This document shows, piece by piece, positions 1 through 64,000 of a stretch of 64,000 nt of DNA. The DNA is taken from the NCBI RefSeq assembly GCF_001856665.1, contig NZ_CP017781.1:2513501-2577500 (forward strand), in the 5' to 3' direction. A model generated the notes under the pieces. It was not told the origin of the DNA and did no database searches. It saw only the letters and a program-made list of their open reading frames with translations. The number at the start of each line of letters is the position of its first letter. Positions within the stretch are counted from its first letter, which is position 1. The stretch is from Rhodobacter xanthinilyticus (GTDB taxonomy: Bacteria > Pseudomonadota > Alphaproteobacteria > Rhodobacterales > Rhodobacteraceae). The position numbers and the translations under genes were made by a program.

Positions 1-585
1 GCGGCGGATATCGAAGACGAGCAGAACATCGCCCGGCCGCATCTCGATGAGCTGCGGCGGCCAGGCGTTCGAGACCGGGCTGAGCAGCTCCACCTGCGGC
101 CGGATCACCTTCATATGGGTGACGAAATATTCCGCCATCGCCAGCGTGATCCGCCCGCCGGTGGCATAGATCTTGCGCGCGGGGTCCGCGAGCAACGCCG
201 CCGCCGCGTCGAATTCCGCATGGTCGATCTGCGCGAGCGTGGCTTGCAGATTGCCGAGCACCGCATCGGCGAAGCGGTTGAGGATATGGGCCTTGGGCGC
301 ATCCGCGGCCCAGCGGTCATGCTTGGCCAGCGGGCTCTCGAGCCGCGCCTCGAGCTCCTCGCGCACCGCCGCCTGAAGCCCGGGATACCCCCCAAACCCC
401 ATCTTCTGCGCCAGCCGCACCACGGTCGGCGAGCTCACCTCGGCCGCGCGCGCAAGCTGCGTCACCGAGCCCCAGAGCGCCACCGGATAATGCCGCAAAA
501 TATGGCCCGCGAGCTGCTTTTCGGCCCGCGTCATCGCCCCGATCGCGGCGCGCAACTGCTCTTCGATACTCTCTTGTGCCGCCAA
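1..585 (-). CDS. RpiR/MurR-family transcriptional regulator (3' end outside window)
   Basis: Partial gene that runs off the left edge; 195 codons are visible. The product begins with an N-terminal helix-turn-helix of the RpiR family (VTQLARAAEVSSPTVVRLAQ followed by KMGF), which binds DNA. It then enters the SIS-type sugar-phosphate-binding domain (IYATGGRITLAMAEY, DVLLVFDIRR). The start is a TTG at 585-583, placed 9 bases after GGGAGA. A second in-frame TTG at 594-592 sits directly on that ribosome site and is less likely, and I see no usable ATG. It is divergent from the transporter and ligase genes that follow, so it is probably their local regulator. RpiR proteins usually respond to phosphorylated sugars, but the effector here cannot be read from the sequence. 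Confidence 0.85.
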   Translation of the reverse strand, partial: MAAQESIEEQLRAAIGAMTRAEKQLAGHILRHYPVALWGSVTQLARAAEVSSPTVVRLAQKMGFGGYPGLQAAVREELEARLESPLAKHDRWAADAPKAHILNRFADAVLGNLQATLAQIDHAEFDAAAALLADPARKIYATGGRITLAMAEYFVTHMKVIRPQVELLSPVSNAWPPQLIEMRPGDVLLVFDIRR

Positions 586-639
586 ATCAGGCAATCTCCC
601 CGCCGCCGCCCGACTCGCGGCCAGAACAGATTGTAACAG

Positions 640-651
640 AATTTGGAAATT
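640..651. promoter_or_regulatory. Candidate operator palindrome in the rpiR/amidohydrolase divergent region
   Basis: A perfect palindrome (AATTT-GG-AAATT) lies in the only AT-rich stretch of this GC-rich divergent region. It is followed at 662-667 by TTGACA, a possible -35 element for the rightward genes. Position and symmetry suit a binding site for the adjacent RpiR-type regulator. This is inference; no family consensus was matched. Confidence 0.35.
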
Positions 652-725
652 TGAAATGATGTTGACAGAAGGGGGCGCGCCGCGCGAGCCTGACCAAAAG
701 ATCAAATCAGAATCGACAGGGTAAC

Positions 726-1490
726 ATGACGGATCAGGCCGACGGATTGGCTGTGACCGTGGAACGGATCGAGGCGGCGGGCCGCTTCGTTCTGGTCTGT
801 GAGCACGCGAGCAATTTCTTCCCGCCGCGCTGGGGCGATCTGGGCCTCGACGCGGAGGCGCGCGCCGCGCATATCGCCTGGGATCCGGGCGCGCTGGGGC
901 TCGCGCGCGGGCTCGCGCGCCGGCTCGATGCGCCCCTCGTGCGCGCCGGAGTCACCCGCCTCGTCTATGACCTCAACCGCCCGCCAAACGCCCCCGCCGC
1001 GATGCCCGCGCGCTCCGAGATCTACGACATCCCCGGCAACCGCGGCCTCACCCCCGCCCAGCGCTATGAGCGCACCGAGGCGCTCTACCTGCCCTTCCAC
1101 GCCCGCACCTGCGCCGAAATCTCGCGCCGCCTCGCGCTCGGGCTCGTGCCGGTTCTGGTCACCGTCCACAGCTTCACCCCGGTGTTCAACGGCACCCCCC
1201 GCGCGGTCGAGCTCGGCCTGATCCACGACGCCGACCCGCGCTTTGCCGAAAGCCTGCTCGCCGAGGCGCGCGCGCGCACCGGCCTCGATTGCCGCCTCAA
1301 CGAGCCCTATTCGGGCGCCGATGGCGTGGCCCATACGCTCGCGCGTCACGCGACGCCCATGGGCCTGCCGCATGTGATGATCGAGCTGCGCAACGACCTG
1401 ATCGCGACCGAGGCCGCTCAGGAGGCGATGGCCGAGACCCTCGCCCCGGCCCTCACCGCCGCGCTCACCCGCTTCGAGGGGGGCGCGTGA
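726..1490 (+). CDS. N-formylglutamate amidohydrolase-like enzyme (HutG family)
   Basis: 254 residues, the usual length for this zinc amidohydrolase family. Visible family signatures are the early metal and substrate segment VCEHASNFFPPRWGDLGL, YDLNRPPNA, the central VTVHSFTPVFNG and the late HVMIELRNDLI. Family members hydrolyse the formamide of N-formylglutamate, and relatives act on other N-acyl glutamates. No histidine-degradation genes lie nearby. The gene opens a co-directional set with a TRAP transporter, a glutamine-synthetase-like ligase and two dehydrogenases, so it may instead hydrolyse a gamma-glutamyl conjugate made by that ligase (inference). The stop overlaps the next start (TGATG), which implies translational coupling. 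Confidence 0.85.
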   Translation: MTDQADGLAVTVERIEAAGRFVLVCEHASNFFPPRWGDLGLDAEARAAHIAWDPGALGLARGLARRLDAPLVRAGVTRLVYDLNRPPNAPAAMPARSEIYDIPGNRGLTPAQRYERTEALYLPFHARTCAEISRRLALGLVPVLVTVHSFTPVFNGTPRAVELGLIHDADPRFAESLLAEARARTGLDCRLNEPYSGADGVAHTLARHATPMGLPHVMIELRNDLIATEAAQEAMAETLAPALTAALTRFEGGA

Positions 1491-1996
1491 TGCCCGGCTG
1501 GTGCCTCGCCTATATCCGCCTCATCGACCGCGTGACCCTGCGCGTCGGGCGCTTCGCCATGTATCTGCTCTATGTGATGATGGCGATCATGCTGTTCTCC
1601 TCGGTGACGAAGATCCTGCATATGCCGGCGATCTGGACGCTGGAGATGGCGCAATTCGTGCTCGTCGCCTACTACATGTTGGGGGCGCCCTATACGTTCC
1701 AGCTCGACACCAATGTGCGCATGGATCTGCTCTATTCGCGCTACAGCCCGCGCGGTCAGGCGATCTGGGATGCGTTCACGGTCTTTGCGCTGATGTTCTA
1801 CCTCGGCGTGATGCTCTGGGGCGCGTTCGATTCGACCGTCTACGCCTTCGAGATGAACGAGGTGAACCCGACCGCCTGGCGCCCGCCGCTCTGGCCGATC
1901 AAGTCGATCATCACCTTTTCCTTTCTTCTCATGCTGTTGCAGGCCGGAGTTCATCTGATCCGCGACATTGCGACGATCCGCGGGGTGAAGATCTGA
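1490..1996 (+). CDS. TRAP transporter small permease (DctQ type)
   Basis: 168 residues with about four predicted membrane helices: MYLLYVMMAIMLFSSVTK, the AQFVLVAYYMLGAPY segment, a mid-protein FALMFYLGVMLWGAF helix and a C-terminal ITFSFLLMLLQAGVHLI helix. This matches the DctQ family, which supports the large permease in Na+-driven solute uptake. The start ATG overlaps the upstream TGA, and the stop overlaps the ATG of the large permease. That makes the amidohydrolase, DctQ and DctM genes one translationally coupled unit. Longer reading frames entering from upstream are in the amidohydrolase coding region and were not used. Confidence 0.88.
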   Translation: MPGWCLAYIRLIDRVTLRVGRFAMYLLYVMMAIMLFSSVTKILHMPAIWTLEMAQFVLVAYYMLGAPYTFQLDTNVRMDLLYSRYSPRGQAIWDAFTVFALMFYLGVMLWGAFDSTVYAFEMNEVNPTAWRPPLWPIKSIITFSFLLMLLQAGVHLIRDIATIRGVKI

Positions 1997-3321
1997 TGGA
2001 TCACAACATGATCGCGCTTTTGATGTTCTCGACGATGCTGCTGATGATGGTCACCGGCCAGCGCGTCTTTGGCGCCATCGGCTTTGTGGCGGTGGTGGCG
2101 GCGCTGGCGCTCTGGGGTCAGGGCGGCTCGGCGATGGGCTTTTCGGCGGTGATGAAGCTGATGAAATGGACGCCGCTGCTGACGCTGCCGATGTTCGTCT
2201 TCATGGGCTATGTGATGAGCGAGAGCCGCCTCGCCGATGATCTTTACCGGATGTTCCATGTCTGGTTCGGGCCGGTGCCGGGGGGGCTTGCGATCGGCAC
2301 GATCCTGTTGATGGTGATGATCTCGGTGATGAACGGGCTCTCGGTCGCGGGGATGGCGATCGGCGCCACCATCGCGCTGCCCGAGCTGATGCGCCGCGGC
2401 TATGACAAGCTGATGATTTCCGGGGTGATTCAGGCGGGCTCCTCGCTTGGCATCCTGATCCCGCCCTCGGTCGTCCTGGTGCTCTTTTCGCTGATCGCGC
2501 GCCAGCCGGTCTCGGAGCTCTGGCTCGCGGGCGCGGTGCCGGGGCTTTTGATGGCGACGCTCTTCATCCTCTACATTCTCGTGCGCACCAAGCTGAACCC
2601 CGCGCTCGCGCCGCCGATGCCGCCCGAGGAGCTCGCCGCCGTCACCCGCGCCGAGAAATTCCGGCTGTTGCGGGCGGGGCTGCTGCCGGTGTTCATCTTC
2701 GTTGCGATGATGGTGCCCTTCCTCAACGGCTGGGCGAGCCTGACCGAGGCCTCGGTGATCGGCGCGCTCGCCGCCGTCGCCGCGGCGGTGGTCAAGCGCC
2801 GCTTCACCCGTCAGGTCTTCGAGGTGGCGACCCGCCAGACGCTCGCGATCACGGTGATGTTCATGCTGATCATCACCGCCGCGCTGAGCTTCGGGGCGGT
2901 CTTCGACGGCCTCGGCGCGGGCCGCGCGATCAATGATTTCTTCCTCAACTCGCTCGGCCTCGCGCCATGGCAGGTGCTCGTGCTGATGCAGGCGAGCTTC
3001 CTCGTGATGGGGATGTTCCTTGACGACACCGCGATGCTGGTCATCGTCGCGCCGGTTTATGTGAGCCTTGCCAAGACCTTGGGCTTCGATCTCGTCTGGT
3101 ATGGCGTGCTTTACACGATCACCTGCCAGATCGCCTATCTGACCCCGCCCTTTGGCTACAACCTGTTCCTGATGAAGGCGATGGCGCCGCCGGAATTTAC
3201 CCTGCCGGTGATTTACCGCTCGGTCTTTCCCTTCGTTCTGGTGATGATCGCGACGCTGATCCTGGTCATGGTCTTCCCGCAAATCGCGCTGTGGCTGCCG
3301 CAAACGGTGCTCGGCCGCTGA
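1996..3321 (+). CDS. TRAP transporter large permease (DctM type)
   Basis: 441 residues, the normal size for DctM, with many hydrophobic helices throughout. Family-typical segments are VTGQRVFGAIGF near the N-terminus, GLSVAGMAIGATIALPEL, QAGSSLGILIPPSVVLVLF, FLDDTAMLVIVAPV and the C-terminal YLTPPFGYNLFLMKA. It forms the Na+-coupled translocation channel with DctQ and receives ligand from the binding protein encoded next. The start is chosen at the ATG overlapping the dctQ stop, since the longer reading frame to the left lacks family similarity. Confidence 0.92.
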   Translation: MDHNMIALLMFSTMLLMMVTGQRVFGAIGFVAVVAALALWGQGGSAMGFSAVMKLMKWTPLLTLPMFVFMGYVMSESRLADDLYRMFHVWFGPVPGGLAIGTILLMVMISVMNGLSVAGMAIGATIALPELMRRGYDKLMISGVIQAGSSLGILIPPSVVLVLFSLIARQPVSELWLAGAVPGLLMATLFILYILVRTKLNPALAPPMPPEELAAVTRAEKFRLLRAGLLPVFIFVAMMVPFLNGWASLTEASVIGALAAVAAAVVKRRFTRQVFEVATRQTLAITVMFMLIITAALSFGAVFDGLGAGRAINDFFLNSLGLAPWQVLVLMQASFLVMGMFLDDTAMLVIVAPVYVSLAKTLGFDLVWYGVLYTITCQIAYLTPPFGYNLFLMKAMAPPEFTLPVIYRSVFPFVLVMIATLILVMVFPQIALWLPQTVLGR

Positions 3322-3387
3322 GTTCAAGACCCCGAAACGGGGCACCCGAAGGCCCGTCAGAGGCCATCCCCCAACAAGGAGAGAGAA

Positions 3388-4425
3388 ATGACGACCACAA
3401 GACGCAAGTTCCTCACCACCGGCGCGGTGGGCGCCGCCGCCGCCGGGCTCGCCGCGCCCGCGCGCGCACAAGACACGATCAAATGGCGGTTGCAGACCTA
3501 TGCGGGCCCCGCGCTCGCCGAAGAGGTGGTTAAACCCGCCATCGAGGCCTTCAACACGATCGCCAACGGCCAGATGGAGATCGAGCTCTACACCGCCGAT
3601 CAGCTCGTGCCGACCTCCGAGCTCTTCCGCGCGATGCAGGCGGGCACGATCGACGCGGTGCAGTCGGATGACGACAGCATGGCCAGCCCGACCGAGGTCA
3701 CGGTCTTCGGCGGCTATTTCCCGCTCGCGCTGCGCTACTCGCTCGATGTGCCCGCGCTCTTCAATAGCTGGGGTCTGAAGGAGATCTGGGAGGAAGAATA
3801 CGCCAAGGTCGGCATCAAGCATATCTCGGCGGGCTCGTGGGATCCGTGCAACTTCAACATGAAGGAGCCGATCAATTCGCTCGCCGATCTGAAGGGCAAG
3901 CGGGTCTTCACCTTCCCGACCGCGGGGCGGTTCCTGGCGCAATTCGGGGTGATCCCGGTCACGCTGCCCTGGGAGGATGTCGAGGTCGCGCTGCAAACCG
4001 GCGAGCTCGACGGTCTGGCCTGGTCGGGGATCACCGAGGATTACACCGCGGGCTGGTCGAAGGTCGCGCCCTATTTCCTCACCAACAACATCTCGGGCGC
4101 CTGGATCGGGCATTTCTTCGCCAATATGGAGCGCTGGGACGCCCTGCCGGCGCATCTGCAACAGCTCCTGCAGACCTGTTTCGACCAATCGCATTACCGC
4201 CGGCAATGGTGGTATTGGGCGGGCGAGGCGAAGCTGCGCGTCGAGGGCACGGATATGACGCTGACCTCGCTGCCCGACGCGGATTACGCGCAAATCGAGG
4301 CCGCCGCCCAGAAATTCTGGGAGGAAATCGCCGCCGAAAGCCCGCTCAAGGCCAAGGTTGTCGAAATCATCAAGAAGTATAACGATACGATGGTGAAAGC
4401 GGGTCAGCCCTATCGCTACGGCTGA
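3388..4425 (+). CDS. TRAP transporter substrate-binding protein (DctP type)
   Basis: 345 residues with a good ribosome site (AAGGAGAGAG). It begins with a twin-arginine signal (TTRRKFLTTG, then an alanine-rich core ending ARA-QD), so it is likely exported folded by Tat. The mature part is DctP-like: TADQLVPTSELFRAMQAG early, then DLKGKRVFTFPTAGRF and GITEDYTAGWSKVAPYFL in the ligand domain. TRAP proteins of this group usually bind an organic acid through a conserved Arg in the LKGKR...F region. The ligand is unknown; the neighbours suggest an amine-containing carboxylate or amino alcohol. A strong hairpin follows the gene. Confidence 0.92.
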   Translation: MTTTRRKFLTTGAVGAAAAGLAAPARAQDTIKWRLQTYAGPALAEEVVKPAIEAFNTIANGQMEIELYTADQLVPTSELFRAMQAGTIDAVQSDDDSMASPTEVTVFGGYFPLALRYSLDVPALFNSWGLKEIWEEEYAKVGIKHISAGSWDPCNFNMKEPINSLADLKGKRVFTFPTAGRFLAQFGVIPVTLPWEDVEVALQTGELDGLAWSGITEDYTAGWSKVAPYFLTNNISGAWIGHFFANMERWDALPAHLQQLLQTCFDQSHYRRQWWYWAGEAKLRVEGTDMTLTSLPDADYAQIEAAAQKFWEEIAAESPLKAKVVEIIKKYNDTMVKAGQPYRYG

Positions 4426-4432
4426 ACCTGAG

Positions 4433-4457
4433 GGGGCCGCGGCGCGCCCGCGGCCCC
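4433..4457 (+). terminator. Hairpin between dctP and the ligase gene
   Basis: A 10-bp perfect GC stem (GGGGCCGCGG with its complement) and a CGCGC loop sit 8 bases after the dctP stop. There is no following T-run, so it may reduce read-through or protect the transporter mRNA 3' end rather than end transcription fully. Confidence 0.5.
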
Positions 4458-4518
4458 TCCCCGCCCGACCCAAAGCCCCGGCCGCCAGAAGCCGGGACAC
4501 CCGACACCGGAGGAAGCC

Positions 4519-5883
4519 ATGCCCGCCAACCTGAGCCTCGACGATCTGAGGAAAGCCGCGAAAACCGGCGAGATCGACACCGTGATCACCTGCCTTTGCG
4601 ACATGCAGGGCCGCTTGCAGGGCAAGCGCTTCCACGTCAGCCATTTCCTCGAAAGCGCGCTCGAGGAGACGCATTGCTGCAACTATCTGCTCGCCACCGA
4701 CATGGAGATGATCACCGTGCCGGGCTATGCCGCCTCAAGCTGGTCGAAGGGCTATGGCGATTATGTCATGAAACCCGATCTGGCCACGCTGCGCCGGATC
4801 CCCTGGGCGCCGGGCACCGCGCTTGTGATGTGCGACGTGCTCGACCACCACAGCCACGCCCCCGTGCCCCATGCGCCGCGCTCGATCCTGCGCCGCCAGA
4901 TCGAACGCGCCCGCGCGATGGGCTTCGAGCCGGTGATGGCGACCGAGCTCGAGTTCTTCCTCTTCGAGGAGAGCTTCGCCGCGCTTTTCGACGCGGGCTA
5001 CCCCAAACCCACGCCGATGGCGCGCTACAATGTCGATTATTCGATCATGGGCGCCACCCGCGACGAGCCGATCATGCGCGCGATCCGCAACGGGCTCTAT
5101 GGCGCCGGGATCCCGATCGAATGTTCGAAAGGCGAGGCCGATGCCGGTCAGGAAGAGATCAACGCGAAATATTCCGACGCGCTCGACACCGCCGACATGC
5201 ACAGCCTGATCAAGCTCGGCGTGAAACAGATCGCCCAAGAGCACGGCGCCTCGGTCACCTTCATGGCGAAATACGACGACAAGCGCGCGGGCTCGTCGAG
5301 CCATATCCACCAATCGCTCTGGCGCGATGGCCAGAACGCCTTTTACGACCCCGCGGCCGAACACGGCATGTCCTCGGTGATGCGCCACTTCCTCGCCGGC
5401 CAACTCGCCTTCGCGCGGGAAATCTCCTATTTCCTCGCGCCTTACGTCAACAGCTACAAGCGCTTCTGTGTCGGCATGTTCGCCCCCACCAAGGCCGTCT
5501 GGTCGCTCGACAACCGCACCGCGGGCTTCCGCATCTGCGGCGAGAACACCAAATCCGTGCGCGTCGAATGCCGGATCGGCGGCGCCGATCTCAACCCCTA
5601 TCTGGCCTGCGCGGCGCTTCTGGCGGCCGGGCTCGAGGGGATCGAGCAGATGCTCGACCCGGGCGCGCCGGTCTCGGGCGACCTCTATCAATCCGAAACC
5701 GCGCCCGAGATCCCGCGCTCGCTGATCGAGGCGGCCGAGGCGCTCTCGGACAGCCGGCTGCTCAACCGGGTGCTGGGCGAAGAGGTCGTGGCGCATTATT
5801 ATCACGCCGCGCGCTGGGAGATCGAGGAATCGCTGCGCGTGGTGACCGATTGGGAGCGCGCGCGCGGCTTTGAACGCGCCTGA
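4519..5883 (+). CDS. Glutamine-synthetase-family gamma-glutamyl-amine ligase
   Basis: 454 residues, the size of the PuuA/GlnA-like group that joins glutamate to amines using ATP. Catalytic-fold motifs are present in order: ATELEFFLF (metal-binding Glu), KGEADAGQEEINAKY, the GSSSHIHQSLW nucleotide and glutamate segment, NSYKRF, and the late arginine-rich RTAGFRICGE. It lacks the N-terminal pattern and adenylylation Tyr context of housekeeping GlnA, so it is more likely a catabolic gamma-glutamyl-polyamine or gamma-glutamyl-ethanolamide type ligase. The start follows GGAGG with correct spacing. It is flanked by a TRAP transporter and two dehydrogenases, which fits a gamma-glutamylation route. 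The exact amine cannot be told from sequence. Confidence 0.85.
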   Translation: MPANLSLDDLRKAAKTGEIDTVITCLCDMQGRLQGKRFHVSHFLESALEETHCCNYLLATDMEMITVPGYAASSWSKGYGDYVMKPDLATLRRIPWAPGTALVMCDVLDHHSHAPVPHAPRSILRRQIERARAMGFEPVMATELEFFLFEESFAALFDAGYPKPTPMARYNVDYSIMGATRDEPIMRAIRNGLYGAGIPIECSKGEADAGQEEINAKYSDALDTADMHSLIKLGVKQIAQEHGASVTFMAKYDDKRAGSSSHIHQSLWRDGQNAFYDPAAEHGMSSVMRHFLAGQLAFAREISYFLAPYVNSYKRFCVGMFAPTKAVWSLDNRTAGFRICGENTKSVRVECRIGGADLNPYLACAALLAAGLEGIEQMLDPGAPVSGDLYQSETAPEIPRSLIEAAEALSDSRLLNRVLGEEVVAHYYHAARWEIEESLRVVTDWERARGFERA

Positions 5884-5964
5884 GCGCGACAGGATTTCGC
5901 GCGCCCCGGCCCCCGGAGCGCGCCCGAATGGCGGCGCCGCAGGGGCGCCCGAAGGAAGGTCGAC

Positions 5965-7353
5965 ATGACGAAAATGATCCAATGTATCTCGCCGGTGGAC
6001 GGCCGGGTCTATGCCGAGCGGGCGGGCCTCTCGCTCGCCGAGGCCGAGGCGCTGATCGCGCGCGCGCGCGTGGCGCAAGCCGATTGGGCCGCGCGCCCGC
6101 TTGAAGAGCGCATCGCGCTCGTCAAGGCCGGCATCGCGCAACTGAACGAGATGAAGGACCAGGTGGTCGAGGAACTCGCCTGGCAGATGGGCCGCCCGAC
6201 GCGCTTTGGCGGCGAATTCGGCGGCGTGAACGACCGCACCGCCTATATGGCCGAGATCGCGCCCTCCGCGCTCGCGCCGATGGTCGTCGAGGACAGCGAG
6301 CGCTTCCGCCGCCTGATCGCGCGCGAGCCGGTCGGCGTCGTGTTCATCATCGCGCCCTGGAACTACCCCTATCTGACCACCGTCAACACCCTCGTCCCCG
6401 CCCTGATCGCGGGCAATGCGGTGGTGCTCAAACATGCGACGCAGACCATGCTGGTGGGCGAGCGCCTCGTCGAGGCCTTCGCCGCCGCCGGCCTGCCCGA
6501 GGATCTCTTCCTCAACGTCAACCTCACCCATGAGGTCACCGAGGCGCTGATCCAGGCGCGCGCCTTCAACTTCATCAACTTCACCGGCTCGGTCGGCGGC
6601 GGCCAGGCGATCGAACGCGCCGCGGCGGGCACCTTCACCGGGCTCGGGCTCGAGCTCGGCGGCAAGGATCCGGGCTATGTGATGGATGACGCCGATCTCG
6701 ACGCCGCCGTCGACAGCCTGATGGACGGCGCGATGTTCAACGCCGGCCAGTGCTGCTGCGGGATCGAGCGGATCTATGTCCATGAAAGCCTCTATGACGC
6801 TTTCGTCGAAAAGGCGGTGGCCTGGGTGAAAACGCTCAAGCTCGGCAACCCGTTCGAGCCCGAGAGCACCCTCGGCCCGATGGCCAACAAACGCTTCGCC
6901 CGCGTCGTGCGCGACCAGATCGCCGAGGCCGTGGCCGAAGGCGCGGTGCCGCTCATCGCCCCCGCGCTCTTCCCCGCCGATGATGGCGAGGCCTATCTCG
7001 CGCCGCAGATCCTCGTGAACGTCAACCACGAGATGCGGGTGATGCGCGAGGAGAGCTTCGGCCCGGTCGTCGGCATCATGTCGGTCAAGGATGACGCCGA
7101 GGCGATCGCGGCGATGAACGACAGCCCCTACGGGCTGACCTGTTCGCTCTGGACCGCCGACCCCGCCCGCGCCGAGGCGGTGGGCGCGCAATTGCAAACC
7201 GGCACGGTCTTCATGAACCGCTGCGATTACCTCGACCCGGCGCTGTGCTGGACCGGCTGCAAGGACACCGGTCGCGGCGGCTCGCTCTCGGTTCTGGGAT
7301 ATTACGCCGTGACCCGCCCGAAATCCTACCATCTCAAGAAGGTGACGAAATGA
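5965..7353 (+). CDS. NAD(P)-dependent aldehyde dehydrogenase
   Basis: 462 residues of the ALDH superfamily. Cofactor and catalytic motifs are visible: IIAPWNYP, FTGSVGGGQAI, the catalytic-base segment LELGGKDPGYV and the nucleophile region FNAGQCCCGIERIYV with three adjacent cysteines. The C-terminal EESFGPVVGI is also typical. In this neighbourhood it would oxidise the aldehyde made by the iron alcohol dehydrogenase encoded next to a carboxylate. The start codon follows GAAGGAAGG. The stop overlaps the next gene's start (ATGA), so the two dehydrogenases are translationally coupled and probably made in a fixed ratio. Confidence 0.92.
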   Translation: MTKMIQCISPVDGRVYAERAGLSLAEAEALIARARVAQADWAARPLEERIALVKAGIAQLNEMKDQVVEELAWQMGRPTRFGGEFGGVNDRTAYMAEIAPSALAPMVVEDSERFRRLIAREPVGVVFIIAPWNYPYLTTVNTLVPALIAGNAVVLKHATQTMLVGERLVEAFAAAGLPEDLFLNVNLTHEVTEALIQARAFNFINFTGSVGGGQAIERAAAGTFTGLGLELGGKDPGYVMDDADLDAAVDSLMDGAMFNAGQCCCGIERIYVHESLYDAFVEKAVAWVKTLKLGNPFEPESTLGPMANKRFARVVRDQIAEAVAEGAVPLIAPALFPADDGEAYLAPQILVNVNHEMRVMREESFGPVVGIMSVKDDAEAIAAMNDSPYGLTCSLWTADPARAEAVGAQLQTGTVFMNRCDYLDPALCWTGCKDTGRGGSLSVLGYYAVTRPKSYHLKKVTK

Positions 7354-8504
7354 CTGCCCCCAGCGTGAACTGGTCCTATCCGACCGCGATCAAATTCGGC
7401 CCCGGCCGGATCGCCGAGCTCGCCGATCATTGCAGATCGGTCGGGCTGACGAAGCCCCTTCTGGTCACCGACAAGGCGCTGGCCGCCCTGCCGATAACCG
7501 CGCAGGCGCTTGATATCCTTGAGAAAGCGGGCCTCGGGCGCGCGGTGTTCTCCGAGGTCGACCCGAACCCGAACGAGGCCAACATGGCCGCGGGCATCGC
7601 CGTCTATCAGGCCGGCGGCCATGATGGCGTGATCTGCTTCGGCGGCGGCTCGGCGCTCGATCTGGGCAAGATGATCGCCCTGATGGCCGGTCAGCGCGCC
7701 GATCTCTCGGTCTGGGATCTCGAGGATATCGGCGATTGGTGGACCCGCGCGGATGGCGCGAAAATCGCCCCGATCCTCGCCGTGCCGACGACCGCGGGCA
7801 CCGGCTCCGAGGTCGGGCGCGCGGGCGTTCTGACCAATTCCGTGACCCACAAGAAGAAGATCATCTTCCATCCGAAACTGATGCCCGCGGTCACGATCTG
7901 CGACCCCGAGCTCACCGTCGGCATGCCGCCCTTCATCACCGCCGGCACCGGCATGGACGCGCTCGCCCATTGCCTCGAGGCCTTCTGCTCGCCCTTCTAC
8001 CACCCGATGAGCCAGGGTGTGGCGCTCGAGGGGATGCGGCTCGTCTTCGAGAACCTGCCCAAGGTCTATGCCACCCCGGGCGATATCGAGGCGCGCGCGC
8101 AGATGATGTCGGCCGCCGCGATGGGCGCGGTCGCCTTCCAGAAGGGCCTCGGCGCGATCCACTCGCTCAGCCACCCGGTCGGCGCGGTCTACGGCACCCA
8201 CCATGGCACCACGAACGCCTGCGTGATGCCGATGGTGCTCGATTACAACCGCGCCGCGATCGAGGAGCGGATCGAGAAAGCTGCCGCCTATCTCGGCATC
8301 GCGGGCGGCTTCGAGGGCTTCAAGGCGAAGGTCATGGAGCTGCGCAAGACCCTGAATATCCCGGAAAATCTGACCGCGATGGGGGTCAGGGCCGAGGATC
8401 TCGACATGCTGACCGAAATGGCGCTCGAAGACCCGTCCTGCGGCGGCAACCCGATCGAGATGACGCGCGAGAACACCCGCGCGCTGTTTGCGGCCTGCAT
8501 GTGA
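7350..8504 (+). CDS. Iron-containing alcohol dehydrogenase
   Basis: 384 residues, the usual length for group III alcohol dehydrogenases. Signatures are the GGGSALDLGKMIAL nucleotide segment and VPTTAGTGSEVG. The metal ligands lie in MDALAHCLEAF and in AIHSLSHPVGAVYGTHHGT. The protein starts at MTAPSVNWSYP; the ATG overlaps the ALDH stop. It would oxidise an alcohol (or reduce an aldehyde) with NAD(H). With the upstream ligase and ALDH it completes an alcohol-to-acid oxidation module. A perfect 11-bp hairpin follows the stop, ending the cluster. Confidence 0.92.
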   Translation: MTAPSVNWSYPTAIKFGPGRIAELADHCRSVGLTKPLLVTDKALAALPITAQALDILEKAGLGRAVFSEVDPNPNEANMAAGIAVYQAGGHDGVICFGGGSALDLGKMIALMAGQRADLSVWDLEDIGDWWTRADGAKIAPILAVPTTAGTGSEVGRAGVLTNSVTHKKKIIFHPKLMPAVTICDPELTVGMPPFITAGTGMDALAHCLEAFCSPFYHPMSQGVALEGMRLVFENLPKVYATPGDIEARAQMMSAAAMGAVAFQKGLGAIHSLSHPVGAVYGTHHGTTNACVMPMVLDYNRAAIEERIEKAAAYLGIAGGFEGFKAKVMELRKTLNIPENLTAMGVRAEDLDMLTEMALEDPSCGGNPIEMTRENTRALFAACM

Positions 8505-8511
8505 GCGAAAG

Positions 8512-8536
8512 GGCCGGAGCGGTGCCCGCTCCGGCC
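8512..8536 (+). terminator. Hairpin after the alcohol dehydrogenase gene
   Basis: Perfect 11-bp inverted repeat GGCCGGAGCGG / CCGCTCCGGCC with a TGC loop, 7 bases after the stop codon. No T-run follows on either strand, so it is an atypical terminator in a convergent gene pair. Confidence 0.55.
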
Positions 8537-8572
8537 TCCCCTCCCGCGCGTGGCGCACCCCCCGGCACGGGG

Positions 8573-9019
8573 TCAGCCGCGCCCCGCGAAGCCCTCGGCC
8601 CCGGCCGCGCTGCCCGCGCCGCCCGCCGCCAGAAACCCCGACAGGATCTGCGCATGCGCCCGGATCAGCTCGACCACCTCGGGCAGCTCGGAGCGCTCCG
8701 TCACCCGCACCCCCTGCGGCAGCATCTCGACCTCCAGCACCACCTGCCCCGCCCGCGCGGCCAGCCCCGCAGGCGCGCCCGCCCCGGCCAGCCACCGGAG
8801 CTGCATCTCACGGCCATGCTCTTGAATAAGCGCGACAATCTCGGCGTTTGGCGAGGTCGTGACCGCCTCCACCCCGCCCTCGATCTCGCGCAGTTCACGC
8901 CGGATCGCGGCCTGAGCGCGCATCAGCCGCGCAAACAGGCTCGGCGCGGCGGCAACGGTCTGAGAGGCAAGGTCTTGCGGGCGCATCCGGGGCTCCTGCA
9001 GCCAATCCTGCATCCTCAA
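8573..9019 (-). CDS. Hypothetical protein with two histidine-containing repeats
   Basis: 148 residues, function not recognised, no signal peptide or membrane helix. Two similar units are visible at about residues 48-79 and 102-133. Each reads GV-x-VT, a short gap, E-(I/V)-V-x-LI-x-x-H (His68 and His122), then about 8 residues and LA-x-G. A helical N-terminal third (RLMRAQAAIRRELREIE) and an Ala/Gly-rich tail flank them. The repeated structure and conserved His make it a credible gene despite its isolation. It is convergent with the alcohol dehydrogenase gene and divergent from the yjbH-like gene. The start could also be the second Met, at 9013. Confidence 0.6.
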   Translation of the reverse strand: MRMQDWLQEPRMRPQDLASQTVAAAPSLFARLMRAQAAIRRELREIEGGVEAVTTSPNAEIVALIQEHGREMQLRWLAGAGAPAGLAARAGQVVLEVEMLPQGVRVTERSELPEVVELIRAHAQILSGFLAAGGAGSAAGAEGFAGRG

Positions 9020-9177
9020 TGCATCTTAGCCCCCTTCTACCACGTTCCCGCCCGTCTCGCGCGGGGCGGATTGCCGCATCCGGGCCACGTTTCGCGCCGA
9101 AATCGCCCGAAATCGGCGCGAATCCCTCGCCTTGCCCCCCCCTGCCCGCTATAGAGGGCGAAACAGTGGAGGGTCCC

Positions 9178-11283
9178 GTGGCGCACCGTTTTCCGAAATT
9201 CGCTCAGATCAGCACCCTTGCGCTGCTCGCCGCGGGGCTCCCGCTTGGCCAGAGCGCGGCGCAGGCCGAGGCGACGATGGGCTGGAGCCTTGGGGCCTAT
9301 GGCGCGCCGGGGCTGCTTGACATGCCCACCGCCGAGGCACTCTCGGATGGCACAGTCGCGGCCTCGGTGGCGGCGCGGGCCGATCAGGTGCGCGGCAATT
9401 TCGCCTTCCAGATCGCGCCGCGGATGACCGCCGTGCTGCGCTTTTCGCGCGAGAAAGACCTCGGCCCGGGCGGTGCGGCGCTCAAGGACCGCAGCCTCGA
9501 TCTGCATTATCAGATCCTCTCCGAGGCCGGCATGCGCCCGGCGGTTGCGGTGGGCCTGCGCGATATCATGGGCAACGGCCAGCAAAGCGCCGAATATCTT
9601 GTGGCCACGAAGACGCTCCGCCCCGATCTTCGCGCCACCGCCGGGATCGGCTGGGGCCGGCTCGGCAGCCAGGGGTCTTTCGGCGGCGGCACCCGCCCGG
9701 CCGGCAGCCTCGACGGCCGTCTGAACGGCGATGCCTGGTTCCGCGGCCCGATGGCGGCCTTCGCGGGCCTCGCCTGGCAGGCCAATGACAAGCTCACCCT
9801 GAAGGCCGAGATCAGCTCGGACGCCTATGCCACCGAGACCGCGCTCGCCGGTTTCTACCGCAAGAGCTCGCTCAATTTCGGCGCCGAATACAAGATCAAC
9901 CCGATGGCCTCGGTCGCGGCCTATTACCTCGCGGGCTCCGAGGTCGGCGTGCAGTTCACCATCGCCCTCGACCCCCATCAGCCGCCCGCGCCCTCGGGGC
10001 TCGAGACCGCGCCCCTGCCGGTGCGCCCGCGCCCCGCGCCCGGCGCCGACCCGGAGGGCTGGTCGGGCGCCTGGAGCGCCGACCCGACCGCCGAACCCGC
10101 GATTCGCGCCTCGGTGGCGCAGGCGCTCGCCAAGGACGGCCAGGTGCTCGACGGCATGCGCCTGAGCGCGACCGCGGTCGATGTGCGGGTGCGCAACGAG
10201 ACCTATGGCGCGCAATCGCAGGCGATCGGCCATACCGCGCGGATCCTGACGCGCGCGCTGCCGCCCTCGGTCGAGACGATCACCATCACCCCGGTCGCCG
10301 GCGGCATGCCGACCTCGGCGGTGACCTTCCGCCGCGCCGATCTCGAGCGCCTCGAGAACACCCAGGCCGGCGAGATCCTCGCCGCCGCGCAGATCGGCGA
10401 GGCCGCGCCCGGCGCCTTTACCCCGACCGAGGGCCTCTACCCGCGCTATCAGGTCGGCGTGAAACCCTATCTCGAATTCTCGAGCTTCGATCCGGGCCAG
10501 GATCTGCATGCCGATGCCGGGCTCGAGCTTTCCGGCCGGCTCGAATTCCTGCCCGGGCTCGTCCTTTCGGGCGCGCTGCACCAGAAGGTCGCGGGCAATC
10601 TCGATGAGCAGACCCGCGTCTCGACCTCGCCGGTCCAGCATGTGCGCTCGGATCTCGCGGAATACCAAAAACACGGCGATGCCACGCTGCAACGGCTCCA
10701 GCTCGCCTGGTATGCCCGCCCCGGCGAAAACCTCTACAGCCGCGTCAGCCTAGGCTATCTCGAGCGGATGTATGGCGGCGTTTCGGGCGAGATCCTGTGG
10801 AAACCGGTCGACAGCCGGCTCGCGCTCGGCGCCGAGCTCGATCTCGTCAAGCAGCGCGATTTCGACCAGCGCCTCGGCCTCCAGAATTATGAAACCGTCT
10901 CCGGCCATCTCTCGGCCTATTACGATTTCGGCTCGGGCGTGACCGGCCAGCTCGATGTCGGGCGCTATCTGGCGCGCGATTGGGGCGCGACCGTCTCGAT
11001 CGACCGCAAGCTCGCCAATGGCTGGAGCGTGGGCGCCTTCGCGACCCTCACCGACATGTCCTCGGCCGATTTCGGCACCGGCAGCTTCGACAAGGGCGTG
11101 CGGCTGCGGATCCCGCTGTCCTGGGCGCTCGGCCAGCCGACGCAGATGACCTTCGCGCCGACGATCCGGCCCTATACCGGCGACGGCGGGGCGCGCGTCG
11201 ATGTCGAGGGGCGGCTCTACGAGACCGTCACCGAGACCCATATGGGCGGCCTCTACGAGGATTGGGGGAGATTCTGGCGATGA
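9178..11283 (+). CDS. yjbH: YjbH-family outer-membrane exopolysaccharide protein
   Basis: 701 residues from a GTG start that follows GGAGGG with proper spacing; the longer upstream reading frame is intergenic. It has an N-terminal signal peptide (KFAQISTLALLAAGLPLGQS, cut near AQA). The mature part begins with the YjbH hallmark GAYGAPGLLDMPTAEAL and continues as a beta-rich, barrel-like protein (repeated aromatic strands, YKINPMASVAAYYLAG, GGVSGEILWKP) up to a C-terminal Trp-Arg. E. coli YjbH belongs to the yjbEFGH exopolysaccharide operon and lies in the outer membrane. The next gene, YjbF-like, overlaps it by 4 bases, as expected for that system. A UDP-glucose dehydrogenase gene lies about 1.4 kb downstream. 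Confidence 0.85.
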   Translation: MAHRFPKFAQISTLALLAAGLPLGQSAAQAEATMGWSLGAYGAPGLLDMPTAEALSDGTVAASVAARADQVRGNFAFQIAPRMTAVLRFSREKDLGPGGAALKDRSLDLHYQILSEAGMRPAVAVGLRDIMGNGQQSAEYLVATKTLRPDLRATAGIGWGRLGSQGSFGGGTRPAGSLDGRLNGDAWFRGPMAAFAGLAWQANDKLTLKAEISSDAYATETALAGFYRKSSLNFGAEYKINPMASVAAYYLAGSEVGVQFTIALDPHQPPAPSGLETAPLPVRPRPAPGADPEGWSGAWSADPTAEPAIRASVAQALAKDGQVLDGMRLSATAVDVRVRNETYGAQSQAIGHTARILTRALPPSVETITITPVAGGMPTSAVTFRRADLERLENTQAGEILAAAQIGEAAPGAFTPTEGLYPRYQVGVKPYLEFSSFDPGQDLHADAGLELSGRLEFLPGLVLSGALHQKVAGNLDEQTRVSTSPVQHVRSDLAEYQKHGDATLQRLQLAWYARPGENLYSRVSLGYLERMYGGVSGEILWKPVDSRLALGAELDLVKQRDFDQRLGLQNYETVSGHLSAYYDFGSGVTGQLDVGRYLARDWGATVSIDRKLANGWSVGAFATLTDMSSADFGTGSFDKGVRLRIPLSWALGQPTQMTFAPTIRPYTGDGGARVDVEGRLYETVTETHMGGLYEDWGRFWR

Positions 11284-11996
11284 GCCACACCAGGCGGCGC
11301 CCCCGGCGGGTGCTCGCGCGGGGGATCTGCGGGCTGGCGCTGATCGCGCTGGTGACGGCGGGCTGCGCGCGCGATTCGGCGGGGCTCGGCGCCCCGAAAG
11401 CCTCGGTGGGCGCGAAACTGGGCGGGCTCTTGCCCGGGCGCAAAGCCGCTGCAGCCCCGGCCGCCGTGGCCCCCGCCCCCGATCTCGCCCAGGCCGCGCT
11501 CGCCTCGATCCCCGGCCCCGTGGTGCTGGCGAGCTTCGAGGCCAATGGCGCGCAGATGGTCTTCGGCCTTGTTGGCGAGAACGGCGCGATGCGCAGCTAC
11601 CAAAGCCCCGATCAGCGCGGCCTCGTGCTGCGCGCGGGGCTCCTGGCCGCCACCCGCGGCCTCGGCAATGATCTGATGTCGAGCGATACCGCCGCCGTCA
11701 GCGCCCTGATCCACGCTCGCCGCCCCGGCACAGCCGAGCGCGTGCAACGCTACCTCGACGGCTCGGGCATCGAACGCCCGGTGCCGATGCGCTGCACCGT
11801 CGCGCTCGGCGCCGAAGTCAGCCAGCCGATCGGCGCGATCACCTATTCGGGCCAGCAAGTCGCGGAACATTGCGAAGGCTCGGGCGCGGTGATCGACAAC
11901 GTCTATATCGTCAGCCCCGAGGGCCGGATCGTGATGTCGCGCCAATGGCTCGGCCCCGAACTCGGCTATGTCACGATCCAGGTGCTGCGCGGCTGA
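11280..11996 (+). CDS. yjbF: YjbF-family lipoprotein of exopolysaccharide secretion
   Basis: 238 residues. A lipobox is visible (LALIALVTAGC, Cys as first mature residue), so it should be an outer-membrane lipoprotein. After a Pro/Ala-rich linker the domain contains ASFEANGAQMVFGLVG, YQSPDQRGLVLRAGLLAATRGLG and the C-terminal SPEGRIVMSRQWLGPELGYV, which match the YjbF/GfcB family. The start ATG overlaps the yjbH stop, implying coupled synthesis. No GfcC/YjbG homologue is seen next to it, so the operon is shorter than in E. coli. A palindromic repeat begins about 50 bases after the stop. Confidence 0.85.
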   Translation: MSHTRRRPRRVLARGICGLALIALVTAGCARDSAGLGAPKASVGAKLGGLLPGRKAAAAPAAVAPAPDLAQAALASIPGPVVLASFEANGAQMVFGLVGENGAMRSYQSPDQRGLVLRAGLLAATRGLGNDLMSSDTAAVSALIHARRPGTAERVQRYLDGSGIERPVPMRCTVALGAEVSQPIGAITYSGQQVAEHCEGSGAVIDNVYIVSPEGRIVMSRQWLGPELGYVTIQVLRG

Positions 11997-12045
11997 GTCG
12001 CCCCTGTCCCGGTCGAGGAGGCGCCGCCCCCGCTGCCTCCGGCAG

Positions 12046-12153
12046 CCCCCCGGGATATTTCGACATCATTGAAACAGCCATCCCCTCGCCCTTCAACGAT
12101 GCGCAAATATCCCGGGGGTGAGGCGCGGCACGCGCCGAGGGGGCAGCGCCCCC
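12046..12153. repeat. Intergenic palindromic repeat pair (CCCCGGGATATTT family)
   Basis: Two facing copies of a core, CCCCCGGGATATTT...ATTGAA at 12046-12073 and its near reverse complement at about 12092-12119, make a long imperfect palindrome. A GGGGG-N5-CCCCC hairpin follows at 12139-12153. The same core plus hairpin occurs at about 14.05, 18.55 and 26.5 kb. It lies between the convergent yjbF and small exported protein genes. Confidence 0.75.
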
Positions 12154-12189
12154 AGAAGGGCCGGGGCAACGCGCCCTTGGCCAGAATAG

Positions 12190-12219
12190 AAAAAAGCCGG
12201 AAAGCGTGAGCTTTCCGGC
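12190..12219 (-). terminator. Rho-independent terminator of the small exported protein gene
   Basis: Perfect 10-bp stem (GCCGGAAAGC / GCTTTCCGGC) with a GTGA loop. On the minus strand the stem is followed by six T residues, a classical terminator 25 bases after the stop. Confidence 0.85.
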
Positions 12220-12243
12220 CTTCATTCTCAGCAGAGCTGAAAA

Positions 12244-12429
12244 TTAGTTCGAAGCCGCAACCGCGACGCCGACGAGCAGCAGAGCCGGGATGACCCAAGC
12301 AGCGTTCGACGACGACGAGCCTTTGACGACGACCGGTTCGGCCTCGACGACCGGAGCGGTGTAGCCGCCGGCGAAAGCGGTCGAAGCCGAGAGGCCAGCA
12401 GCGAGAGTGATGATAGCGAGTTTTTTCAT
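12244..12429 (-). CDS. Small exported hypothetical protein (61 residues)
   Basis: Encodes a 61-residue protein: signal peptide (MKKLAIITLAAGLSASTAFA, cut before GGY), a short acidic, valine-rich mature part, a serine tract (KGSSSSN) and a C-terminal hydrophobic helix (AAWVIPALLLVGVAVAASN). The ATG at 12429 is preceded by GGAGAT; a longer frame upstream lacks a ribosome site. A strong terminator follows, so it is a genuine single-gene unit. Similar tiny exported proteins with a serine tract and hydrophobic end are common in Rhodobacterales, and their function is unknown. Its place beside yjbH-yjbF recalls YjbE/GfcA, the small exported first product of those operons in enterobacteria, but this is analogy only. 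Confidence 0.8.
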   Translation of the reverse strand: MKKLAIITLAAGLSASTAFAGGYTAPVVEAEPVVVKGSSSSNAAWVIPALLLVGVAVAASN

Positions 12430-12715
12430 AGTAATCTCCGTCATTACCGTAGAAGCCGCCAAACCCCTGGCAGCATCGCGGCGAGAGTCGCACAAGCGCG
12501 GTTAATTGCAAAGGGGAAATCGTGAGCTGGTTTCTGCGCCCGCGCGATGTGTTGCACTTTGGCACGCATCTGCGGGTTTCAGCCGACATCCTCTCGAATA
12601 CGACCGCCAATATGTCGAAAACAAACATCTTTCCAGCGTTTAACGCGATGACGCGTTGACAAGGCCGGGGCGAGATTCGACTCTGCGGCCGAGCGGCAAT
12701 CACGAGGGTATCAGC

Positions 12716-14020
12716 ATGAAAATCGCCATGATCGGCACCGGCTATGTCGGGCTCGTTTCGGGGGTGTGTTTCTCCGATTTCGGCCATGAGGTCGTCTGTG
12801 TCGACAAGGATCCCAAGAAGATCGAGATGCTGACCCGCGGCGAGGTGCCGATCTACGAGCCGGGCCTCGACATGCTGATGGCGAAGAACGTGGCGGCGGG
12901 GCGGCTGAGCTTCACCGGCGATCTGGCGGCCGCGGTGGCGGGCGCGGAGGCGGTGTTCATTGCGGTCGGCACGCCCACCCGGCGCGGCGATGGCCATGCC
13001 GACCTGAGCTATGTGATGGCCGCCGCCGAGGAGATTGCCGGGGCGATGACCGGCTATACGGTCGTGGTGACGAAATCGACCGTGCCGGTCGGCACCAACC
13101 GCCAGGTCCGTCAGGTGATCAAGAAGGCCCGCCCCGATGCCGAGTTCGATGTCGCCTCGAACCCGGAATTCCTGCGCGAGGGGGCGGCGATCGACGATTT
13201 CATGCGCCCCGACCGGGTCGTCGTGGGCGTCGGCAGCGAGCGCGCCAAGGAGGTCATGGGCGAGATCTATCGGCCGCTGTTCCTGCGCGAATTCCCGGTG
13301 CTTTACACCGGGCTCGAGACCGCCGAGATGATCAAATATGCCGCCAACGCCTTCCTGGCGACCAAGATCACCTTCATCAACGAGATCGCGCGGCTGTGCG
13401 AGAAGGTTGGCGCCGATGTGAAGGAGGTGTCGCGCGGCATGGGGCTCGATGGCCGGATCGGCAACAAGTTCCTGCATGCGGGGCCGGGTTATGGCGGCTC
13501 GTGCTTCCCCAAGGACACCCAGGCGCTCGCGCGGATGGGGCAGGATCATGCGGTGCCGATGCAGATCACCGAGACGGTGATCAAGGTCAACGAGGAGGTG
13601 AAGCGGCGGATGATCGACAAGATCGTCGATCTCTGCGACGGCTCGGTGAATGGGAAAACCATTGCGATCCTTGGGGTTACCTTCAAGCCCAACACCGATG
13701 ACATGCGCGATGCGCCGTCCTTGACGATCGTGCCGGCGCTCGTCGGCGCGGGGGCGAAGGTGCGGGCAGTCGACCCGCAGGGCGAGCGCGAGGGGGCGCA
13801 TCTGTTGCCGCATGTGATCTGGACCGAGGATGCCTACAAGGCGGCGACCAAGGCCGATTGTGTGGTGATCCTGACCGAGTGGAACGAGTTCCGCGCGCTC
13901 GATCTGAAGCGGCTCGCCAAGAAGATGGCGAGCCCGCGGATGGCCGATCTGCGCAATATCTATTCGGCCAAGGATGCGAAGAAGGCGGGCTTCGAGGCCT
14001 ATACCAGCGTCGGGCGCTGA
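12716..14020 (+). CDS. ugd: UDP-glucose 6-dehydrogenase
   Basis: 434 residues, full length. N-terminal NAD-binding motif KIAMIGTGYVGLVSGVCFSD, then AVGTPTRRGDG, VVTKSTVPVGT, SNPEFLREGAAIDDF, and the catalytic-cysteine segment GPGYGGSCFPKDTQAL. The C-terminal UDP-binding domain has ILGVTFKPNTDDMRDAPS. It oxidises UDP-glucose to UDP-glucuronate with two NAD+, feeding acidic exopolysaccharide or lipopolysaccharide synthesis. The ATG at 12716 is chosen over the upstream TTG because MKIAMIGTGYVG is the family N-terminus. A TTGACA at 12656-12661 could be its -35 box. Its position near yjbH and yjbF suggests a shared role in surface polysaccharide. Confidence 0.95.
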   Translation: MKIAMIGTGYVGLVSGVCFSDFGHEVVCVDKDPKKIEMLTRGEVPIYEPGLDMLMAKNVAAGRLSFTGDLAAAVAGAEAVFIAVGTPTRRGDGHADLSYVMAAAEEIAGAMTGYTVVVTKSTVPVGTNRQVRQVIKKARPDAEFDVASNPEFLREGAAIDDFMRPDRVVVGVGSERAKEVMGEIYRPLFLREFPVLYTGLETAEMIKYAANAFLATKITFINEIARLCEKVGADVKEVSRGMGLDGRIGNKFLHAGPGYGGSCFPKDTQALARMGQDHAVPMQITETVIKVNEEVKRRMIDKIVDLCDGSVNGKTIAILGVTFKPNTDDMRDAPSLTIVPALVGAGAKVRAVDPQGEREGAHLLPHVIWTEDAYKAATKADCVVILTEWNEFRALDLKRLAKKMASPRMADLRNIYSAKDAKKAGFEAYTSVGR

Positions 14021-14032
14021 GGCGGCGGCGGA

Positions 14033-14090
14033 GGGGGCGCTGCCCCCGCCCGTGCCGGACCCCCCGGGATATTTTCGCATCGTTGAAGGG
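14033..14090. repeat. Intergenic repeat, GGGGGC hairpin plus CCCCGGGATATTTT core
   Basis: A GGGGGC-GCT-GCCCCC hairpin (14033-14047) is followed by the core CCCCCCGGGATATTTT...CGTTGAAGGGG (14060-14090). It lies between the convergent ugd and znuB genes, where it may act as a bidirectional terminator. Same family as the copies near 12.1, 18.55 and 26.5 kb. Confidence 0.7.
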
Positions 14091-14108
14091 GCTGGCGGGG
14101 CCCCTTTT

Positions 14109-14891
14109 TCAGGGTCGGCGCAGCACCAGCGAGGCCAGGAACAGGATCGCCGCGGCCGCCACGATCGAGGGGCCGGCGGGGGTGTCGAAGCGCAGCGAGG
14201 CCCAGAGCCCGGCGAGCACCGAGGCCGCGCCGGTGAGGGTTGCGCCGAGCGCCATGGCCTCGGGCGAGCGGGCGATCTGGCGCGCGGTGGCGGCCGGCAC
14301 GATCAGCAGCGCCGCGATCAGAAGGGCGCCGACGATCTTGATCGCGACTGCGACGGTGAGCGCGAGCGCGAGCGTGAGGACGAGGCGCTCGCGGCGCGGA
14401 TCGAGGCCGGAGGCGCGGGCCAGCGCCTCGCTGACGGTAGCGGTCAGCAGGCCCTGCCAGCGCCAGGCGAGAAGCCCCGCCACCGCCGCCGCGCCGCCCC
14501 AGATCACCGCGAGATCGGCACGGCTGACCGCCAGGATATCGCCGAAGAGGAAGGCCGAGAGATCGACCCGCAGCCCGCTCAGGAACGAGGCCGCGACGAG
14601 CCCGAAGGCGAGCGCGGAATGGGCGATCACGCCAAGGACCGTATCGCTCGCGTGGCCGCGCCCGGAGAGCGAGGCGACCGTCACCGCCACCGCGAGCGCC
14701 ACGATCAGCGTCCCCGCATAGACCGGCAGCCCGAGCCCGAAGGCCAGCGCCACACCAAGGATAGCGGCATGCGAGGTCGCATCCCCAAAATAGGCCATGC
14801 GCCGCCAGACCACGAAAGAGCCAAGCGGCCCGGTCGCCAGGGTCAGCCCGAGCCCCGCGAGCGCCGCGCGCAGAAGAAAATCGTCAAGCAT
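14109..14891 (-). CDS. znuB: Zinc ABC transporter permease ZnuB
   Basis: 260 residues with about seven or eight hydrophobic helices (MLDDFLLRAALAGLGLTLAT at the start). The ABC-3 metal permease signatures are SFVVWRRMAYFGDATSHAAI, GVIAHSALAFG and VGALLIAALLIVPAATA. It forms the channel for zinc delivered by ZnuA, powered by ZnuC. The ATG lies inside the end of znuC (8-base overlap), so the two are translationally coupled. The gene is the last of the zur-znuC-znuB unit. The longer reading frame to the right is within znuC and is not used. Confidence 0.93.
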   Translation of the reverse strand: MLDDFLLRAALAGLGLTLATGPLGSFVVWRRMAYFGDATSHAAILGVALAFGLGLPVYAGTLIVALAVAVTVASLSGRGHASDTVLGVIAHSALAFGLVAASFLSGLRVDLSAFLFGDILAVSRADLAVIWGGAAAVAGLLAWRWQGLLTATVSEALARASGLDPRRERLVLTLALALTVAVAIKIVGALLIAALLIVPAATARQIARSPEAMALGATLTGAASVLAGLWASLRFDTPAGPSIVAAAAILFLASLVLRRP

Positions 14892-15672
14892 GGTCGTGGT
14901 CGCACTCGCAGTCATGGGGGTGGGGGGCGTGTGGCGCCCGTGCGGCATCTGCCTCATGGTCGTGGTCGTGGACATGGCGGTAGAGCGCGAAGGCGCCGCC
15001 CGTGCCGAGCCCGAAGAGCGCGCGATATTCCGGCGCCTCGGAGACGACCCGCGGCGTGCCCTCGCAGCAGACATGGCCGTTGAGACAGATCACCCGGTCA
15101 GAGGCGGACATCACGACATGGAGGTCGTGGCTGACCATCAGCACCGCGCAGCCGCTCTCGCGCCGGACCTCCTCGATCAGCCGGTAGAAGGCCGCCGTGC
15201 CGGGCTGGTCGAGGCCCTGGGTCGGCTCGTCGAGGATCAGGATCTCGGGGCGGGCAAGCAGCGCGCGGGCGAGGAGAACGCGCTGGAACTGGCCGCCGGA
15301 GAGCCCCGCGAGGGGGCGCGCGCCAAGCCCCGGCACGCCGGTGCGCGCAAGCGCCGCCTCCGCCTCGGCCTCGCTCACCCGGCGCGGCAGCGACAGAAAC
15401 CGGCGCACGCTCATCGGCAGGCTCGCGTCGATATGGAGCTTTTGCGGCACATAGCCGATCACCAGCCCCGGCGCGCGGGTCACGACGCCGGTCGCTGCGG
15501 GCTCGAGCCCGATCAGCGCCCGGATCAGCGTCGATTTCCCCGAGCCGTTGGGCCCGACGACGGTCACGATCTCGCCCGTGCGGATCGCGAAGCGCACCCC
15601 CGAGAGCACCACCGTCTCCCCGTGGCGAACGGAGAGATTTTCCGCCGAAATCAGAGGCTTGTCACGCGACAT
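14884..15672 (-). CDS. znuC: Zinc ABC transporter ATP-binding protein ZnuC
   Basis: 262 residues with all ABC ATPase motifs: Walker A GPNGSGKS, Q-loop GYVPQK, signature LSGGQFQRV, Walker B ILILDEPTQGLD and the switch His in MVSHDLHVV. The C-terminal 30 residues are His-rich (HVHDHDHE ... DCECDHDHA), which suggests an extra zinc-sensing or buffering tail common in znuC proteins. The start at MSRDKPLISAENL overlaps the 3' end of zur by about 11 bases. It energises zinc import by ZnuB. Confidence 0.95.
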   Translation of the reverse strand: MSRDKPLISAENLSVRHGETVVLSGVRFAIRTGEIVTVVGPNGSGKSTLIRALIGLEPAATGVVTRAPGLVIGYVPQKLHIDASLPMSVRRFLSLPRRVSEAEAEAALARTGVPGLGARPLAGLSGGQFQRVLLARALLARPEILILDEPTQGLDQPGTAAFYRLIEEVRRESGCAVLMVSHDLHVVMSASDRVICLNGHVCCEGTPRVVSEAPEYRALFGLGTGGAFALYRHVHDHDHEADAARAPHAPHPHDCECDHDHA

Positions 15673-16156
15673 TGAGACGATCCTTGCAGCCCGGGCACAG
15701 CCCCAGCGCCTCGATATTGGCGCGCTCCACCGTGAAGCCGAGCGCCCCCGCCGCAGCCTCGAGCGCCGCGCGCACCGGCGCCGCGGCGGCCTCGGCCACG
15801 CCATCGCATTCGCGGCAGATCAGGAACACCGGCGCATGATCCTCGCCCGGGTGCATGCAGGCAGCAAAGGCGTTGAGGCGGCGCACCCGATGCGCGAGCC
15901 CATGCTCGGTGAGGAATTCGAGCGCGCGATAGGCCACCGGCGGCTGGTTGCCAAAGCCCTCGGCGGCGAGCCGGTCGAGCACCTCATAGGCCCCCATCGC
16001 ACGATGCGCCTCGAGCAGGATCTCGAGCGTGCGCCGGCGCACCGGAGTGAGCCGCAGCCCCCGCCGCGCGGCCTCGGCCTCGGCGCGCGCCAGCGTGTCG
16101 CCCGCGCAGTGGGCGTGGTCATGGGGGGAAAAGGCGGAGGGCTCGACGGAAGTCAT
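15662..16156 (-). CDS. zur: Zinc uptake regulator Zur (Fur family)
   Basis: 164 residues. A Fur-type winged helix (GLRLTPVRRRTLEILLEAHR, GAYEVLDRLA, PPVAYRALEFLTEHGL) precedes a dimer domain with CMHPGEDH and two CxxC zinc sites (CREC and CPGC). The N-terminus carries extra His (SPHDHAHCAGD). Zur with bound zinc represses zinc-uptake genes. It heads the operon with znuC and znuB and is divergent from znuA. One palindrome overlaps its own start codon and another lies between it and znuA, so it should repress itself and the whole transporter. Confidence 0.94.
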   Translation of the reverse strand: MTSVEPSAFSPHDHAHCAGDTLARAEAEAARRGLRLTPVRRRTLEILLEAHRAMGAYEVLDRLAAEGFGNQPPVAYRALEFLTEHGLAHRVRRLNAFAACMHPGEDHAPVFLICRECDGVAEAAAAPVRAALEAAAGALGFTVERANIEALGLCPGCKDRLNVA

Positions 16157-16171
16157 GTTATGGTATCACAT
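16155..16171. promoter_or_regulatory. Zur box 1 (imperfect), overlapping the zur start codon
   Basis: ATGTTATG-G-TATCACAT, an 8+1+8 imperfect palindrome that overlaps the zur start codon. It shares its left half exactly with box 2, 27 bases away (centre to centre, about 2.5 helix turns). Expected to bind Zur. Confidence 0.75.
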
Positions 16172-16181
16172 TTCACTTGAC

Positions 16182-16198
16182 ATGTTATGTCATAACAT
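16182..16198. promoter_or_regulatory. Zur box 2 (perfect), zur-znuA divergent promoter
   Basis: A perfect 8+1+8 palindrome, ATGTTATG-T-CATAACAT, of the GTTATnnnATAAC type known for Zur sites in proteobacteria. It lies 38 bases before the znuA start codon and 26 bases before that of zur, the right place to control both directions. Confidence 0.88.
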
Positions 16199-16235
16199 AA
16201 ATACATCGAGCCCCAACCACAAGCCGGAGACCGCC

Positions 16236-17162
16236 ATGCGCCCGATTTCTTTCGCCCTGCCTGCCCTGCTCGCCGCCCTGCCCGCCGCAGCCGAGGTGCC
16301 GCGGGTGGTCACCGATCTGCCCGCGGTGCAGTCTCTCGCGGCGCAGGTGATGGGCGATCTGGGCACGCCCGAGATCCTGCTCGCACAGGGCGCCGACGCG
16401 CATCACTACCAGATGAAGCCCTCGCAGGCGGCAGCACTTCAAGATGCGGGGTTGATCCTCTGGGTCGGGCCGGAGATGACGCCCTGGCTCGAGCGCGCCC
16501 GCGCCGCGATGGCCCCCGAGGCGCCCTCGCTCGCGCTGCTCGATGCCGAAGGCACGTTCCGGCGCAGCTTCGCGGCGGGCGCGCATGACCACGACCATGA
16601 GGCCGAGGCCGAGGCTGCGGGCGAGGACGACCACGATCATGAGGGCGTCGACCCGCATGCCTGGCTCGACCCGCAAAACGGGCAGGTCTGGCTCGGCCTG
16701 ATCGCCGCGGAGCTGGGCCGCCTCGACCCGGAAAACGCCGCAACCTACGCCGCCAATGCCGCCGCCGCGCAGGCCCGCCTCGCCGATCTCGACGCCGCGC
16801 TGACGGCCGAGCTCGCCCCCGTCGCAGGCAAACCCTTCGTCACCTTCCATGAGGCCTACGGCTATTTCGCCGATCATTACGGGCTCGCCGCCGCCGGGTC
16901 GATCGCGCTCGGCGATGCCACCGAGCCGGGCGCCGCGCATCTGGCCGAGCTGCAAGCCGAGATGGCCAAGGACGGCATCGTCTGCGCCTTCCCCGAGGGC
17001 CAGCACGACCCGCGCCAGCTCGCCCAGCTCGTCGAGGGCACGGGCGTGCGGATCGGCGATGCGCTCGACCCTTCGGGCAGCACTTTGCCTTATGGGCCGG
17101 GGCTTTACGAGGCGCTCCTGCGCGGGCTCGGGGCCTCGATCTCGGCCTGTCTCAAGGGCTGA
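16236..17162 (+). CDS. znuA: Zinc-binding periplasmic protein ZnuA
   Basis: 308 residues with a Sec signal peptide (RPISFALPALLAALPAAA). The cluster A-I metal-binding fold is clear: TDLPAVQSLAAQVMGDLG, GADAHHYQMKPSQAAAL (His ligand), the His/Asp-rich flexible loop GAHDHDHEAEAE...DDHDHEGVDPHAWLDP, FVTFHEAYGYFADHYGL and the C-terminal AFPEGQHDPRQLAQLVE. It captures zinc and hands it to ZnuB. The start follows GCCGGAGA. It is transcribed from the Zur-controlled divergent promoter and ends in a strong hairpin. Confidence 0.95.
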   Translation: MRPISFALPALLAALPAAAEVPRVVTDLPAVQSLAAQVMGDLGTPEILLAQGADAHHYQMKPSQAAALQDAGLILWVGPEMTPWLERARAAMAPEAPSLALLDAEGTFRRSFAAGAHDHDHEAEAEAAGEDDHDHEGVDPHAWLDPQNGQVWLGLIAAELGRLDPENAATYAANAAAAQARLADLDAALTAELAPVAGKPFVTFHEAYGYFADHYGLAAAGSIALGDATEPGAAHLAELQAEMAKDGIVCAFPEGQHDPRQLAQLVEGTGVRIGDALDPSGSTLPYGPGLYEALLRGLGASISACLKG

Positions 17163-17168
17163 GAACGC

Positions 17169-17195
17169 GAAAGCCCCGCCAAAAGCGGGGCTTTC
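17169..17195. terminator. Bidirectional terminator between znuA and trpB
   Basis: Perfect 11-bp stem GAAAGCCCCGC / GCGGGGCTTTC with a CAAAA loop, 6 bases after the znuA stop and 21 bases past the convergent trpB stop. The TTTC and GAAA ends give a short T-run on both strands. Confidence 0.8.
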
Positions 17196-17216
17196 CGACA
17201 CTCCCCCGGGGAGAGA

Positions 17217-18449
17217 TCAGGCCTTCATCTCGACGCCCAGATAGCGCGCGACCGAGAAGATATCCTTGTCGCCGCGGCCCGAAAGGTTGACCACGATGAT
17301 ATGGTCCTTGGGCAGGCTCGGCGCGATCTTCGTGACATGGGCGAGCGCGTGGCTCGGCTCGAGCGCGGGGATGATCCCCTCGAGCCGGCACAGCATCTGG
17401 AAGGCCTCGAGCGCCTCGTCATCGGTGACCGAGACATATTGCGCGCGGCCGATGTCGTGGAGCCAGGCGTGTTCCGGGCCGATGCCGGGGTAATCGAGCC
17501 CCGCCGAGATCGAATGGCCCTCGAGGATCTGGCCGTCCTCGTCTTGCAGAAGATAGGTGCGGTTGCCGTGCAGCACGCCCGGGCGCCCGCCGGTGAGCGA
17601 GGCGCAATGCTCCATCCGCTCATCAACGCCGTGGCCCCCTGCCTCGACCCCGATGATCCGCACCGAAGGGTCGTCGAGGAACGGGTAGAACAGGCCCATC
17701 GCGTTCGAGCCACCCCCGATCGCGGCGATCACCGTGTCGGGAAGGCGCCCCGCGCCCTCCTGCTCCTCGAGCTGCCAGCGGGCTTCCTTGCCGATGATCG
17801 CCTGGAAATCGCGCACCATCGCCGGGTAGGGATGCGGGCCCGCGACCGTGCCGATGCAGTAGAACGTGTCGCGCACATTGGTCACCCAATCGCGCAGCGC
17901 GTCGTTCATCGCATCCTTCAGCGTGCCGCGCCCCGAGGTCACCGGCACCACTTCGGCGCCGAGAAGTTTCATGCGGAAGACGTTGGGCGCCTGCCGCTCG
18001 ACATCGGTCGCGCCCATGTAAACCACGCATTTCAAACCGAATTTCGCGCAAACGGTGGCGGTCGCCACGCCATGCTGGCCCGCGCCCGTCTCGGCGATGA
18101 TCCGGGTCTTGCCCATCCGCCGCGCGAGCAGGATCTGGCCCAGCACGTTGTTGATCTTGTGCGCGCCGGTGTGGTTGAGATCTTCGCGCTTGAGATAGAT
18201 CTTGGCGCCGCCCAGTTCCTCGGTCAGCCGCGAGGCATAGTAGAGCGACGAGGGCCGGCCCACATAATGCTTCCACAGATCTTCCATCTCGGCCCAGAAC
18301 GTCGGGTCGGTCTTGGCGTGCTCATACTCGGCCTCGAGCGCGAGGATCAGCGGCATCAGCGTCTCCGACACGAACCGCCCGCCAAAAATCCCGAACCGCC
18401 CGTTCTCGTCGGGCCCGGTCATGAAGCTGTTGGGAAGGTCTTCGGGCAT
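17217..18449 (-). CDS. trpB: Tryptophan synthase beta chain
   Basis: 410 residues. The PLP-lysine segment [16 protein letters not shown], the catalytic stretch [20 protein letters not shown], the glycine-rich phosphate loop [10 protein letters not shown] and [18 protein letters not shown] are all intact. It joins indole and serine to make tryptophan, with TrpA expected to be encoded elsewhere. It lies downstream of trpF on the same strand, separated by 139 bases that contain a copy of the intergenic palindromic repeat. Confidence 0.97.
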
Positions 18450-18516
18450 CGTCTCACCTCGCGCAAATCCACATCCGCCGATCTAGCGCGATTGCCCCTG
18501 CGGGTAAAGCGCCGGG

Positions 18517-18576
18517 CCTTCATCTTGCCGAAAATACCTCGGGGGGCGCCCCGGAGGGCGCGGGGGCAGAGCCCCC
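18517..18576. repeat. Intergenic repeat copy between trpF and trpB
   Basis: Core CCTTCATCTTGCCGAAAATA followed by CCTCGGGGGG, then a GGGGGC-AGA-GCCCCC hairpin at 18562-18576. It has the same order of parts as one arm of the long inverted repeat at 26425-26617. It separates trpF from trpB and may act as an attenuator or mRNA-stabilising structure. Confidence 0.7.
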
Positions 18577-18588
18577 TCCCCGGCCGGC

Positions 18589-19263
18589 TCAGCCGCCCTG
18601 CGCCGCCGCGATGAAGGCGCGGATCAGCCCCGCATCCTTCACCCCCGGCGCGTTTTCCACGCCCGAGGAGACATCGACCTGCGCCGCGCCGGTCAGCCGC
18701 ACCGCCTGCGCCACATTGGCGGGCGTCAGCCCCCCCGCGAGCATCCAGGGCCGCGCCCATTCCCGCCCCGCGATCAGCCGCCAGTCGAACGCAAGCCCAT
18801 TGCCGCCCGGCAGATCGGCCCCCTTCGGCGCCTTCGCATCGACGAGGATCTGATCCGCCACCGCCTCATAGGCCGGCAACCGCGCGAGATCGCCCGCCTC
18901 GGCCACGCCCACCGCCTTCATCACCGGCAAGCCCACCCGCGCGCGGATCTCGGCCACCCGCTCCGGGGTCTCGGCGCCATGCAGCTGCACCATGTCGAGC
19001 GGCACCTCGGCCAGGATCGCATCGAGCTCGGCGTCGCTCGGGTTGACCACGAGCCCCACCTTCGCCACGCCAAAGGGCGCCTCGAGCGCGAGCCCGCGCG
19101 CCTGCGCGATCGAGACATTGCGCGGGCTTTTCGGGAAGAACACAAAGCCCAGATACCCCGCGCCCGCCTCGGCCGCGGCGGCGACATGGGCGGGCTCGGT
19201 CAGCCCGCAGATCTTGACCCGAACCCCGCCGGGGCGGCCGCGATTGACAGCAATGGTGACCAT
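18589..19263 (-). CDS. trpF: Phosphoribosylanthranilate isomerase
   Basis: 224 residues, a TIM-barrel enzyme of tryptophan synthesis. It carries the N-terminal [21 protein letters not shown] with the catalytic Cys, [37 protein letters not shown], the general-acid region QILVDAK and the C-terminal phosphate site [13 protein letters not shown] and [15 protein letters not shown]. The start is [11 protein letters not shown] at 19263; the longer frame runs back into lapA. Only one base separates it from lapA, so they are co-transcribed. Confidence 0.95.
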
Positions 19264-19264
19264 C

Positions 19265-19621
19265 TCAGCGCCCGGGCTTCTCGAGAAGCGCCAGAACCTC
19301 GTCCTTGGGCCCCTGCGCACGCTCGCGCAGCCGCTCCACCTCGCCCTCGAGGCGGGTGGCCTTGCGCGTGGCGCGCGTCGCGGTCGAGCGGATCTTGTGC
19401 TCGCGCAGCCATTCCCAGACGAAGCCGATGAAGAGCCCGATCAACACCCCCGCGAAGATCACGAGAAACATCGGCACCTGCACCGCCCAGCCATAGCCGA
19501 GGAACTCCCCCGCCTCGGGCGGCAGAACGCGCAGCGTCACGATCTCACGATTGGCCAGCGCCAGCCCGATCAGGCCGAGCGCAAGAACGGCCAGAAACAG
19601 CCAGCGCAGCGCCCGCATCAT
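19265..19621 (-). CDS. lapA: LapA-domain (DUF1049) inner-membrane protein
   Basis: 118 residues with two membrane helices ([19 protein letters not shown] and [20 protein letters not shown]) around a short loop with [11 protein letters not shown] cytoplasmic basic coiled-coil tail follows ([20 protein letters not shown]). This is the LapA/YciS layout; in E. coli LapA with LapB tunes lipopolysaccharide synthesis. No lapB follows here. The gene sits between ihfB (3 bases away) and trpF, a conserved Rhodobacterales order. E. coli also has lapA-like genes near himD/ihfB. Confidence 0.85.
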
Positions 19622-19624
19622 GGC

Positions 19625-19909
19625 TCAGGCCTCGCCGTTGAGCCGATCGCGCAGGAGCTTGCCGGTCTTGAAGAACGGCACCGCTTTCTCGGCCACGTCG
19701 ACGGCGGTGCCGGTGCGCGGGTTGCGCCCGGTGCGCGCATCGCGCTTCTTCACCGAGAAGGCGCCAAAGCCGCGCAGCTCGACCCGGTCGCCCCGCGCCA
19801 TGGCTTCGATGATCTCCTCAAAGATCGTGTTGACGATCTTTTCGACGTCTCGCTGAAACAGGTGCGGATTTTCTTCGGCAATCTTCGCGATCAATTCCGA
19901 GCGGATCAT
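19625..19909 (-). CDS. ihfB: Integration host factor beta subunit
   Basis: 94 residues, the exact family length when started at [15 protein letters not shown]. That ATG has GGGGGGA 9 bases upstream, while the in-frame ATG three codons earlier is too close to it. The arm with the DNA-intercalating Pro is present ([16 protein letters not shown]), as are [13 protein letters not shown] and the C-terminal [15 protein letters not shown]. With IhfA it bends DNA sharply at promoters, origins and recombination sites. Found downstream of rpsA as in most proteobacteria. Confidence 0.95.
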
Positions 19910-20136
19910 TCCGGTCATTCCCCCCAGGGTATCCGGGCGGCAGACCCGGTTTTGTTCTGCCCCGACTATAAGGCGATTTTTTTTCCGCACAAACATCAAA
20001 GGCTTGGAAGGCGGTAAAATCCTCGAAAGCGCGGCGCAGGAGCCAATTTGCCGCAACGGCAGGCACTCCGGGCGCCCCGCGCGCCCCCGCCGATTGCGCC
20101 CAAAGCCGCCCCGCGCGGCGAATCACGCAAAGAAAA

Positions 20137-20162
20137 CGGCCCCGCCCTTTCGGGCGAGGCCG
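20137..20162 (-). terminator. Terminator of rpsA
   Basis: Stem CGGCCCCGCCC / GGGCGAGGCCG (one mismatch) with a TTTC loop, 24 bases past the rpsA stop on the minus strand and followed there by TTTTCTTTG. It separates rpsA from ihfB, which therefore likely has its own promoter in the AT-rich 19910-20040 region. Confidence 0.8.
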
Positions 20163-20185
20163 CGCATCACGCGTGAGCCGCGCGA

Positions 20186-21865
20186 TTATTCCTTGGCTTT
20201 GAGAGCCGCGCCGAGGATGTCCCCGAGCGACGCGCCCGAGTCCGACGAGCCGTATTGTTCGACGGCTTCTTTCTCTTCGGCGATTTCGCGCGCCTTGATC
20301 GACACGCCGAGCTTGCGGGTCTTGCTGTCGACGTTGACGACGCGAACGTCGACATGATCGCCAACCTGGAAGCGCTCGGGGCGTTGATCGGCACGATCAC
20401 GGGCGAGATCCGAACGACGGATGAAGGATTTCATGCCGTTGTATTCGACCTCGATGCCGCCATCTTCGATCGCGGTCACGGTCACGGTGATCACCGAGCC
20501 GCGCTTCACGCCGTCAACCGCGTCCGAGAAGGTGTCGGCGTCGAGCGCCTTGATCGAGAGCGAGATGCGCTCTTTCTCGATATCCACCTCGGTGACCGCC
20601 GCCTTGACGATATCGCCCTTGCGGTAGTTCTGGATCGCGTCTTCGCCGCGCTGTTCCCAGCTCAGATCCGACAGGTGCACCATGCCGTCGATATCGTTCT
20701 CGAGGCCGATGAACAGACCGAATTCGGTGATGTTCTTGACTTCGCCTTCGATGACCGAGCCAACCGGGTGGGCTTCCGCGAAGACTTCCCACGGGTTGCG
20801 CATGCACTGCTTGAGGCCGAGCGACACGCGACGCTTCGCGGTGTCGATCTCGAGCACCATGACGTCAACCTCTTGCGAGGTCGAGACGATCTTGCCGGGG
20901 TGCACGTTCTTCTTGGTCCAGGACATTTCCGAGACGTGAACGAGACCTTCGACACCGGCTTCCAGCTCCACGAAAGCGCCGTAATCGGTGATGTTGGTCA
21001 CGCGGCCCTTGTGGACCGACCCGATCGGGAATTTCTGCTCGACCGAATCCCACGGATCGTTCTGGAGCTGCTTCATGCCCAGCGAGATGCGGTGGGTGTC
21101 CTTGTTGATCTTGACGACCTGGACCTTGACGGTCTCGCCGATCGTGAGGATCTCCGACGGGTGGTTCACGCGGCGCCACGCCATGTCGGTGACATGGAGC
21201 AGGCCGTCAACGCCGCCGAGGTCAACGAACGCACCGTATTCGGTGATGTTCTTGACGACGCCTTCCACAACCTGACCTTCGGTGAGGTTGCCGATGACTT
21301 CGGCGCGCTGTTCGGCGCGGCTTTCCTCGAGGATCGCGCGGCGCGAGACAACGATGTTGCCACGACGACGGTCCATCTTGAGGATCTGGAACGGCTGCTT
21401 GAGACCCATGAGCGGGCCGGCGTCGCGCACCGGGCGGACGTCGACTTGGCTGCCCGGCAGGAAGGCCACGGCGCCGCCGAGGTCGACGGTGAAGCCGCCC
21501 TTGACGCGACCGAAGATGGCGCCATCGACGCGCTCTTCCGAAGCATAGGCTTTCTCGAGACGATCCCAGGCCTCTTCGCGGCGCGCTTTCTCGCGCGAGA
21601 TGACGGCTTCGCCACGGGCGTTTTCAACGCGGTCGAGGTAGACTTCGACTTCATCGCCCACGGCGATGGTCGGGGCCTCGCCCGGGTTGGCGAATTCTTT
21701 CAGGTCGACGCGGCCTTCCATCTTGTAGCCGACGTCGATGATGGCCTGGCCCGCCTCGATGGCGATGACCTTGCCCTTGACAACCGAACCTTCGTTCGGG
21801 GTGTCGATCTCGAGGCTCTCGTTGAGGAGGGCTTCGAAGTCTTCCATGGTTGCTTTAGCGCACAT
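20186..21865 (-). CDS. rpsA: 30S ribosomal protein S1
   Basis: 559 residues with six S1 RNA-binding repeats. The first two are degenerate (GSVVKGKVIAIEAGQAIIDV, VDGAIFGRVKGGFTVDLGGA). Four canonical ones follow, each with the G-V-V/V-T-N-I-T-x-Y-G-A-F-V pattern, for example VVKNITEYGAFVDLGGVDGL. S1 recruits mRNAs with weak ribosome sites to the 30S subunit. Codon use is more strongly biased and less GC-extreme than in the neighbours, as expected for a highly expressed gene. The usual partner cmk is upstream but separated from it by two other genes. Confidence 0.97.
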   Translation of the reverse strand: MCAKATMEDFEALLNESLEIDTPNEGSVVKGKVIAIEAGQAIIDVGYKMEGRVDLKEFANPGEAPTIAVGDEVEVYLDRVENARGEAVISREKARREEAWDRLEKAYASEERVDGAIFGRVKGGFTVDLGGAVAFLPGSQVDVRPVRDAGPLMGLKQPFQILKMDRRRGNIVVSRRAILEESRAEQRAEVIGNLTEGQVVEGVVKNITEYGAFVDLGGVDGLLHVTDMAWRRVNHPSEILTIGETVKVQVVKINKDTHRISLGMKQLQNDPWDSVEQKFPIGSVHKGRVTNITDYGAFVELEAGVEGLVHVSEMSWTKKNVHPGKIVSTSQEVDVMVLEIDTAKRRVSLGLKQCMRNPWEVFAEAHPVGSVIEGEVKNITEFGLFIGLENDIDGMVHLSDLSWEQRGEDAIQNYRKGDIVKAAVTEVDIEKERISLSIKALDADTFSDAVDGVKRGSVITVTVTAIEDGGIEVEYNGMKSFIRRSDLARDRADQRPERFQVGDHVDVRVVNVDSKTRKLGVSIKAREIAEEKEAVEQYGSSDSGASLGDILGAALKAKE

Positions 21866-22050
21866 GCGTCTGAGTTTCCTTTACATGGGTTTTCTGGCCA
21901 TGCGGTTGGCTCCGCCGGTCTTTTGTGGATATGCCGGACGCGCCCGAGGAGACCTCGCGCGACCCAAGCGCGGCCCGTATAGGCGCGATTCCCCCATGCG
22001 ACAAGCGCTAATCCACCGCCGCGGGCGCGAAAGCCCCCGTATTTACTGGC

Positions 22051-22593
22051 TCAATCGCAGATCCGCGCGCGCAGGATCATCGCGGGCGCGGTGAAGGGCG
22101 GGCCGGTCTCCACCCCGGGCGAGGGCTTGAGGCGGTCGTCGCGCACGGGCGAGCGCGCCTGACAGATCCCCACCGGGCGCACCGAGATCGCGCCGGGATC
22201 GCGCAGATCGACGATCTGCCCGCCCTTGCGCGCGGCGCCGGTCACCGCGAAGTCGAGCGGCGCCTCAAGCGCGAAACTCTCGGTCGCGGGGCCGAAAAGC
22301 GCCCCCTCGCCCGCCCAATCCGCCCCCGGACCGCGCGCGAATTTGAGCGCATACCGCCCCGGCGGCACCAGCACCCGGAAGAACGCCCCGCCCTGCAGAT
22401 AGGCGCCGAGCACATCCGCCCCGCTCGAGGCATCGCGCAAGACGAGGTAATAATCCGCCCCCGGCGCGGTCTTGACCTGCAGGGGAAGCGTGCGCGGCAA
22501 GGCGGTCTCGGCCCACAAAAGCCCCGCCCGCGGCGGCGCGGCCCCGGCCGGCGCGGCCAGCGCGATCAGGAGCGCAAACGCCGCCCCCCTCAT
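22051..22593 (-). CDS. Exported hypothetical protein next to a capsule-synthesis-like gene
   Basis: 180 residues, not assigned to a family. A signal peptide is clear ([20 protein letters not shown]). The mature part looks like a small beta-sandwich: ADYYLVLRDASSGADVLGAY, FFRVLVPPGRYALKFARG and SFALEAPLDFAVTG. It has two cysteines near the C-terminus that could form a disulfide. Its ATG overlaps the stop of the upstream capsule-type gene by 4 bases, so the two are co-translated. A role in surface polysaccharide is suggested by that coupling only. A start further upstream would lie inside the neighbouring gene. Confidence 0.75.
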   Translation of the reverse strand: MRGAAFALLIALAAPAGAAPPRAGLLWAETALPRTLPLQVKTAPGADYYLVLRDASSGADVLGAYLQGGAFFRVLVPPGRYALKFARGPGADWAGEGALFGPATESFALEAPLDFAVTGAARKGGQIVDLRDPGAISVRPVGICQARSPVRDDRLKPSPGVETGPPFTAPAMILRARICD

Positions 22594-23546
22594 GGCGCAA
22601 GCCCCAGCCGGTGGGCATCGAACCCCGCCCGGGCAAAGATCGCGAGGATCTTCGCCTCGAGATCGGGGTCGTCGAGCCAGAGGCAGTGGAGCCCGAAATA
22701 CCAGTAGAGAAAGCGCACATGGGGCCAATCGGTGCCAAGCGCCTGCGCCAGCGCGGCGCCAAACGCGCCCGGCTCGCGCACGCTCACCGCGGCTTGCGCA
22801 AAATCGCTCTGCCCGAACAAAAGCGCGGGCTTGCCATGCAAAAACCCCTCGATCGCGGCGGCGGAATTGACCGAGATCGTCGCCGCGCAGGCTGCAAGAA
22901 TGTCGTGGATATTGGCATCCGTCTCGATCATCTGCGCGCCCAGCGCGCCCTCGGCGCGCAGCCGCGCGATCAGCGCCCGCCCCTCCTCGAGCGCGAGCGG
23001 ATGCGCCTTCACGATCACCGGTCGCCCCTCTGCGCCCGCCAGAACCGTGCGCACCATCACCTCGGCCTCGCAAAAGGCCTGCCCCGCGCGATAGGGCGCG
23101 GGGCCCTGCAAGAAGACCGCAAGCGCCCCCTTCGGAAATCTCTCGAGCGCGCGTTTTTGGCCATAGCGCCCGCGCCGCGGCGCCACGAACCTCGCCCGCA
23201 GGCCGCGCACGAAGGCCCGCGCCGCCGCCCCCTCGACCGCACGCGGGCGGAAGGTCTCATGCCGGATCGAGGAGCCCGCGAGCACGCCCTCGGGGTCGAG
23301 ATGCCAGAAATCCTCGAGATAGGCGGTCGCGGCGCTGAGCCCCCCGGGGCCCGGGGCGCGGGCGTTGTCGGTGATATGCAGATCGCCGTCCGGGGCGCGC
23401 GGCGGGTGGCGCGACCCGATCAGCGCGGTGCCCCCGCGCGCGGCGATCATGTCGAGGATCCGGGTGTAAAGGAGCGGCCGGCGGCGCTTTTCGATCAGCG
23501 CCTCGTAGCGCTCAGGCAGGTGCAAAATGACCCGCGCGGGGCTCAC
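22590..23546 (-). CDS. Capsule polysaccharide biosynthesis-like protein
   Basis: 318 residues. The second half resembles the Capsule_synth (KpsC/KpsS) family of Kdo or sugar transferases: [18 protein letters not shown], a central [20 protein letters not shown] and [19 protein letters not shown]. These reproduce the HP-x-K and N-S-x-x-A-x-E-G-x-L-x-G-K-P motifs. No signal peptide or membrane helix is seen, so it is cytoplasmic. It overlaps cmk upstream and the exported hypothetical gene downstream by 4 bases each, making one tight unit inserted in the normally adjacent cmk-rpsA pair. The sugar and acceptor are unknown. Confidence 0.7.
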
Positions 23547-24136
23547 CGCGCGCGCCCCAGCGCGGCCTCGATCAAAGCGACCGCCGCCGCCACCGCCGCC
23601 TCGATCGTCATCTCGGAGGTGTCGAGGATCTCGGCCTCCTCGGCCGGGCGCAAAGGCGCATCGGCGCGGCCCATGTCGCGCGCATCGCGCTCGCGCACCT
23701 CGGCCAGGACCTCGGCCTCGTCGCCGCCGACCTCGAGCCAGCGGCGATGCGCGCGCACCTCGGGGCTCGCGGTGACATAGAGCTTCACCTCGGCCTCGGG
23801 GCAGATCACCGTGCCGATATCGCGCCCGTCGAGCACCGCGCCGCCCGGCTGGCGGGCAAAGCGGCGCTGAAACTCGGTCAGCGCGGCACGCACCTCGGGG
23901 ATCACCGCGACGCGCGAGGCGGCCTGGCCCGCGGCGAGCGAGCGCAGATCGCCGCGCGCGAGATCCTCGGCCGAGAGGCTTTCGGCGGCCGCGACCGGAT
24001 CGCCCCCCTTGGCGCCCACTGCGCGGTAGAGCAGCCCCGTATCGAGATGCGCAAAGCCGAACCGCGCCGCCACCGCGCGCGAGATCGTGCCCTTGCCCGC
24101 CGCCGCCGGGCCGTCGATCGCCACCGTGAAGATCAT
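23543..24136 (-). CDS. cmk: Cytidylate kinase
   Basis: 197 residues, slightly shorter than the 220-230 of many CMP kinases. The P-loop is [20 protein letters not shown], followed by [31 protein letters not shown] and [20 protein letters not shown]. It phosphorylates CMP and dCMP for nucleotide recycling. It follows aroA after a 70-base gap that holds an intergenic repeat, and overlaps the capsule-type gene by 4 bases. Confidence 0.95.
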
Positions 24137-24173
24137 CGCCTCTGCCCCTCGTCCCGCCCCGCCGCCGGCGGAG

Positions 24174-24198
24174 TTTGCGTATTTATGCCAAGAAGAAA
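24174..24198. repeat. Single copy of the TGCGTATTT...CCAAGAAGAAA repeat
   Basis: TTTGCGTATTTATGCCAAGA then AGAAA between aroA and cmk. The same sequence occurs as two facing arms at 54022-54075, at the 5' end of nirN. It is a second intergenic repeat family, distinct from the GGATATTT family. Confidence 0.6.
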
Positions 24199-24206
24199 CG
24201 AGGCGG

Positions 24207-25550
24207 TCAGCCCCGTTCGATCACCGCGCCAAGGCCCGCCATCAGCTCCTCGAAGACCGGGAAGGAGGTCGCGATCGGCGAGCCGTCATCGACCGCGATC
24301 GGCGCCTGGGCGGCGAGGCCGAGGATCAGGAAGCTCATCGCGATCCGGTGGTCGATATGGGTGGCGCAGGTCGCCCCGCCCGGCACGCCGCCCGGGCCCA
24401 TGCCATGGACGATCAGCGTATCGTCATCTTCCTCGACGCGCACGCCGCAGGCCTCGAGACCGCGCGCCATCGCGTCGATCCGGTCGCTTTCCTTGACGCG
24501 CAGCTCATGCACGCCGCGCATCACCGTGGTGCCGCGCGCGCAGGCCGCGACCACCGAGAGCACCGGGTATTCGTCGATCTGCGAGGAGGCGCGCTCGGGG
24601 GCCACGTCGATGCCGGTGAGCTCGGAGTAGCGCACGCGCAGGTCGGCGACCGGCTCGCCGCCCTCTTCGCGCGGGTTGAGGAATTCGATATCGGCGCCCA
24701 TGTCCCGCAGCGTCAGGAACAGCCCGTTGCGGGTCGGGTTCTGGCTGACGCCCGGCACGAGAATATCCGAGCCCGGCACGAGGAGCGCGGCGCAGACCGG
24801 GAAGGCCGCCGAGGACGGGTCGCGCGGCACCGCGACGCGCTGCGCGGTGAGCTCGGGCTGGCCCTGCAGGGTGATGCGGTTGCCCTCGGGGGTGGCCTCG
24901 ACGGTGATCTCGGCGCCAAAGCCCTTCAGCATCCGCTCGGTATGATCGCGCGTCGGCACCTTCTCGATGACGACGGTCTGGCCGGGCGCGTTCAGCCCCG
25001 CGAGCAGCACCGCCGATTTCACCTGCGCGGAGGCCATCGGCGTGGTGTAGCTGACCGGCACGGGCTCGGCCGCGCCGACGATCGTCATCGGCAGCCGCCC
25101 GCCCGCGCGCCCATAGGCCCGCGCGCCGAAAAGCGCGAGCGGGTCGGTCACCCGCCCCATCGGCCGCTTGCGCAGGCTCGCGTCGCCCGTAAACGTCGCC
25201 GAGATCGGCGAGCTCGCCATGCAGCCCATGATCAGCCGCACCCCGGTGCCCGAATTGCCGCAATCGATGACATCGGCGGGCTCGGCAAAGCCGCCCACGC
25301 CGACGCCCTCGACGCTCCACTCGCCCGGCCCGTGGCGGGTGACGGTCGCGCCGAAGGCCCGCATCGCCTTGGCGGTGTCGAGCACGTCCTGGCCCTCGAG
25401 GAGCCCGGTGATCTCGGTCCGCCCGACCGACAGCGCGCCGAGGATCAGCGCCCGATGCGAGATCGACTTGTCGCCCGGCACCTCGGCCACGCCCGCAAGC
25501 GGCCCCCCCTTGCGCGATTTCATCGGAATCGGATCACCATGGCCAGACAT
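24207..25550 (-). CDS. aroA: 3-phosphoshikimate 1-carboxyvinyltransferase (class II EPSP synthase)
   Basis: 447 residues. It makes EPSP from shikimate-3-phosphate and PEP in aromatic amino acid synthesis. Motifs: [89 protein letters not shown] and the C-terminal [13 protein letters not shown]. The RPMGRV segment and overall pattern match class II enzymes such as the Agrobacterium CP4 protein rather than the E. coli type. In the PEP-site segment residue 101 is Gly, where CP4 has Ala, so glyphosate tolerance is not expected. Confidence 0.96.
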
Positions 25551-25622
25551 CGAAAGCCTCCCTCTTGCTCGCCCCCTGTTAGCCCAAAGGCGGCGCGCCC
25601 GGAAGCCCCCCCCCGCGGGCCC

Positions 25623-26378
25623 TCAAAGCCGCCTGAAGGTCGCGTAATCGGGGACACGCCCCTCGCGCAGCGCCTTTTGCTCATAGCGCGTCGAGATCCA
25701 GTCGCCCCAGGCCTCGCCGCCATGGCCGGTGAGCGCGAACCCCGCGCGCGGCACCTCGCGCAAGGCCTGCGCCATGTAGCTCGGGATATCGGTCGCAACG
25801 CGGAACTCGGCCCCCGGCGCCAGACAGCGCGCAAGCGGCACGAGATGGTCCTGCGTGACGAACCGCCGCCGATGATGGCGCCGCTTCGGCCAGGGGTCGG
25901 GGTAATTCAGAAACGCCTTCGCCAGCGCGCCATCGGGCAGAACATCCATCAGATCGCGCGCATCCCCCGGATGCACCGCAATATTCGTCACCCCCGCCGC
26001 GCGGATCTTGCCAAGCAGCATCGCCACGCCGTTGATGAAGGGCTCGCAGCCGATGATGTTCACCTCCGGGTAGCGCGCGCACATATGCACCAGATGCTCG
26101 CCGCCGCCGAACCCCACCTCGAGCCAGATCGGCGCGTCATTGCCGAAGATCGCCTGCGGGTCGATGAGCTCTCGGCCGGGGTTCTCCTCCCGCGTCACGC
26201 CGCGCGGCGCGAGGCTCGCGAGATCCTCGGAAAGATAGGCCTTCTGGCTCTGACGCATGGTCTTGCCGCGGATCCGGCCGTAGAAATTGCGCCACTCCGA
26301 GCGCTCGGAGGCCGCCTCCGGGGAGGTCACCTCGGGCTCAGGGCCTGCGCCCGCCTGGCTGTCACTGTCTTGCATCAT
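25623..26378 (-). CDS. trmB: tRNA (guanine-N7-)-methyltransferase
   Basis: 251 residues from the ATG pair at 26378. It methylates G46 in the tRNA variable loop using SAM. Motifs are IWLEVGFGGGEHLVHMCARY (SAM site), IIGCEPFINGVAMLL, the NYPDPWPKRRHHRRR signature and the C-terminal STRYEQKALREG. Its own SAM donor enzyme, metK, lies directly upstream on the same strand, separated by a 248-base gap that holds a large inverted repeat. Confidence 0.95.
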   Translation of the reverse strand: MMQDSDSQAGAGPEPEVTSPEAASERSEWRNFYGRIRGKTMRQSQKAYLSEDLASLAPRGVTREENPGRELIDPQAIFGNDAPIWLEVGFGGGEHLVHMCARYPEVNIIGCEPFINGVAMLLGKIRAAGVTNIAVHPGDARDLMDVLPDGALAKAFLNYPDPWPKRRHHRRRFVTQDHLVPLARCLAPGAEFRVATDIPSYMAQALREVPRAGFALTGHGGEAWGDWISTRYEQKALREGRVPDYATFRRL

Positions 26379-26424
26379 GGGCCGGGCCTCTAGCCCCCCG
26401 GCCCCGCCAAGGTCAAGCCCCGCC

Positions 26425-26617
26425 CTTTCATCTTGCCCGAAATATCCTCGGGGGTGCGGGGGCAGACAGCCCCCGCCGCGACGGCGCCGCACAGCACGAC
26501 ACGCGGAAGGCAGGCAGGATCGGCGCAAACCATCGGCGCCACCGCGGGCTTTGGATGTGGAAACGGGGGGCTGTCTGCCCCCCGCGCCCCCCGAGGATAT
26601 TTCGGGCAAGATGAAAG
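26425..26617. repeat. Long inverted repeat (about 50-bp arms, 91-base spacer)
   Basis: Arm 1 is 26425-26474 and arm 2 is 26566-26617. The outer 30 bases (from CTTTCATCTTGCCCGAAATA through CCTCGGGGG) and the inner 12 bases (CAGACAGCCCCC) are identical between arms after reverse complementing; the middle differs by small G-run changes. Each arm has the same core-plus-GGGGGC-hairpin structure as the copies at about 12.1, 14.05 and 18.55 kb. It starts 9 bases past the metK stop and ends 46 bases before trmB. Confidence 0.88.
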
Positions 26618-26626
26618 AGAGGCGGA

Positions 26627-27793
26627 TCAGACCGCCTTCTTGAGCGCCTCGATCAGGTCGGTCTTCTCCCAGGAGAAGCCGCCATCCGCCTCCGGCGCGC
26701 GGCCGAAATGGCCGTAGGCCGCGGTGCGGGCATAGATCGGGCGGTTCAGGTCGAGATGCGTGCGGATCCCGCGCGGGGTGAGATCCATGCATTGCGCCAC
26801 GATGCGCTCGATTTCCTCATCCGCGACCTCACCGGTGCCATAGGTATCGGCATAGATCGAGAGCGGTTTGGCCACGCCGATCGCATAGGAGACCTGGATC
26901 AGGCACTTCCTGGCGAGCCCCGCCGCGACGACGTTCTTGGCCAGATAGCGCGCCGCATAGGCCGCCGATCGGTCGACCTTGGTCGGATCCTTGCCCGAGA
27001 ACGCCCCGCCGCCATGGGGCGCCGCGCCGCCATAGGTATCGACGATGATCTTGCGCCCGGTCAGCCCCGCGTCGCCATCGGGCCCGCCGATCACGAAGGT
27101 GCCGGTGGGGTTGACCCACCATTCGGTCTTCTCGTCGATCCAGCCCGCGGGCAGAACCTCGCGGATATAGGGCTCGACGATCGCGCGGATGTCGTCCGAG
27201 GTCTGGCTCTCGAATTTATGCTGCGTCGAGAGCACGATCGAGGTCACGCCGACGGGCTTGCCGCCCTCGTAGCGCACCGAAAGCTGCGATTTCGCATCGG
27301 GGCCGAGCGTCGGCTCGGCGCCGGATTTGCGCGCCTCGGCGAGGCGGCGCAGGATCGCGTGGCTATACTGGATCGGCGCGGGCATCAGCTCGGGCGTCTC
27401 GTCGGTCGCATAGCCGAACATGATCCCCTGATCGCCGGCGCCATCCTTGTCGACGCCCTGGCTGATATGGGCCGATTGCGGGTGCAGGTAATTGGCGAAT
27501 TTCAGCGTCGCCCAGTGGAAGGCGTCCTGCTCATAGCCGATATCCTTCACGCAATCGCGCACGATATGGTCGATGCGGCCCATGAAATCGGCGAGCTTGG
27601 CCTGATCGGAGAGCCCGACCTCGCCGCCGACGACGACCTGGTTGGTGGTCGCGAAGGTCTCGCAGGCCACGCGGGCATTGGGTTCCTCGGCGAGGAAAGC
27701 GTCAAGGACGGCGTCGGAGATCCGGTCGCAGACCTTGTCGGGGTGGCCTTCCGAAACGGATTCGGAAGTAAAGACGTAGTTTTCGCGTGCCAT
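26627..27793 (-). CDS. metK: S-adenosylmethionine synthetase
   Basis: 388 residues, normal length, starting at [20 protein letters not shown]. Later motifs are [12 protein letters not shown] (ATP binding), [36 protein letters not shown] and [16 protein letters not shown]. It makes SAM from methionine and ATP. The ATG at 27793 is preferred to one at 27808 because the only good ribosome site (GGAG, 10 bases before 27793) overlaps the latter. That GGAG is the part paired in the upstream riboswitch. Expression should fall when SAM is plentiful. Confidence 0.97.
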
Positions 27794-27797
27794 TGAG

Positions 27798-27843
27798 AAT
27801 TGCTCCATTGGATAACCCCGTCACGCCAGGAAGCCGTTGTGAC
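27798..27843 (-). promoter_or_regulatory. SAM/SAH riboswitch controlling metK translation
   Basis: On the minus strand: stem GTCAC ... GTGAC enclosing AACGGCTTCCTGGC (27843-27820), a short linker, then TGGAGCA (27807-27801), which holds the metK ribosome site. GGCTTCC can pair with the GGAGC to form an H-type pseudoknot that hides the ribosome site. This order and these bases match the SAM/SAH riboswitch class, known mainly from Rhodobacterales metK leaders. It sits between lnt and metK, so it acts on translation inside the operon. Confidence 0.9.
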
Positions 27844-27859
27844 GGTTCGATGGGTTTGC

Positions 27860-29437
27860 CTAGACCTGCGGGGGTGTCAGGTCAACGCGGTATTTTCGAC
27901 CAAAGAGGTAAATTAAAGCCGAAATTGCGGCGAGAAGCGCAAGGACAGGAAAATCGCCGCTGCGGGCGTAGAGCGTGGCGGGCAGGGCCGCCGGCAGCGC
28001 CGCATCGACCACGCCCGCGCGCCCCAGCCCGAGCGAGGCGGTGACGCGGCCTTTCGCATCGATCATCGCCGAGATGCCGGTATTGGCCGCCCGCGCGAGC
28101 GGCAGGCCGAACTCGATCGCGCGCAGCCGCGAGAGCGCGAAATGCTGCCAGGGGCCGGCGAGCGTGCCGAACCAGGCGTCATTGGTGATCTGCAAGAGCC
28201 AGTCGGGGCGCGCGGGCGCGGCGAGGATATCTTGCGGGAACACCGCCTCGTAGCAGATCAGCGGCAGCGGATGGCCGAGCGGCCCGAGATCGAGAAGACG
28301 CGGGCCCGGCCCGGCGGAATAGCCGTTGCCCTCCTGCGCCGCGAAAGCCGAAATGCCGAACCGCGCGGCGAGATCGCCAAAGGGCACATATTCGCCAAAG
28401 GGCACCAGATGCGCCTTGTCATAAAGCGCATCGACCGTGCCGCCGGGGCCGATCATCGCGAGGCTGTTGAAATAGCGCAGCCCCTCCTCGCGCTGGATGC
28501 CGAGCGCGACCGGCGTGCCCGCGGCGGCCTCGGCCACCATCGAGAGCCCGTCGCCGGGGCGGTCGAGCAGGAAGGGCGCCGAGGTCTCGGGCCAGACGAT
28601 CAGATCGGGCGCGGGGGCGCCGGGCGCGGCGTCTTGCGCCGTCAGATCGAGCGCGCGGTAGAAGAAGTCGAGCCGGAACTCGGGGAGCCATTTCTCGTCC
28701 TGCGGCGCGTTGGGCTGCACGAGGCGGATCTGCACCGGCGCCGCGCGCTCCGGCTCGGGCGCGGCAAGGCGCAAGGCCCCCGCCCCCCAGAGCGCGCCGA
28801 GCCCCAGCGCCGCGACGAGCGCAGCCCCCGCCGCCGCCCGCGCGCGCCGCGCCCCGGCGGGCCACGCCGCCGAGAGCACGGTCACGAGCCCGAGCCCCAG
28901 CGGCCCGATCGTGGCCGCCGCCTGCGCCACCGGCGTCGCGATCCAGATATGGCCCGCAAGCGCCCAGGGGAACCCGGTGAAGAGATAGGAGCGCAGCGCA
29001 TCGGACGCCGCGAGCCCGAGCCCGAGCCCGAGCGCGGTGAGCCAGAGCGGCGCCTTGACCCCCGCGAGCCGCGCGCCCGCGCCAAAGCCCGCCGCCCAGA
29101 ACGCCCCCATCCCCGCCGCCATCGCGACGAGCGCGAAGGGCGCCATCCAGCCATAGACCTCGGCCTCGACCTGAAACGGCTCGACGATCCAGAAGAGCGC
29201 GGCGAGCCCGAAACCGAAACCCGCGGCAAAACCGCTCCAGCCCGGCGCCCGCCGCGCGCCGAGCGCGAAAATCGCGCCCAGCGCCGGAAGCGCGAGATAC
29301 CACGCCCCCAAGGGCGCCTGCCCCGCCGCGAAAACGGCGCCCAAAGCCGCCAGCGCCGCGAGCCGCCCCCAGCCGGGGCGGCGCGGCGCGCGGGCAAAGG
29401 CGGGCAGTTTGAGCCACCTCGGGCGACGCAAGCTCAA
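27860..29437 (-). CDS. lnt: Apolipoprotein N-acyltransferase
   Basis: 525 residues: about seven N-terminal membrane helices, then a periplasmic nitrilase-like domain with the Glu-Lys-Cys triad in VWPETSAPF, YDKAHLVPFGEYVPFG and LICYEAVFP. It finishes with LLQITNDAWFG and a C-terminal helix. It adds the third acyl chain to lipoproteins in the inner membrane. The start is taken as TTG 29437 (GGAG 7 bases upstream, 4 bases after the corC stop); a longer frame would overlap corC by about 90 bases. The Ala-rich membrane half is typical of this GC-rich lineage. Confidence 0.93.
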   Translation of the reverse strand: MSLRRPRWLKLPAFARAPRRPGWGRLAALAALGAVFAAGQAPLGAWYLALPALGAIFALGARRAPGWSGFAAGFGFGLAALFWIVEPFQVEAEVYGWMAPFALVAMAAGMGAFWAAGFGAGARLAGVKAPLWLTALGLGLGLAASDALRSYLFTGFPWALAGHIWIATPVAQAAATIGPLGLGLVTVLSAAWPAGARRARAAAGAALVAALGLGALWGAGALRLAAPEPERAAPVQIRLVQPNAPQDEKWLPEFRLDFFYRALDLTAQDAAPGAPAPDLIVWPETSAPFLLDRPGDGLSMVAEAAAGTPVALGIQREEGLRYFNSLAMIGPGGTVDALYDKAHLVPFGEYVPFGDLAARFGISAFAAQEGNGYSAGPGPRLLDLGPLGHPLPLICYEAVFPQDILAAPARPDWLLQITNDAWFGTLAGPWQHFALSRLRAIEFGLPLARAANTGISAMIDAKGRVTASLGLGRAGVVDAALPAALPATLYARSGDFPVLALLAAISALIYLFGRKYRVDLTPPQV

Positions 29438-29441
29438 GATC

Positions 29442-30344
29442 TCACTCCGCCGGCGCCACGCCCGGCAGCCGCACCCGCAGCCGCTTGATCCGCCGCGGAT
29501 CGGCGTCGACAATCTCATATTCGACGCCATTCTCGCCGATGATCACCTCGCCGCGCGCCGGCACCCGGCCGATCTGCATGAAGACGAGCCCGCCCATCGA
29601 GTCGATCTCGCCCTCCTCCTCGGCATCGGCCAGAACCACGCCGATCTCGGCCTCGAACTCCTTGAGCGGCGCACGCGCCTGCACGATCCACTGGCCGGGC
29701 TTCTCTTCCTTCCAGAAGCCGCCCTCCGCCTCGTCATGCTCATCCTCGATCTCGCCGATCACCTGCTCGATCAGATCCTCGAGCGTGACGAGCCCGTCGA
29801 CCCCGCCATATTCGTCGATCACCAGCGCCATGTGGATCCGCTGCACCTGCATCTTCTGCAACAGCACCCCGATCGGCATCGAGGGCGGCACATACAGCAG
29901 CGGGCGCAAGATCTTGCGCACCGAAAACCGCCCCGGCGCCGCGCCAAAACCATATTCGAGCGCAAGATCCTTCAGGTGCACAAGGCCCAGGGGCGTGTCG
30001 AGCGTGTCCTTGAAGACGGGCATGCGCGAATAACCCTGCGCGCGGAACACCTCGACAAGCTCCTCGCGCGAGATCGACACCGGCACGGCGACGATCTCGA
30101 CCTTGGGCAGAGCGACATCGCCCACCCGCATCTTGCGCAAATTGCCCATCCCCGGCAGCGGCGCAGGCGCCGGCATGGCCGCGGCGGGCGCGGCCTCTTG
30201 CGAGGGCTCGGCCTCGGTCCCGGAAAAAACTTCGAAAATACGCCCCAAAAACCCGCGAGATTGCGGCTCGGAGCTACTGTCGCCCGCGTCGAGTTCTGAC
30301 GCAGGCGCGTTGGCGGGGGCTGCCCCGTCAGCGACTTGTCCCAT
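29442..30344 (-). CDS. corC: CBS-domain hemolysin/CorC family protein
   Basis: 300 residues, soluble. Residues about 70-200 hold two CBS domains (MRVGDVALPKVEIVAVP, FSVRKILRPLLYVPPSMP, MALVIDEYGGVDGLVTLEDL). The C-terminal CorC/HlyC domain includes EFEAEIGVVLADAEEEGEID and IGENGVEYEIVDADPRRIKR. The family is linked to magnesium/cobalt efflux and to nucleotide sensing. The N-terminal 60 residues are a low-complexity Ala/Pro linker. It is co-transcribed with ybeY upstream and lnt downstream, a conserved order. Confidence 0.9.
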   Translation of the reverse strand: MGQVADGAAPANAPASELDAGDSSSEPQSRGFLGRIFEVFSGTEAEPSQEAAPAAAMPAPAPLPGMGNLRKMRVGDVALPKVEIVAVPVSISREELVEVFRAQGYSRMPVFKDTLDTPLGLVHLKDLALEYGFGAAPGRFSVRKILRPLLYVPPSMPIGVLLQKMQVQRIHMALVIDEYGGVDGLVTLEDLIEQVIGEIEDEHDEAEGGFWKEEKPGQWIVQARAPLKEFEAEIGVVLADAEEEGEIDSMGGLVFMQIGRVPARGEVIIGENGVEYEIVDADPRRIKRLRVRLPGVAPAE

Positions 30345-30379
30345 CGGTCCTTTCCAAACAACCGGCCTTCATGGCCGCA

Positions 30380-30892
30380 TTATTCTTCATATGGGTTAAC
30401 AATTCCCATTCCCGCAAGCACCTCGACCTCGATTTTTTCCATCAGCTCGGCATCGCCCTCGCGAATGTGATCGAAACCGAGCAGATGCAGCACCCCATGC
30501 ACGATCAGATGCGTGACGTGATCGGCCATCGGCTTGCCCGCCTCGGCGGCCTCGCGCGCGCAGGTCTCGTAGGCGATCGCGATATCGCCAAGGCCCTCGG
30601 GAATGCCCGGCGCGAAGGGCTCGGGCGGCTCGGGCTCGCCCCCCTCGTCCTCGGCCGCGCGCTCCTCGGAGGGCCAGCTGAGCACATTGGTGGGCCGCGG
30701 CTTGTCGCGGAAATCGGCGTTGAGCGCGGCGATGCGGGCATCATCGCAGCCCAGAAGCGAGATCTCGAACGCCTCCGCCGCAAGGCCACGCGCGGCCAGA
30801 ACCGCGCGCGCGGCGCGTTCGGCCAGCGCCGGGAGAGCAACCTCATCCCAGCGCTGGTCCTCGATCATGATATCAACCAGCGGCTCCGTCAT
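30380..30892 (-). CDS. ybeY: Endoribonuclease YbeY (16S rRNA maturation)
   Basis: 170 residues. The zinc motif HGVLHLLGFDH (H-x3-H-x5-H) lies near the C-terminus, preceded by NADFRDKPRPTNVLSWPS and GDIAIAYETC. YbeY is a metalloendonuclease needed for 16S rRNA 3' end processing and ribosome quality control. An acidic insert (AAEDEGGEPEPPEP) is longer than in E. coli. The start at 30892 (MTEPLVDIM) overlaps the phoH 3' end by 20 bases; an in-frame ATG at 30904 is also possible, and neither has a strong ribosome site. Confidence 0.93.
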   Translation of the reverse strand: MTEPLVDIMIEDQRWDEVALPALAERAARAVLAARGLAAEAFEISLLGCDDARIAALNADFRDKPRPTNVLSWPSEERAAEDEGGEPEPPEPFAPGIPEGLGDIAIAYETCAREAAEAGKPMADHVTHLIVHGVLHLLGFDHIREGDAELMEKIEVEVLAGMGIVNPYEE

Positions 30893-31898
30893 CGGCGCGG
30901 TCATAGGCGTCAATGATGCGCGCCACAAGGGGGTGGCGCACGACATCGGAGGCGGTGAAATAGTTGAACGAGATCCCCTTCACCCCGTCGAGAATGCGCT
31001 CGGCGTCTTGCAAGCCCGAAGGCACGCCGCGCGGCAGGTCGACCTGGCTGCGGTCGCCCGTGATCACCATCCGCGAGCCCTGGCCCAGACGGGTGAGGAA
31101 CATCTTCATCTGCATCGTCGTGGCGTTTTGCGCCTCGTCGAGCACCACAAACGCATTCGCCAGCGTGCGCCCGCGCATGAAGGCCAGAGGCGCGATCTCG
31201 ATGCGCTTTTCCTCCATCAGCTTCTGCATCTGCTTGGCCGGCAGGAAGTCGTTGAGCGCGTCATAGAGCGGCTGCATGTAGGGGTCGACCTTCTCCTTCA
31301 TGTCGCCCGGCAGGAAGCCCAGACGCTCGCCCGCCTCGACCGCGGGGCGGCTCAGGATGATCTTGTCGACGAGCCCGCCGATCAGCATGGTGACCCCCAC
31401 CGCGACCGCCAGATAGGTCTTGCCGGTGCCCGCCGGCCCGATCCCGAAGGCCAGCTCGTTTTCGAACAGCGCGCGCACATAGGCCTTCTGCGCCTCGGTG
31501 CGCGGCTCGACCTGTTTCTTGCGGGTGCGGATCTCGTATTTGCCGGCGGCGAACATCTCGAGCTGTTCATCCACGCTCACGCCCGCCTGACCGAAATCGC
31601 CCATCCGGATCGCGCTGTCGATCTCGCCCGCGTCGATCGCGCGGCCGGCCTCGAGCTTTTCATAAAGCGCGGTGAGCACGCCCGAGGCCTGAAGCTGCGC
31701 CTCGGGGCTGCCGACCACCGCAAGCTGGTTGCCGCGGCGCAGGATATGGACCGAGAGCTTGTGCTCGATCTGGGCCAGATTGCGGTCAAATTCTCCGCAC
31801 AGGTCGATCAACAGCCGGTTGTCAGGGAACTCAAGAAGCGTTTCATGCACCTCTTGAGAGCGGGGCGGGGGTGTGATCGCGCTGAAGCCCAAGAACAT
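30873..31898 (-). CDS. phoH: PhoH family ATPase
   Basis: 341 residues from ATG 31898. It carries an N-terminal KH-like region (RNLAQIEHKLSVHILRRGNQ) and a C-terminal P-loop ATPase with Walker A GIGPAGTGKTYLAV, SRPAVEAGERLGFLPGDMKE, Walker B AFVVLDEAQNATT and ITGDRSQVDLPRG. PhoH proteins are thought to act with YbeY in RNA metabolism, consistent with the overlap with ybeY. A longer product from TTG 31952 (359 residues) is possible; neither start has an ideal ribosome site. Confidence 0.93.
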   Translation of the reverse strand: MFLGFSAITPPPRSQEVHETLLEFPDNRLLIDLCGEFDRNLAQIEHKLSVHILRRGNQLAVVGSPEAQLQASGVLTALYEKLEAGRAIDAGEIDSAIRMGDFGQAGVSVDEQLEMFAAGKYEIRTRKKQVEPRTEAQKAYVRALFENELAFGIGPAGTGKTYLAVAVGVTMLIGGLVDKIILSRPAVEAGERLGFLPGDMKEKVDPYMQPLYDALNDFLPAKQMQKLMEEKRIEIAPLAFMRGRTLANAFVVLDEAQNATTMQMKMFLTRLGQGSRMVITGDRSQVDLPRGVPSGLQDAERILDGVKGISFNYFTASDVVRHPLVARIIDAYDRADDGAAG

Positions 31899-32010
31899 CT
31901 CCTGGCTAAGGGTTGGTAAAGATATGGTGCCCCCAACCCCCGAGTCACGCAAGCCTTGGTTATGATTCAGGCGCTCGCCGCGGCGAAAATCATCAAGGCG
32001 TCATAAATCA

Positions 32011-32055
32011 GGCCGCGTGATCACTCACGCGGCCCTGTTGCCTATTTTATAGGCA
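32011..32055 (-). terminator. Tandem hairpins after the lipoprotein gene
   Basis: Two perfect hairpins in the gap between the lipoprotein gene and phoH: GGCCGCGTGA-TCAC-TCACGCGGCC at 32011-32034 (10-bp stem) and TGCCTAT-TTT-ATAGGCA at 32039-32055 (7-bp stem). Read on the minus strand they follow the lipoprotein stop by 15 bases. The second is unusual for being AT-rich in this genome. Confidence 0.65.
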
Positions 32056-32070
32056 GATATATGCCCGAAA

Positions 32071-32376
32071 TCAGAGCGGGTCGGCGATCGGCGTGCCCGT
32101 CTTGAACGGGCCGACCGCGGTGCTGGCCGGGCCCGCGCCCGAGCAGATCGGCTTGCCGTAATCATCCAGACGCGCCGAGAGATAACCTTCCACGCCGTCA
32201 TCGACGATCCAGTGGTCGCAGCCCTCCGGGTCGATCCAGACGCCGGCTTTCAGCGTCGAGAGATGGTGGGCGTTGATGCCACGGTCATACGTCTTGTCGG
32301 GGCCGATCTGGCCGCCCTCGCACGCCGCCAGCGCACCGGCCGCCGCGATCATCATCAGAACCTGTTTCACAGCCAT
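32071..32376 (-). CDS. Small lipoprotein with the WIDPxGCxHW module
   Basis: 101 residues. The N-terminus is a lipoprotein signal (VLMMIAAAGALAAC, Cys mature residue). The mature part contains VWIDPEGCDHWIVDDGVEGY then a short stretch ending GKPIC, i.e. W-I-D-P-x-G-C-x-H-W-x-x-D-D-G-x-E-G and a second Cys about 28 residues later. The same module occurs in the OmpA-like protein encoded 11 bases upstream. Function is not recognised; the two Cys could form a disulfide. Its pairing with an OmpA-type protein suggests a cell-envelope complex. Confidence 0.8.
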   Translation of the reverse strand: MAVKQVLMMIAAAGALAACEGGQIGPDKTYDRGINAHHLSTLKAGVWIDPEGCDHWIVDDGVEGYLSARLDDYGKPICSGAGPASTAVGPFKTGTPIADPL

Positions 32377-32386
32377 CGCTCGCCCC

Positions 32387-32950
32387 TCACTTCACGCAGA
32401 TGATTTCGACACGGCGGTTTTGCGCCATGCCGGCGGCGGTGGCGTTGGTCGCCCGCGGCTGACGCTCGCCATACCAGTTGACCGCCAGAACCGGCGCGCC
32501 AACCGCTTTCGCGACGCCCGCGACCGCTTCGGCGCGGCCTTTCGAGAGGCGCATGTTATATTCATCCGAGGCGCGGCTGTCGGTGTGGCCGGTGACGATG
32601 AAGGTCCGCGCCTGAGCCGATTTGAAGAAGCCCTCGAGATATTCGCGCCCCTTCGCGGTCAGCTTCGAGCTGTCGGTCGCGAACAGCGTGTCGGTCGGCA
32701 CCACGCCGCAGACATTGCGGTGGCACACCGGGCGCCCGTCGCGGGTCTTGCGGATATCCATGAAGCCCTCGGCCCCGTCATCCATCACCCAATGTTCGCA
32801 GCCATCCGGGTCGATCCAGATGGTGGGAATGTATTTCTCCGATTGCACGGCCTGCTGGGCGGCGGCCGGCGCGAGCCCCGCCCCCAGCGCCAGCGCGACC
32901 ACGGCGAGCCCGCCGGCCATCGGTTTCCATGCCTGCAAGAGTTTGCCCAT
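32387..32950 (-). CDS. OmpA-domain protein with the WIDPxGCxHW module
   Basis: 187 residues, start at MGKLLQAW. It has a signal sequence or N-terminal anchor (AGGLAVVALALGAGLAPAAAQ), then the module TIWIDPDGCEHWVMDDGAEG ending GRPVC. A C-terminal OmpA peptidoglycan-binding domain follows (LFATDSSKLTAKGREYLEGF, FIVTGHTDSRASDEYNMRLS, AQNRRVEIICVK). OmpA domains bind diaminopimelate in the cell wall. The short module before it is shared with the downstream lipoprotein, which implies a gene duplication or a paired function. Domain order is module then OmpA; no beta-barrel is present. Confidence 0.88.
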   Translation of the reverse strand: MGKLLQAWKPMAGGLAVVALALGAGLAPAAAQQAVQSEKYIPTIWIDPDGCEHWVMDDGAEGFMDIRKTRDGRPVCHRNVCGVVPTDTLFATDSSKLTAKGREYLEGFFKSAQARTFIVTGHTDSRASDEYNMRLSKGRAEAVAGVAKAVGAPVLAVNWYGERQPRATNATAAGMAQNRRVEIICVK

Positions 32951-33077
32951 CGCCGCATCCGCCTCCATACCAAACCCACGCGGCCCCGCCGCGCGGTCAA
33001 ATTAACCTAAATCGCCCTGAGAGTAGCAAAATTGTGAGGTTTTGGAAGAGATTTCCCCCAAATATTGTATCCAATGC

Positions 33078-33106
33078 AAAAACAAACCCCGCCTGTTGCC
33101 GGGGCT
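33078..33106 (-). terminator. Candidate terminator of miaB
   Basis: Short stem CCCCG / CGGGG around an 8-base loop at 33087-33104. On the minus strand it is followed by TTTGTTTTTGC, giving a T-rich tail about 90 bases past the miaB stop. Confidence 0.55.
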
Positions 33107-33181
33107 TCATGCCGCGACGGAAACGGTTTCGCCAAATTTGAGACACTTTTCAAACGGCCCCGCCGGGCGCCCGGCCGCGGA

Positions 33182-34507
33182 TCAGCCCGCGACCAGCTCG
33201 CCGCCCAGCGAATTCGGCCCGCTTTCGGTGATTCTCACCTGCGCGAGCACCCCCGGCGCAAGCCCCGCGCCGCGGACATGAACCGCTTGAAGATAATCGG
33301 ATTTCCCGACCCATTGCCCCTCGAGCCGGCCGGGTTTTTCGAACAGAACGCCGACCTCGCGGCCCACCATCCCCTCCTGCGCGGCGCGCTGCTGGGCGGT
33401 GATCAGCGCCTGCAACTCCTGCAGCCGCGCATCGGCCACCTCGGGCGCCACGCCCGCCCGCCCGGCCGCCGGCGTGCCCGGCCGCGGCGAATATTTGAAC
33501 GAGAACGCCGCGCCATAGCCCACCGCCGCGATCAGATCGAGCGTCGCGCGGTGGTCCTCATCGCTCTCGCCGGGGAAACCCGCGATGAAATCCGAGCTGA
33601 GCATGATGTCGGGCCGCGCCGCCCGGATCCGCTCGACAAGGCGCAGATAGTCCTCGGCGGTATGCTTGCGGTTCATCGCCTTGAGCACCCGGTCCGAGCC
33701 CGATTGCACCGGCAGATGCAGATAGGGCATGAGCTTGGGCTCCTCGCCATGCGCCGCGATCAGCGCGTCATCCATGTCGTTGGGGTGCGAGGTCGTGTAG
33801 CGGATCCGCTCGAGCCCGTCGATGCGCGCCAGCGCCCGCACGAGCCGCGCAAGGCCCCAATCGCCGCCCTCGCCCGCGCCGTGATAGCCGTTGACGTTCT
33901 GCCCCAGAAGCGTGATCTCGCGCACCCCCTTGTCGACGAGCTTTTGCGCCTCCGCTAGGATCCGCGCCGCCGGCCGCGAGACCTCGGCCCCGCGGGTATA
34001 GGGCACGACGCAAAAGGCGCAGAACTTGTCGCAGCCCTCCTGCACCGTCAGAAACGCCGTCGGGCGCGCCGCGAGCGGGCGCTCGGGCAGGTGGTCGAAC
34101 TTGTCCTCGAGCGGGAATTCGGTATCGACGGGCCGCGCGCCCTGCTCGGCCGCCGCCACCATCTCGGGCAGGCGGTGATAATTCTGCGAGCCCACCACCA
34201 GATCGACGAGCGGCATCCGGCGCATGATCTCCGCCCCCTCGGCCTGCGCCACGCAGCCCGCCACGCCGATCTTGAGATCGGGCCTGGCCTCCTTGAACGG
34301 CCGCAGCCGGCCGAGATCGGAATAGACCTTCTCGGCGGCCTTCTCCCGGATATGGCAGGTGTTGAGCAGCACCATATCCGCCTCGGCCGGATCATCGGTC
34401 AGCTCATAGCCCTTCGCGCCCATCGCCTCGGCCATGCGCTCGCTGTCATAGACGTTCATCTGACAGCCATAGGTCTTGATATGCAGCTTCTTCGGGCTCT
34501 CCGACAT
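33182..34507 (-). CDS. miaB: tRNA-2-methylthio-N6-dimethylallyladenosine synthase
   Basis: 441 residues, full length. The N-terminal methylthiotransferase domain has [29 protein letters not shown] and GCVAQAEG with its three Cys. The radical-SAM domain has [16 protein letters not shown] (CxxxCxxC) and [13 protein letters not shown]-terminal TRAM-like region ends [20 protein letters not shown]. It adds a methylthio group at A37 of tRNAs. It is the last minus-strand gene before the divergent FRG gene. Two envelope genes lie between it and phoH, a pair often closer in relatives. Confidence 0.96.
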
Positions 34508-34638
34508 CGCGGCCTCCAGGCTTTCGGGATGGGCAGGTCAAGAGGGCCTGATACGGGATTGCGCGCCGCCCCGCAAGGCGCGGGCGTTGCGCGCGGGGGC
34601 GGGGCGGCGCAAACTGGCGCGGGCGAGCGGAGGGCGCG

Positions 34639-35617
34639 ATGGAGATTTACCGGGAAGAGGCCTGCCAGACGGCCGAGGCGCTGATCGAGGCGCTGGTCAA
34701 GGCGAGCGAGGGCGGCGCGGCGCTGTTTCGCGGGGTGTCGGATGCGAATTACACGCTGACGCCGTCGATGTATCGGAAGGAGGGGATGGCGCGGTTGAAT
34801 GAACTGGCGCTAGGGCCGCGGCGCACCACGCCGATCGAGCCGAAAACGCCGATGGTTTCCCGCGACTGGAATAGATTGCTCGCCCAACATGTGGCGCTCA
34901 CCCGCAGGTTCTTCTCGGTCGCAAATCGTCGCAACCTGATCGACCTCGACCTCAGCCGGGTCGATTTTGAAACCCTCGATCCCCGCGCCGGAAGGCCGGT
35001 CCGCTGGCCCACTGATCCACAATTTGGCGCCCTTAATCGCGAGAGTTTTCCACGCGAAGACACTCTGCCCCTCCTCGCGCTCATGCAGCATCAGGGCTTG
35101 CCGACGCCCTTGCTCGACTGGAGTGAGGATCTTCTCACCGCCTGTTTCTTCGCGACCGACCAGAGCGCCGAAAAGCTCGGGGCCGAGATCGCTATCCATG
35201 CCCTGGACCCATTGTTCTTCAACCGGGCCCAAGAATTGCAATTTGCACAAACGCAGGCCCATCTGGCCGTGCCTCGGCTATATTTCCCGAGCTATCGTGG
35301 CAATGCAAATCTCTTCGCCCAGGCAGGAGCGATGAGCTATCTCGCCGCGACCGGCTTCACAAACGAGGCGGGGCAAGTCCCCCGCGCCTTCGACCTCAAG
35401 AGCGCGCTAGAGGCCTTTGCGCAGGACGTGACGCCGCGTCAGGGCCGAGATCTTGGACCTGTTCGTCGCAGACGCACCGCCCGTCCTCCAGAAATTCACC
35501 CTGCCCCGCGAACAGGTCGGCGCGTTGCGGGCGCGGTTGCGGGCTTTCGGGGTCACCGCGAGCGCGATCTACCCGGGCTTTGACGGGGTGCGGCGCGAGA
35601 TCGAGGGGCCGGGCTGA
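34639..35617 (+). pseudogene. FRG-domain gene with a probable frameshift
   Basis: Good ribosome site (GGAGGGC) and ATG. The FRG domain is clear: ALFRGVSDANYTLTPSMYRK, then LLALMQHQGLPTPLLDWSED and LLTACFFATD. From about 35440 the open frame turns into an Arg/Pro-rich tail ending at 35583. The next frame from about 35448 instead reads AEILDLFVADAPPVLQKFTL, PREQVGALRARLRAFG and ASAIYPGFDG, the expected FRG C-terminus, stopping at 35617. One extra base near 35440-35450 would explain this. It could be a true mutation or an assembly error. Parts of 34.85-35.4 kb are AT-richer than the flanks, suggesting transfer. FRG genes are often found among phage-defence genes; their activity is unknown. Confidence 0.75.
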
Positions 35618-35621
35618 GCGC

Positions 35622-36872
35622 TCAGCCCGGTTTCGCCGCGCGCGCATAGGCCTCGAGCCGGGCGGCGAGCCAGGCGGGCGGGGTGTCGGCGGGCAGCACA
35701 TCGCTCGCGCCGGCCGCGAGCCCCGCAAGACTCGCCTCGAGGAGCGCCTCGGGCGCCAGTTCGGGCAGCACCAAGAGGATCGGCAGCCGCTCGAGATCGG
35801 CGCTCGCGCGGGCGCGCGCCAGAACCGCCGCGCCCCCCTCGCCGCGCAGATCGGCCTCGAGAAGCGCTGCCACCGGGCGCTCCTCGGTCAGCGCCTCCCA
35901 GGCATCGGCGCTCGAATGCACGAGCCGCACCCGCCCCCCCGCGCCGCGCAGCCGCTGGCTCAGCCGCACCCCGCGCTCGAGGTCGGCGCAGCCCACAACC
36001 ACCGTGCGCGCCCGCGCATCGAGCGTATCGGCCACCCGGCGCACCACCTCGCCAAGATCGAAGGGCTTGATCAGATAGGCCTCCGCGCCGTGCAAAAACC
36101 CGCGAATCTGGCTCGTCTCCTCGTCGCGCCGGGTGAGCAGCAGGATCGGGATCTCGCGCCACAAAGGCGCCGCCTTGATCCGCTCGAGGGCGCAAAACCC
36201 GTCCATCTCGGGCATGTTCACATCCATCAAGATCACGTCCGGGCGCCCCGCCGCCGGCCCGCCGGCACAGGCAAAGAGCATCAAGAGCGCCTCGAGCCCG
36301 GTTTTCGCGGTGCTCATCCGCCAGCCCATCTCGGCAAAGCCCGCGCCCAGAAGATCGCGCACGAGCTCGTCATCATCGACCACCAGCACATGCACCCCCG
36401 TCCCGGCCGCCGCCGCCGGGCCCGCGGCCTCGGGCAACGCCGCTTGCGCCGGCGCCTCCTGCCGCGCCGCAGCGGGCGCCGCATCGGGCGCGCCCTTCGC
36501 CGCCTCGAGCACCTCGCGCGCGGCCGAGATGAACCGCTCGAGCAACGCCCGCAGCGTCAGATCCGCCGCCGGGGGCCCGCCCTGATCGAACCGCTCCTCA
36601 AGCTCGCGCGCGCGCTGCGAGAGCACCTCGAAGCCAAAGGTCTGCGCCGAGCCCGCGATCTTGTGGGTCTGCATCCTGAGCTCACCGATCAGCTCAACCG
36701 GCCGCGGCCCCTCCGACACGCCCTGCGCGAGCGCGATCATCGGCCCGCGCCGATCGAGCGCCTCCAGCATCTCGGAGAGCTCGAGATATTTCGGCATCCA
36801 TCGGCCGAGCTTCTCGACAAATCGTGCCCGGATGGCCGCGAGCGAGAGGGCGAAATCGGGGTCATGGTGCAT
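35622..36872 (-). CDS. HPt-receiver-receiver phosphorelay protein
   Basis: 416 residues, no DNA-binding domain. Residues 1-125 are an HPt four-helix domain with the phosphorylated His70 in MQTHKIAGSAQTFGF. After an Ala/Pro linker, residues 158-285 are a receiver (VHVLVVDDDELVRDLL, phosphoacceptor Asp217 in ILMDVNMP, switch Lys in AYLIKPFD). Residues 293-414 look like a second receiver that has lost the acidic pair and is probably inactive (VVVGCADLERGVRLS). It overlaps the following receiver gene by 11 bases, and its kinase is encoded just upstream. It likely shuttles phosphate among these proteins. Confidence 0.87.
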   Translation of the reverse strand: MHHDPDFALSLAAIRARFVEKLGRWMPKYLELSEMLEALDRRGPMIALAQGVSEGPRPVELIGELRMQTHKIAGSAQTFGFEVLSQRARELEERFDQGGPPAADLTLRALLERFISAAREVLEAAKGAPDAAPAAARQEAPAQAALPEAAGPAAAAGTGVHVLVVDDDELVRDLLGAGFAEMGWRMSTAKTGLEALLMLFACAGGPAAGRPDVILMDVNMPEMDGFCALERIKAAPLWREIPILLLTRRDEETSQIRGFLHGAEAYLIKPFDLGEVVRRVADTLDARARTVVVGCADLERGVRLSQRLRGAGGRVRLVHSSADAWEALTEERPVAALLEADLRGEGGAAVLARARASADLERLPILLVLPELAPEALLEASLAGLAAGASDVLPADTPPAWLAARLEAYARAAKPG

Positions 36873-37257
36873 CGTGGCTCTCCCGAAGGGTGGTGATTTC
36901 GGCGGTCAGCCGGTCGGGGTCGAAGGGTTTGACGATCACGCCCAGCGCGCCAAGGCTGCGGTAGGCGGCCTGCTCATGCACCTGCGCGCGCGCGGTCATG
37001 AAGATCACCGGGACCGAGCGCGCCGCCCCCGGCATCTCGCGCAGCCGGCGCAGCGTCTCGGGCCCGTCCATGCCGGGCATCATCACATCCATCAACACAA
37101 GCTGCGGCGCCTCCGCGGCAAAGCGCTCGAGCGCGGCGCATCCGCTGGCGCAGTGCACGACCCGGAACCCGCCGAGCATCTCGAGCGTCATCACCGCCAC
37201 CTCGGCGATATCCTCATCATCCTCGACATTGAGAATCGAGTGCAGCGGCCCGGCCAT
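36862..37257 (-). CDS. Single-domain response regulator
   Basis: 131 residues forming one receiver domain: acidic pair in SILNVEDDEDIAEV, phosphoacceptor Asp in LVLMDVMMPGMDG, Thr in VIFMTARAQ and Lys in GVIVKPFDP. There is no output domain, as in CheY or stand-alone relay regulators. Its ATG overlaps the kinase stop (TGATG) and its end overlaps the start of the HPt protein gene, so the three are translationally coupled: kinase, receiver, HPt-receiver. Confidence 0.92.
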   Translation of the reverse strand: MAGPLHSILNVEDDEDIAEVAVMTLEMLGGFRVVHCASGCAALERFAAEAPQLVLMDVMMPGMDGPETLRRLREMPGAARSVPVIFMTARAQVHEQAAYRSLGALGVIVKPFDPDRLTAEITTLRESHDAP

Positions 37258-39617
37258 CAGGCGCTCCTTTGCAAGGGCAGCTCGACATCGCGCGGCAGGC
37301 GGATGCAGAAGGTCGTGCCCTGCCCGATACGGGTGGTGAAGGTGATCTCGCCCTCGAAGGCGAGGATGATCGCGCGCGCGATGTTGAGCCCGAGCCCCGA
37401 GCCGCCGCGCGCCCGCGTCGAGGAGGCATCGGCCTGCGCGAATTTGCCGAAGATCTTGTCGCGGAACTCGCGCGGGATCCCGGGGCCCTGATCGGTCACC
37501 CGGATCGTGACACTCTCCCCCTCGCGGCCGATCGCGAAGATCACCTCGCCGCCGCGGGGCGAGAATTTCGCCGCATTGGAGAGCAGGTTGACCAGCGCCT
37601 GATTGAACCGGCTCGGGTCGACCCGACAATGGAGCGGCTCGGGCGCGCATAGCACGGTGAAGCGCACGTCATATTGATCGGCATAGCTCGTGTGGCGCTC
37701 GACGATCTCGCGCACCAGCGTGTTGATCTCCTGCCGCTCGAGCCGATACTCCATCTTGCCCGCCTCGATCTTCTCCATGTCGAGGATGTCGTCGACGAGA
37801 TGGGCGAGCCGGCCGCAACTGTCATAGGACAGGTCGAGCAGCCGCGCCGATTTCGCATCGAGCAGATGCGCCGAGGTGGTCTTGAGCAGGCCCAGCGCGC
37901 CGCGGATCGTGGTCAGGGGCGTGCGCAGCTCGTGGTTCACCGTCGAGACGAATTCGTTTTTCATCACCTCCATCTCCTTGCGTGCGGTGATGTCGCGCAA
38001 GATGCCGGTGAAGAAGCGCTGGTTGCCGTAATGGGTGTGGCTGACGGAGAGCTCGAGGATGAAGGTCGAGCCATCCTTGCGCCGCGCGACGAGATCCCGC
38101 CCGCGCCCGACCGTGCGCCCGACGACGCGGGTGTCGTCGGGGCCCTCGCCGGGGCCGCGGCTGAGGCGCGTCAGATAGGCCTGATGCGCGCTCCCGTCGC
38201 CCTCGGGCATCAACATCCCGACATCGCGCCCCACGACCTCCTCGCGGCCATAGCCGAACAGCCGCTCGCAAGCGGGGTTGTAGTCGCAGATGATGCCGCG
38301 CTCGTCGATCGTGATGATCCCGTCGACCACCGTCTCGATCACCTCTTGCGCGCGCGCCTCCGACGAGACGATGCGCCGCCGCAGCGCCTCGAAGGAGCGC
38401 GCCAGATCGCCGATCTCGTCGCGTCGCTCGATCGGCAGATGGACCGGCGGGCCGCCGCTGCGCGCCGCTTCTCGCAGCTGGGCCGTCATCCGCGGCAGCG
38501 CCTCGGTGATCCAGGTCGCGGCGAGAAACGCCACCCCCACCGAGCCGAGGATCAGCACCGCCCCGATCCCGATCAGCTTGGTGCGCAGCGCGCCGAGCGC
38601 GGCAAACACCTCAACGCGCGGATGGCGCGCCACCACGCCCAGCGCGAAGGGCGGCTCCTGGGTATCGAGCACGACCCGCTGATAGCGCGCGACCGTGACC
38701 GCATCGGCCAGCGCCACGTTCGGCGCCGCGCCGCCCGGATCGGCCTGCGCGATCTGCGCCAGCATCGGCGCCATCTGCGCCCGGCCGAGCGGCATGAACA
38801 GCCCGCTGCCCGGATCATGGGAGATCGCCTCGCCCGCCGGGTCGATCACCAGCACCGCCGCCGCCGGCCGCACCGACCGCACCACCGCCTGCAACAAGGC
38901 CGCATAATCGAGCGTGATCTCCACCACCCCCACCGTCGCGCCCTCGAACTGCGCCGAGACGAGCACCCGCACCACCCGCCCCGGCCCCGCCCGCCCGCGC
39001 TCGGGCACGACCAGGATCCCGGACGGATCGAGCGCCAGCGCCCGCGCCAGATCGGGCGTCTCGAGCCCGCGCAGCAGCCGCTCCGGCGCGGTGGTGACCA
39101 GCCGCTCGCGCCCGCGGTCAGGCTCGGCCGCGCCCAGCACCGCCCCCGGCGGGCGGTCGACCCGCGCCAGCTCCCGCCCCCCCGCCGCCGCGATGTAGCG
39201 CATCCGCAGATAATCCGGGCGCTGCTGCATCAGGGCCCGAAACGCGAGCTCGAAGCGCGCGCGCCAATGCGCAAGGTCATTGCCCGAGACCGGGTCCACC
39301 CCGCCGCCCCGCTCGGCCCGGAAATAGCCCTCCGGGATCGACGAGGAGCGCACCAGCCGCGCATCCGAGACGAGCTGCTCGAACCCCGCCCGGATCGGGT
39401 TGGCGATCGCCTGCGTCTCCCACAGGAGCCGTTCATTGGCCGCCGCAAGCGAGACCGCGACGGTCTGGCGGTAGCTCACCCAGAACATCGTCAGCGCGAC
39501 GAGAAAGGTCACGACACAGGTCAGCAGCGTGATCTTGAGGCGCAGCGATTGCGCCGAGAAGCGAGCCAGAAGGCGCGCAAGCGACGGGACCGTCCGCATC
39601 TGTGAAAGGCGTGGCAT
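37257..39617 (-). CDS. Hybrid-free sensor histidine kinase with periplasmic sensor, HAMP and PAS
   Basis: 786 residues. One membrane helix (LKITLLTCVVTFLVALTMFW) precedes a periplasmic region of about 300 residues that looks Cache-like (QRPDYLRMRYIAAAGGRELA). A second helix, LIGIGAVLILGSVGVAFLAA, leads to a HAMP-like segment (RRDEIGDLARSFEAL). A PAS domain follows (VVDGIITIDERGIICDYNPA, FFTGILRDITARKEME). The HisKA box is FVSTVNHELRTPLTTIRGAL, and the ATPase has N, G1 and G2 boxes (NQALVNLLSNAAKF, VTDQGPGIP, GGSGLGLNIAR). The signal is unknown. Start ATG 39617 has GAGG at good spacing; TTG 39626 is too close to it. Confidence 0.92.
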   Translation of the reverse strand: MPRLSQMRTVPSLARLLARFSAQSLRLKITLLTCVVTFLVALTMFWVSYRQTVAVSLAAANERLLWETQAIANPIRAGFEQLVSDARLVRSSSIPEGYFRAERGGGVDPVSGNDLAHWRARFELAFRALMQQRPDYLRMRYIAAAGGRELARVDRPPGAVLGAAEPDRGRERLVTTAPERLLRGLETPDLARALALDPSGILVVPERGRAGPGRVVRVLVSAQFEGATVGVVEITLDYAALLQAVVRSVRPAAAVLVIDPAGEAISHDPGSGLFMPLGRAQMAPMLAQIAQADPGGAAPNVALADAVTVARYQRVVLDTQEPPFALGVVARHPRVEVFAALGALRTKLIGIGAVLILGSVGVAFLAATWITEALPRMTAQLREAARSGGPPVHLPIERRDEIGDLARSFEALRRRIVSSEARAQEVIETVVDGIITIDERGIICDYNPACERLFGYGREEVVGRDVGMLMPEGDGSAHQAYLTRLSRGPGEGPDDTRVVGRTVGRGRDLVARRKDGSTFILELSVSHTHYGNQRFFTGILRDITARKEMEVMKNEFVSTVNHELRTPLTTIRGALGLLKTTSAHLLDAKSARLLDLSYDSCGRLAHLVDDILDMEKIEAGKMEYRLERQEINTLVREIVERHTSYADQYDVRFTVLCAPEPLHCRVDPSRFNQALVNLLSNAAKFSPRGGEVIFAIGREGESVTIRVTDQGPGIPREFRDKIFGKFAQADASSTRARGGSGLGLNIARAIILAFEGEITFTTRIGQGTTFCIRLPRDVELPLQRSA

Positions 39618-39797
39618 CTGGCGCAACCTCGGGTCTGGGTCGCCAGAATGTTAGCAACCGAAACGTTAACAAGGCGCCCAAGAAATCCGACCGCATTTTA
39701 ACGGTCGGGACATTTTGTCGCAGATTTCCCGCTTTTTCTGAAGAATCTGCGCCCGTCGCCCCCTCCGCCGGCAAAATGTTCACCAACGATCTTTTTG

Positions 39798-39828
39798 TTG
39801 ACATCGGTGCACATTTTCCGGTTGATAC
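39798..39828 (+). promoter_or_regulatory. Candidate sigma-70-type promoter of the flavoenzyme gene
   Basis: TTGACA at 39798-39803, then an 18-base spacer and TTGATA at 39822-39827, 24 bases before the ATG. The 39627-39851 gap is noticeably AT-rich for this genome, consistent with a regulatory region; no palindrome was seen. Confidence 0.4.
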
Positions 39829-39851
39829 CCCCATCAGCCAGGGAGTGCCCG

Positions 39852-41894
39852 ATGTCCACCGATCCCCTTCTCCAGCCCTACCAGCTCAAACACCTGCGGC
39901 TGCGCAACCGCATCATGACCACCAGCCACGAACCCGCCTACCCCGAGGACGGCATGCCCAAGGCGCGCTACGCCGCCTATCATGCCGAGCGCGCCAAGGC
40001 CGGGGTGGCGCTGGCGATGACCGCGGGCTCGGCGGCGGTCTCGAAAGACAGCCCGCCGGTCTTCAACAATATCCTCGCCTACAAGGACGAGGTCGTGCCC
40101 CATATCCGCCGCCTCACCGATGCCTGCCACGAGCACGGCTGCGCGGTGATGATCCAGCTCACCCATCTCGGCCGGCGCACCACCTGGAACAAGGGCGCCT
40201 GGCTGCCCTCGGTCTCCTCCTCGCGCCACCGCGAGCCCGCGCACAAGGCCTTCCCCAAGCTCGCCGAGGATTGGGATATCGCGCGCATCATCACCGATTT
40301 CGCCGATGCGACCGAGCGGATGCAGGCCGGCGGCATGGACGGGATCGAGTTGCAGGTCTATGGCCACCTGCTCGACCAGTTCTGGTCGCCCCTGACCAAT
40401 GACCTCGAGGGCCCCTATGGCGGCCAGACGCTCGAGAGCCGGATGCAACTGCTGATGGATGTGCTCGGCGGCATCCGCAAACGGGTCGGCCCGGAGTTCA
40501 TCGTCGGGCTGCGCTACACCGCCGACGAGGCCGAGGCCGGCGGCATCACCCCCGCCGAGGGGATCGAGATCTCCCGCCGCCTCGCCGCGACCGGCATGGT
40601 CGATTTCCTCAACGTGATCCGCGGGCGCATCCACACCGACCCGGCGATGACCGATGTGATCCCGGTGCAGGGGATGAAAAACGCCCCCCATCTCGATTTT
40701 GCCGGCGCCGTGAAGGCCGCGACCGGGATGCCGACCTTCCATGCCGCGAAGATCCCCGATGTGGCCACCGCGCGCCATGCGGTCGCGGCGGGGCTGCTCG
40801 ACATGGTCGGCATGACCCGCGCGCATATGGCCGACCCGCATATCGTGCGCAAGATCATCGAGGGGCGCGAGCATGACATCCGCCCCTGTGTCGGCGCGAC
40901 CTACTGTCTCGACCGGATCTATGCCGCGGGCGAGGCGCTGTGCATCCACAACCCCGCCACCGGGCGCGAGCTGACCATGCCCCATGAGATCGCCCCGGCC
41001 GAGACCCGCAAGAAGGTGGTGATCGTCGGCGCCGGCCCCGCCGGGCTCGAGGCCGCCCGCGTCGCCGCCGAGCGCGGCCATGACGTGACCGTGTTCGAGG
41101 CCCAGCCCGACCCGGGCGGTCAGGTCCGCCTCACCGCGCTCTCCGAACGGCGCCGCGAGATGATCTCGATCATCGACTGGCGGATGGCGCAATGCGCCGC
41201 GCGCGATGTCGAATTCCGCTTCAACACCTGGGCGGAGGTGGCCGATGTGACCGCGCTCGCCCCCGATGTGGTGATCGTGGCGACCGGCGGGCTGCCCAAT
41301 CTCACCCTCTTCGAGGGCAAGGAGCCCGGCCATGTGATCAGCGCCTGGGATCTGCTTTCGGGCGATGTCAAACCCGGGCAGGAGGTGCTGATCTATGACG
41401 AGAGCGGCGATCACCCGGGGCTGATGGCGGCCGAGCTTGCCGCGCGGGCGGGCGCGCGCGTCGAGGTGATGACCCCCGACCGCACCTTCGCCCCCGATAT
41501 CATGGCGATGAACCTCGTGCCCTACATGCGCGCGCTGCAAGACAAGGACGTGACCTTCACCGTCACCCGCCGCCTCAAGGATGTGCGCAAGGAGGGCAAC
41601 CGGCTGACGGCGGTGATCGGCACCGATTACAGCGCCCATACCCGCGAGCAAAGCTATGACCAGATCGTTGTCAACTATGGCACGATGCCGCTCGACGAGC
41701 TCTATTTCGCGCTCAAGCCGCTCTCCTCGAACGGCGGCGCGGTGGATTACGACGCGCTGATCGCGGGCGCGCCGCAACGGCTGATCCGCGAACCCGAGGG
41801 CGCCTTCCAGCTGTTCCGGATCGGCGATGCGGTGAGCGCACGCAACACCCATGCCGCGATCTACGATGCGCTGCGGCTGATGAAGGACATCTGA
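39852..41894 (+). CDS. N-methylproline demethylase-like NADH:flavin oxidoreductase
   Basis: 680 residues of the trimethylamine-dehydrogenase/2,4-dienoyl-CoA-reductase family. Residues 1-375 form the FMN barrel (LKHLRLRNRIMTTSHEPAYP, MIQLTHLGRR, HLLDQFWSPLTNDLEGPYGG, DMVGMTRAHMADPHIVRKI). After it come the iron-sulfur segment RPCVGATYCLDRIY...ALCIHNPATG and a C-terminal NAD/FAD-binding half (VVIVGAGPAGLEAARVAAERG). The pattern best matches the StcD group that demethylates N-methylproline during stachydrine breakdown; dimethylglycine demethylase subunits are relatives. In the Fe-S motif one of the four usual Cys is Ala. The gene stands alone between a kinase operon and the polyketide locus. Confidence 0.82.
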   Translation: MSTDPLLQPYQLKHLRLRNRIMTTSHEPAYPEDGMPKARYAAYHAERAKAGVALAMTAGSAAVSKDSPPVFNNILAYKDEVVPHIRRLTDACHEHGCAVMIQLTHLGRRTTWNKGAWLPSVSSSRHREPAHKAFPKLAEDWDIARIITDFADATERMQAGGMDGIELQVYGHLLDQFWSPLTNDLEGPYGGQTLESRMQLLMDVLGGIRKRVGPEFIVGLRYTADEAEAGGITPAEGIEISRRLAATGMVDFLNVIRGRIHTDPAMTDVIPVQGMKNAPHLDFAGAVKAATGMPTFHAAKIPDVATARHAVAAGLLDMVGMTRAHMADPHIVRKIIEGREHDIRPCVGATYCLDRIYAAGEALCIHNPATGRELTMPHEIAPAETRKKVVIVGAGPAGLEAARVAAERGHDVTVFEAQPDPGGQVRLTALSERRREMISIIDWRMAQCAARDVEFRFNTWAEVADVTALAPDVVIVATGGLPNLTLFEGKEPGHVISAWDLLSGDVKPGQEVLIYDESGDHPGLMAAELAARAGARVEVMTPDRTFAPDIMAMNLVPYMRALQDKDVTFTVTRRLKDVRKEGNRLTAVIGTDYSAHTREQSYDQIVVNYGTMPLDELYFALKPLSSNGGAVDYDALIAGAPQRLIREPEGAFQLFRIGDAVSARNTHAAIYDALRLMKDI

Positions 41895-42077
41895 CGGCGC
41901 CCCGCCTCCCCCGCCGCCCTCGCAGCCCCGGCCGCGGGGGCGGTTGGCCCGCCCGCCGACACGTTTCCCCCTGATTTTCTTAAAATCGGACCGAAAACGC
42001 CCCAGAGCAATCAAAGCCTTGTCAAGGTTCCCCCCCCATAATCACGGCGGAAGGGGTAAGAGTATCTGGGGCAAACC

Positions 42078-43415
42078 GTGGCCAACGCCACCTTGACAGG
42101 CAATGCAGCCAATAACGCCGCGACGGTCACGAACGCGACGAACGGCTCCGGCGTCCCCTCGCAAAACGGCAGCAGCGTCACCGTCACCACCTCGAACGCG
42201 ACGCTGAGCGGCTCAGGCCATTTCTACGATGTCAACTTCCTCGGCGGCGCCGATACGCTCGTGTCGTGGAACATGCCCTGGGTGAACCCCGAAAGCGGTG
42301 ACAAGCTGGGCTTCGACAATATCTCGATGGGCACCGGCAACGATGTCGTCGAGCTGCACCGCTCGGCCTTCTACGACACGCTCGACATGGGCGACGGCGA
42401 CGACACGCTCGTGCTCGACAATTCGGGCGGGCGCAATGTCGTCATGGGCGCGGGCAACGATGTCACGCAAGTCAACATGACCCAGGCGAGCGCCGCCTCC
42501 GAGGAGGAGCTCGCCCAGAAGGTCGGTCAGGCGCCGATCAGCCTCGACGGCGGCACCGGGCTCGACACGCTCGACCTCGCCGGCGACTGGACGCTGACCC
42601 TGACCTCGGGCAGCTTCACCCTCGACACCAACCACGACGGCATCGGCGATCAGGTGACCAACGTGCTGCGCGCCGATCAATACGGCGATGTGCTGGGCAT
42701 GCCGACGCTGCTCTCGGGCACGGTGCAATGGGGCGACATCCTCACCCTCTCGGGCGGCGATACGGTGGTCGCGCAGGCCACCTTCTCGAATTTCGAGGCC
42801 CTGAACGCGGTCTGTTTCACCCCCGGCACCCTGATCGAGACCCCCGCCGGCCCGCGCCCGGTCGAGGCCCTGCGCCGCGGCGATCTCGTCTCGACCCGCG
42901 CAGGCGCCCGCCCGATCCGCTGGATCGGCCGGCGCCGGCTCGACCTGATCGATCTGATGGCCAACCCCAAGCTGATGCCGATCCTCGTGCCGCGCGGCGC
43001 CTTTGGCGACGGGCTGCCGCGGCGCGATCTGCATGTCTCGCCCCAGCACCGGGTCGTGGTGCGCTCGAAGATCGCCGAGCGGATGTTCGGCGCGCGCGAG
43101 GTGCTGGTCGCGGTCAAACAGCTCGTCGGCACCGCCGGCATCGAGGTCGATGGCGAGCTCAGCACCGTCACCTATTACCATTTCATGCTCGACGACCACG
43201 CCCTCGTCATCGCCGACGGGATCGAGGCCGAAACCCTCTACCCCGGCCCGCAGGCGCTGAGCTTCCTCTCCGAGGACGCGCGCGCCGAGATTTCCACGCT
43301 GTTCCCCGAGCTCGAGGCGGGCGCCGCGAGCCTCGCGCTGCCCTGCCTGAAGGGGCGCGACGCCCGCGCCCTCGCCGCGCGCCACGCCCGCTCGGGCCAA
43401 CCCCTCTGGTCGTGA
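42078..43415 (+). CDS. Hint-domain protein with RTX-like N-terminal part
   Basis: 445 residues from a GTG start. Residues 1-245 are Asn/Thr/Asp-rich with several Gly-Asp nonapeptide-like units (MGTGNDVVE, MGDGDDTLV, MGAGNDVTQ, GGTGLDTLDL), typical of calcium-binding secreted proteins. Cys246 opens a Hint_2 domain: CFTPGTLIETPAGPRPVEAL, RPIRWIGRRRL, LHVSPQHRVVV and the late HALVIADGIEAETLYPG. There is no classical Sec signal, so type I secretion is plausible, but no exporter is nearby. Hint domains can cleave at their first Cys; the role of this Rhodobacterales subgroup is not known. It precedes the GNAT and polyketide synthase genes. Confidence 0.85.
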   Translation: MANATLTGNAANNAATVTNATNGSGVPSQNGSSVTVTTSNATLSGSGHFYDVNFLGGADTLVSWNMPWVNPESGDKLGFDNISMGTGNDVVELHRSAFYDTLDMGDGDDTLVLDNSGGRNVVMGAGNDVTQVNMTQASAASEEELAQKVGQAPISLDGGTGLDTLDLAGDWTLTLTSGSFTLDTNHDGIGDQVTNVLRADQYGDVLGMPTLLSGTVQWGDILTLSGGDTVVAQATFSNFEALNAVCFTPGTLIETPAGPRPVEALRRGDLVSTRAGARPIRWIGRRRLDLIDLMANPKLMPILVPRGAFGDGLPRRDLHVSPQHRVVVRSKIAERMFGAREVLVAVKQLVGTAGIEVDGELSTVTYYHFMLDDHALVIADGIEAETLYPGPQALSFLSEDARAEISTLFPELEAGAASLALPCLKGRDARALAARHARSGQPLWS

Positions 43416-43487
43416 GCACCTCCATCCGCTAGGCTCGCGTCAAAGTTGTGAGATGGCGCGGCCACGACCCAAGAACAGGAGCCTTCC

Positions 43488-43994
43488 GTGCAAAGCAGCC
43501 TCCCCGCCGAGGAACGGCGCAAAGTGATGATCAAGCTCGGCGAGGAGGTCGCCGATGTGCCCCAGATCCTGCCGCTCGTCCACCAGATGCACCGCGAAAG
43601 CCTGTTTGCCGACCTGCCTTTCGACGAGCCGCAGTTCGAGCAGATCATCGGCTTCATCCGCGACAACCCGGGCTTCAACGGCGCGCTCTATGTCGAATAT
43701 GACGGCGAGCCGGTGGCCTTTGCCTATTACGTCTTCCGCCCCTTCATGGGCAGCCGCAAGAGCTGGATCACGGTGATGCACACGCTCTACCTGCGCGCCG
43801 ATATCCGCTCGACCCCGGTCGGCGGCTACATCTGGGAGCGGATCTTGCTGGCGGTGCGCAGCTGGTCGGCGCCGCGCGGCGCGCGCGGGATCATGTTCAA
43901 CGTCACCTCGGGGATCGCGGTGGAAGAGACCGATACCGTGCTGCGCGCGGGCGGCGCCACCCATCTGGGCGGCAATTATTTCCTGCGGATCTGA
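43488..43994 (+). CDS. GNAT-family acyltransferase
   Basis: 168 residues, GTG start after AGGAG. A GNAT fold is supported by ILPLVHQMHRESLFADLPFD at the N-terminus, ALYVEYDGEPVAFAYYVFRP (beta strands), the VMHTLYLRADIRSTPVGGYI acetyl-CoA-site helix start and GIMFNVTSGIAVEETDTVLR near the end. The usual Q/R-x-x-G-x-G/A loop is modified to RSTPVGG. The acceptor is unknown. It lies 20 bases upstream of the polyketide synthase on the same strand, so it is probably co-transcribed and could acylate the product or a starter. Confidence 0.78.
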   Translation: MQSSLPAEERRKVMIKLGEEVADVPQILPLVHQMHRESLFADLPFDEPQFEQIIGFIRDNPGFNGALYVEYDGEPVAFAYYVFRPFMGSRKSWITVMHTLYLRADIRSTPVGGYIWERILLAVRSWSAPRGARGIMFNVTSGIAVEETDTVLRAGGATHLGGNYFLRI

Positions 43995-44014
43995 CGGGGG
44001 CGCGAGACGACACC

Positions 44015-47000
44015 ATGACCGCGCGCGACGAGACCGCCCCGCTGATCACCGGCATCGGCCTGCGCCTGCCCGGCGCGCGCGGGCTGGCCGGCGCCTGGCG
44101 GGTGCTGGCCGAGGGGCGCTGCACGGTGGGCGAGGTCATCGCGCGCAGCTTCGACCCCGCGCTCTACCTCGACCCAGTGCCCGGCCGGCGCGGCAAGACC
44201 GTGACCTTCGCCGCGGGCCAGATCGAGGATCTGTGGCGCTTCGACCCCGGCGCCTTCGGCATCAGCCCGCGCGAGGCCGCCGAAATGGACCCCCAACAGC
44301 GCCAGATGCTGATGGTGGTGCGCGAGGCGGTCGATGATGCGGGGCTCGACATGGCCGCGCTGGCGGGGCCGCGCACGGGGGTGTTCATCGGCGCCTCGCT
44401 CGTCGAGAATCTCTCGCTCTTCTACAATGACCCGGCGCGCGGCGGCTCCACCTTCACGCTGGGCAACACGCTCTCGATCCTCGCCAACCGGGTCTCGGCC
44501 TGTTTTGATTTCCGCGGCCCGAGCCAGGTGATCGACACCGCCTGCTCCTCGGCGCTGACCGCGCTCGACACGGCGGCGGGCGCGCTGCGGCGGGGCGAGC
44601 TCGATATCGCGGTGGTCGGCGGCGTCCATGCGATCCGCACCCCGGGCGGCTTCGTCGGCTTCTCGCAGGCGCGGATGCTGAGCCCGACCGGCACCTGCCA
44701 CGCCTTCGATGCCGCGGCCGACGGCTATGTGCGCTCCGAGGCGGCGATCGCGGTGGTGCTGATGCGCCCCGAGATCGCCGCGCGCCTCGCGCCGCGGCTG
44801 CGCGCGCGGCTCCTGGCCACCGGCGTCAACACCGATGGCGCCAGCGCCCCGCTCGCCGTGCCCTCCGCCCCCCGCCAACAGGCGCTGATCGAGGCGGTCC
44901 TCGAGGCCTCCGGGCGCGACCCGGAGGATTTCGCCTTCTACGAGGCCCATGGCACCGGCACCGCGGTGGGCGACCCGGCCGAGGCGCGCTCGCTCGGCGC
45001 GGCGCTGGCCACGCTGCGCCGCGCGCCGCTCAGGATCGGCTCGGCCAAGACCAATTTCGGCCATGCCGAGCCCGCCGCCGGGCTTGTCGGGCTCGTCAAG
45101 GCGGTGCTCGCGCTTGAGCGCGGCGCGCTGCCCGCCTCGCTGCATTTCACCACCCCCAACCCCGCGATCGATTTCGAGGCGCTCAATCTCTCGGTCAATA
45201 CCGCGCTCCGCCCGCTTGCGCCGGGCGCGCGGCTGGCGGGGGTCAATGCCTTCGGCTTTGGCGGCACGAATGCGGTCGCGCTGATCGAGAGCCTCGCGCC
45301 CGCGCCCCGCCCCGCCGCCCGTCCGGCCACCGCCCGCCCCGCGGCCGCGCCGCTCGCCCCACCGGCGCCCGAACCCGCCCCCTGGCTGCTCCTCTCGGCC
45401 GCCTCCGCGCCAAGCCTCGCCCGCCTCGCCGCGGCCTGGGCCGAGCGCCTCGCGCCGCTCTCCCCCGCCGAGCGCGCGCCGCTCGCCGCCGCCGCCGCAC
45501 GGCGCTCCGAATTTGCCCATCGCCTCGCCGTGCCGCTCGCAACCGCGCCCGCCGCGCTCGAAGATCACGCCGCCGGCCGCCCCACGCCCGCGCTCCTCGG
45601 CAAGGCCGCCTTTGCCTGCGCGCGCACCGTCTTCGCCTTCTCCGGCAATGGCGCGCAAAGCGCCGGGATGGGCCGCGCCGCCTATGCCGCCGACCCGGCC
45701 TTCCGCGCCGCCTTCGACGCGATCGCCGCCGCCTTCGCCGCCGAGGGCGTGGCCGATCTCGCCCGCCTGCTCGACGCCCCCGATCTGCAGACCCGCCTCG
45801 CAAGCCCCCTCGTCGCGCAGCCGCTGCTCGTCGCCTGCCAGATCGCTCAGGCCGAGAGCCTGATCGCGGCGGGCCTCGCCCCCGAGGCGGTGGTCGGCCA
45901 TTCGGTGGGCGAACTGAGCGCGCTCCATGTCGCGGGCGTGCTCAGCCGCGCCGGGCTTGCCCGCGTCGTCGCCAGCCGCTCGCGCGCCTTCGAGGCGCTG
46001 CGCGGCACCGGCACGATGGCCACCCTCGCGCTCGGCGAGGCCGAGGCGCGGCGCGCGCTGGCCGGGCTCGGCGATGACCGGCTGGTGATCGCCACCGTGA
46101 ACTCGCCGCGCTCGGTGACCGTCTCGGGCCCCGCCGAGGCGATCGAACGGCTCGCCCGCGTCACCGTCGGCGGGCGCCCGATCGCGCTGGTGCGGCTCGG
46201 CCTCGAAGTGCCCTACCACAGCCCCGCGCTCGAGCCGCTGCGCGCGCGCTTCCTCGAGGATCTCGCCGGGCTCGCCTTCGCCCCCGCGCGCCTGCCCGTC
46301 GCCGGGGCCGCGGTCGGGCGGATGCTGCGCCCGGGCGAGGCCGATGCCGATTATCTGTGGAAAAACACCCGCGACCCGGTGCGCTTTGCCGATGCGGTGG
46401 CGGCGCTCGCGGCCGAGGGGCCGGTGCAGGCGGTGGAAATCTCGCCCCGCCCGATCCTCGGGCGCGCGCTGCGCGACATCGCCCAGCTCGGCGGCCTGCC
46501 GGTGGCGCATTTCGCGCCCTCCCCGTCCACGCCAGCCGAGCCCCCCGCCGCGACGGCGGCCTCCCTCGGCGCCGCGACGCCCGCCTCCCCACCCGGCGCG
46601 GTGGTGGCGCGCGCCTGGGTCGCCGGCCTCGGCATCGACCGCGCGCGCCTCGCCGGGCGCCTCGATCTGGCCCCGGGCGCGCCCCCGCCGGAGCTGCCCG
46701 ATTACCCCTGGGAGCTCGCCGATCATTACCCGCCGCTCTCGGCCGATGCGCTCGACAGCTGGGGCGAGAGCGGCCCGCGCGGCCTCGCCGGGCGCCGCCC
46801 CGACCGCGAGCTGCCGGTCTGGACCACCGACATCACCCCCACCGCCCCCGCCTGGCTCGCCGATCACCGGCTCGGCGCGCAGCAGGTTCTGCCCGCCGCC
46901 GCGCTGGCCGAGATTGCGCTCGCCGCGGCGGCCGAGCTCTGGCCCGAGAGCGCGCTGCGGCTCGAGGGGTTCGACCTGCTCCACAAGGCCGAGGTCGCGG

Positions 47001-50000
47001 GCGAGGGGCTGCGGCTGCGCACCCGGATCGAGCCGCAAAGCGGCGCGCTGAGCCTCGAGATGCGCCCGCGGCTGAGCCAGACCGACTGGATCTTGCTCGC
47101 CCGCGGCACCCTGTCGCGCGCCGCGAGCCCGCCGCCGGCGCCCCCTCGCCGCCCGCGCGCTCAGACCGAAACCGGCGTCGAGACCGGCGCGCTCTACGCC
47201 GGGCTCGCGGCGCGTGGGCTCGCCTATGGCCCCGCCTTCCAGCGCCTCGCGCGGGTCTCGCTGCACGGCCGGACGGAGATCACCGGCGCCCTCGCCGCCG
47301 CGCCCGAGGGGGCGCGGTTCACCCTCGACCCGACCGCGCTCGACGCCGCCTTCCATGCGCTGGCCGCGCTCGTCGAGGCGCGCGGCGGGGCGCTTGGCGG
47401 GGCGTTTGGCAAGCCCGAGGGCCTCGCGCGGGCGCTCGCGGCGGGGGCCGCGCTGATCCCGGTGCGGATCGGGCGGCTGACGCTGTGGCGCCCGGGCGCG
47501 GCGCCCGCGCGGCTGCGGCTCAAGATCACCCGGCTGCGGCGGCGCGGGGTCGAGGCCGATCTGTGGCTCGACGATGACGCCGGCGCGCCGATCGCCCGGC
47601 TCGAGGCGGTCGACTTCGCGCTGGCGCAGATCACCGCCCCCGCGATCGCGCCCAGCCGCTGGGAGGAGCGCGAGATCCGCCTGCGCGCCCCCGGCGCGCC
47701 GCGCGCCCTGCCGCGCGGCTGGGCGCGCCCGGCCACGGCGCTCGCGCGGCTCGGCCTTGCGCCCCGCCCCGCCGCCCGGGGGCCCGCCGAGACCGCCTTT
47801 GCGGGGCTTCGCGCCGCGCTCGAGGCCGGGGCGGACCCGGGCCCCGCGCTCGCCGATCTGCTCGCCACCGCTCCCGATCTCGCCGATGACGCGCGCCTCG
47901 CGCTTGCGGCGTATCGCGGCGCGCTCTTGCCCGAGGTCGCGCGGCGGGCGCTGACCACGCGGCAGGGCTGGGCGCTCGCCGAGCGGCTGCTCGATGACCT
48001 TTGCGCGCGCGGCCGCCCGCTCGAGCGCTGCGCGGTGCTGCTCATCGGGCTGCCGCCCGACGCGCTCCTTGCGCGGCTGCTGAGCGACCCGCGGATCGAT
48101 GCGCTGCACCTGACCCACCCCGAGCCCGAGGCCCGGGCGGCGCTGCGCCGCGCCCTGCCGCCGCCACTCGCGGCGCTGGTGATCGACGCGCCGCCGCGCG
48201 GGGCGGTGGATCTGTGCCTGCGGGTCTGCGCGCCGCCCCTCGCCGCGCCGCCCCGCGCCACGCTCACCCTCGCGATCACCGCTCCGGGCGGCGACGGGCC
48301 GGCCGAGACCGCGCTCCATGACCTCTCGGGCCCGCTGCCCCTCGCCGTTGAGGCCCAGATCGCCCCCGCCGCCGAGGCCGCCCCCCCGCCCTTGCCCCTG
48401 CCCTTGCCGGAGCTGCGCCTTTACGGCGCCGCGCCCGGGCCGCTGCCCGCCGGGCTGACCTTGAGCGACAGCCCCGCCGCGCGCGCGCTGATCCTGTGCC
48501 GCTTCGGCCCCGGCGACAGCCTCACCGACCGCCTCGCCGAGATGTTGATGACGCTGCGCCGCGCCGCGCTCGAGGGGCTCGACGCGCTCACCATCGTGGC
48601 GCTGGAGGAGGCCCCGACCGCGCGCTTCGAGGCCCTGACGCGCGGCCTTGCCGCCGCCGCCGCGACGCGCACCAACGAGGCGCCGGGCGCCGAAACCCGG
48701 CTGATCGCGGTGGCCGCACAGGGCGCGCCGGACTGGCCCGCGCTCTTTGCGCTCAGCGCCGAGGAGCCGGTCGTGCGCTGCACCGCGGCGGGGCTGCGCG
48801 GCGCCCGCGTGCTGCCCTGCCTCGCCGCCGCCGCGCCGCCCGCGCCGGCCCTGCGGCTCGAGGAGGGCGGGCCGGGCGGGCTCGCCTCGCTGCGCTGGCG
48901 CGCGCACAAGCGGCGCAAACCGGGCGTCGGCGAGGTCGAGATCGCGGTCGCGGCGACGGGGCTGAACTTCCGCGATGCGATGCTCGCGCGCGGGCTCTTG
49001 CCGGAGCGGCTGCTCGAGGGCGGGGCCTCGCGCGCCGGGCTCGGGATGGAATGCGCGGGCCGGGTGCTGCGCGCGGGGCCGGGCACCGCGCTCAGGCCCG
49101 GAACCTGGGTCGCGGGCTTCGCCGCCGAGGCCTTCGCCAGCCATCTGACGCTGCCCGAGGCGGCGCTCATCACGCTGCCCGAGGGGCTCGCGCCCAGCGC
49201 CGGCGCCGGCCTTCCGGTGGCTTTCGTGACCGCCTGGGAGGCGCTGGTGCGGGTTGCGCGGCTTGCGCCGGGGGACAGGGTGCTGATCCACGGCGGCGCG
49301 GGCGGGCTCGGCCTCGCCGCGATCCAGCTCGCGCGGGCGCAAGGGGCGCGCGTCATCGCCTCCGCCTCGAGCCCGGAGCGGCGCGCGCTGGCCCGCGCCG
49401 CGGGCGCCGAGGTAGCGATCGACAGCCGCGACCCGGAGTTCGCCACCGCGGTGCGCGCCGCCACCGACGGGCGCGGCGTCGATATCGTGCTCAACAGCCT
49501 CGCGGGCGCGATGATGCAGGCCTCGGTCGCCTGCCTGGCCCCCTTCGGCCGCTTCATCGAGCTCGGCAAACGCGATTTTCTGGAGGCCACGCGGCTTGAT
49601 CTGACGCCCTTTGCCGCCGGGCTGAGCTACCACGCCTTCGACCTCGACCGCCGCCTCGCGGTCGACCCGGAGGGCGTCGGCGAGAGCCTGCGCGCGGTGC
49701 GCGCGGCGCTGGCGGAGGGGCGGCTCCGACCGCTGCCCGTCACGCCCTGGCCCGGCGCCGATCTCGCAGGCGCGATCCGCCACATGCTCGGCGCCCATCA
49801 CGTCGGCAAGATCGTGATCACACCCCCCGCCCCGCGCCGCCCGCCCCGCGCCGCCGCGCGCCCGCCCGCGCTCCGCGATGACTGGGTGATCCTTGGCGGC
49901 TCCGGCGGGCTCGGGCTGGCGCTCGCGCGCGCGCTGGTCGGGGCGGGCGTGACGCGGGTGCATCTCGTCTCGCGCAGCGGCAAGCCCGGCCTTGCCGCGG

Positions 50001-51001
50001 GCGCCGACGGGCTTTGGGCGCAAACCGCCCCGCAGGTCAGCCTCCATGCCGCCGATGCCCGCAACCCGGCCGCGCTCGGCGCGCTGTTCGCGCGGATCGA
50101 GGCGGGCGGCGGGCGGCTTGGCGGGGTGATCCATGCCGCGATGGTGCTCCATGACCGGCTGATCCGCGACCTCGACCCGGTCGAGACCCGCGCGGTGCTC
50201 GCCGCCAAGATCGAGGTGGCCGAGGCGCTCGCGGCCGCGCTCGCCCCCCCCGGCCGGGCGCCCGATCAGCTGCTCTTTCTCTCCTCGATCGCCGCCTGGA
50301 TCGGCAACCCCGGTCAGGCGGGCTATGCCGCCGCGAATGGCGCGCTCGAGGGGCTGGCGGCGGCGCAGCGGAGCGCGGGGCGGCGCGCGCGGGTGCTCAG
50401 CCTCGGGGCGATCGGCGGCGCGGGGGTGCTGGCGCGCAACGCCGCCCTCGCGGCGCGGCTCGCGCGCCAGGAGGGGCTGACGCTTCTGCCGGTGGCGCAG
50501 GCGGTGGCCGAGGTGATGGCCGCGCTCGGCGCGCCCACCGCCGCCACCGACCCCGCGCCCGACCCCGCGCCCGCGGATTACCTCTTCGCCCCGGTCGATT
50601 GGCCGGGCCTCGCGCCGCTCCTGCCCGCGCTCGCGCAGGCGCGCTTTGCGCAGGTGATCGCCGAGGGCGCGGCCGCGCGCCGCCCCGCGGGCGATCTCGC
50701 CGAGGAGATCCGCGCGCTCGATTGGCGCGCCGCGCTCGCGCGCGTCGAGGCCGAGCTTGCCGAGATCCTCTGTGCGATCTTGCGCCTGCCCCCCGCCGAT
50801 TTCGACCCGCAACGCCCGCTCGGCCGCTACGGCATCGACTCGCTGATGGCGATGGAGCTGCGCCTCGATGTCGAGCGCCGGCTCGGGCTCTCGCTCGGCG
50901 CGCTGCCGATCTCGGAGGCCACCACCCCCGCCCGCCTCGCCGCCGCGCTGCTCGAAGAGCTGCGCCGCGCCCCGCAGACCGCCCCGGAGCCCCCCGCATG
51001 A
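44015..51001 (+). CDS. Single-module reducing type I polyketide synthase (KS-AT-DH-ER-KR-ACP)
   Basis: 2328 residues. KS: Cys177 in DTACSSALTAL, then EAHGTGTAVGDPAEA and KTNFGHAEPAAGLVGL. AT: Ser630 in GHSVGELSALH, later LEVPYHSPAL. DH: His951 in DHRLGAQQVLP and Asp1110 in LDAAFHAL. Residues about 1200-1620 carry a degenerate methyltransferase-like and structural KR part. ER: GGAGGLGLAAIQLARAQGAR from about 1760. KR: GGSGGLGLALARAL from 1961, Tyr2104 in GYAAANGAL. ACP: Ser2276 in GIDSLMAMEL. No loading domain and no thioesterase or reductase end, so it probably works iteratively and hands its saturated chain to another enzyme. All key residues are intact. The stop overlaps the glycosyltransferase start. 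Confidence 0.93.
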   Translation: MTARDETAPLITGIGLRLPGARGLAGAWRVLAEGRCTVGEVIARSFDPALYLDPVPGRRGKTVTFAAGQIEDLWRFDPGAFGISPREAAEMDPQQRQMLMVVREAVDDAGLDMAALAGPRTGVFIGASLVENLSLFYNDPARGGSTFTLGNTLSILANRVSACFDFRGPSQVIDTACSSALTALDTAAGALRRGELDIAVVGGVHAIRTPGGFVGFSQARMLSPTGTCHAFDAAADGYVRSEAAIAVVLMRPEIAARLAPRLRARLLATGVNTDGASAPLAVPSAPRQQALIEAVLEASGRDPEDFAFYEAHGTGTAVGDPAEARSLGAALATLRRAPLRIGSAKTNFGHAEPAAGLVGLVKAVLALERGALPASLHFTTPNPAIDFEALNLSVNTALRPLAPGARLAGVNAFGFGGTNAVALIESLAPAPRPAARPATARPAAAPLAPPAPEPAPWLLLSAASAPSLARLAAAWAERLAPLSPAERAPLAAAAARRSEFAHRLAVPLATAPAALEDHAAGRPTPALLGKAAFACARTVFAFSGNGAQSAGMGRAAYAADPAFRAAFDAIAAAFAAEGVADLARLLDAPDLQTRLASPLVAQPLLVACQIAQAESLIAAGLAPEAVVGHSVGELSALHVAGVLSRAGLARVVASRSRAFEALRGTGTMATLALGEAEARRALAGLGDDRLVIATVNSPRSVTVSGPAEAIERLARVTVGGRPIALVRLGLEVPYHSPALEPLRARFLEDLAGLAFAPARLPVAGAAVGRMLRPGEADADYLWKNTRDPVRFADAVAALAAEGPVQAVEISPRPILGRALRDIAQLGGLPVAHFAPSPSTPAEPPAATAASLGAATPASPPGAVVARAWVAGLGIDRARLAGRLDLAPGAPPPELPDYPWELADHYPPLSADALDSWGESGPRGLAGRRPDRELPVWTTDITPTAPAWLADHRLGAQQVLPAAALAEIALAAAAELWPESALRLEGFDLLHKAEVAGEGLRLRTRIEPQSGALSLEMRPRLSQTDWILLARGTLSRAASPPPAPPRRPRAQTETGVETGALYAGLAARGLAYGPAFQRLARVSLHGRTEITGALAAAPEGARFTLDPTALDAAFHALAALVEARGGALGGAFGKPEGLARALAAGAALIPVRIGRLTLWRPGAAPARLRLKITRLRRRGVEADLWLDDDAGAPIARLEAVDFALAQITAPAIAPSRWEEREIRLRAPGAPRALPRGWARPATALARLGLAPRPAARGPAETAFAGLRAALEAGADPGPALADLLATAPDLADDARLALAAYRGALLPEVARRALTTRQGWALAERLLDDLCARGRPLERCAVLLIGLPPDALLARLLSDPRIDALHLTHPEPEARAALRRALPPPLAALVIDAPPRGAVDLCLRVCAPPLAAPPRATLTLAITAPGGDGPAETALHDLSGPLPLAVEAQIAPAAEAAPPPLPLPLPELRLYGAAPGPLPAGLTLSDSPAARALILCRFGPGDSLTDRLAEMLMTLRRAALEGLDALTIVALEEAPTARFEALTRGLAAAAATRTNEAPGAETRLIAVAAQGAPDWPALFALSAEEPVVRCTAAGLRGARVLPCLAAAAPPAPALRLEEGGPGGLASLRWRAHKRRKPGVGEVEIAVAATGLNFRDAMLARGLLPERLLEGGASRAGLGMECAGRVLRAGPGTALRPGTWVAGFAAEAFASHLTLPEAALITLPEGLAPSAGAGLPVAFVTAWEALVRVARLAPGDRVLIHGGAGGLGLAAIQLARAQGARVIASASSPERRALARAAGAEVAIDSRDPEFATAVRAATDGRGVDIVLNSLAGAMMQASVACLAPFGRFIELGKRDFLEATRLDLTPFAAGLSYHAFDLDRRLAVDPEGVGESLRAVRAALAEGRLRPLPVTPWPGADLAGAIRHMLGAHHVGKIVITPPAPRRPPRAAARPPALRDDWVILGGSGGLGLALARALVGAGVTRVHLVSRSGKPGLAAGADGLWAQTAPQVSLHAADARNPAALGALFARIEAGGGRLGGVIHAAMVLHDRLIRDLDPVETRAVLAAKIEVAEALAAALAPPGRAPDQLLFLSSIAAWIGNPGQAGYAAANGALEGLAAAQRSAGRRARVLSLGAIGGAGVLARNAALAARLARQEGLTLLPVAQAVAEVMAALGAPTAATDPAPDPAPADYLFAPVDWPGLAPLLPALAQARFAQVIAEGAAARRPAGDLAEEIRALDWRAALARVEAELAEILCAILRLPPADFDPQRPLGRYGIDSLMAMELRLDVERRLGLSLGALPISEATTPARLAAALLEELRRAPQTAPEPPA

Positions 51002-52227
51002 CCGCCCCGCTGCGCATCCTCTTTCTGCACCGCAACCAGCCCGCGCAATTCGAGTTTTTCGCGCGCTGGCTGGCGCAGAACGGCTGGCAGGTGACCTTCG
51101 CCCATGTCGGCCCGGCGCCCTCCGACACCACCGACGCCGACGGCATCCGCACGCTGCGCTTCCCCGCCCCGCCCGATGAGCGGCGCGCCGACGATTACCG
51201 CTATGCGCTCGATTACGCCGCCCAGACCGCGCTCGGCGCCACCCAGCTCTTCACCCAGCTGCGCGAGCTCGAGGGCTACCACCCCGATCTCGTGCTCGCC
51301 CATGTCGGCTGGGGCATCGGCTTGACCGTGCGGCAAATCTGGCCCGCGACGCGCTACATCGCCTATCACGAATGGTATTACACCGATGTCGACTGGGACC
51401 GCAGCAAGCGCGAACGCCCGATGACGCCTGAGGCTTTGCTGACCAACCGCCTGAGAAACCTGCCGATTTCGGCCGAGTTCGACAGCGCCGACCGCAATTG
51501 GTGCCCGACCGGCTTTCAGGCGAGCCGCTTCCCCCCCGCGCTGCGCGCCCGCCTCGAGATCGTGCCCGACGGGGTCGATTGCGGCTTCCACCGCCCCGAC
51601 CCGGAGGCGCGGATCGACTTCGACTGGCTGCGCCTGCCCGGCCGCACGAAGCTCTTGACCTATGCCACCCGCGGCCTGGAACCGCTGCGCGGCTTTCCGC
51701 AATTCATGCGCGCGGTGGCGCTCTTGCAAAAGCGGCGCGCAGATTTCGAGACCCTGGTCGTCGCGCAGGACAGCGTCTCCTACGGGCCGCGGCTCGCCGA
51801 GGACGACGGCTGGGGCAAGCGCGCGCTCAAGGCGCTCGATCTCGACCGCGGGCGACTGCACATGCACGGGCTCAAGCCGCGCGCCGAATATCTGCGCGTG
51901 CTGCAAGCCTCGAGCGCACATGTCTATTTCACCGAACCCTTCGTGACCTCCTGGTCGCTGCTTGAGGCGATGGCGGCGGGCTGTCTGGTGATCGGCTCGC
52001 ATACCGCGCCGGTGCGCGAGGTGATCGAGGACATGCAGACCGGGATCCTCGTCGACATGGACGAGAGCGACGAGGTGGCCGAGATGATCGACTGGGTCTT
52101 CGAGCACCCCGCCGAGGTGGCCGCGATCCGCGCAAATGCGCGCGCCCATGTGCTCGAGCGGTTCGAGGCGGGCAAGGTCTTTGCGCGCAAGGCGGCCTAT
52201 CTGCGCGCGCTCGTCGCGGGCGGCTGA
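50998..52227 (+). CDS. Family-4 glycosyltransferase coupled to the polyketide synthase
   Basis: 409 residues; the ATG overlaps the synthase stop (ATGA). The N-terminal domain matches the Glyco_trans_4_3 type: RILFLHRNQPAQFEFFARWL, DLVLAHVGWGIGLTVRQIWP and IAYHEWYYTDVDWD. The C-terminal donor domain has IVPDGVDCGFH, LLTYATRGLEPLRGFPQFM and the Glu-rich nucleotide-sugar site EPFVTSWSLLEAMAAGCLV. It is soluble, with no membrane helix. Tight coupling to the synthase suggests it glycosylates the polyketide or a lipid made from it. Sugar donor and acceptor cannot be read from sequence. Confidence 0.88.
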   Translation: MTAPLRILFLHRNQPAQFEFFARWLAQNGWQVTFAHVGPAPSDTTDADGIRTLRFPAPPDERRADDYRYALDYAAQTALGATQLFTQLRELEGYHPDLVLAHVGWGIGLTVRQIWPATRYIAYHEWYYTDVDWDRSKRERPMTPEALLTNRLRNLPISAEFDSADRNWCPTGFQASRFPPALRARLEIVPDGVDCGFHRPDPEARIDFDWLRLPGRTKLLTYATRGLEPLRGFPQFMRAVALLQKRRADFETLVVAQDSVSYGPRLAEDDGWGKRALKALDLDRGRLHMHGLKPRAEYLRVLQASSAHVYFTEPFVTSWSLLEAMAAGCLVIGSHTAPVREVIEDMQTGILVDMDESDEVAEMIDWVFEHPAEVAAIRANARAHVLERFEAGKVFARKAAYLRALVAGG

Positions 52228-52231
52228 GCGC

Positions 52232-52468
52232 TCAGCGCTCGGCCTCGGCGATCAGCCCGCGCACCCAGCGCGCCGCCGCCCAGGCCGCCGGCACCCCGAG
52301 CGGCACCGAGACCGCCACCGCCCAGAGCGGCGCGAGCGCGGGCAGGCCGAGCCATTGCCCCATCAGCCCGAGCATGAAGAGATTGATCGCCACCGCCGCC
52401 GCGCAAAACGGGTAAAGCAGCGCCGCGAGCCGCCCGAGCCGCGGCAGATCAGTGGCTGGTGCCGTCAT
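52232..52468 (-). CDS. Small two-helix membrane protein downstream of nirN
   Basis: 78 residues: a short N-terminus (MTAPATDLPRLGRLAALLYP) and two hydrophobic helices (CAAAVAINLFMLGLMGQWLG and LAPLWAVAVSVPLGVPAAWA) before a basic end. Its ATG lies inside the last 20 bases of nirN, so it is the final gene of the nir operon. I do not recognise the family. A membrane role in heme d1 or cytochrome assembly is possible from context only. It is convergent with the glycosyltransferase gene, 4 bases away, with no visible terminator. Confidence 0.7.
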   Translation of the reverse strand: MTAPATDLPRLGRLAALLYPFCAAAVAINLFMLGLMGQWLGLPALAPLWAVAVSVPLGVPAAWAAARWVRGLIAEAER

Positions 52469-54086
52469 CGAAGGTGATCTTGTTCCAGACATTGTATTTC
52501 CCGATCGGTTTGCGCATCGGCAGGCGCTTGACCTCCTCGAAGGTCTGCGCGTCATAGATGATCACCGCGCCCTCGTCCTCCATCAGCGAGGTGAAGACAT
52601 AGCGCCCGTCGCGGGTGAATTCGGCATGGGCAAAGAGCTTGCCGGGCTCGGGCACCAGACGGCGCACGATCTCGAGGCTCTGCTTGTCGATGATCTGCAT
52701 CTCATCCTTGTGCGGGCCGAAGAACACATCCGCCCAGACATAGGGCGAGGCCTCGTGGCTGCGCAGGAAGAACCCCGGCCCGTCCATCGCGATGGTCTGC
52801 ACCAGATGCCAGTCGCTCATGTCGATGACCGAGATCACGCCTTCTTTCAGATGCGGCGTCGCCATCACCCGGTGCCCGTCGCGCATCCAGGAGATCCCCG
52901 AACCCAGATGCGGCATCCCCGGCAAGGGCAGCTCGGCGATCTTGCGCCCGACATCGAGGTTGATCACCTCGCCCTTGGTGCCCTCACGGTTGGTGCCGAT
53001 CAGGTCGCGGTAATCGGGCGAGAAGAAGAAATCGTCGAGCGGCTCGTCGATCGCGATCCGCCGGCGCGCGAAGAGCCCCTTTTCGGCGCCGAGGCTCTCC
53101 TCCATCGAGGCCTCGTAGCTGTGCACGAAGCCGTCGTGGAACGGCCCGCCCTCGGGGTCGGTGGTCACCTCCCAGATCTCCGGCGCATCCTTCAGCGCGA
53201 GCACGAAGCTCTGCCGCTCGGGCGCCTGATAGACCGCCGAGACGCGGCTCGGGCGGCCGTCGCGCGCCACCACCTCGAGCACCTTGACCACGCTCAGATC
53301 CTCGGTCGACAGGATCGTGAGCGTCTGCGGCAGGTAATTGGCCACCGCGAGCCACTTGCCATCGGCGCTCATCGCGATGTTGCGGCTGTTCAGCCCGGCG
53401 CGGATCTGGCCCACCACCTGCAACGACCAGATATCGTATTTCTGCACCCAGCCATCGCGCGACATGACAAAGACGAACCGCCCGTCGGGCGAGAACTTCG
53501 GCCCGCCATGCACGGCAAAAGGCGTGGCAAACCGGTCGAGCACCTCGAAACTATCCCCATCGAGCACCGAGATATGGTGATCGCCCGCCTCGACGACGAG
53601 GGTGATGTTCATCGGATCGCCGGTGAAGACCGGCGCGGGCGCAGGGCGATACTCGGCACTCATCTCGCGGCTCTGCGCGGCCTGCTCGAGGCTCCAGCGC
53701 GGGGTCTCGGTGAGCGGCGTCGCGATATAGGCCGCCACCGCGGCGATCTCCTCAGGGCTGAGCTGGCCGCCAAACCCCGCCATCTGCGTGGCCGGCCGGC
53801 CCGCAGCGATCACCTGCTCGAGCGCGGGGCCCATCATCCGCCCGAGCGTCTCGGGGATCAGCGCGGGGCCGGTGCCGCCCAGCCGCGTCTCGGCGTGGCA
53901 AGACGCGCAATTCTCGGCAAAGAGCGCCGCGCCATCGGCGCCCGCCGCCCCTTCAGCCGCCCCCTGCGCCGCCGCGCCCCCGCCCATCCCCAGCATCAGC
54001 GCCAGCACGACCGGCAGAATATGCGTATTTTTTCCAAGAAGAAGCGCCGGGGTTTCTTCTTGGCCCAAATACGCACGGCGCGACAT
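52449..54086 (-). CDS. nirN: NirN, dihydro-heme d1 dehydrogenase (cd1-type cytochrome)
   Basis: About 545 residues. It has an N-terminal signal (ILPVVLALMLGMGGGAAAQG), a cytochrome c domain with CASCH near residue 60 and a heme d1 beta-propeller (FAVHGGPKFSPDGRFVFVMS, SRNIAMSADGKWLAVANYLP, VWADVFFGPHKDEM, LFAHAEFTRDGRYVFTSLME). NirN catalyses the last step of heme d1 synthesis, oxidising a propionate to an acrylate. It is shorter and less similar to nitrite reductase than the NirS of this cluster. The start is uncertain: ATG 54086 is used, but a palindromic repeat lies within the first 25 codons and ATG 54134 would overlap nirJ. Confidence 0.88.
   Translation of the reverse strand: MSRRAYLGQEETPALLLGKNTHILPVVLALMLGMGGGAAAQGAAEGAAGADGAALFAENCASCHAETRLGGTGPALIPETLGRMMGPALEQVIAAGRPATQMAGFGGQLSPEEIAAVAAYIATPLTETPRWSLEQAAQSREMSAEYRPAPAPVFTGDPMNITLVVEAGDHHISVLDGDSFEVLDRFATPFAVHGGPKFSPDGRFVFVMSRDGWVQKYDIWSLQVVGQIRAGLNSRNIAMSADGKWLAVANYLPQTLTILSTEDLSVVKVLEVVARDGRPSRVSAVYQAPERQSFVLALKDAPEIWEVTTDPEGGPFHDGFVHSYEASMEESLGAEKGLFARRRIAIDEPLDDFFFSPDYRDLIGTNREGTKGEVINLDVGRKIAELPLPGMPHLGSGISWMRDGHRVMATPHLKEGVISVIDMSDWHLVQTIAMDGPGFFLRSHEASPYVWADVFFGPHKDEMQIIDKQSLEIVRRLVPEPGKLFAHAEFTRDGRYVFTSLMEDEGAVIIYDAQTFEEVKRLPMRKPIGKYNVWNKITFDDGTSH
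54022..54075. repeat. Palindromic repeat at the 5' end of nirN
   Basis: Facing arms TGCGTATTTTTTCCAAGAAG at 54022-54041 (plus AA) and TTCTTCTTGGCCCAAATACG at 54054-54073 (plus CA) around a 10-base GC loop. It would fold into a stem of about 21 bp with few mismatches, lying in the nirJ-nirN junction and within the N-terminal codons assigned to nirN. A single arm occurs at 24174-24198. Confidence 0.8.
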
Positions 54087-54108
54087 CGGCCGCAGGCGCG
54101 GCGCAAGA

Positions 54109-55320
54109 TCAGAAGAAACGATGTGCGGGATCATGGCTCTTGCCTCGGAACGGAGTGACAGTCAGGCGCGCAGCTTCGGCGTCAAGGCCGATCTCAGTCG
54201 CGCCGAGGTAGCAGGCCGGGTCTTCGGCCCAGGGGTCGCCCGAGACCTGCAGCGCGCGGATCCGGGTATTGCCGCCGCAGACCGCCTGATAGGCGCAGGC
54301 GCCGCAGCGCCCCTTGAGCGGGCGCGGGCGGGTGCGCAGCGTGGCGAGCATCGGGTCGGCGCCGGTCCAGAGCGCGGAAAACGGCGTCTCCTTGACCGAG
54401 CCCACGGTATAATCGGACCAATAGGTATCGGGGTGCACGCGGCCCTGGGGGTCGATATTGGCCACACCCAGCCCCGAGGAATTGCCGCCCCAGGCCTCGA
54501 GATGGGCGCGCACATGGGCCGCCTTCTCGGGGAAATTCCGCTCGACCCAGCGCAGGAAGTAGACCGCATCGGCATCGTTGTTGCCGGTGACGATCTCGAG
54601 GGGCGCATCCTCGGCCACCGCCACCCAGGCGCGGTCGATCAGCTCGTCGAGGGCGCTGCGGGTGCGGGTATGGGCGGTATCCTCGCCGCGGTTCTTGTCG
54701 CCGCGCCCGGCATAGACGAGATGCGACAGGTAGAACTTGTCGACCCCCTCGCGGTCGCACAGATCGAGCATCGCGGGGAGCTGTTCGGCGTTATCCTCGG
54801 TGATGGTGAAGCGCAGCCCCACCTTCACCCCGCGCGCCAAAAGCGCCCGCACCCCGCCCAGCGCCGCGTCGAAGGCGCCATCGAGGCCGCGGAACCAATC
54901 GTTCGTCGCGCCGATCCCGTCGAGCGAGATGCCGACGTAATCAAACCCGAGCCCCGCGATCCGCTCGGCGTTTTCGGCGGTAATCAGCGTGCCGTTGGTC
55001 GAGAGCGCGAGATGGCGGAAGCCGAGCGCCTTGGCCCGCTCCGCCAGCTCGAAGAAATCGAACCGCGAGAGCGGCTCGCCGCCCGACAAGATCAGCGCCG
55101 GGATCCCGAAGGCCTTGAGATCCTCAAGCACGCCCATCGCCTGCTCATGGCTGAGCTCGCCCGGGAACGGCCGGTCCGCCGAGGTCGTGTAGCAATGCCG
55201 GCAGCGCAGGTTGCAGCTGCGCGTGAGGTTCCAGATCACCACTGGTTTCACCGCGCCCGCGCGGCGGCGCACCGGCGTGGGGTGCACCAGCTCGCGCATG
55301 TATTGGCTCAATCGGAACAT
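54109..55320 (-). CDS. nirJ: Heme d1 biosynthesis radical SAM protein NirJ
   Basis: 403 residues. The radical SAM cluster is CNLRCRHC (CxxxCxxC) in [20 protein letters not shown], followed by [17 protein letters not shown] and [11 protein letters not shown]-terminal second Fe-S cluster is suggested by [20 protein letters not shown] and a later DPACY. NirJ removes two propionate side chains from didecarboxysiroheme to set the ring carbonyls of heme d1. It follows nirH by 3 bases. Confidence 0.95.
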
Positions 55321-55323
55321 CTC

Positions 55324-55803
55324 TCAGCCCTCGGCAAGGCGCAGCCCGGTCTTTTTCAGGATGCGCGTGGAATAGAGGATCTCGCAGCCCCGGCAGGCGG
55401 AGCCGAGCAGCGCCGCGATCTCGGCGCGTTTGGCCTCGACCTCGGCGCGGGTCGTGCCATGGATCATGGCGAAGAGGTTGTAGGGCCAGCCCTCGGCGCG
55501 CGGGCGCAGATAGCAATGCGACACGAAATCGAGCGCGCCGACCGCGGCGCCGAGCCGGGTGGCCGCGCCGTCCTCGACATCCCAGACCGACATGCCATTC
55601 GCGACCTGGCCCAGCGCATAATGGTTGGGCGCGAGCGCCACCCGCCGGATCGCGCCCGCGGCCTGCATCGCCGCCATCCGCGCCAGAACCTCCGCCTCGG
55701 GCCGGCCGAGCTGGCGGGCGATCTCGGCATAGGGCTCGGCCACCAGCGGCAGCCCCGCCTGGGTCGCGGCGATGATCTGACGGTCGAGAGGGTCGAGGCT
55801 CAT
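55324..55803 (-). CDS. nirH: Siroheme decarboxylase subunit NirH
   Basis: 159 residues of the AsnC/Lrp-like NirDLGH family: a winged-helix start (LDPLDRQIIAATQAGLPLVA, IARQLGRPEAEVLARMAAMQ) and an AsnC-like C-terminal domain with RRVALAPNHYALGQVANGMS, FVSHCYLRPR and YNLFAMIHG. These proteins decarboxylate siroheme to 12,18-didecarboxysiroheme, and the His residues in the NHY and SHCY positions are family-typical. The start overlaps the nirG stop by 4 bases; a longer frame upstream is inside nirG. It has two closing Cys (ACRGC). Confidence 0.92.
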   Translation of the reverse strand: MSLDPLDRQIIAATQAGLPLVAEPYAEIARQLGRPEAEVLARMAAMQAAGAIRRVALAPNHYALGQVANGMSVWDVEDGAATRLGAAVGALDFVSHCYLRPRAEGWPYNLFAMIHGTTRAEVEAKRAEIAALLGSACRGCEILYSTRILKKTGLRLAEG

Positions 55804-56273
55804 GCAGTCACCCGAAAGCCGATGAAAAACTCCTCGAGTTTCGGGAAACGGAGGACGCACATCCCCGTTTCCCGCTCGATCTCACCCGCCACCTGCTCGA
55901 TACCTTCCGGAGCTACCGCGGCCAGCACGAACCACATGTTCAGCCGGTGAGTGCGTTGATAATTATGCGCAACCTCGGGGTGGGCATTGACCAAAGTCAT
56001 GACCTCCTCGAAACGCGCCTCGGGCACCGCCATCGCGCACAGGCAAAACGCCCCGCCGAGCGCCGCGGCGTCGAAAAACGGCCCGAAGCGGGTGATCGCG
56101 CCGATCTCGCGCAGCCGCGCGATGCGGGCGAGGAGCTCGGGCACCGTGATGCCAAGCGCCGCCGCGGGCGCCGCGAAGGGGGCGGGGCCGATCGCCACCC
56201 CGTCCTGGAGCAGGTTGATCGCGGCGCGGTCGATCGCGTCGAGCGCGCCCTCGGGCAGGACCGCGCGGCTCAT
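55800..56273 (-). CDS. nirG: Siroheme decarboxylase subunit NirG
   Basis: 157 residues, same family as NirH. Winged-helix region LDAIDRAAINLLQDGVAIGP, then ARLREIGAITRFGPFFDAAA, HPEVAHNYQRTHRLNMWFVL (the conserved His-Asn-Tyr) and a C-terminal CVLRFPKLEEFFIGF. It works with NirDL and NirH in heme d1 synthesis. The ATG overlaps the nirDL stop by 4 bases. Confidence 0.92.
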   Translation of the reverse strand: MSRAVLPEGALDAIDRAAINLLQDGVAIGPAPFAAPAAALGITVPELLARIARLREIGAITRFGPFFDAAALGGAFCLCAMAVPEARFEEVMTLVNAHPEVAHNYQRTHRLNMWFVLAAVAPEGIEQVAGEIERETGMCVLRFPKLEEFFIGFRVTA

Positions 56274-57268
56274 TCCGCCGCGAGCCCGCTGGCCGCGCCC
56301 GGGCCCGCAAGCAGCGCGCCGGTCTGTTTGAAACAACGGATCGAGAACAGCACCTGTTTGCTCGCCCCGGCGAGCTCGGGCAGCGCGGCGGCCCCCTCGA
56401 GCACCTCGAAGGCCTCGCGCCGCGAGCGCGCATGGATCATGCAAAACAGCGGATAATCCCATTTCGGGCGGCGCGCGCGCTCATAGCAGAGCGTCACGCC
56501 CGGATGGCGCACCAGCGCCTGCCCCGCCGCGCCGATCCGCTCATCGGGCAGGTTCCAGGCGACCATCGCGTTCGAGCGCCAGCCCAGCGCGCGGTGGCGC
56601 ACGATCACGCCCAGCCGGGTGATGATCCGCGCGCGGGTGAGCGTCTCGATCCGCTCGATCACCGCCGCTTCGCTCAGCCCGAGCCGCGCGCCCAGCGCCG
56701 CATAGGGCCGCGCCACCAGATCGAGCCCGTCGGTCAGCGCCTGCAAGAGCGCCCGGTCGCCCGCCTCGAGCACCGACAGATCCGCCGGCCGGTCGAGCGA
56801 GAGCGCATGGCGCGGGCCGCCCAGCGCAAAGCCCAGATCGATGTTGAAGGCGCGCTTGAGCGGCAGCATCAGCACCTCGAGCCCCGAGGCCGCCTCGATC
56901 CGCGCCACGATCGCGTCGCGCTCGGCAAGGTCGGGCGCGGTGACCACGAACCAGATGTTCCAGTCATTCTCGCGCAGATAGGAATGGTTCACCCCCGGCT
57001 CGGCGCTGATGATCGCCGCCACCTCCTCGACGCGCCAATCGGGCACCGCCATCGCCGCAAGGCTCGAGGCGCCGACCGTATTGGGCCGGCAGGTCGCACC
57101 GACGCGCGCCATCGTGCCGGTCGCGCGCAGCTGCGTCAGCCGCGCCAGAACCACCCCCTGATCGACGTCAAGCGCCTCGGCCATCGCCCGGAAAGGCTCG
57201 GGCACCAGCGGGAAATGACGTTGCCAGTCGTCGAGAATACGGGCGTCGAGATCGGTCAACAGAGGCAT
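56270..57268 (-). CDS. nirDL: Fused siroheme decarboxylase NirDL
   Basis: 332 residues, twice the length of one family member. Residues 1-160 are NirD-like (LDARILDDWQRHFPLVPEPF, GVNHSYLRENDWNIWFVVTA) and residues 165-332 are NirL-like (DRALLQALTDGLDLVARPYA, HPGVTLCYERARRPKWDYPL). Such a fusion is also found in Paracoccus, while Pseudomonas has separate nirD and nirL. The two halves likely pack as an internal heterodimer that decarboxylates siroheme. It starts 2 bases after the nirF stop and overlaps nirG by 4. Confidence 0.93.
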   Translation of the reverse strand: MPLLTDLDARILDDWQRHFPLVPEPFRAMAEALDVDQGVVLARLTQLRATGTMARVGATCRPNTVGASSLAAMAVPDWRVEEVAAIISAEPGVNHSYLRENDWNIWFVVTAPDLAERDAIVARIEAASGLEVLMLPLKRAFNIDLGFALGGPRHALSLDRPADLSVLEAGDRALLQALTDGLDLVARPYAALGARLGLSEAAVIERIETLTRARIITRLGVIVRHRALGWRSNAMVAWNLPDERIGAAGQALVRHPGVTLCYERARRPKWDYPLFCMIHARSRREAFEVLEGAAALPELAGASKQVLFSIRCFKQTGALLAGPGAASGLAAE

Positions 57269-57270
57269 CT

Positions 57271-58419
57271 TTACAATCCCATGCGGTGGGCGCGGGCGGT
57301 GAAGAAGATCCCCGAGGGGCTCTTCGCCGCGATCTCGCCGATCGGTTTGAGGGTTTCGGTGTCGTAGATCACCACCTTGTCGGCATCGCGCACCGAGACC
57401 CAGGCCTCGGTGCCGCGCGCGGTGAATTCCATGTGCAGAACCGCCGGGCCGGGCTTGAGCTCGGCGGTGACCTCGTGGGTCATCGTGTCGATCACCTGCA
57501 CGGTATCGTTGAGCGGATGGGCGAAATTCACCCAGACCTGCCGCCCGCCGGGCCGCGCCATGGCAAAGACCGGCTGGCCATGGGTCGCGGTGCGCCCGGT
57601 TTCCTCGAGCGTGCGGCGGTCGATCCAGAGCACCTCGGAATGGTGCACGGCGGGCAGCACGATCTGCTCGCCCGCCCCCGCCCAGCCCTCGAGATGGGGC
57701 ATCTTGTAGACCGGCATCTCCTGCGCCCCACGGCCATAGCCGGGCAGGATCTTGCGCGGTTTGGGCTCGGCCGCCCAGAGGTCGATCGCGCTCAGCCCGT
57801 CCTCGCCGAAAAGCCCCGCGATATAGGTGCGCCCGTCCTCGGTGATCAGCGCGTCATAGGGCTCGGCGCCGATATCGGCGAAGGTGGTGACCTTGGGCGC
57901 GGGGCCGGACATGTCGACGAGTTTCGTCTCGCCGGTCTCCCAGACCGAGAACAGGAAGCGCCGCCCCGGCGCCTCCTCGAGCCCGAGCGCCTTGCCGCCC
58001 GCGGGCACCGTCGCGACCGGCTCGAGCGTGTCTGCGTCGAAGATATTGATGCCGCCGGGCTCGTAATTGGCCACCGCGATCAGCTTGCCGTCATCGGAAA
58101 TCGCGCCGCCGATCGAATTGCCGGCCTGCACGATGCGGTTGACGATCTTCTGGGTGAGCAGGTCGAGCTTCGTCAGCCCGCCGTCGCGGCCGAAGATATA
58201 GGCGTAGCGCTCGTCGCTCGAGAAGACGAGCGAGGCATGGGAGAGATCGCCGAACCCCTCGACCCGCGCGATCGCGGCGTGCTCGGATTGGTCGATGACC
58301 AGCACCGAGCCGGTGGCGCGCTCGATCACGACGCCGAGGTCGCCGGTGGCGCGCAGATCATCGGCAAGCGCGGGGGCCGCGAGGAAACAGCCCAGCAAAA
58401 GCGCGGCAAACTTGGTCAT
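57271..58419 (-). CDS. nirF: Heme d1 biosynthesis protein NirF
   Basis: 382 residues with a Sec signal peptide (TKFAALLLGCFLAAPALAD) and a beta-propeller related to the d1 domain of NirS but without a cytochrome c part (VVIERATGSVLVIDQSEHAA, GGAISDDGKLIAVANYEPGG, VLHMEFTARGTEAWVSVRDA). NirF binds a d1 precursor and helps the final periplasmic steps with NirN. Its ATG overlaps the nirC stop by 4 bases, and its ribosome site lies in the coding DNA of the acidic NirC tail. Confidence 0.93.
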   Translation of the reverse strand: MTKFAALLLGCFLAAPALADDLRATGDLGVVIERATGSVLVIDQSEHAAIARVEGFGDLSHASLVFSSDERYAYIFGRDGGLTKLDLLTQKIVNRIVQAGNSIGGAISDDGKLIAVANYEPGGINIFDADTLEPVATVPAGGKALGLEEAPGRRFLFSVWETGETKLVDMSGPAPKVTTFADIGAEPYDALITEDGRTYIAGLFGEDGLSAIDLWAAEPKPRKILPGYGRGAQEMPVYKMPHLEGWAGAGEQIVLPAVHHSEVLWIDRRTLEETGRTATHGQPVFAMARPGGRQVWVNFAHPLNDTVQVIDTMTHEVTAELKPGPAVLHMEFTARGTEAWVSVRDADKVVIYDTETLKPIGEIAAKSPSGIFFTARAHRMGL

Positions 58420-58769
58420 TTCTCTTCCGTCCCCATCTCTTCGGCGCCGATCTCTTCGGCGCCCAGCAGATAATCGGCGATCCAATAGGCCTCGGCCTCG
58501 CTCATCAGCGGCCGCCAGGGCGGCATCGCGGTTTGCGGCACCCCGTCGAGGATGATCGCGGCAAGGCCCTCGCGGTCCTGGCCCTCGAGGGCGGCGCGGG
58601 TCAGCGGCGTGCCGAGCCCGCCCTTGCGGGTCATGCCGTGGCAGGCGCCGCAATCTTGCGCCACGAGATGCTTGAGCCGCGCGGCCTGCGCCGGGCCGAT
58701 CTCGCCCGCGAAGGCCGGCGCGGCCGGCGCGGCCAGAAGCGCCGCGAGGAGGAGCATCGCCCTAGGCAT
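58416..58769 (-). CDS. nirC: Cytochrome c55x-type protein NirC
   Basis: 117 residues: signal peptide (LLLAALLAAPAAPAFAG), heme c motif CGACHGMTRKGGLGTPL and the Met-ligand region AMPPWRPLMSEAEAYWIADY. It can donate electrons to nitrite reductase or assist its maturation. The C-terminus is an unusual acidic run of three similar units (GAEEI, GAEEM, GTEEK), encoded by a tandem 15-base duplication. It overlaps nirE by 8 bases and nirF by 4. Confidence 0.92.
   Translation of the reverse strand: MPRAMLLLAALLAAPAAPAFAGEIGPAQAARLKHLVAQDCGACHGMTRKGGLGTPLTRAALEGQDREGLAAIILDGVPQTAMPPWRPLMSEAEAYWIADYLLGAEEIGAEEMGTEEK
58435..58464. repeat. Tandem 15-base duplication in the nirC 3' end
   Basis: Units ATCTCTTCGGCGCCG and ATCTCTTCGGCGCCC lie head to tail (14 of 15 bases identical) and encode the repeated GAEE units. 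The third, diverged unit at 58420-58434 holds the ribosome site of nirF. Confidence 0.75.
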
Positions 58770-59538
58770 GGGCCGCGGCCCCCAACCTCTCGGGCCAGTC
58801 GCCGCAGGGCAGCCCGCCCTCCTGCGCGAGCGACACGGTGCGCCCGACGATGAACAGGACCGGCGCCTCGAGCCCCTCGGCCGCAGCCGCGATCTGCGCG
58901 AGCGGCGCGAGGCGGCGGCGCTCGCGCGGGGTGGTGGCCGCGGCCACCGCCAGCGCCGGCGTGGCCGCGGGCAGGCCCCGCGCGATCAGCTCGCGCGCGA
59001 TCACCGCCATGCTGGCCGCGCCCATGTAGATCACCAGCGTGGTATCGGGCGCGGCGAGGCTCTGCCAATCGAGATCGAGCGCGGCATCGCGGGCGCGGTG
59101 GCCGGTGACATAACGCACGCCGGTGGCGAGCCCGCGATGGGTGAGCGGCACGCCGGTCGTGCTCGCCGCCCCCTGCGCGGCGGTGATGCCGGGGATATAT
59201 TCGACCGCGATCCCGGCCGCGGCGAGCTCCTCGGCCTCCTCCGAGCCGCGCCCGAAGATCAGCGGATCGCCGCCCTTGAGGCGCACCACCCGCAGCCCCT
59301 CGCGCGCCAGATCGACGAGCAGCCGGTTGATGCGCTCTTGCGGCACCGAATGGAACCCCGCAGCCTTGCCCACCGAAACCCGCCGCCGCCCCGCCGGCAC
59401 CAGCGCCATCACCTCGGCCGAAACCAGCCGGTCGTAGACCACCACATCGGCCGCCTCGATCGCGCGCAGCGCCTTGAGCGTGAGCAGCTCCGGGTCGCCC
59501 GGGCCCGCCCCCACCAGCCATACCTTGCCTGTCGTCAT
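58762..59538 (-). CDS. nirE: Uroporphyrinogen-III C-methyltransferase NirE
   Basis: 258 residues. SUMT motifs: KVWLVGAGPGDPELLTLKAL, YDRLVSAEVM, VRLKGGDPLIFGRGSEEAEE, EYIPGITAAQGAASTTGVPL and VIYMGAASMAVIARE. It adds two methyl groups from SAM to uroporphyrinogen III to make precorrin-2, the entry into siroheme and heme d1. Its place directly after nirS and before nirC marks it as the denitrification copy rather than a cobalamin or siroheme one. It starts 70 bases past the nirS stop. Confidence 0.95.
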   Translation of the reverse strand: MTTGKVWLVGAGPGDPELLTLKALRAIEAADVVVYDRLVSAEVMALVPAGRRRVSVGKAAGFHSVPQERINRLLVDLAREGLRVVRLKGGDPLIFGRGSEEAEELAAAGIAVEYIPGITAAQGAASTTGVPLTHRGLATGVRYVTGHRARDAALDLDWQSLAAPDTTLVIYMGAASMAVIARELIARGLPAATPALAVAAATTPRERRRLAPLAQIAAAAEGLEAPVLFIVGRTVSLAQEGGLPCGDWPERLGAAAHA

Positions 59539-59608
59539 TGTCTCGCGCCCGTCCTGAAAGTCCTGGATCGGAAGGGCCCGCAGGCCCCTCCGCGTCTCAT
59601 CGCCCCGA

Positions 59609-63661
<4,053 letters not shown>

Positions 63662-63665
<4 letters not shown>

Positions 63666-64000
63666 CCCTCCTCAACCGCCTCTTCGGCGAAGGCTTTCGC
63701 ATCTTCTTTCTCGCCGCGGCGGGCTTCGGGCTCGTCGCGGCGCTCTGGTGGGGGCTGTGGCTGGCCAATCTGGCGCCGCTGCCGCCCACCGCGGCCGCGC
63801 CGATCACGCTGCATGGCCATGAGATGATCTTCGGCTATGGCGCCGCGGCGATCGGCGGGTTTTTCCTCACCGCGGTGCCGAACTGGACCGGCGCGCCCGC
63901 CGCGCGTTCTCTCTTCATCGCGGCGGTGGCGGGGCTCTGGCTGGCCGGGCGCGGCGCGAGCGCGCTCTCGGCCGAGCTGCCGCCGGGGCTCGTGGCGGCG
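63662..64000 (+). CDS. nnrS: NnrS family protein (3' end outside window)
   Basis: Partial, 113 codons visible. Sequence MTLLNRLFGEGFRIFFLAAA, then a helix (GLVAALWWGLWLANLAPLP), the conserved LHGHEMIFGYGAAAIGGFFL and TAVPNWTGAPA match the N-terminus of NnrS, a heme- and copper-containing membrane protein that eases nitric-oxide and nitrosative stress in denitrifiers. The ATG overlaps the nirI stop, so the two are translationally coupled. The remaining helices lie beyond the window. Confidence 0.9.

What the first reader, a model, noticed from the sequence alone, without database searches (positions are those of the whole stretch)
44015..52227. Compact locus pairing a full reducing PKS with a coupled glycosyltransferase
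Seen: one 2328-residue protein carries intact KS, AT, DH, ER, KR and ACP active residues but no loading module and no thioesterase. Its stop overlaps the start of a Glyco_trans_4_3-type transferase. Known: heterocyst-glycolipid and mycobacterial systems pair reducing PKSs with sugar transferases. Inference: this is an iterative synthase making a saturated chain that is glycosylated to a surface or secreted glycolipid, in a lineage where such clusters are rarely described. No acyl-AMP ligase, phosphopantetheinyl transferase or exporter is in the window.
Basis: partly seen in the sequence, partly recalled or inferred. Interest (0 to 1): 0.75.

Follow-up and report, generated by a model that had tools for sequence, protein, structure and literature searches.

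The report
Capsule-type lipid synthase beside Hint protein
A large enzyme that builds fatty chains, related to those found in bacterial capsule gene clusters, sits in a conserved four-gene operon with a sugar transferase, a small acyltransferase-like protein and a secreted-type protein carrying a Hedgehog/intein-like domain, which suggests that the chain may be attached to that protein.

Summary
In detail: 44015..51001 encodes a 2328-aa KS-AT-DH-ER-KR-ACP synthase without loading module or thioesterase, overlapping a Glyco_trans_4_3 transferase by 4 bases. But the unit is larger: a four-gene operon, 42078..52227, of an RTX-like protein with a C-terminal Hint_2 domain, a 168-aa GNAT-fold protein (ORF168), the PKS and the transferase.

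The KS-AT tree joins the five system PKSs sampled (100/100) inside the RkpA (capsule lipid) group. The usual neighbours there (RkpG aminotransferase, capsule genes) are absent; Hint, GNAT and transferase stand instead. Hint and ORF168 persist where PKS and transferase decayed (ORF168 slightly shortened in one of two). Two Paracoccus keep Hint, ORF168 and transferase without this PKS. So the transferase cannot depend on the PKS product alone.

Best reading (0.4): a cassette modifying a secreted-type protein; the PKS supplies an acyl chain that ORF168 transfers to the Hint protein, which the transferase glycosylates. Anatomy and ancestry are shown; acyl transfer, target and product are inferred. 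A free glycolipid remains possible.

The parts
42078..43415 (+). Hint_2 protein, 445 aa, GTG start: RTX-like cargo (1-245) plus C-terminal Hint domain with Cys246 and an SPQH block, then a conserved tail
   Evidence: Pfam Hint_2 E 9e-53 at residues 245-390; 71% identical in Thioclava, 45% in Paracoccus; AF2 model poor overall (pLDDT 47), beta-solenoid moderately confident only at about 51-180
42519..42521 (+). Lys148 of the cargo, candidate acylation site (weak evidence)
   Evidence: Only one of 10 Lys-holding columns shared by 8 of 8 PKS-lineage cargoes; 59 of 245 columns are invariant anyway
42810..43247 (+). Hint_2 domain
   Evidence: Pfam
43488..43994 (+). ORF168, GNAT-fold protein, proposed acyltransferase
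44015..51001 (+). Single-module type I PKS, KS-AT-DH-ER-KR-ACP, 2328 aa
44039..45304 (+). KS domain
45629..46483 (+). AT domain
46799..47614 (+). DH domain
48929..49819 (+). ER domain
49886..50413 (+). KR domain
50753..50950 (+). ACP domain
50998..52227 (+). Glyco_trans_4_3 / GT4-type glycosyltransferase, 409 aa, overlaps the PKS stop by 4 bases
   Evidence: 70% identical in Thioclava

Best explanation
A four-gene cassette that modifies a secreted-type protein. The PKS, an RkpA-type synthase that left a capsule locus, iteratively builds a reduced acyl chain on its own ACP. It has no thioesterase and no neighbouring RkpG aminotransferase, so ORF168 (GNAT fold) takes the chain from the ACP and transfers it to an amine, most likely on the co-encoded RTX-like Hint protein. 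The glycosyltransferase adds sugar to the same product, and the Hint domain cleaves itself after export or modification. The result would be a surface-held, lipidated and glycosylated protein. Shown: gene order and spacing, conservation, domain make-up, PKS ancestry, GNAT fold. Inferred: single transcript, acyl transfer by ORF168, its target, the role of the sugar, Hint cleavage, export.
For: Order Hint-ORF168-PKS-(PDF-like)-GT in 7 of 7 loci found with a full-length PKS of this clade (in the Paracoccus MAG L041 only the Hint C-terminus is on the contig; the loci were found through GT and ORF168 searches, and a KS-AT search of plasmids found no further PKS above 46% identity among the 40 rows listed). 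Hint directly upstream of every close ORF168, 11 of 11 loci. Hint and ORF168 remain where PKS and GT decayed, 2 of 2, ORF168 lacking its last few residues in Phaeovulum. The five sampled system PKSs are one group, 100/100, inside the RkpA-type group; RkpG-type aminotransferase lies within the fetched stretch in 10 of 11 nearest outside relatives and capsule genes in 8 of 11, none in this operon. ORF168 is a GNAT fold. 7 of 13 remote ORF168 relatives inspected are followed on the same strand by an ORF of 1000 aa or more within 2.3 kb (RTX repeats in 3 of the 7), against 0 of 19 comparison GT loci (cut-offs chosen after seeing the loci); one locus also has type I secretion and Hint genes. GNAT-fold RtxC enzymes take acyl from acyl-ACP and acylate Lys of RTX proteins (PMC8339906 passages); CdiC lipidates a Lys of the surface protein CdiA (PMC8510554 passages).
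Against: No biochemical evidence. ORF168 has no detectable sequence relation to RtxC/HlyC: no PF02794 hit at E<=1, hhalign probability under 1%. Two Paracoccus loci keep ORF168 without the PKS, so it need not use PKS-made chains. Fuscovulum has Hint and GT without ORF168 in the stretch fetched. Counting RTX repeats alone, remote ORF168 loci (4 of 13) differ little from comparison GT loci (3 of 19). The Lys148 pattern could be chance, as 24% of cargo columns are invariant, and it depends on the alignment. No secretion gene is in the operon, and the AF2 model of the Hint protein is poor.
Confidence: 0.4

Rival explanations
1. One reading: PKS and transferase make a free glycolipid; Hint and GNAT genes only accompany them or help display or finish it (the GNAT may form an amide head group).
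For: PKS and GT overlap in the window; adjacent, or separated by one PDF-like gene, in 7 of 7 loci; PKS and GT lost or cut together in two genomes; GNAT relatives by fold include small-molecule acetyltransferases.
Against: GT kept near Hint but without this PKS in three loci (for Fuscovulum only 25 kb were seen); close ORF168 never found without Hint, 11 of 11.
Confidence: 0.27
2. Hedgehog-like: the Hint thioester on the cargo C-terminus is resolved by a PKS-derived lipid or glycolipid nucleophile, joining lipid to the protein end; ORF168 modifies the lipid.
For: Hedgehog-like layout (cargo, Hint, tail) with conserved Cys and an SPQH block; the Hog domain's Hint part cleaves the precursor with covalent lipid attachment, and bacterial intein-like domains can cleave at their N-terminal end (PMC7765530 passages).
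Against: The genome holds 17 Hint_2 matches and a single PKS, so the family's general chemistry needs no PKS lipid; cleavage was not tested.
Confidence: 0.12
3. The PKS still does the RkpA job: its lipid feeds capsule or LPS export genes elsewhere in the genome, and its position is accidental.
For: RkpA-type ancestry; Capsule_synth matches at C1:2752-2757 kb and elsewhere, one weak and partial in the window itself at about 22.8 kb.
Against: No close RkpG: best own-genome hit 40% over 344 aa at C1:2186.5 kb, more than 300 kb from both the PKS and the 2752-kb capsule genes; conserved linkage with Hint and ORF168 across genera.
Confidence: 0.1
4. Chance neighbourhood or passenger island without joint function.
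For: Patchy: 1 of 17 congeners searched has the Hint ortholog; decay in two genomes; no empty site could be shown.
Against: Same order and strand at 45-83% protein identity in different surroundings on plasmids and a chromosome-sized contig.
Confidence: 0.06

Closest known systems
RkpA/WcbR-type capsule-cluster PKSs (rkp/wcb)
   Same: Same single-module KS-AT-DH-ER-KR-ACP layout in the aligned members; system PKSs lie inside this group with 100/100 support
   Different: RkpG aminotransferase, RkpH reductase and capsule genes are missing from the operon; Hint, GNAT and GT4_3 genes instead
RTX protein plus RtxC/HlyC acyltransferase; CdiA/CdiC
   Same: GNAT-fold protein encoded next to an RTX-like protein; a His (35) kept in 21 of 21 aligned ORF168 members, in the predicted helix 27-37
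   Different: No sequence relation to PF02794; a PKS in the operon; Hint domain on the proposed substrate
Hint_2 / bacterial intein-like and Hedgehog proteins
   Same: Hint_2 match, Cys and SPQH, C-terminal position
   Different: Cleavage not shown; operon with PKS, GNAT and GT
Mycocerosic acid synthase / Pks2
   Same: Best solved-structure match of the PKS by sequence (9d2z, E 1e-189)
   Different: Far below the NCBIfam Pks2 cut-off (747 against 2400 bits)

Membership tests
RkpA/WcbR-type synthase | KS-AT placement in the RkpA-type group | tested here: met
   19-row group 100/100 holds the RkpA-type rows and all 5 system rows (midpoint root, no outgroup); the RkpA label rests on neighbouring rkp-type genes, not on a named RkpA protein
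RkpA/WcbR-type synthase | Linked RkpG aminotransferase and capsule export genes | tested here: not met
   None in the operon by Pfam of the genes; best own-genome RkpG match 40%, elsewhere
Mycobacterial Pks2 equivalog | NCBIfam curated cut-off | tested here: not met
   746.6 of 2400 bits
Heterocyst glycolipid synthase (Hgl) | Clade membership and hgl gene set | not tested
   no Hgl sequence was brought in
GNAT superfamily (ORF168) | GNAT fold | tested here: met
RtxC/HlyC (PF02794) | Profile match | tested here: not met
   no PF02794 at E<=1 for three orthologs; hhalign probability under 1%
RtxC/HlyC (PF02794) | Closest fold match among GNATs | tested here: inconclusive
   no such entry named among the 50 rows shown
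Hint_2 (PF13403) | Curated cut-off and nucleophile Cys | tested here: met
   179 bits against 28.4; Cys246 invariant in five orthologs
Hedgehog-like autoprocessing | Self-cleavage with a lipid nucleophile | not testable with these tools
   needs protein chemistry
Glyco_trans_4_3 (PF12000) | Curated cut-off | tested here: met
   118 bits against 25

The most novel reading that the evidence does not exclude
A dedicated polyketide-driven protein lipidation system: a capsule-type lipid synthase recruited to make an acyl chain that a GNAT-fold enzyme moves from its ACP onto an RTX-like protein with a Hedgehog/intein-type Hint domain, which is also glycosylated.
Probability: 0.3. Interest if true: 0.88.

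Novelty: new variant of a known kind. Interest (0 to 1): 0.62.

Why it matters
If right, it links polyketide synthesis to post-translational modification of a secreted-type protein. In the RTX and CDI systems I saw passages on, the acyl donor is acyl-ACP; here the operon would make its own donor. It would also give a simple setting in which to ask what the many Hint_2 domains of these bacteria do (17 in this genome), and show how an RkpA-type synthase can be re-deployed with a different release partner.

Tried and rejected
The mirror ORF on the minus strand over the PKS (2278 aa) was rejected as a high-GC artefact. Homology of ORF168 to RtxC/HlyC by sequence was tested and not found. The spacing of His35 and Asp105 resembles His37/Asp107 of CdiC (passage), but Asp105 is not kept in the remote relatives, so I do not use it. 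A profile search of ORF168 in PDB sequences gave nothing significant (best E 0.28), and the Hint protein had no PDB sequence match at E<=1. RtxC structures do not appear by name in the rows shown of the fold searches, which proves nothing. Association of this transferase family with Hint in general was tested and not found: 0 of 19 distant GT loci have a hit of my Hint profile within the 12-18 kb fetched (the 19 are the own-genome paralogue and 18 chosen from the top of about 100 strong matches). Synteny of the flanks: in 8 of 8 congener regions fetched only the FMN oxidoreductase was found, so no empty site could be shown. A tblastn of the whole PKS against plasmids at 1e-150 gave no match, probably because of the strict limit, since the KS-AT part then found the Thioclava and Paracoccus copies. 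The AF2 model of the Hint protein is poor and its fold search did not run. The promoter scan gave 0 sites and the terminator scan no more than shuffles. Literature: five searches (listings seen only) showed no paper on a PKS-Hint operon; the library is open-access only.
Full report
What is there. Two more genes precede them on the same strand with gaps of 72 and 20 bases: 42078..43415 (Hint_2 protein, 445 aa) and 43488..43994 (ORF168). The left neighbour is an FMN oxidoreductase-like gene (39795..41894); the right neighbours are cytochrome-D1-domain and heme-d1-type genes on the other strand. Those neighbours do not look related to the unit.

Conservation. Because these were found through GT and ORF168, I also searched plasmids with the KS-AT part: the four named plasmids come first (61-69% identity) and the next listed record has 46%. 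In 3 of 7 (L007, L041, L056) a gene annotated or recognised as peptide-deformylase-like stands between PKS and GT. Identities window to Thioclava: Hint 71, ORF168 83, PKS 56, GT 70 percent; to Paracoccus 75233 45, 58, 48, 55.

Reduced and decayed forms. Paracoccus marcusii and Paracoccus sp. PAMC 22219 have Hint-ORF168-PDF-like-GT without a PKS (in PAMC 22219 the PDF-like gene lies in two frames). At E<=1e-20 their genomes hold only KS domains of 38% identity or less to the window's. Fuscovulum blasticum has Hint-PDF-like-GT without PKS or ORF168 in the 25 kb fetched. In Rhodobacter aestuarii the PKS similarity ends after about 215 residues and the frame runs into GT sequence read out of frame, the GT itself lacking its first half; in Phaeovulum vinaykumarii no PKS is left, the GT is cut and the last residues of ORF168 are lost, while the Hint gene stays open. 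From this I infer that the window is a Rhodobacter.

Ancestry of the PKS. Outside the system the 11 best KS matches in 295 family genomes are 45-57% identical. I fetched these 11 and 4 lower ones. A tblastn hit to an RkpG-type aminotransferase lies in the stretch in 10 of the 11 (in the eleventh, L117, the PKS runs off the contig), and to capsule synthesis or export genes in 8 of 11; the 4 lower ones have no RkpG hit. Shinella, Sinorhizobium meliloti pSymB and Caballeronia records show the rkp-type arrangement of PKS, aminotransferase, SDR and capsule genes; the names RkpG and RkpH are my labels for these, recalled. The window's Hint, ORF168 and GT and the Paracoccus PDF-like protein hit none of these 18 loci at 1e-8. 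The KS-AT tree of 31 rows (midpoint root, no outgroup) joins the five system PKSs that I sampled with 100/100 support and places them inside the RkpA-type group of 19 rows, also 100/100; the closest relative inside is unresolved, and the window row is flagged for unusual letter make-up. Only one of three Thioclava was used. A paper describes wcbR/rkpA as the type I PKS of clusters with genes for synthesis and export of capsular polysaccharides (PMC3908369, passages).

Hint protein. Hint_2 occurs 17 times in this genome, so a Hint gene near another gene is not remarkable by itself; the conserved orthologous linkage is. Eight other Hint_2 matches lay in DNA that I scanned with a pattern for the Cys and SP[x]HR blocks: 6 matched and 2 did not; the remaining 8 were not looked at. 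Two of them carry clear RTX repeats. In the cargo, Lys148 in S-x-x-x-[LI]-x-Q-K is the only one of ten Lys-holding columns shared by 8 of 8 PKS-lineage loci (three of them near-identical Thioclava; L041 has no cargo to compare), and it is replaced in the 2 PKS-less Paracoccus. The MAFFT run had placed a nearby Lys of those two in the same column, so this difference depends on the alignment. As 59 of 245 columns are invariant, it is a lead and not a result. AF2 predicts a helix at 142-149, but with low confidence.

Mechanism. A PKS without thioesterase needs a release partner. In rkp clusters RkpG is the obvious candidate (recalled role). Here the constant partner is a GNAT-fold protein. RtxC enzymes such as HlyC act with acyl-ACP on Lys of RTX proteins, and the ApxIC structure is GNAT-like but lacks CoA-contacting elements (PMC8339906, passages); CdiC lipidates CdiA (PMC8510554, passages). 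That makes acyl transfer from the PKS ACP to the RTX-like Hint protein the reading that explains most of the gene content. It does not explain why ORF168 persists without the PKS, unless it then uses ordinary acyl-ACP or acyl-CoA. One ACPS-family phosphopantetheinyl transferase was found in the genome and no PF02794 protein (46 of 198 family genomes have one).

Verdict. Most likely a new variant built from known parts, of real interest because of the combination.

Noticed in passing
window 52449..61693, minus strand: Cytochrome-D1-domain proteins, radical SAM, AsnC/NirDL-like proteins and a tetrapyrrole methylase: probably a nitrite reductase / heme d1 gene set next to the operon.
   Followed up: no
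window 9019..11283 and 12656..14020: YjbH-type exopolysaccharide protein (Pfam E 1e-192) and a UDP-glucose/GDP-mannose dehydrogenase-family gene.
   Followed up: no
own genome, C1 (e.g. L145, L146): 17 Hint_2 domains in a 3.8 Mb genome, some on RTX/cadherin-like proteins, in places two or three side by side.
   Followed up: partly
L007 14706-15959, L008 10670-12001, L041, L042, L043, L056: A peptide-deformylase-like protein stands next to the GT in several loci; by eye the deformylase metal-binding motifs (recalled) look lost and a long C-terminal part is unassigned.
   Followed up: partly
L075-L087: Remote ORF168 relatives often precede giant repeat proteins, in some loci with a second small ORF of about 180-220 aa in between: possibly a wider acyltransferase-substrate arrangement.
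   Followed up: partly
own genome C2:20632-21312 and C2:129906-130586: Two Capsule_synth matches with identical scores, suggesting a duplicated stretch on contig 2.
   Followed up: no
window 44000..51000: The PKS gene is about 75-80% G+C against about 67-69% for the rest of the operon.
   Followed up: no
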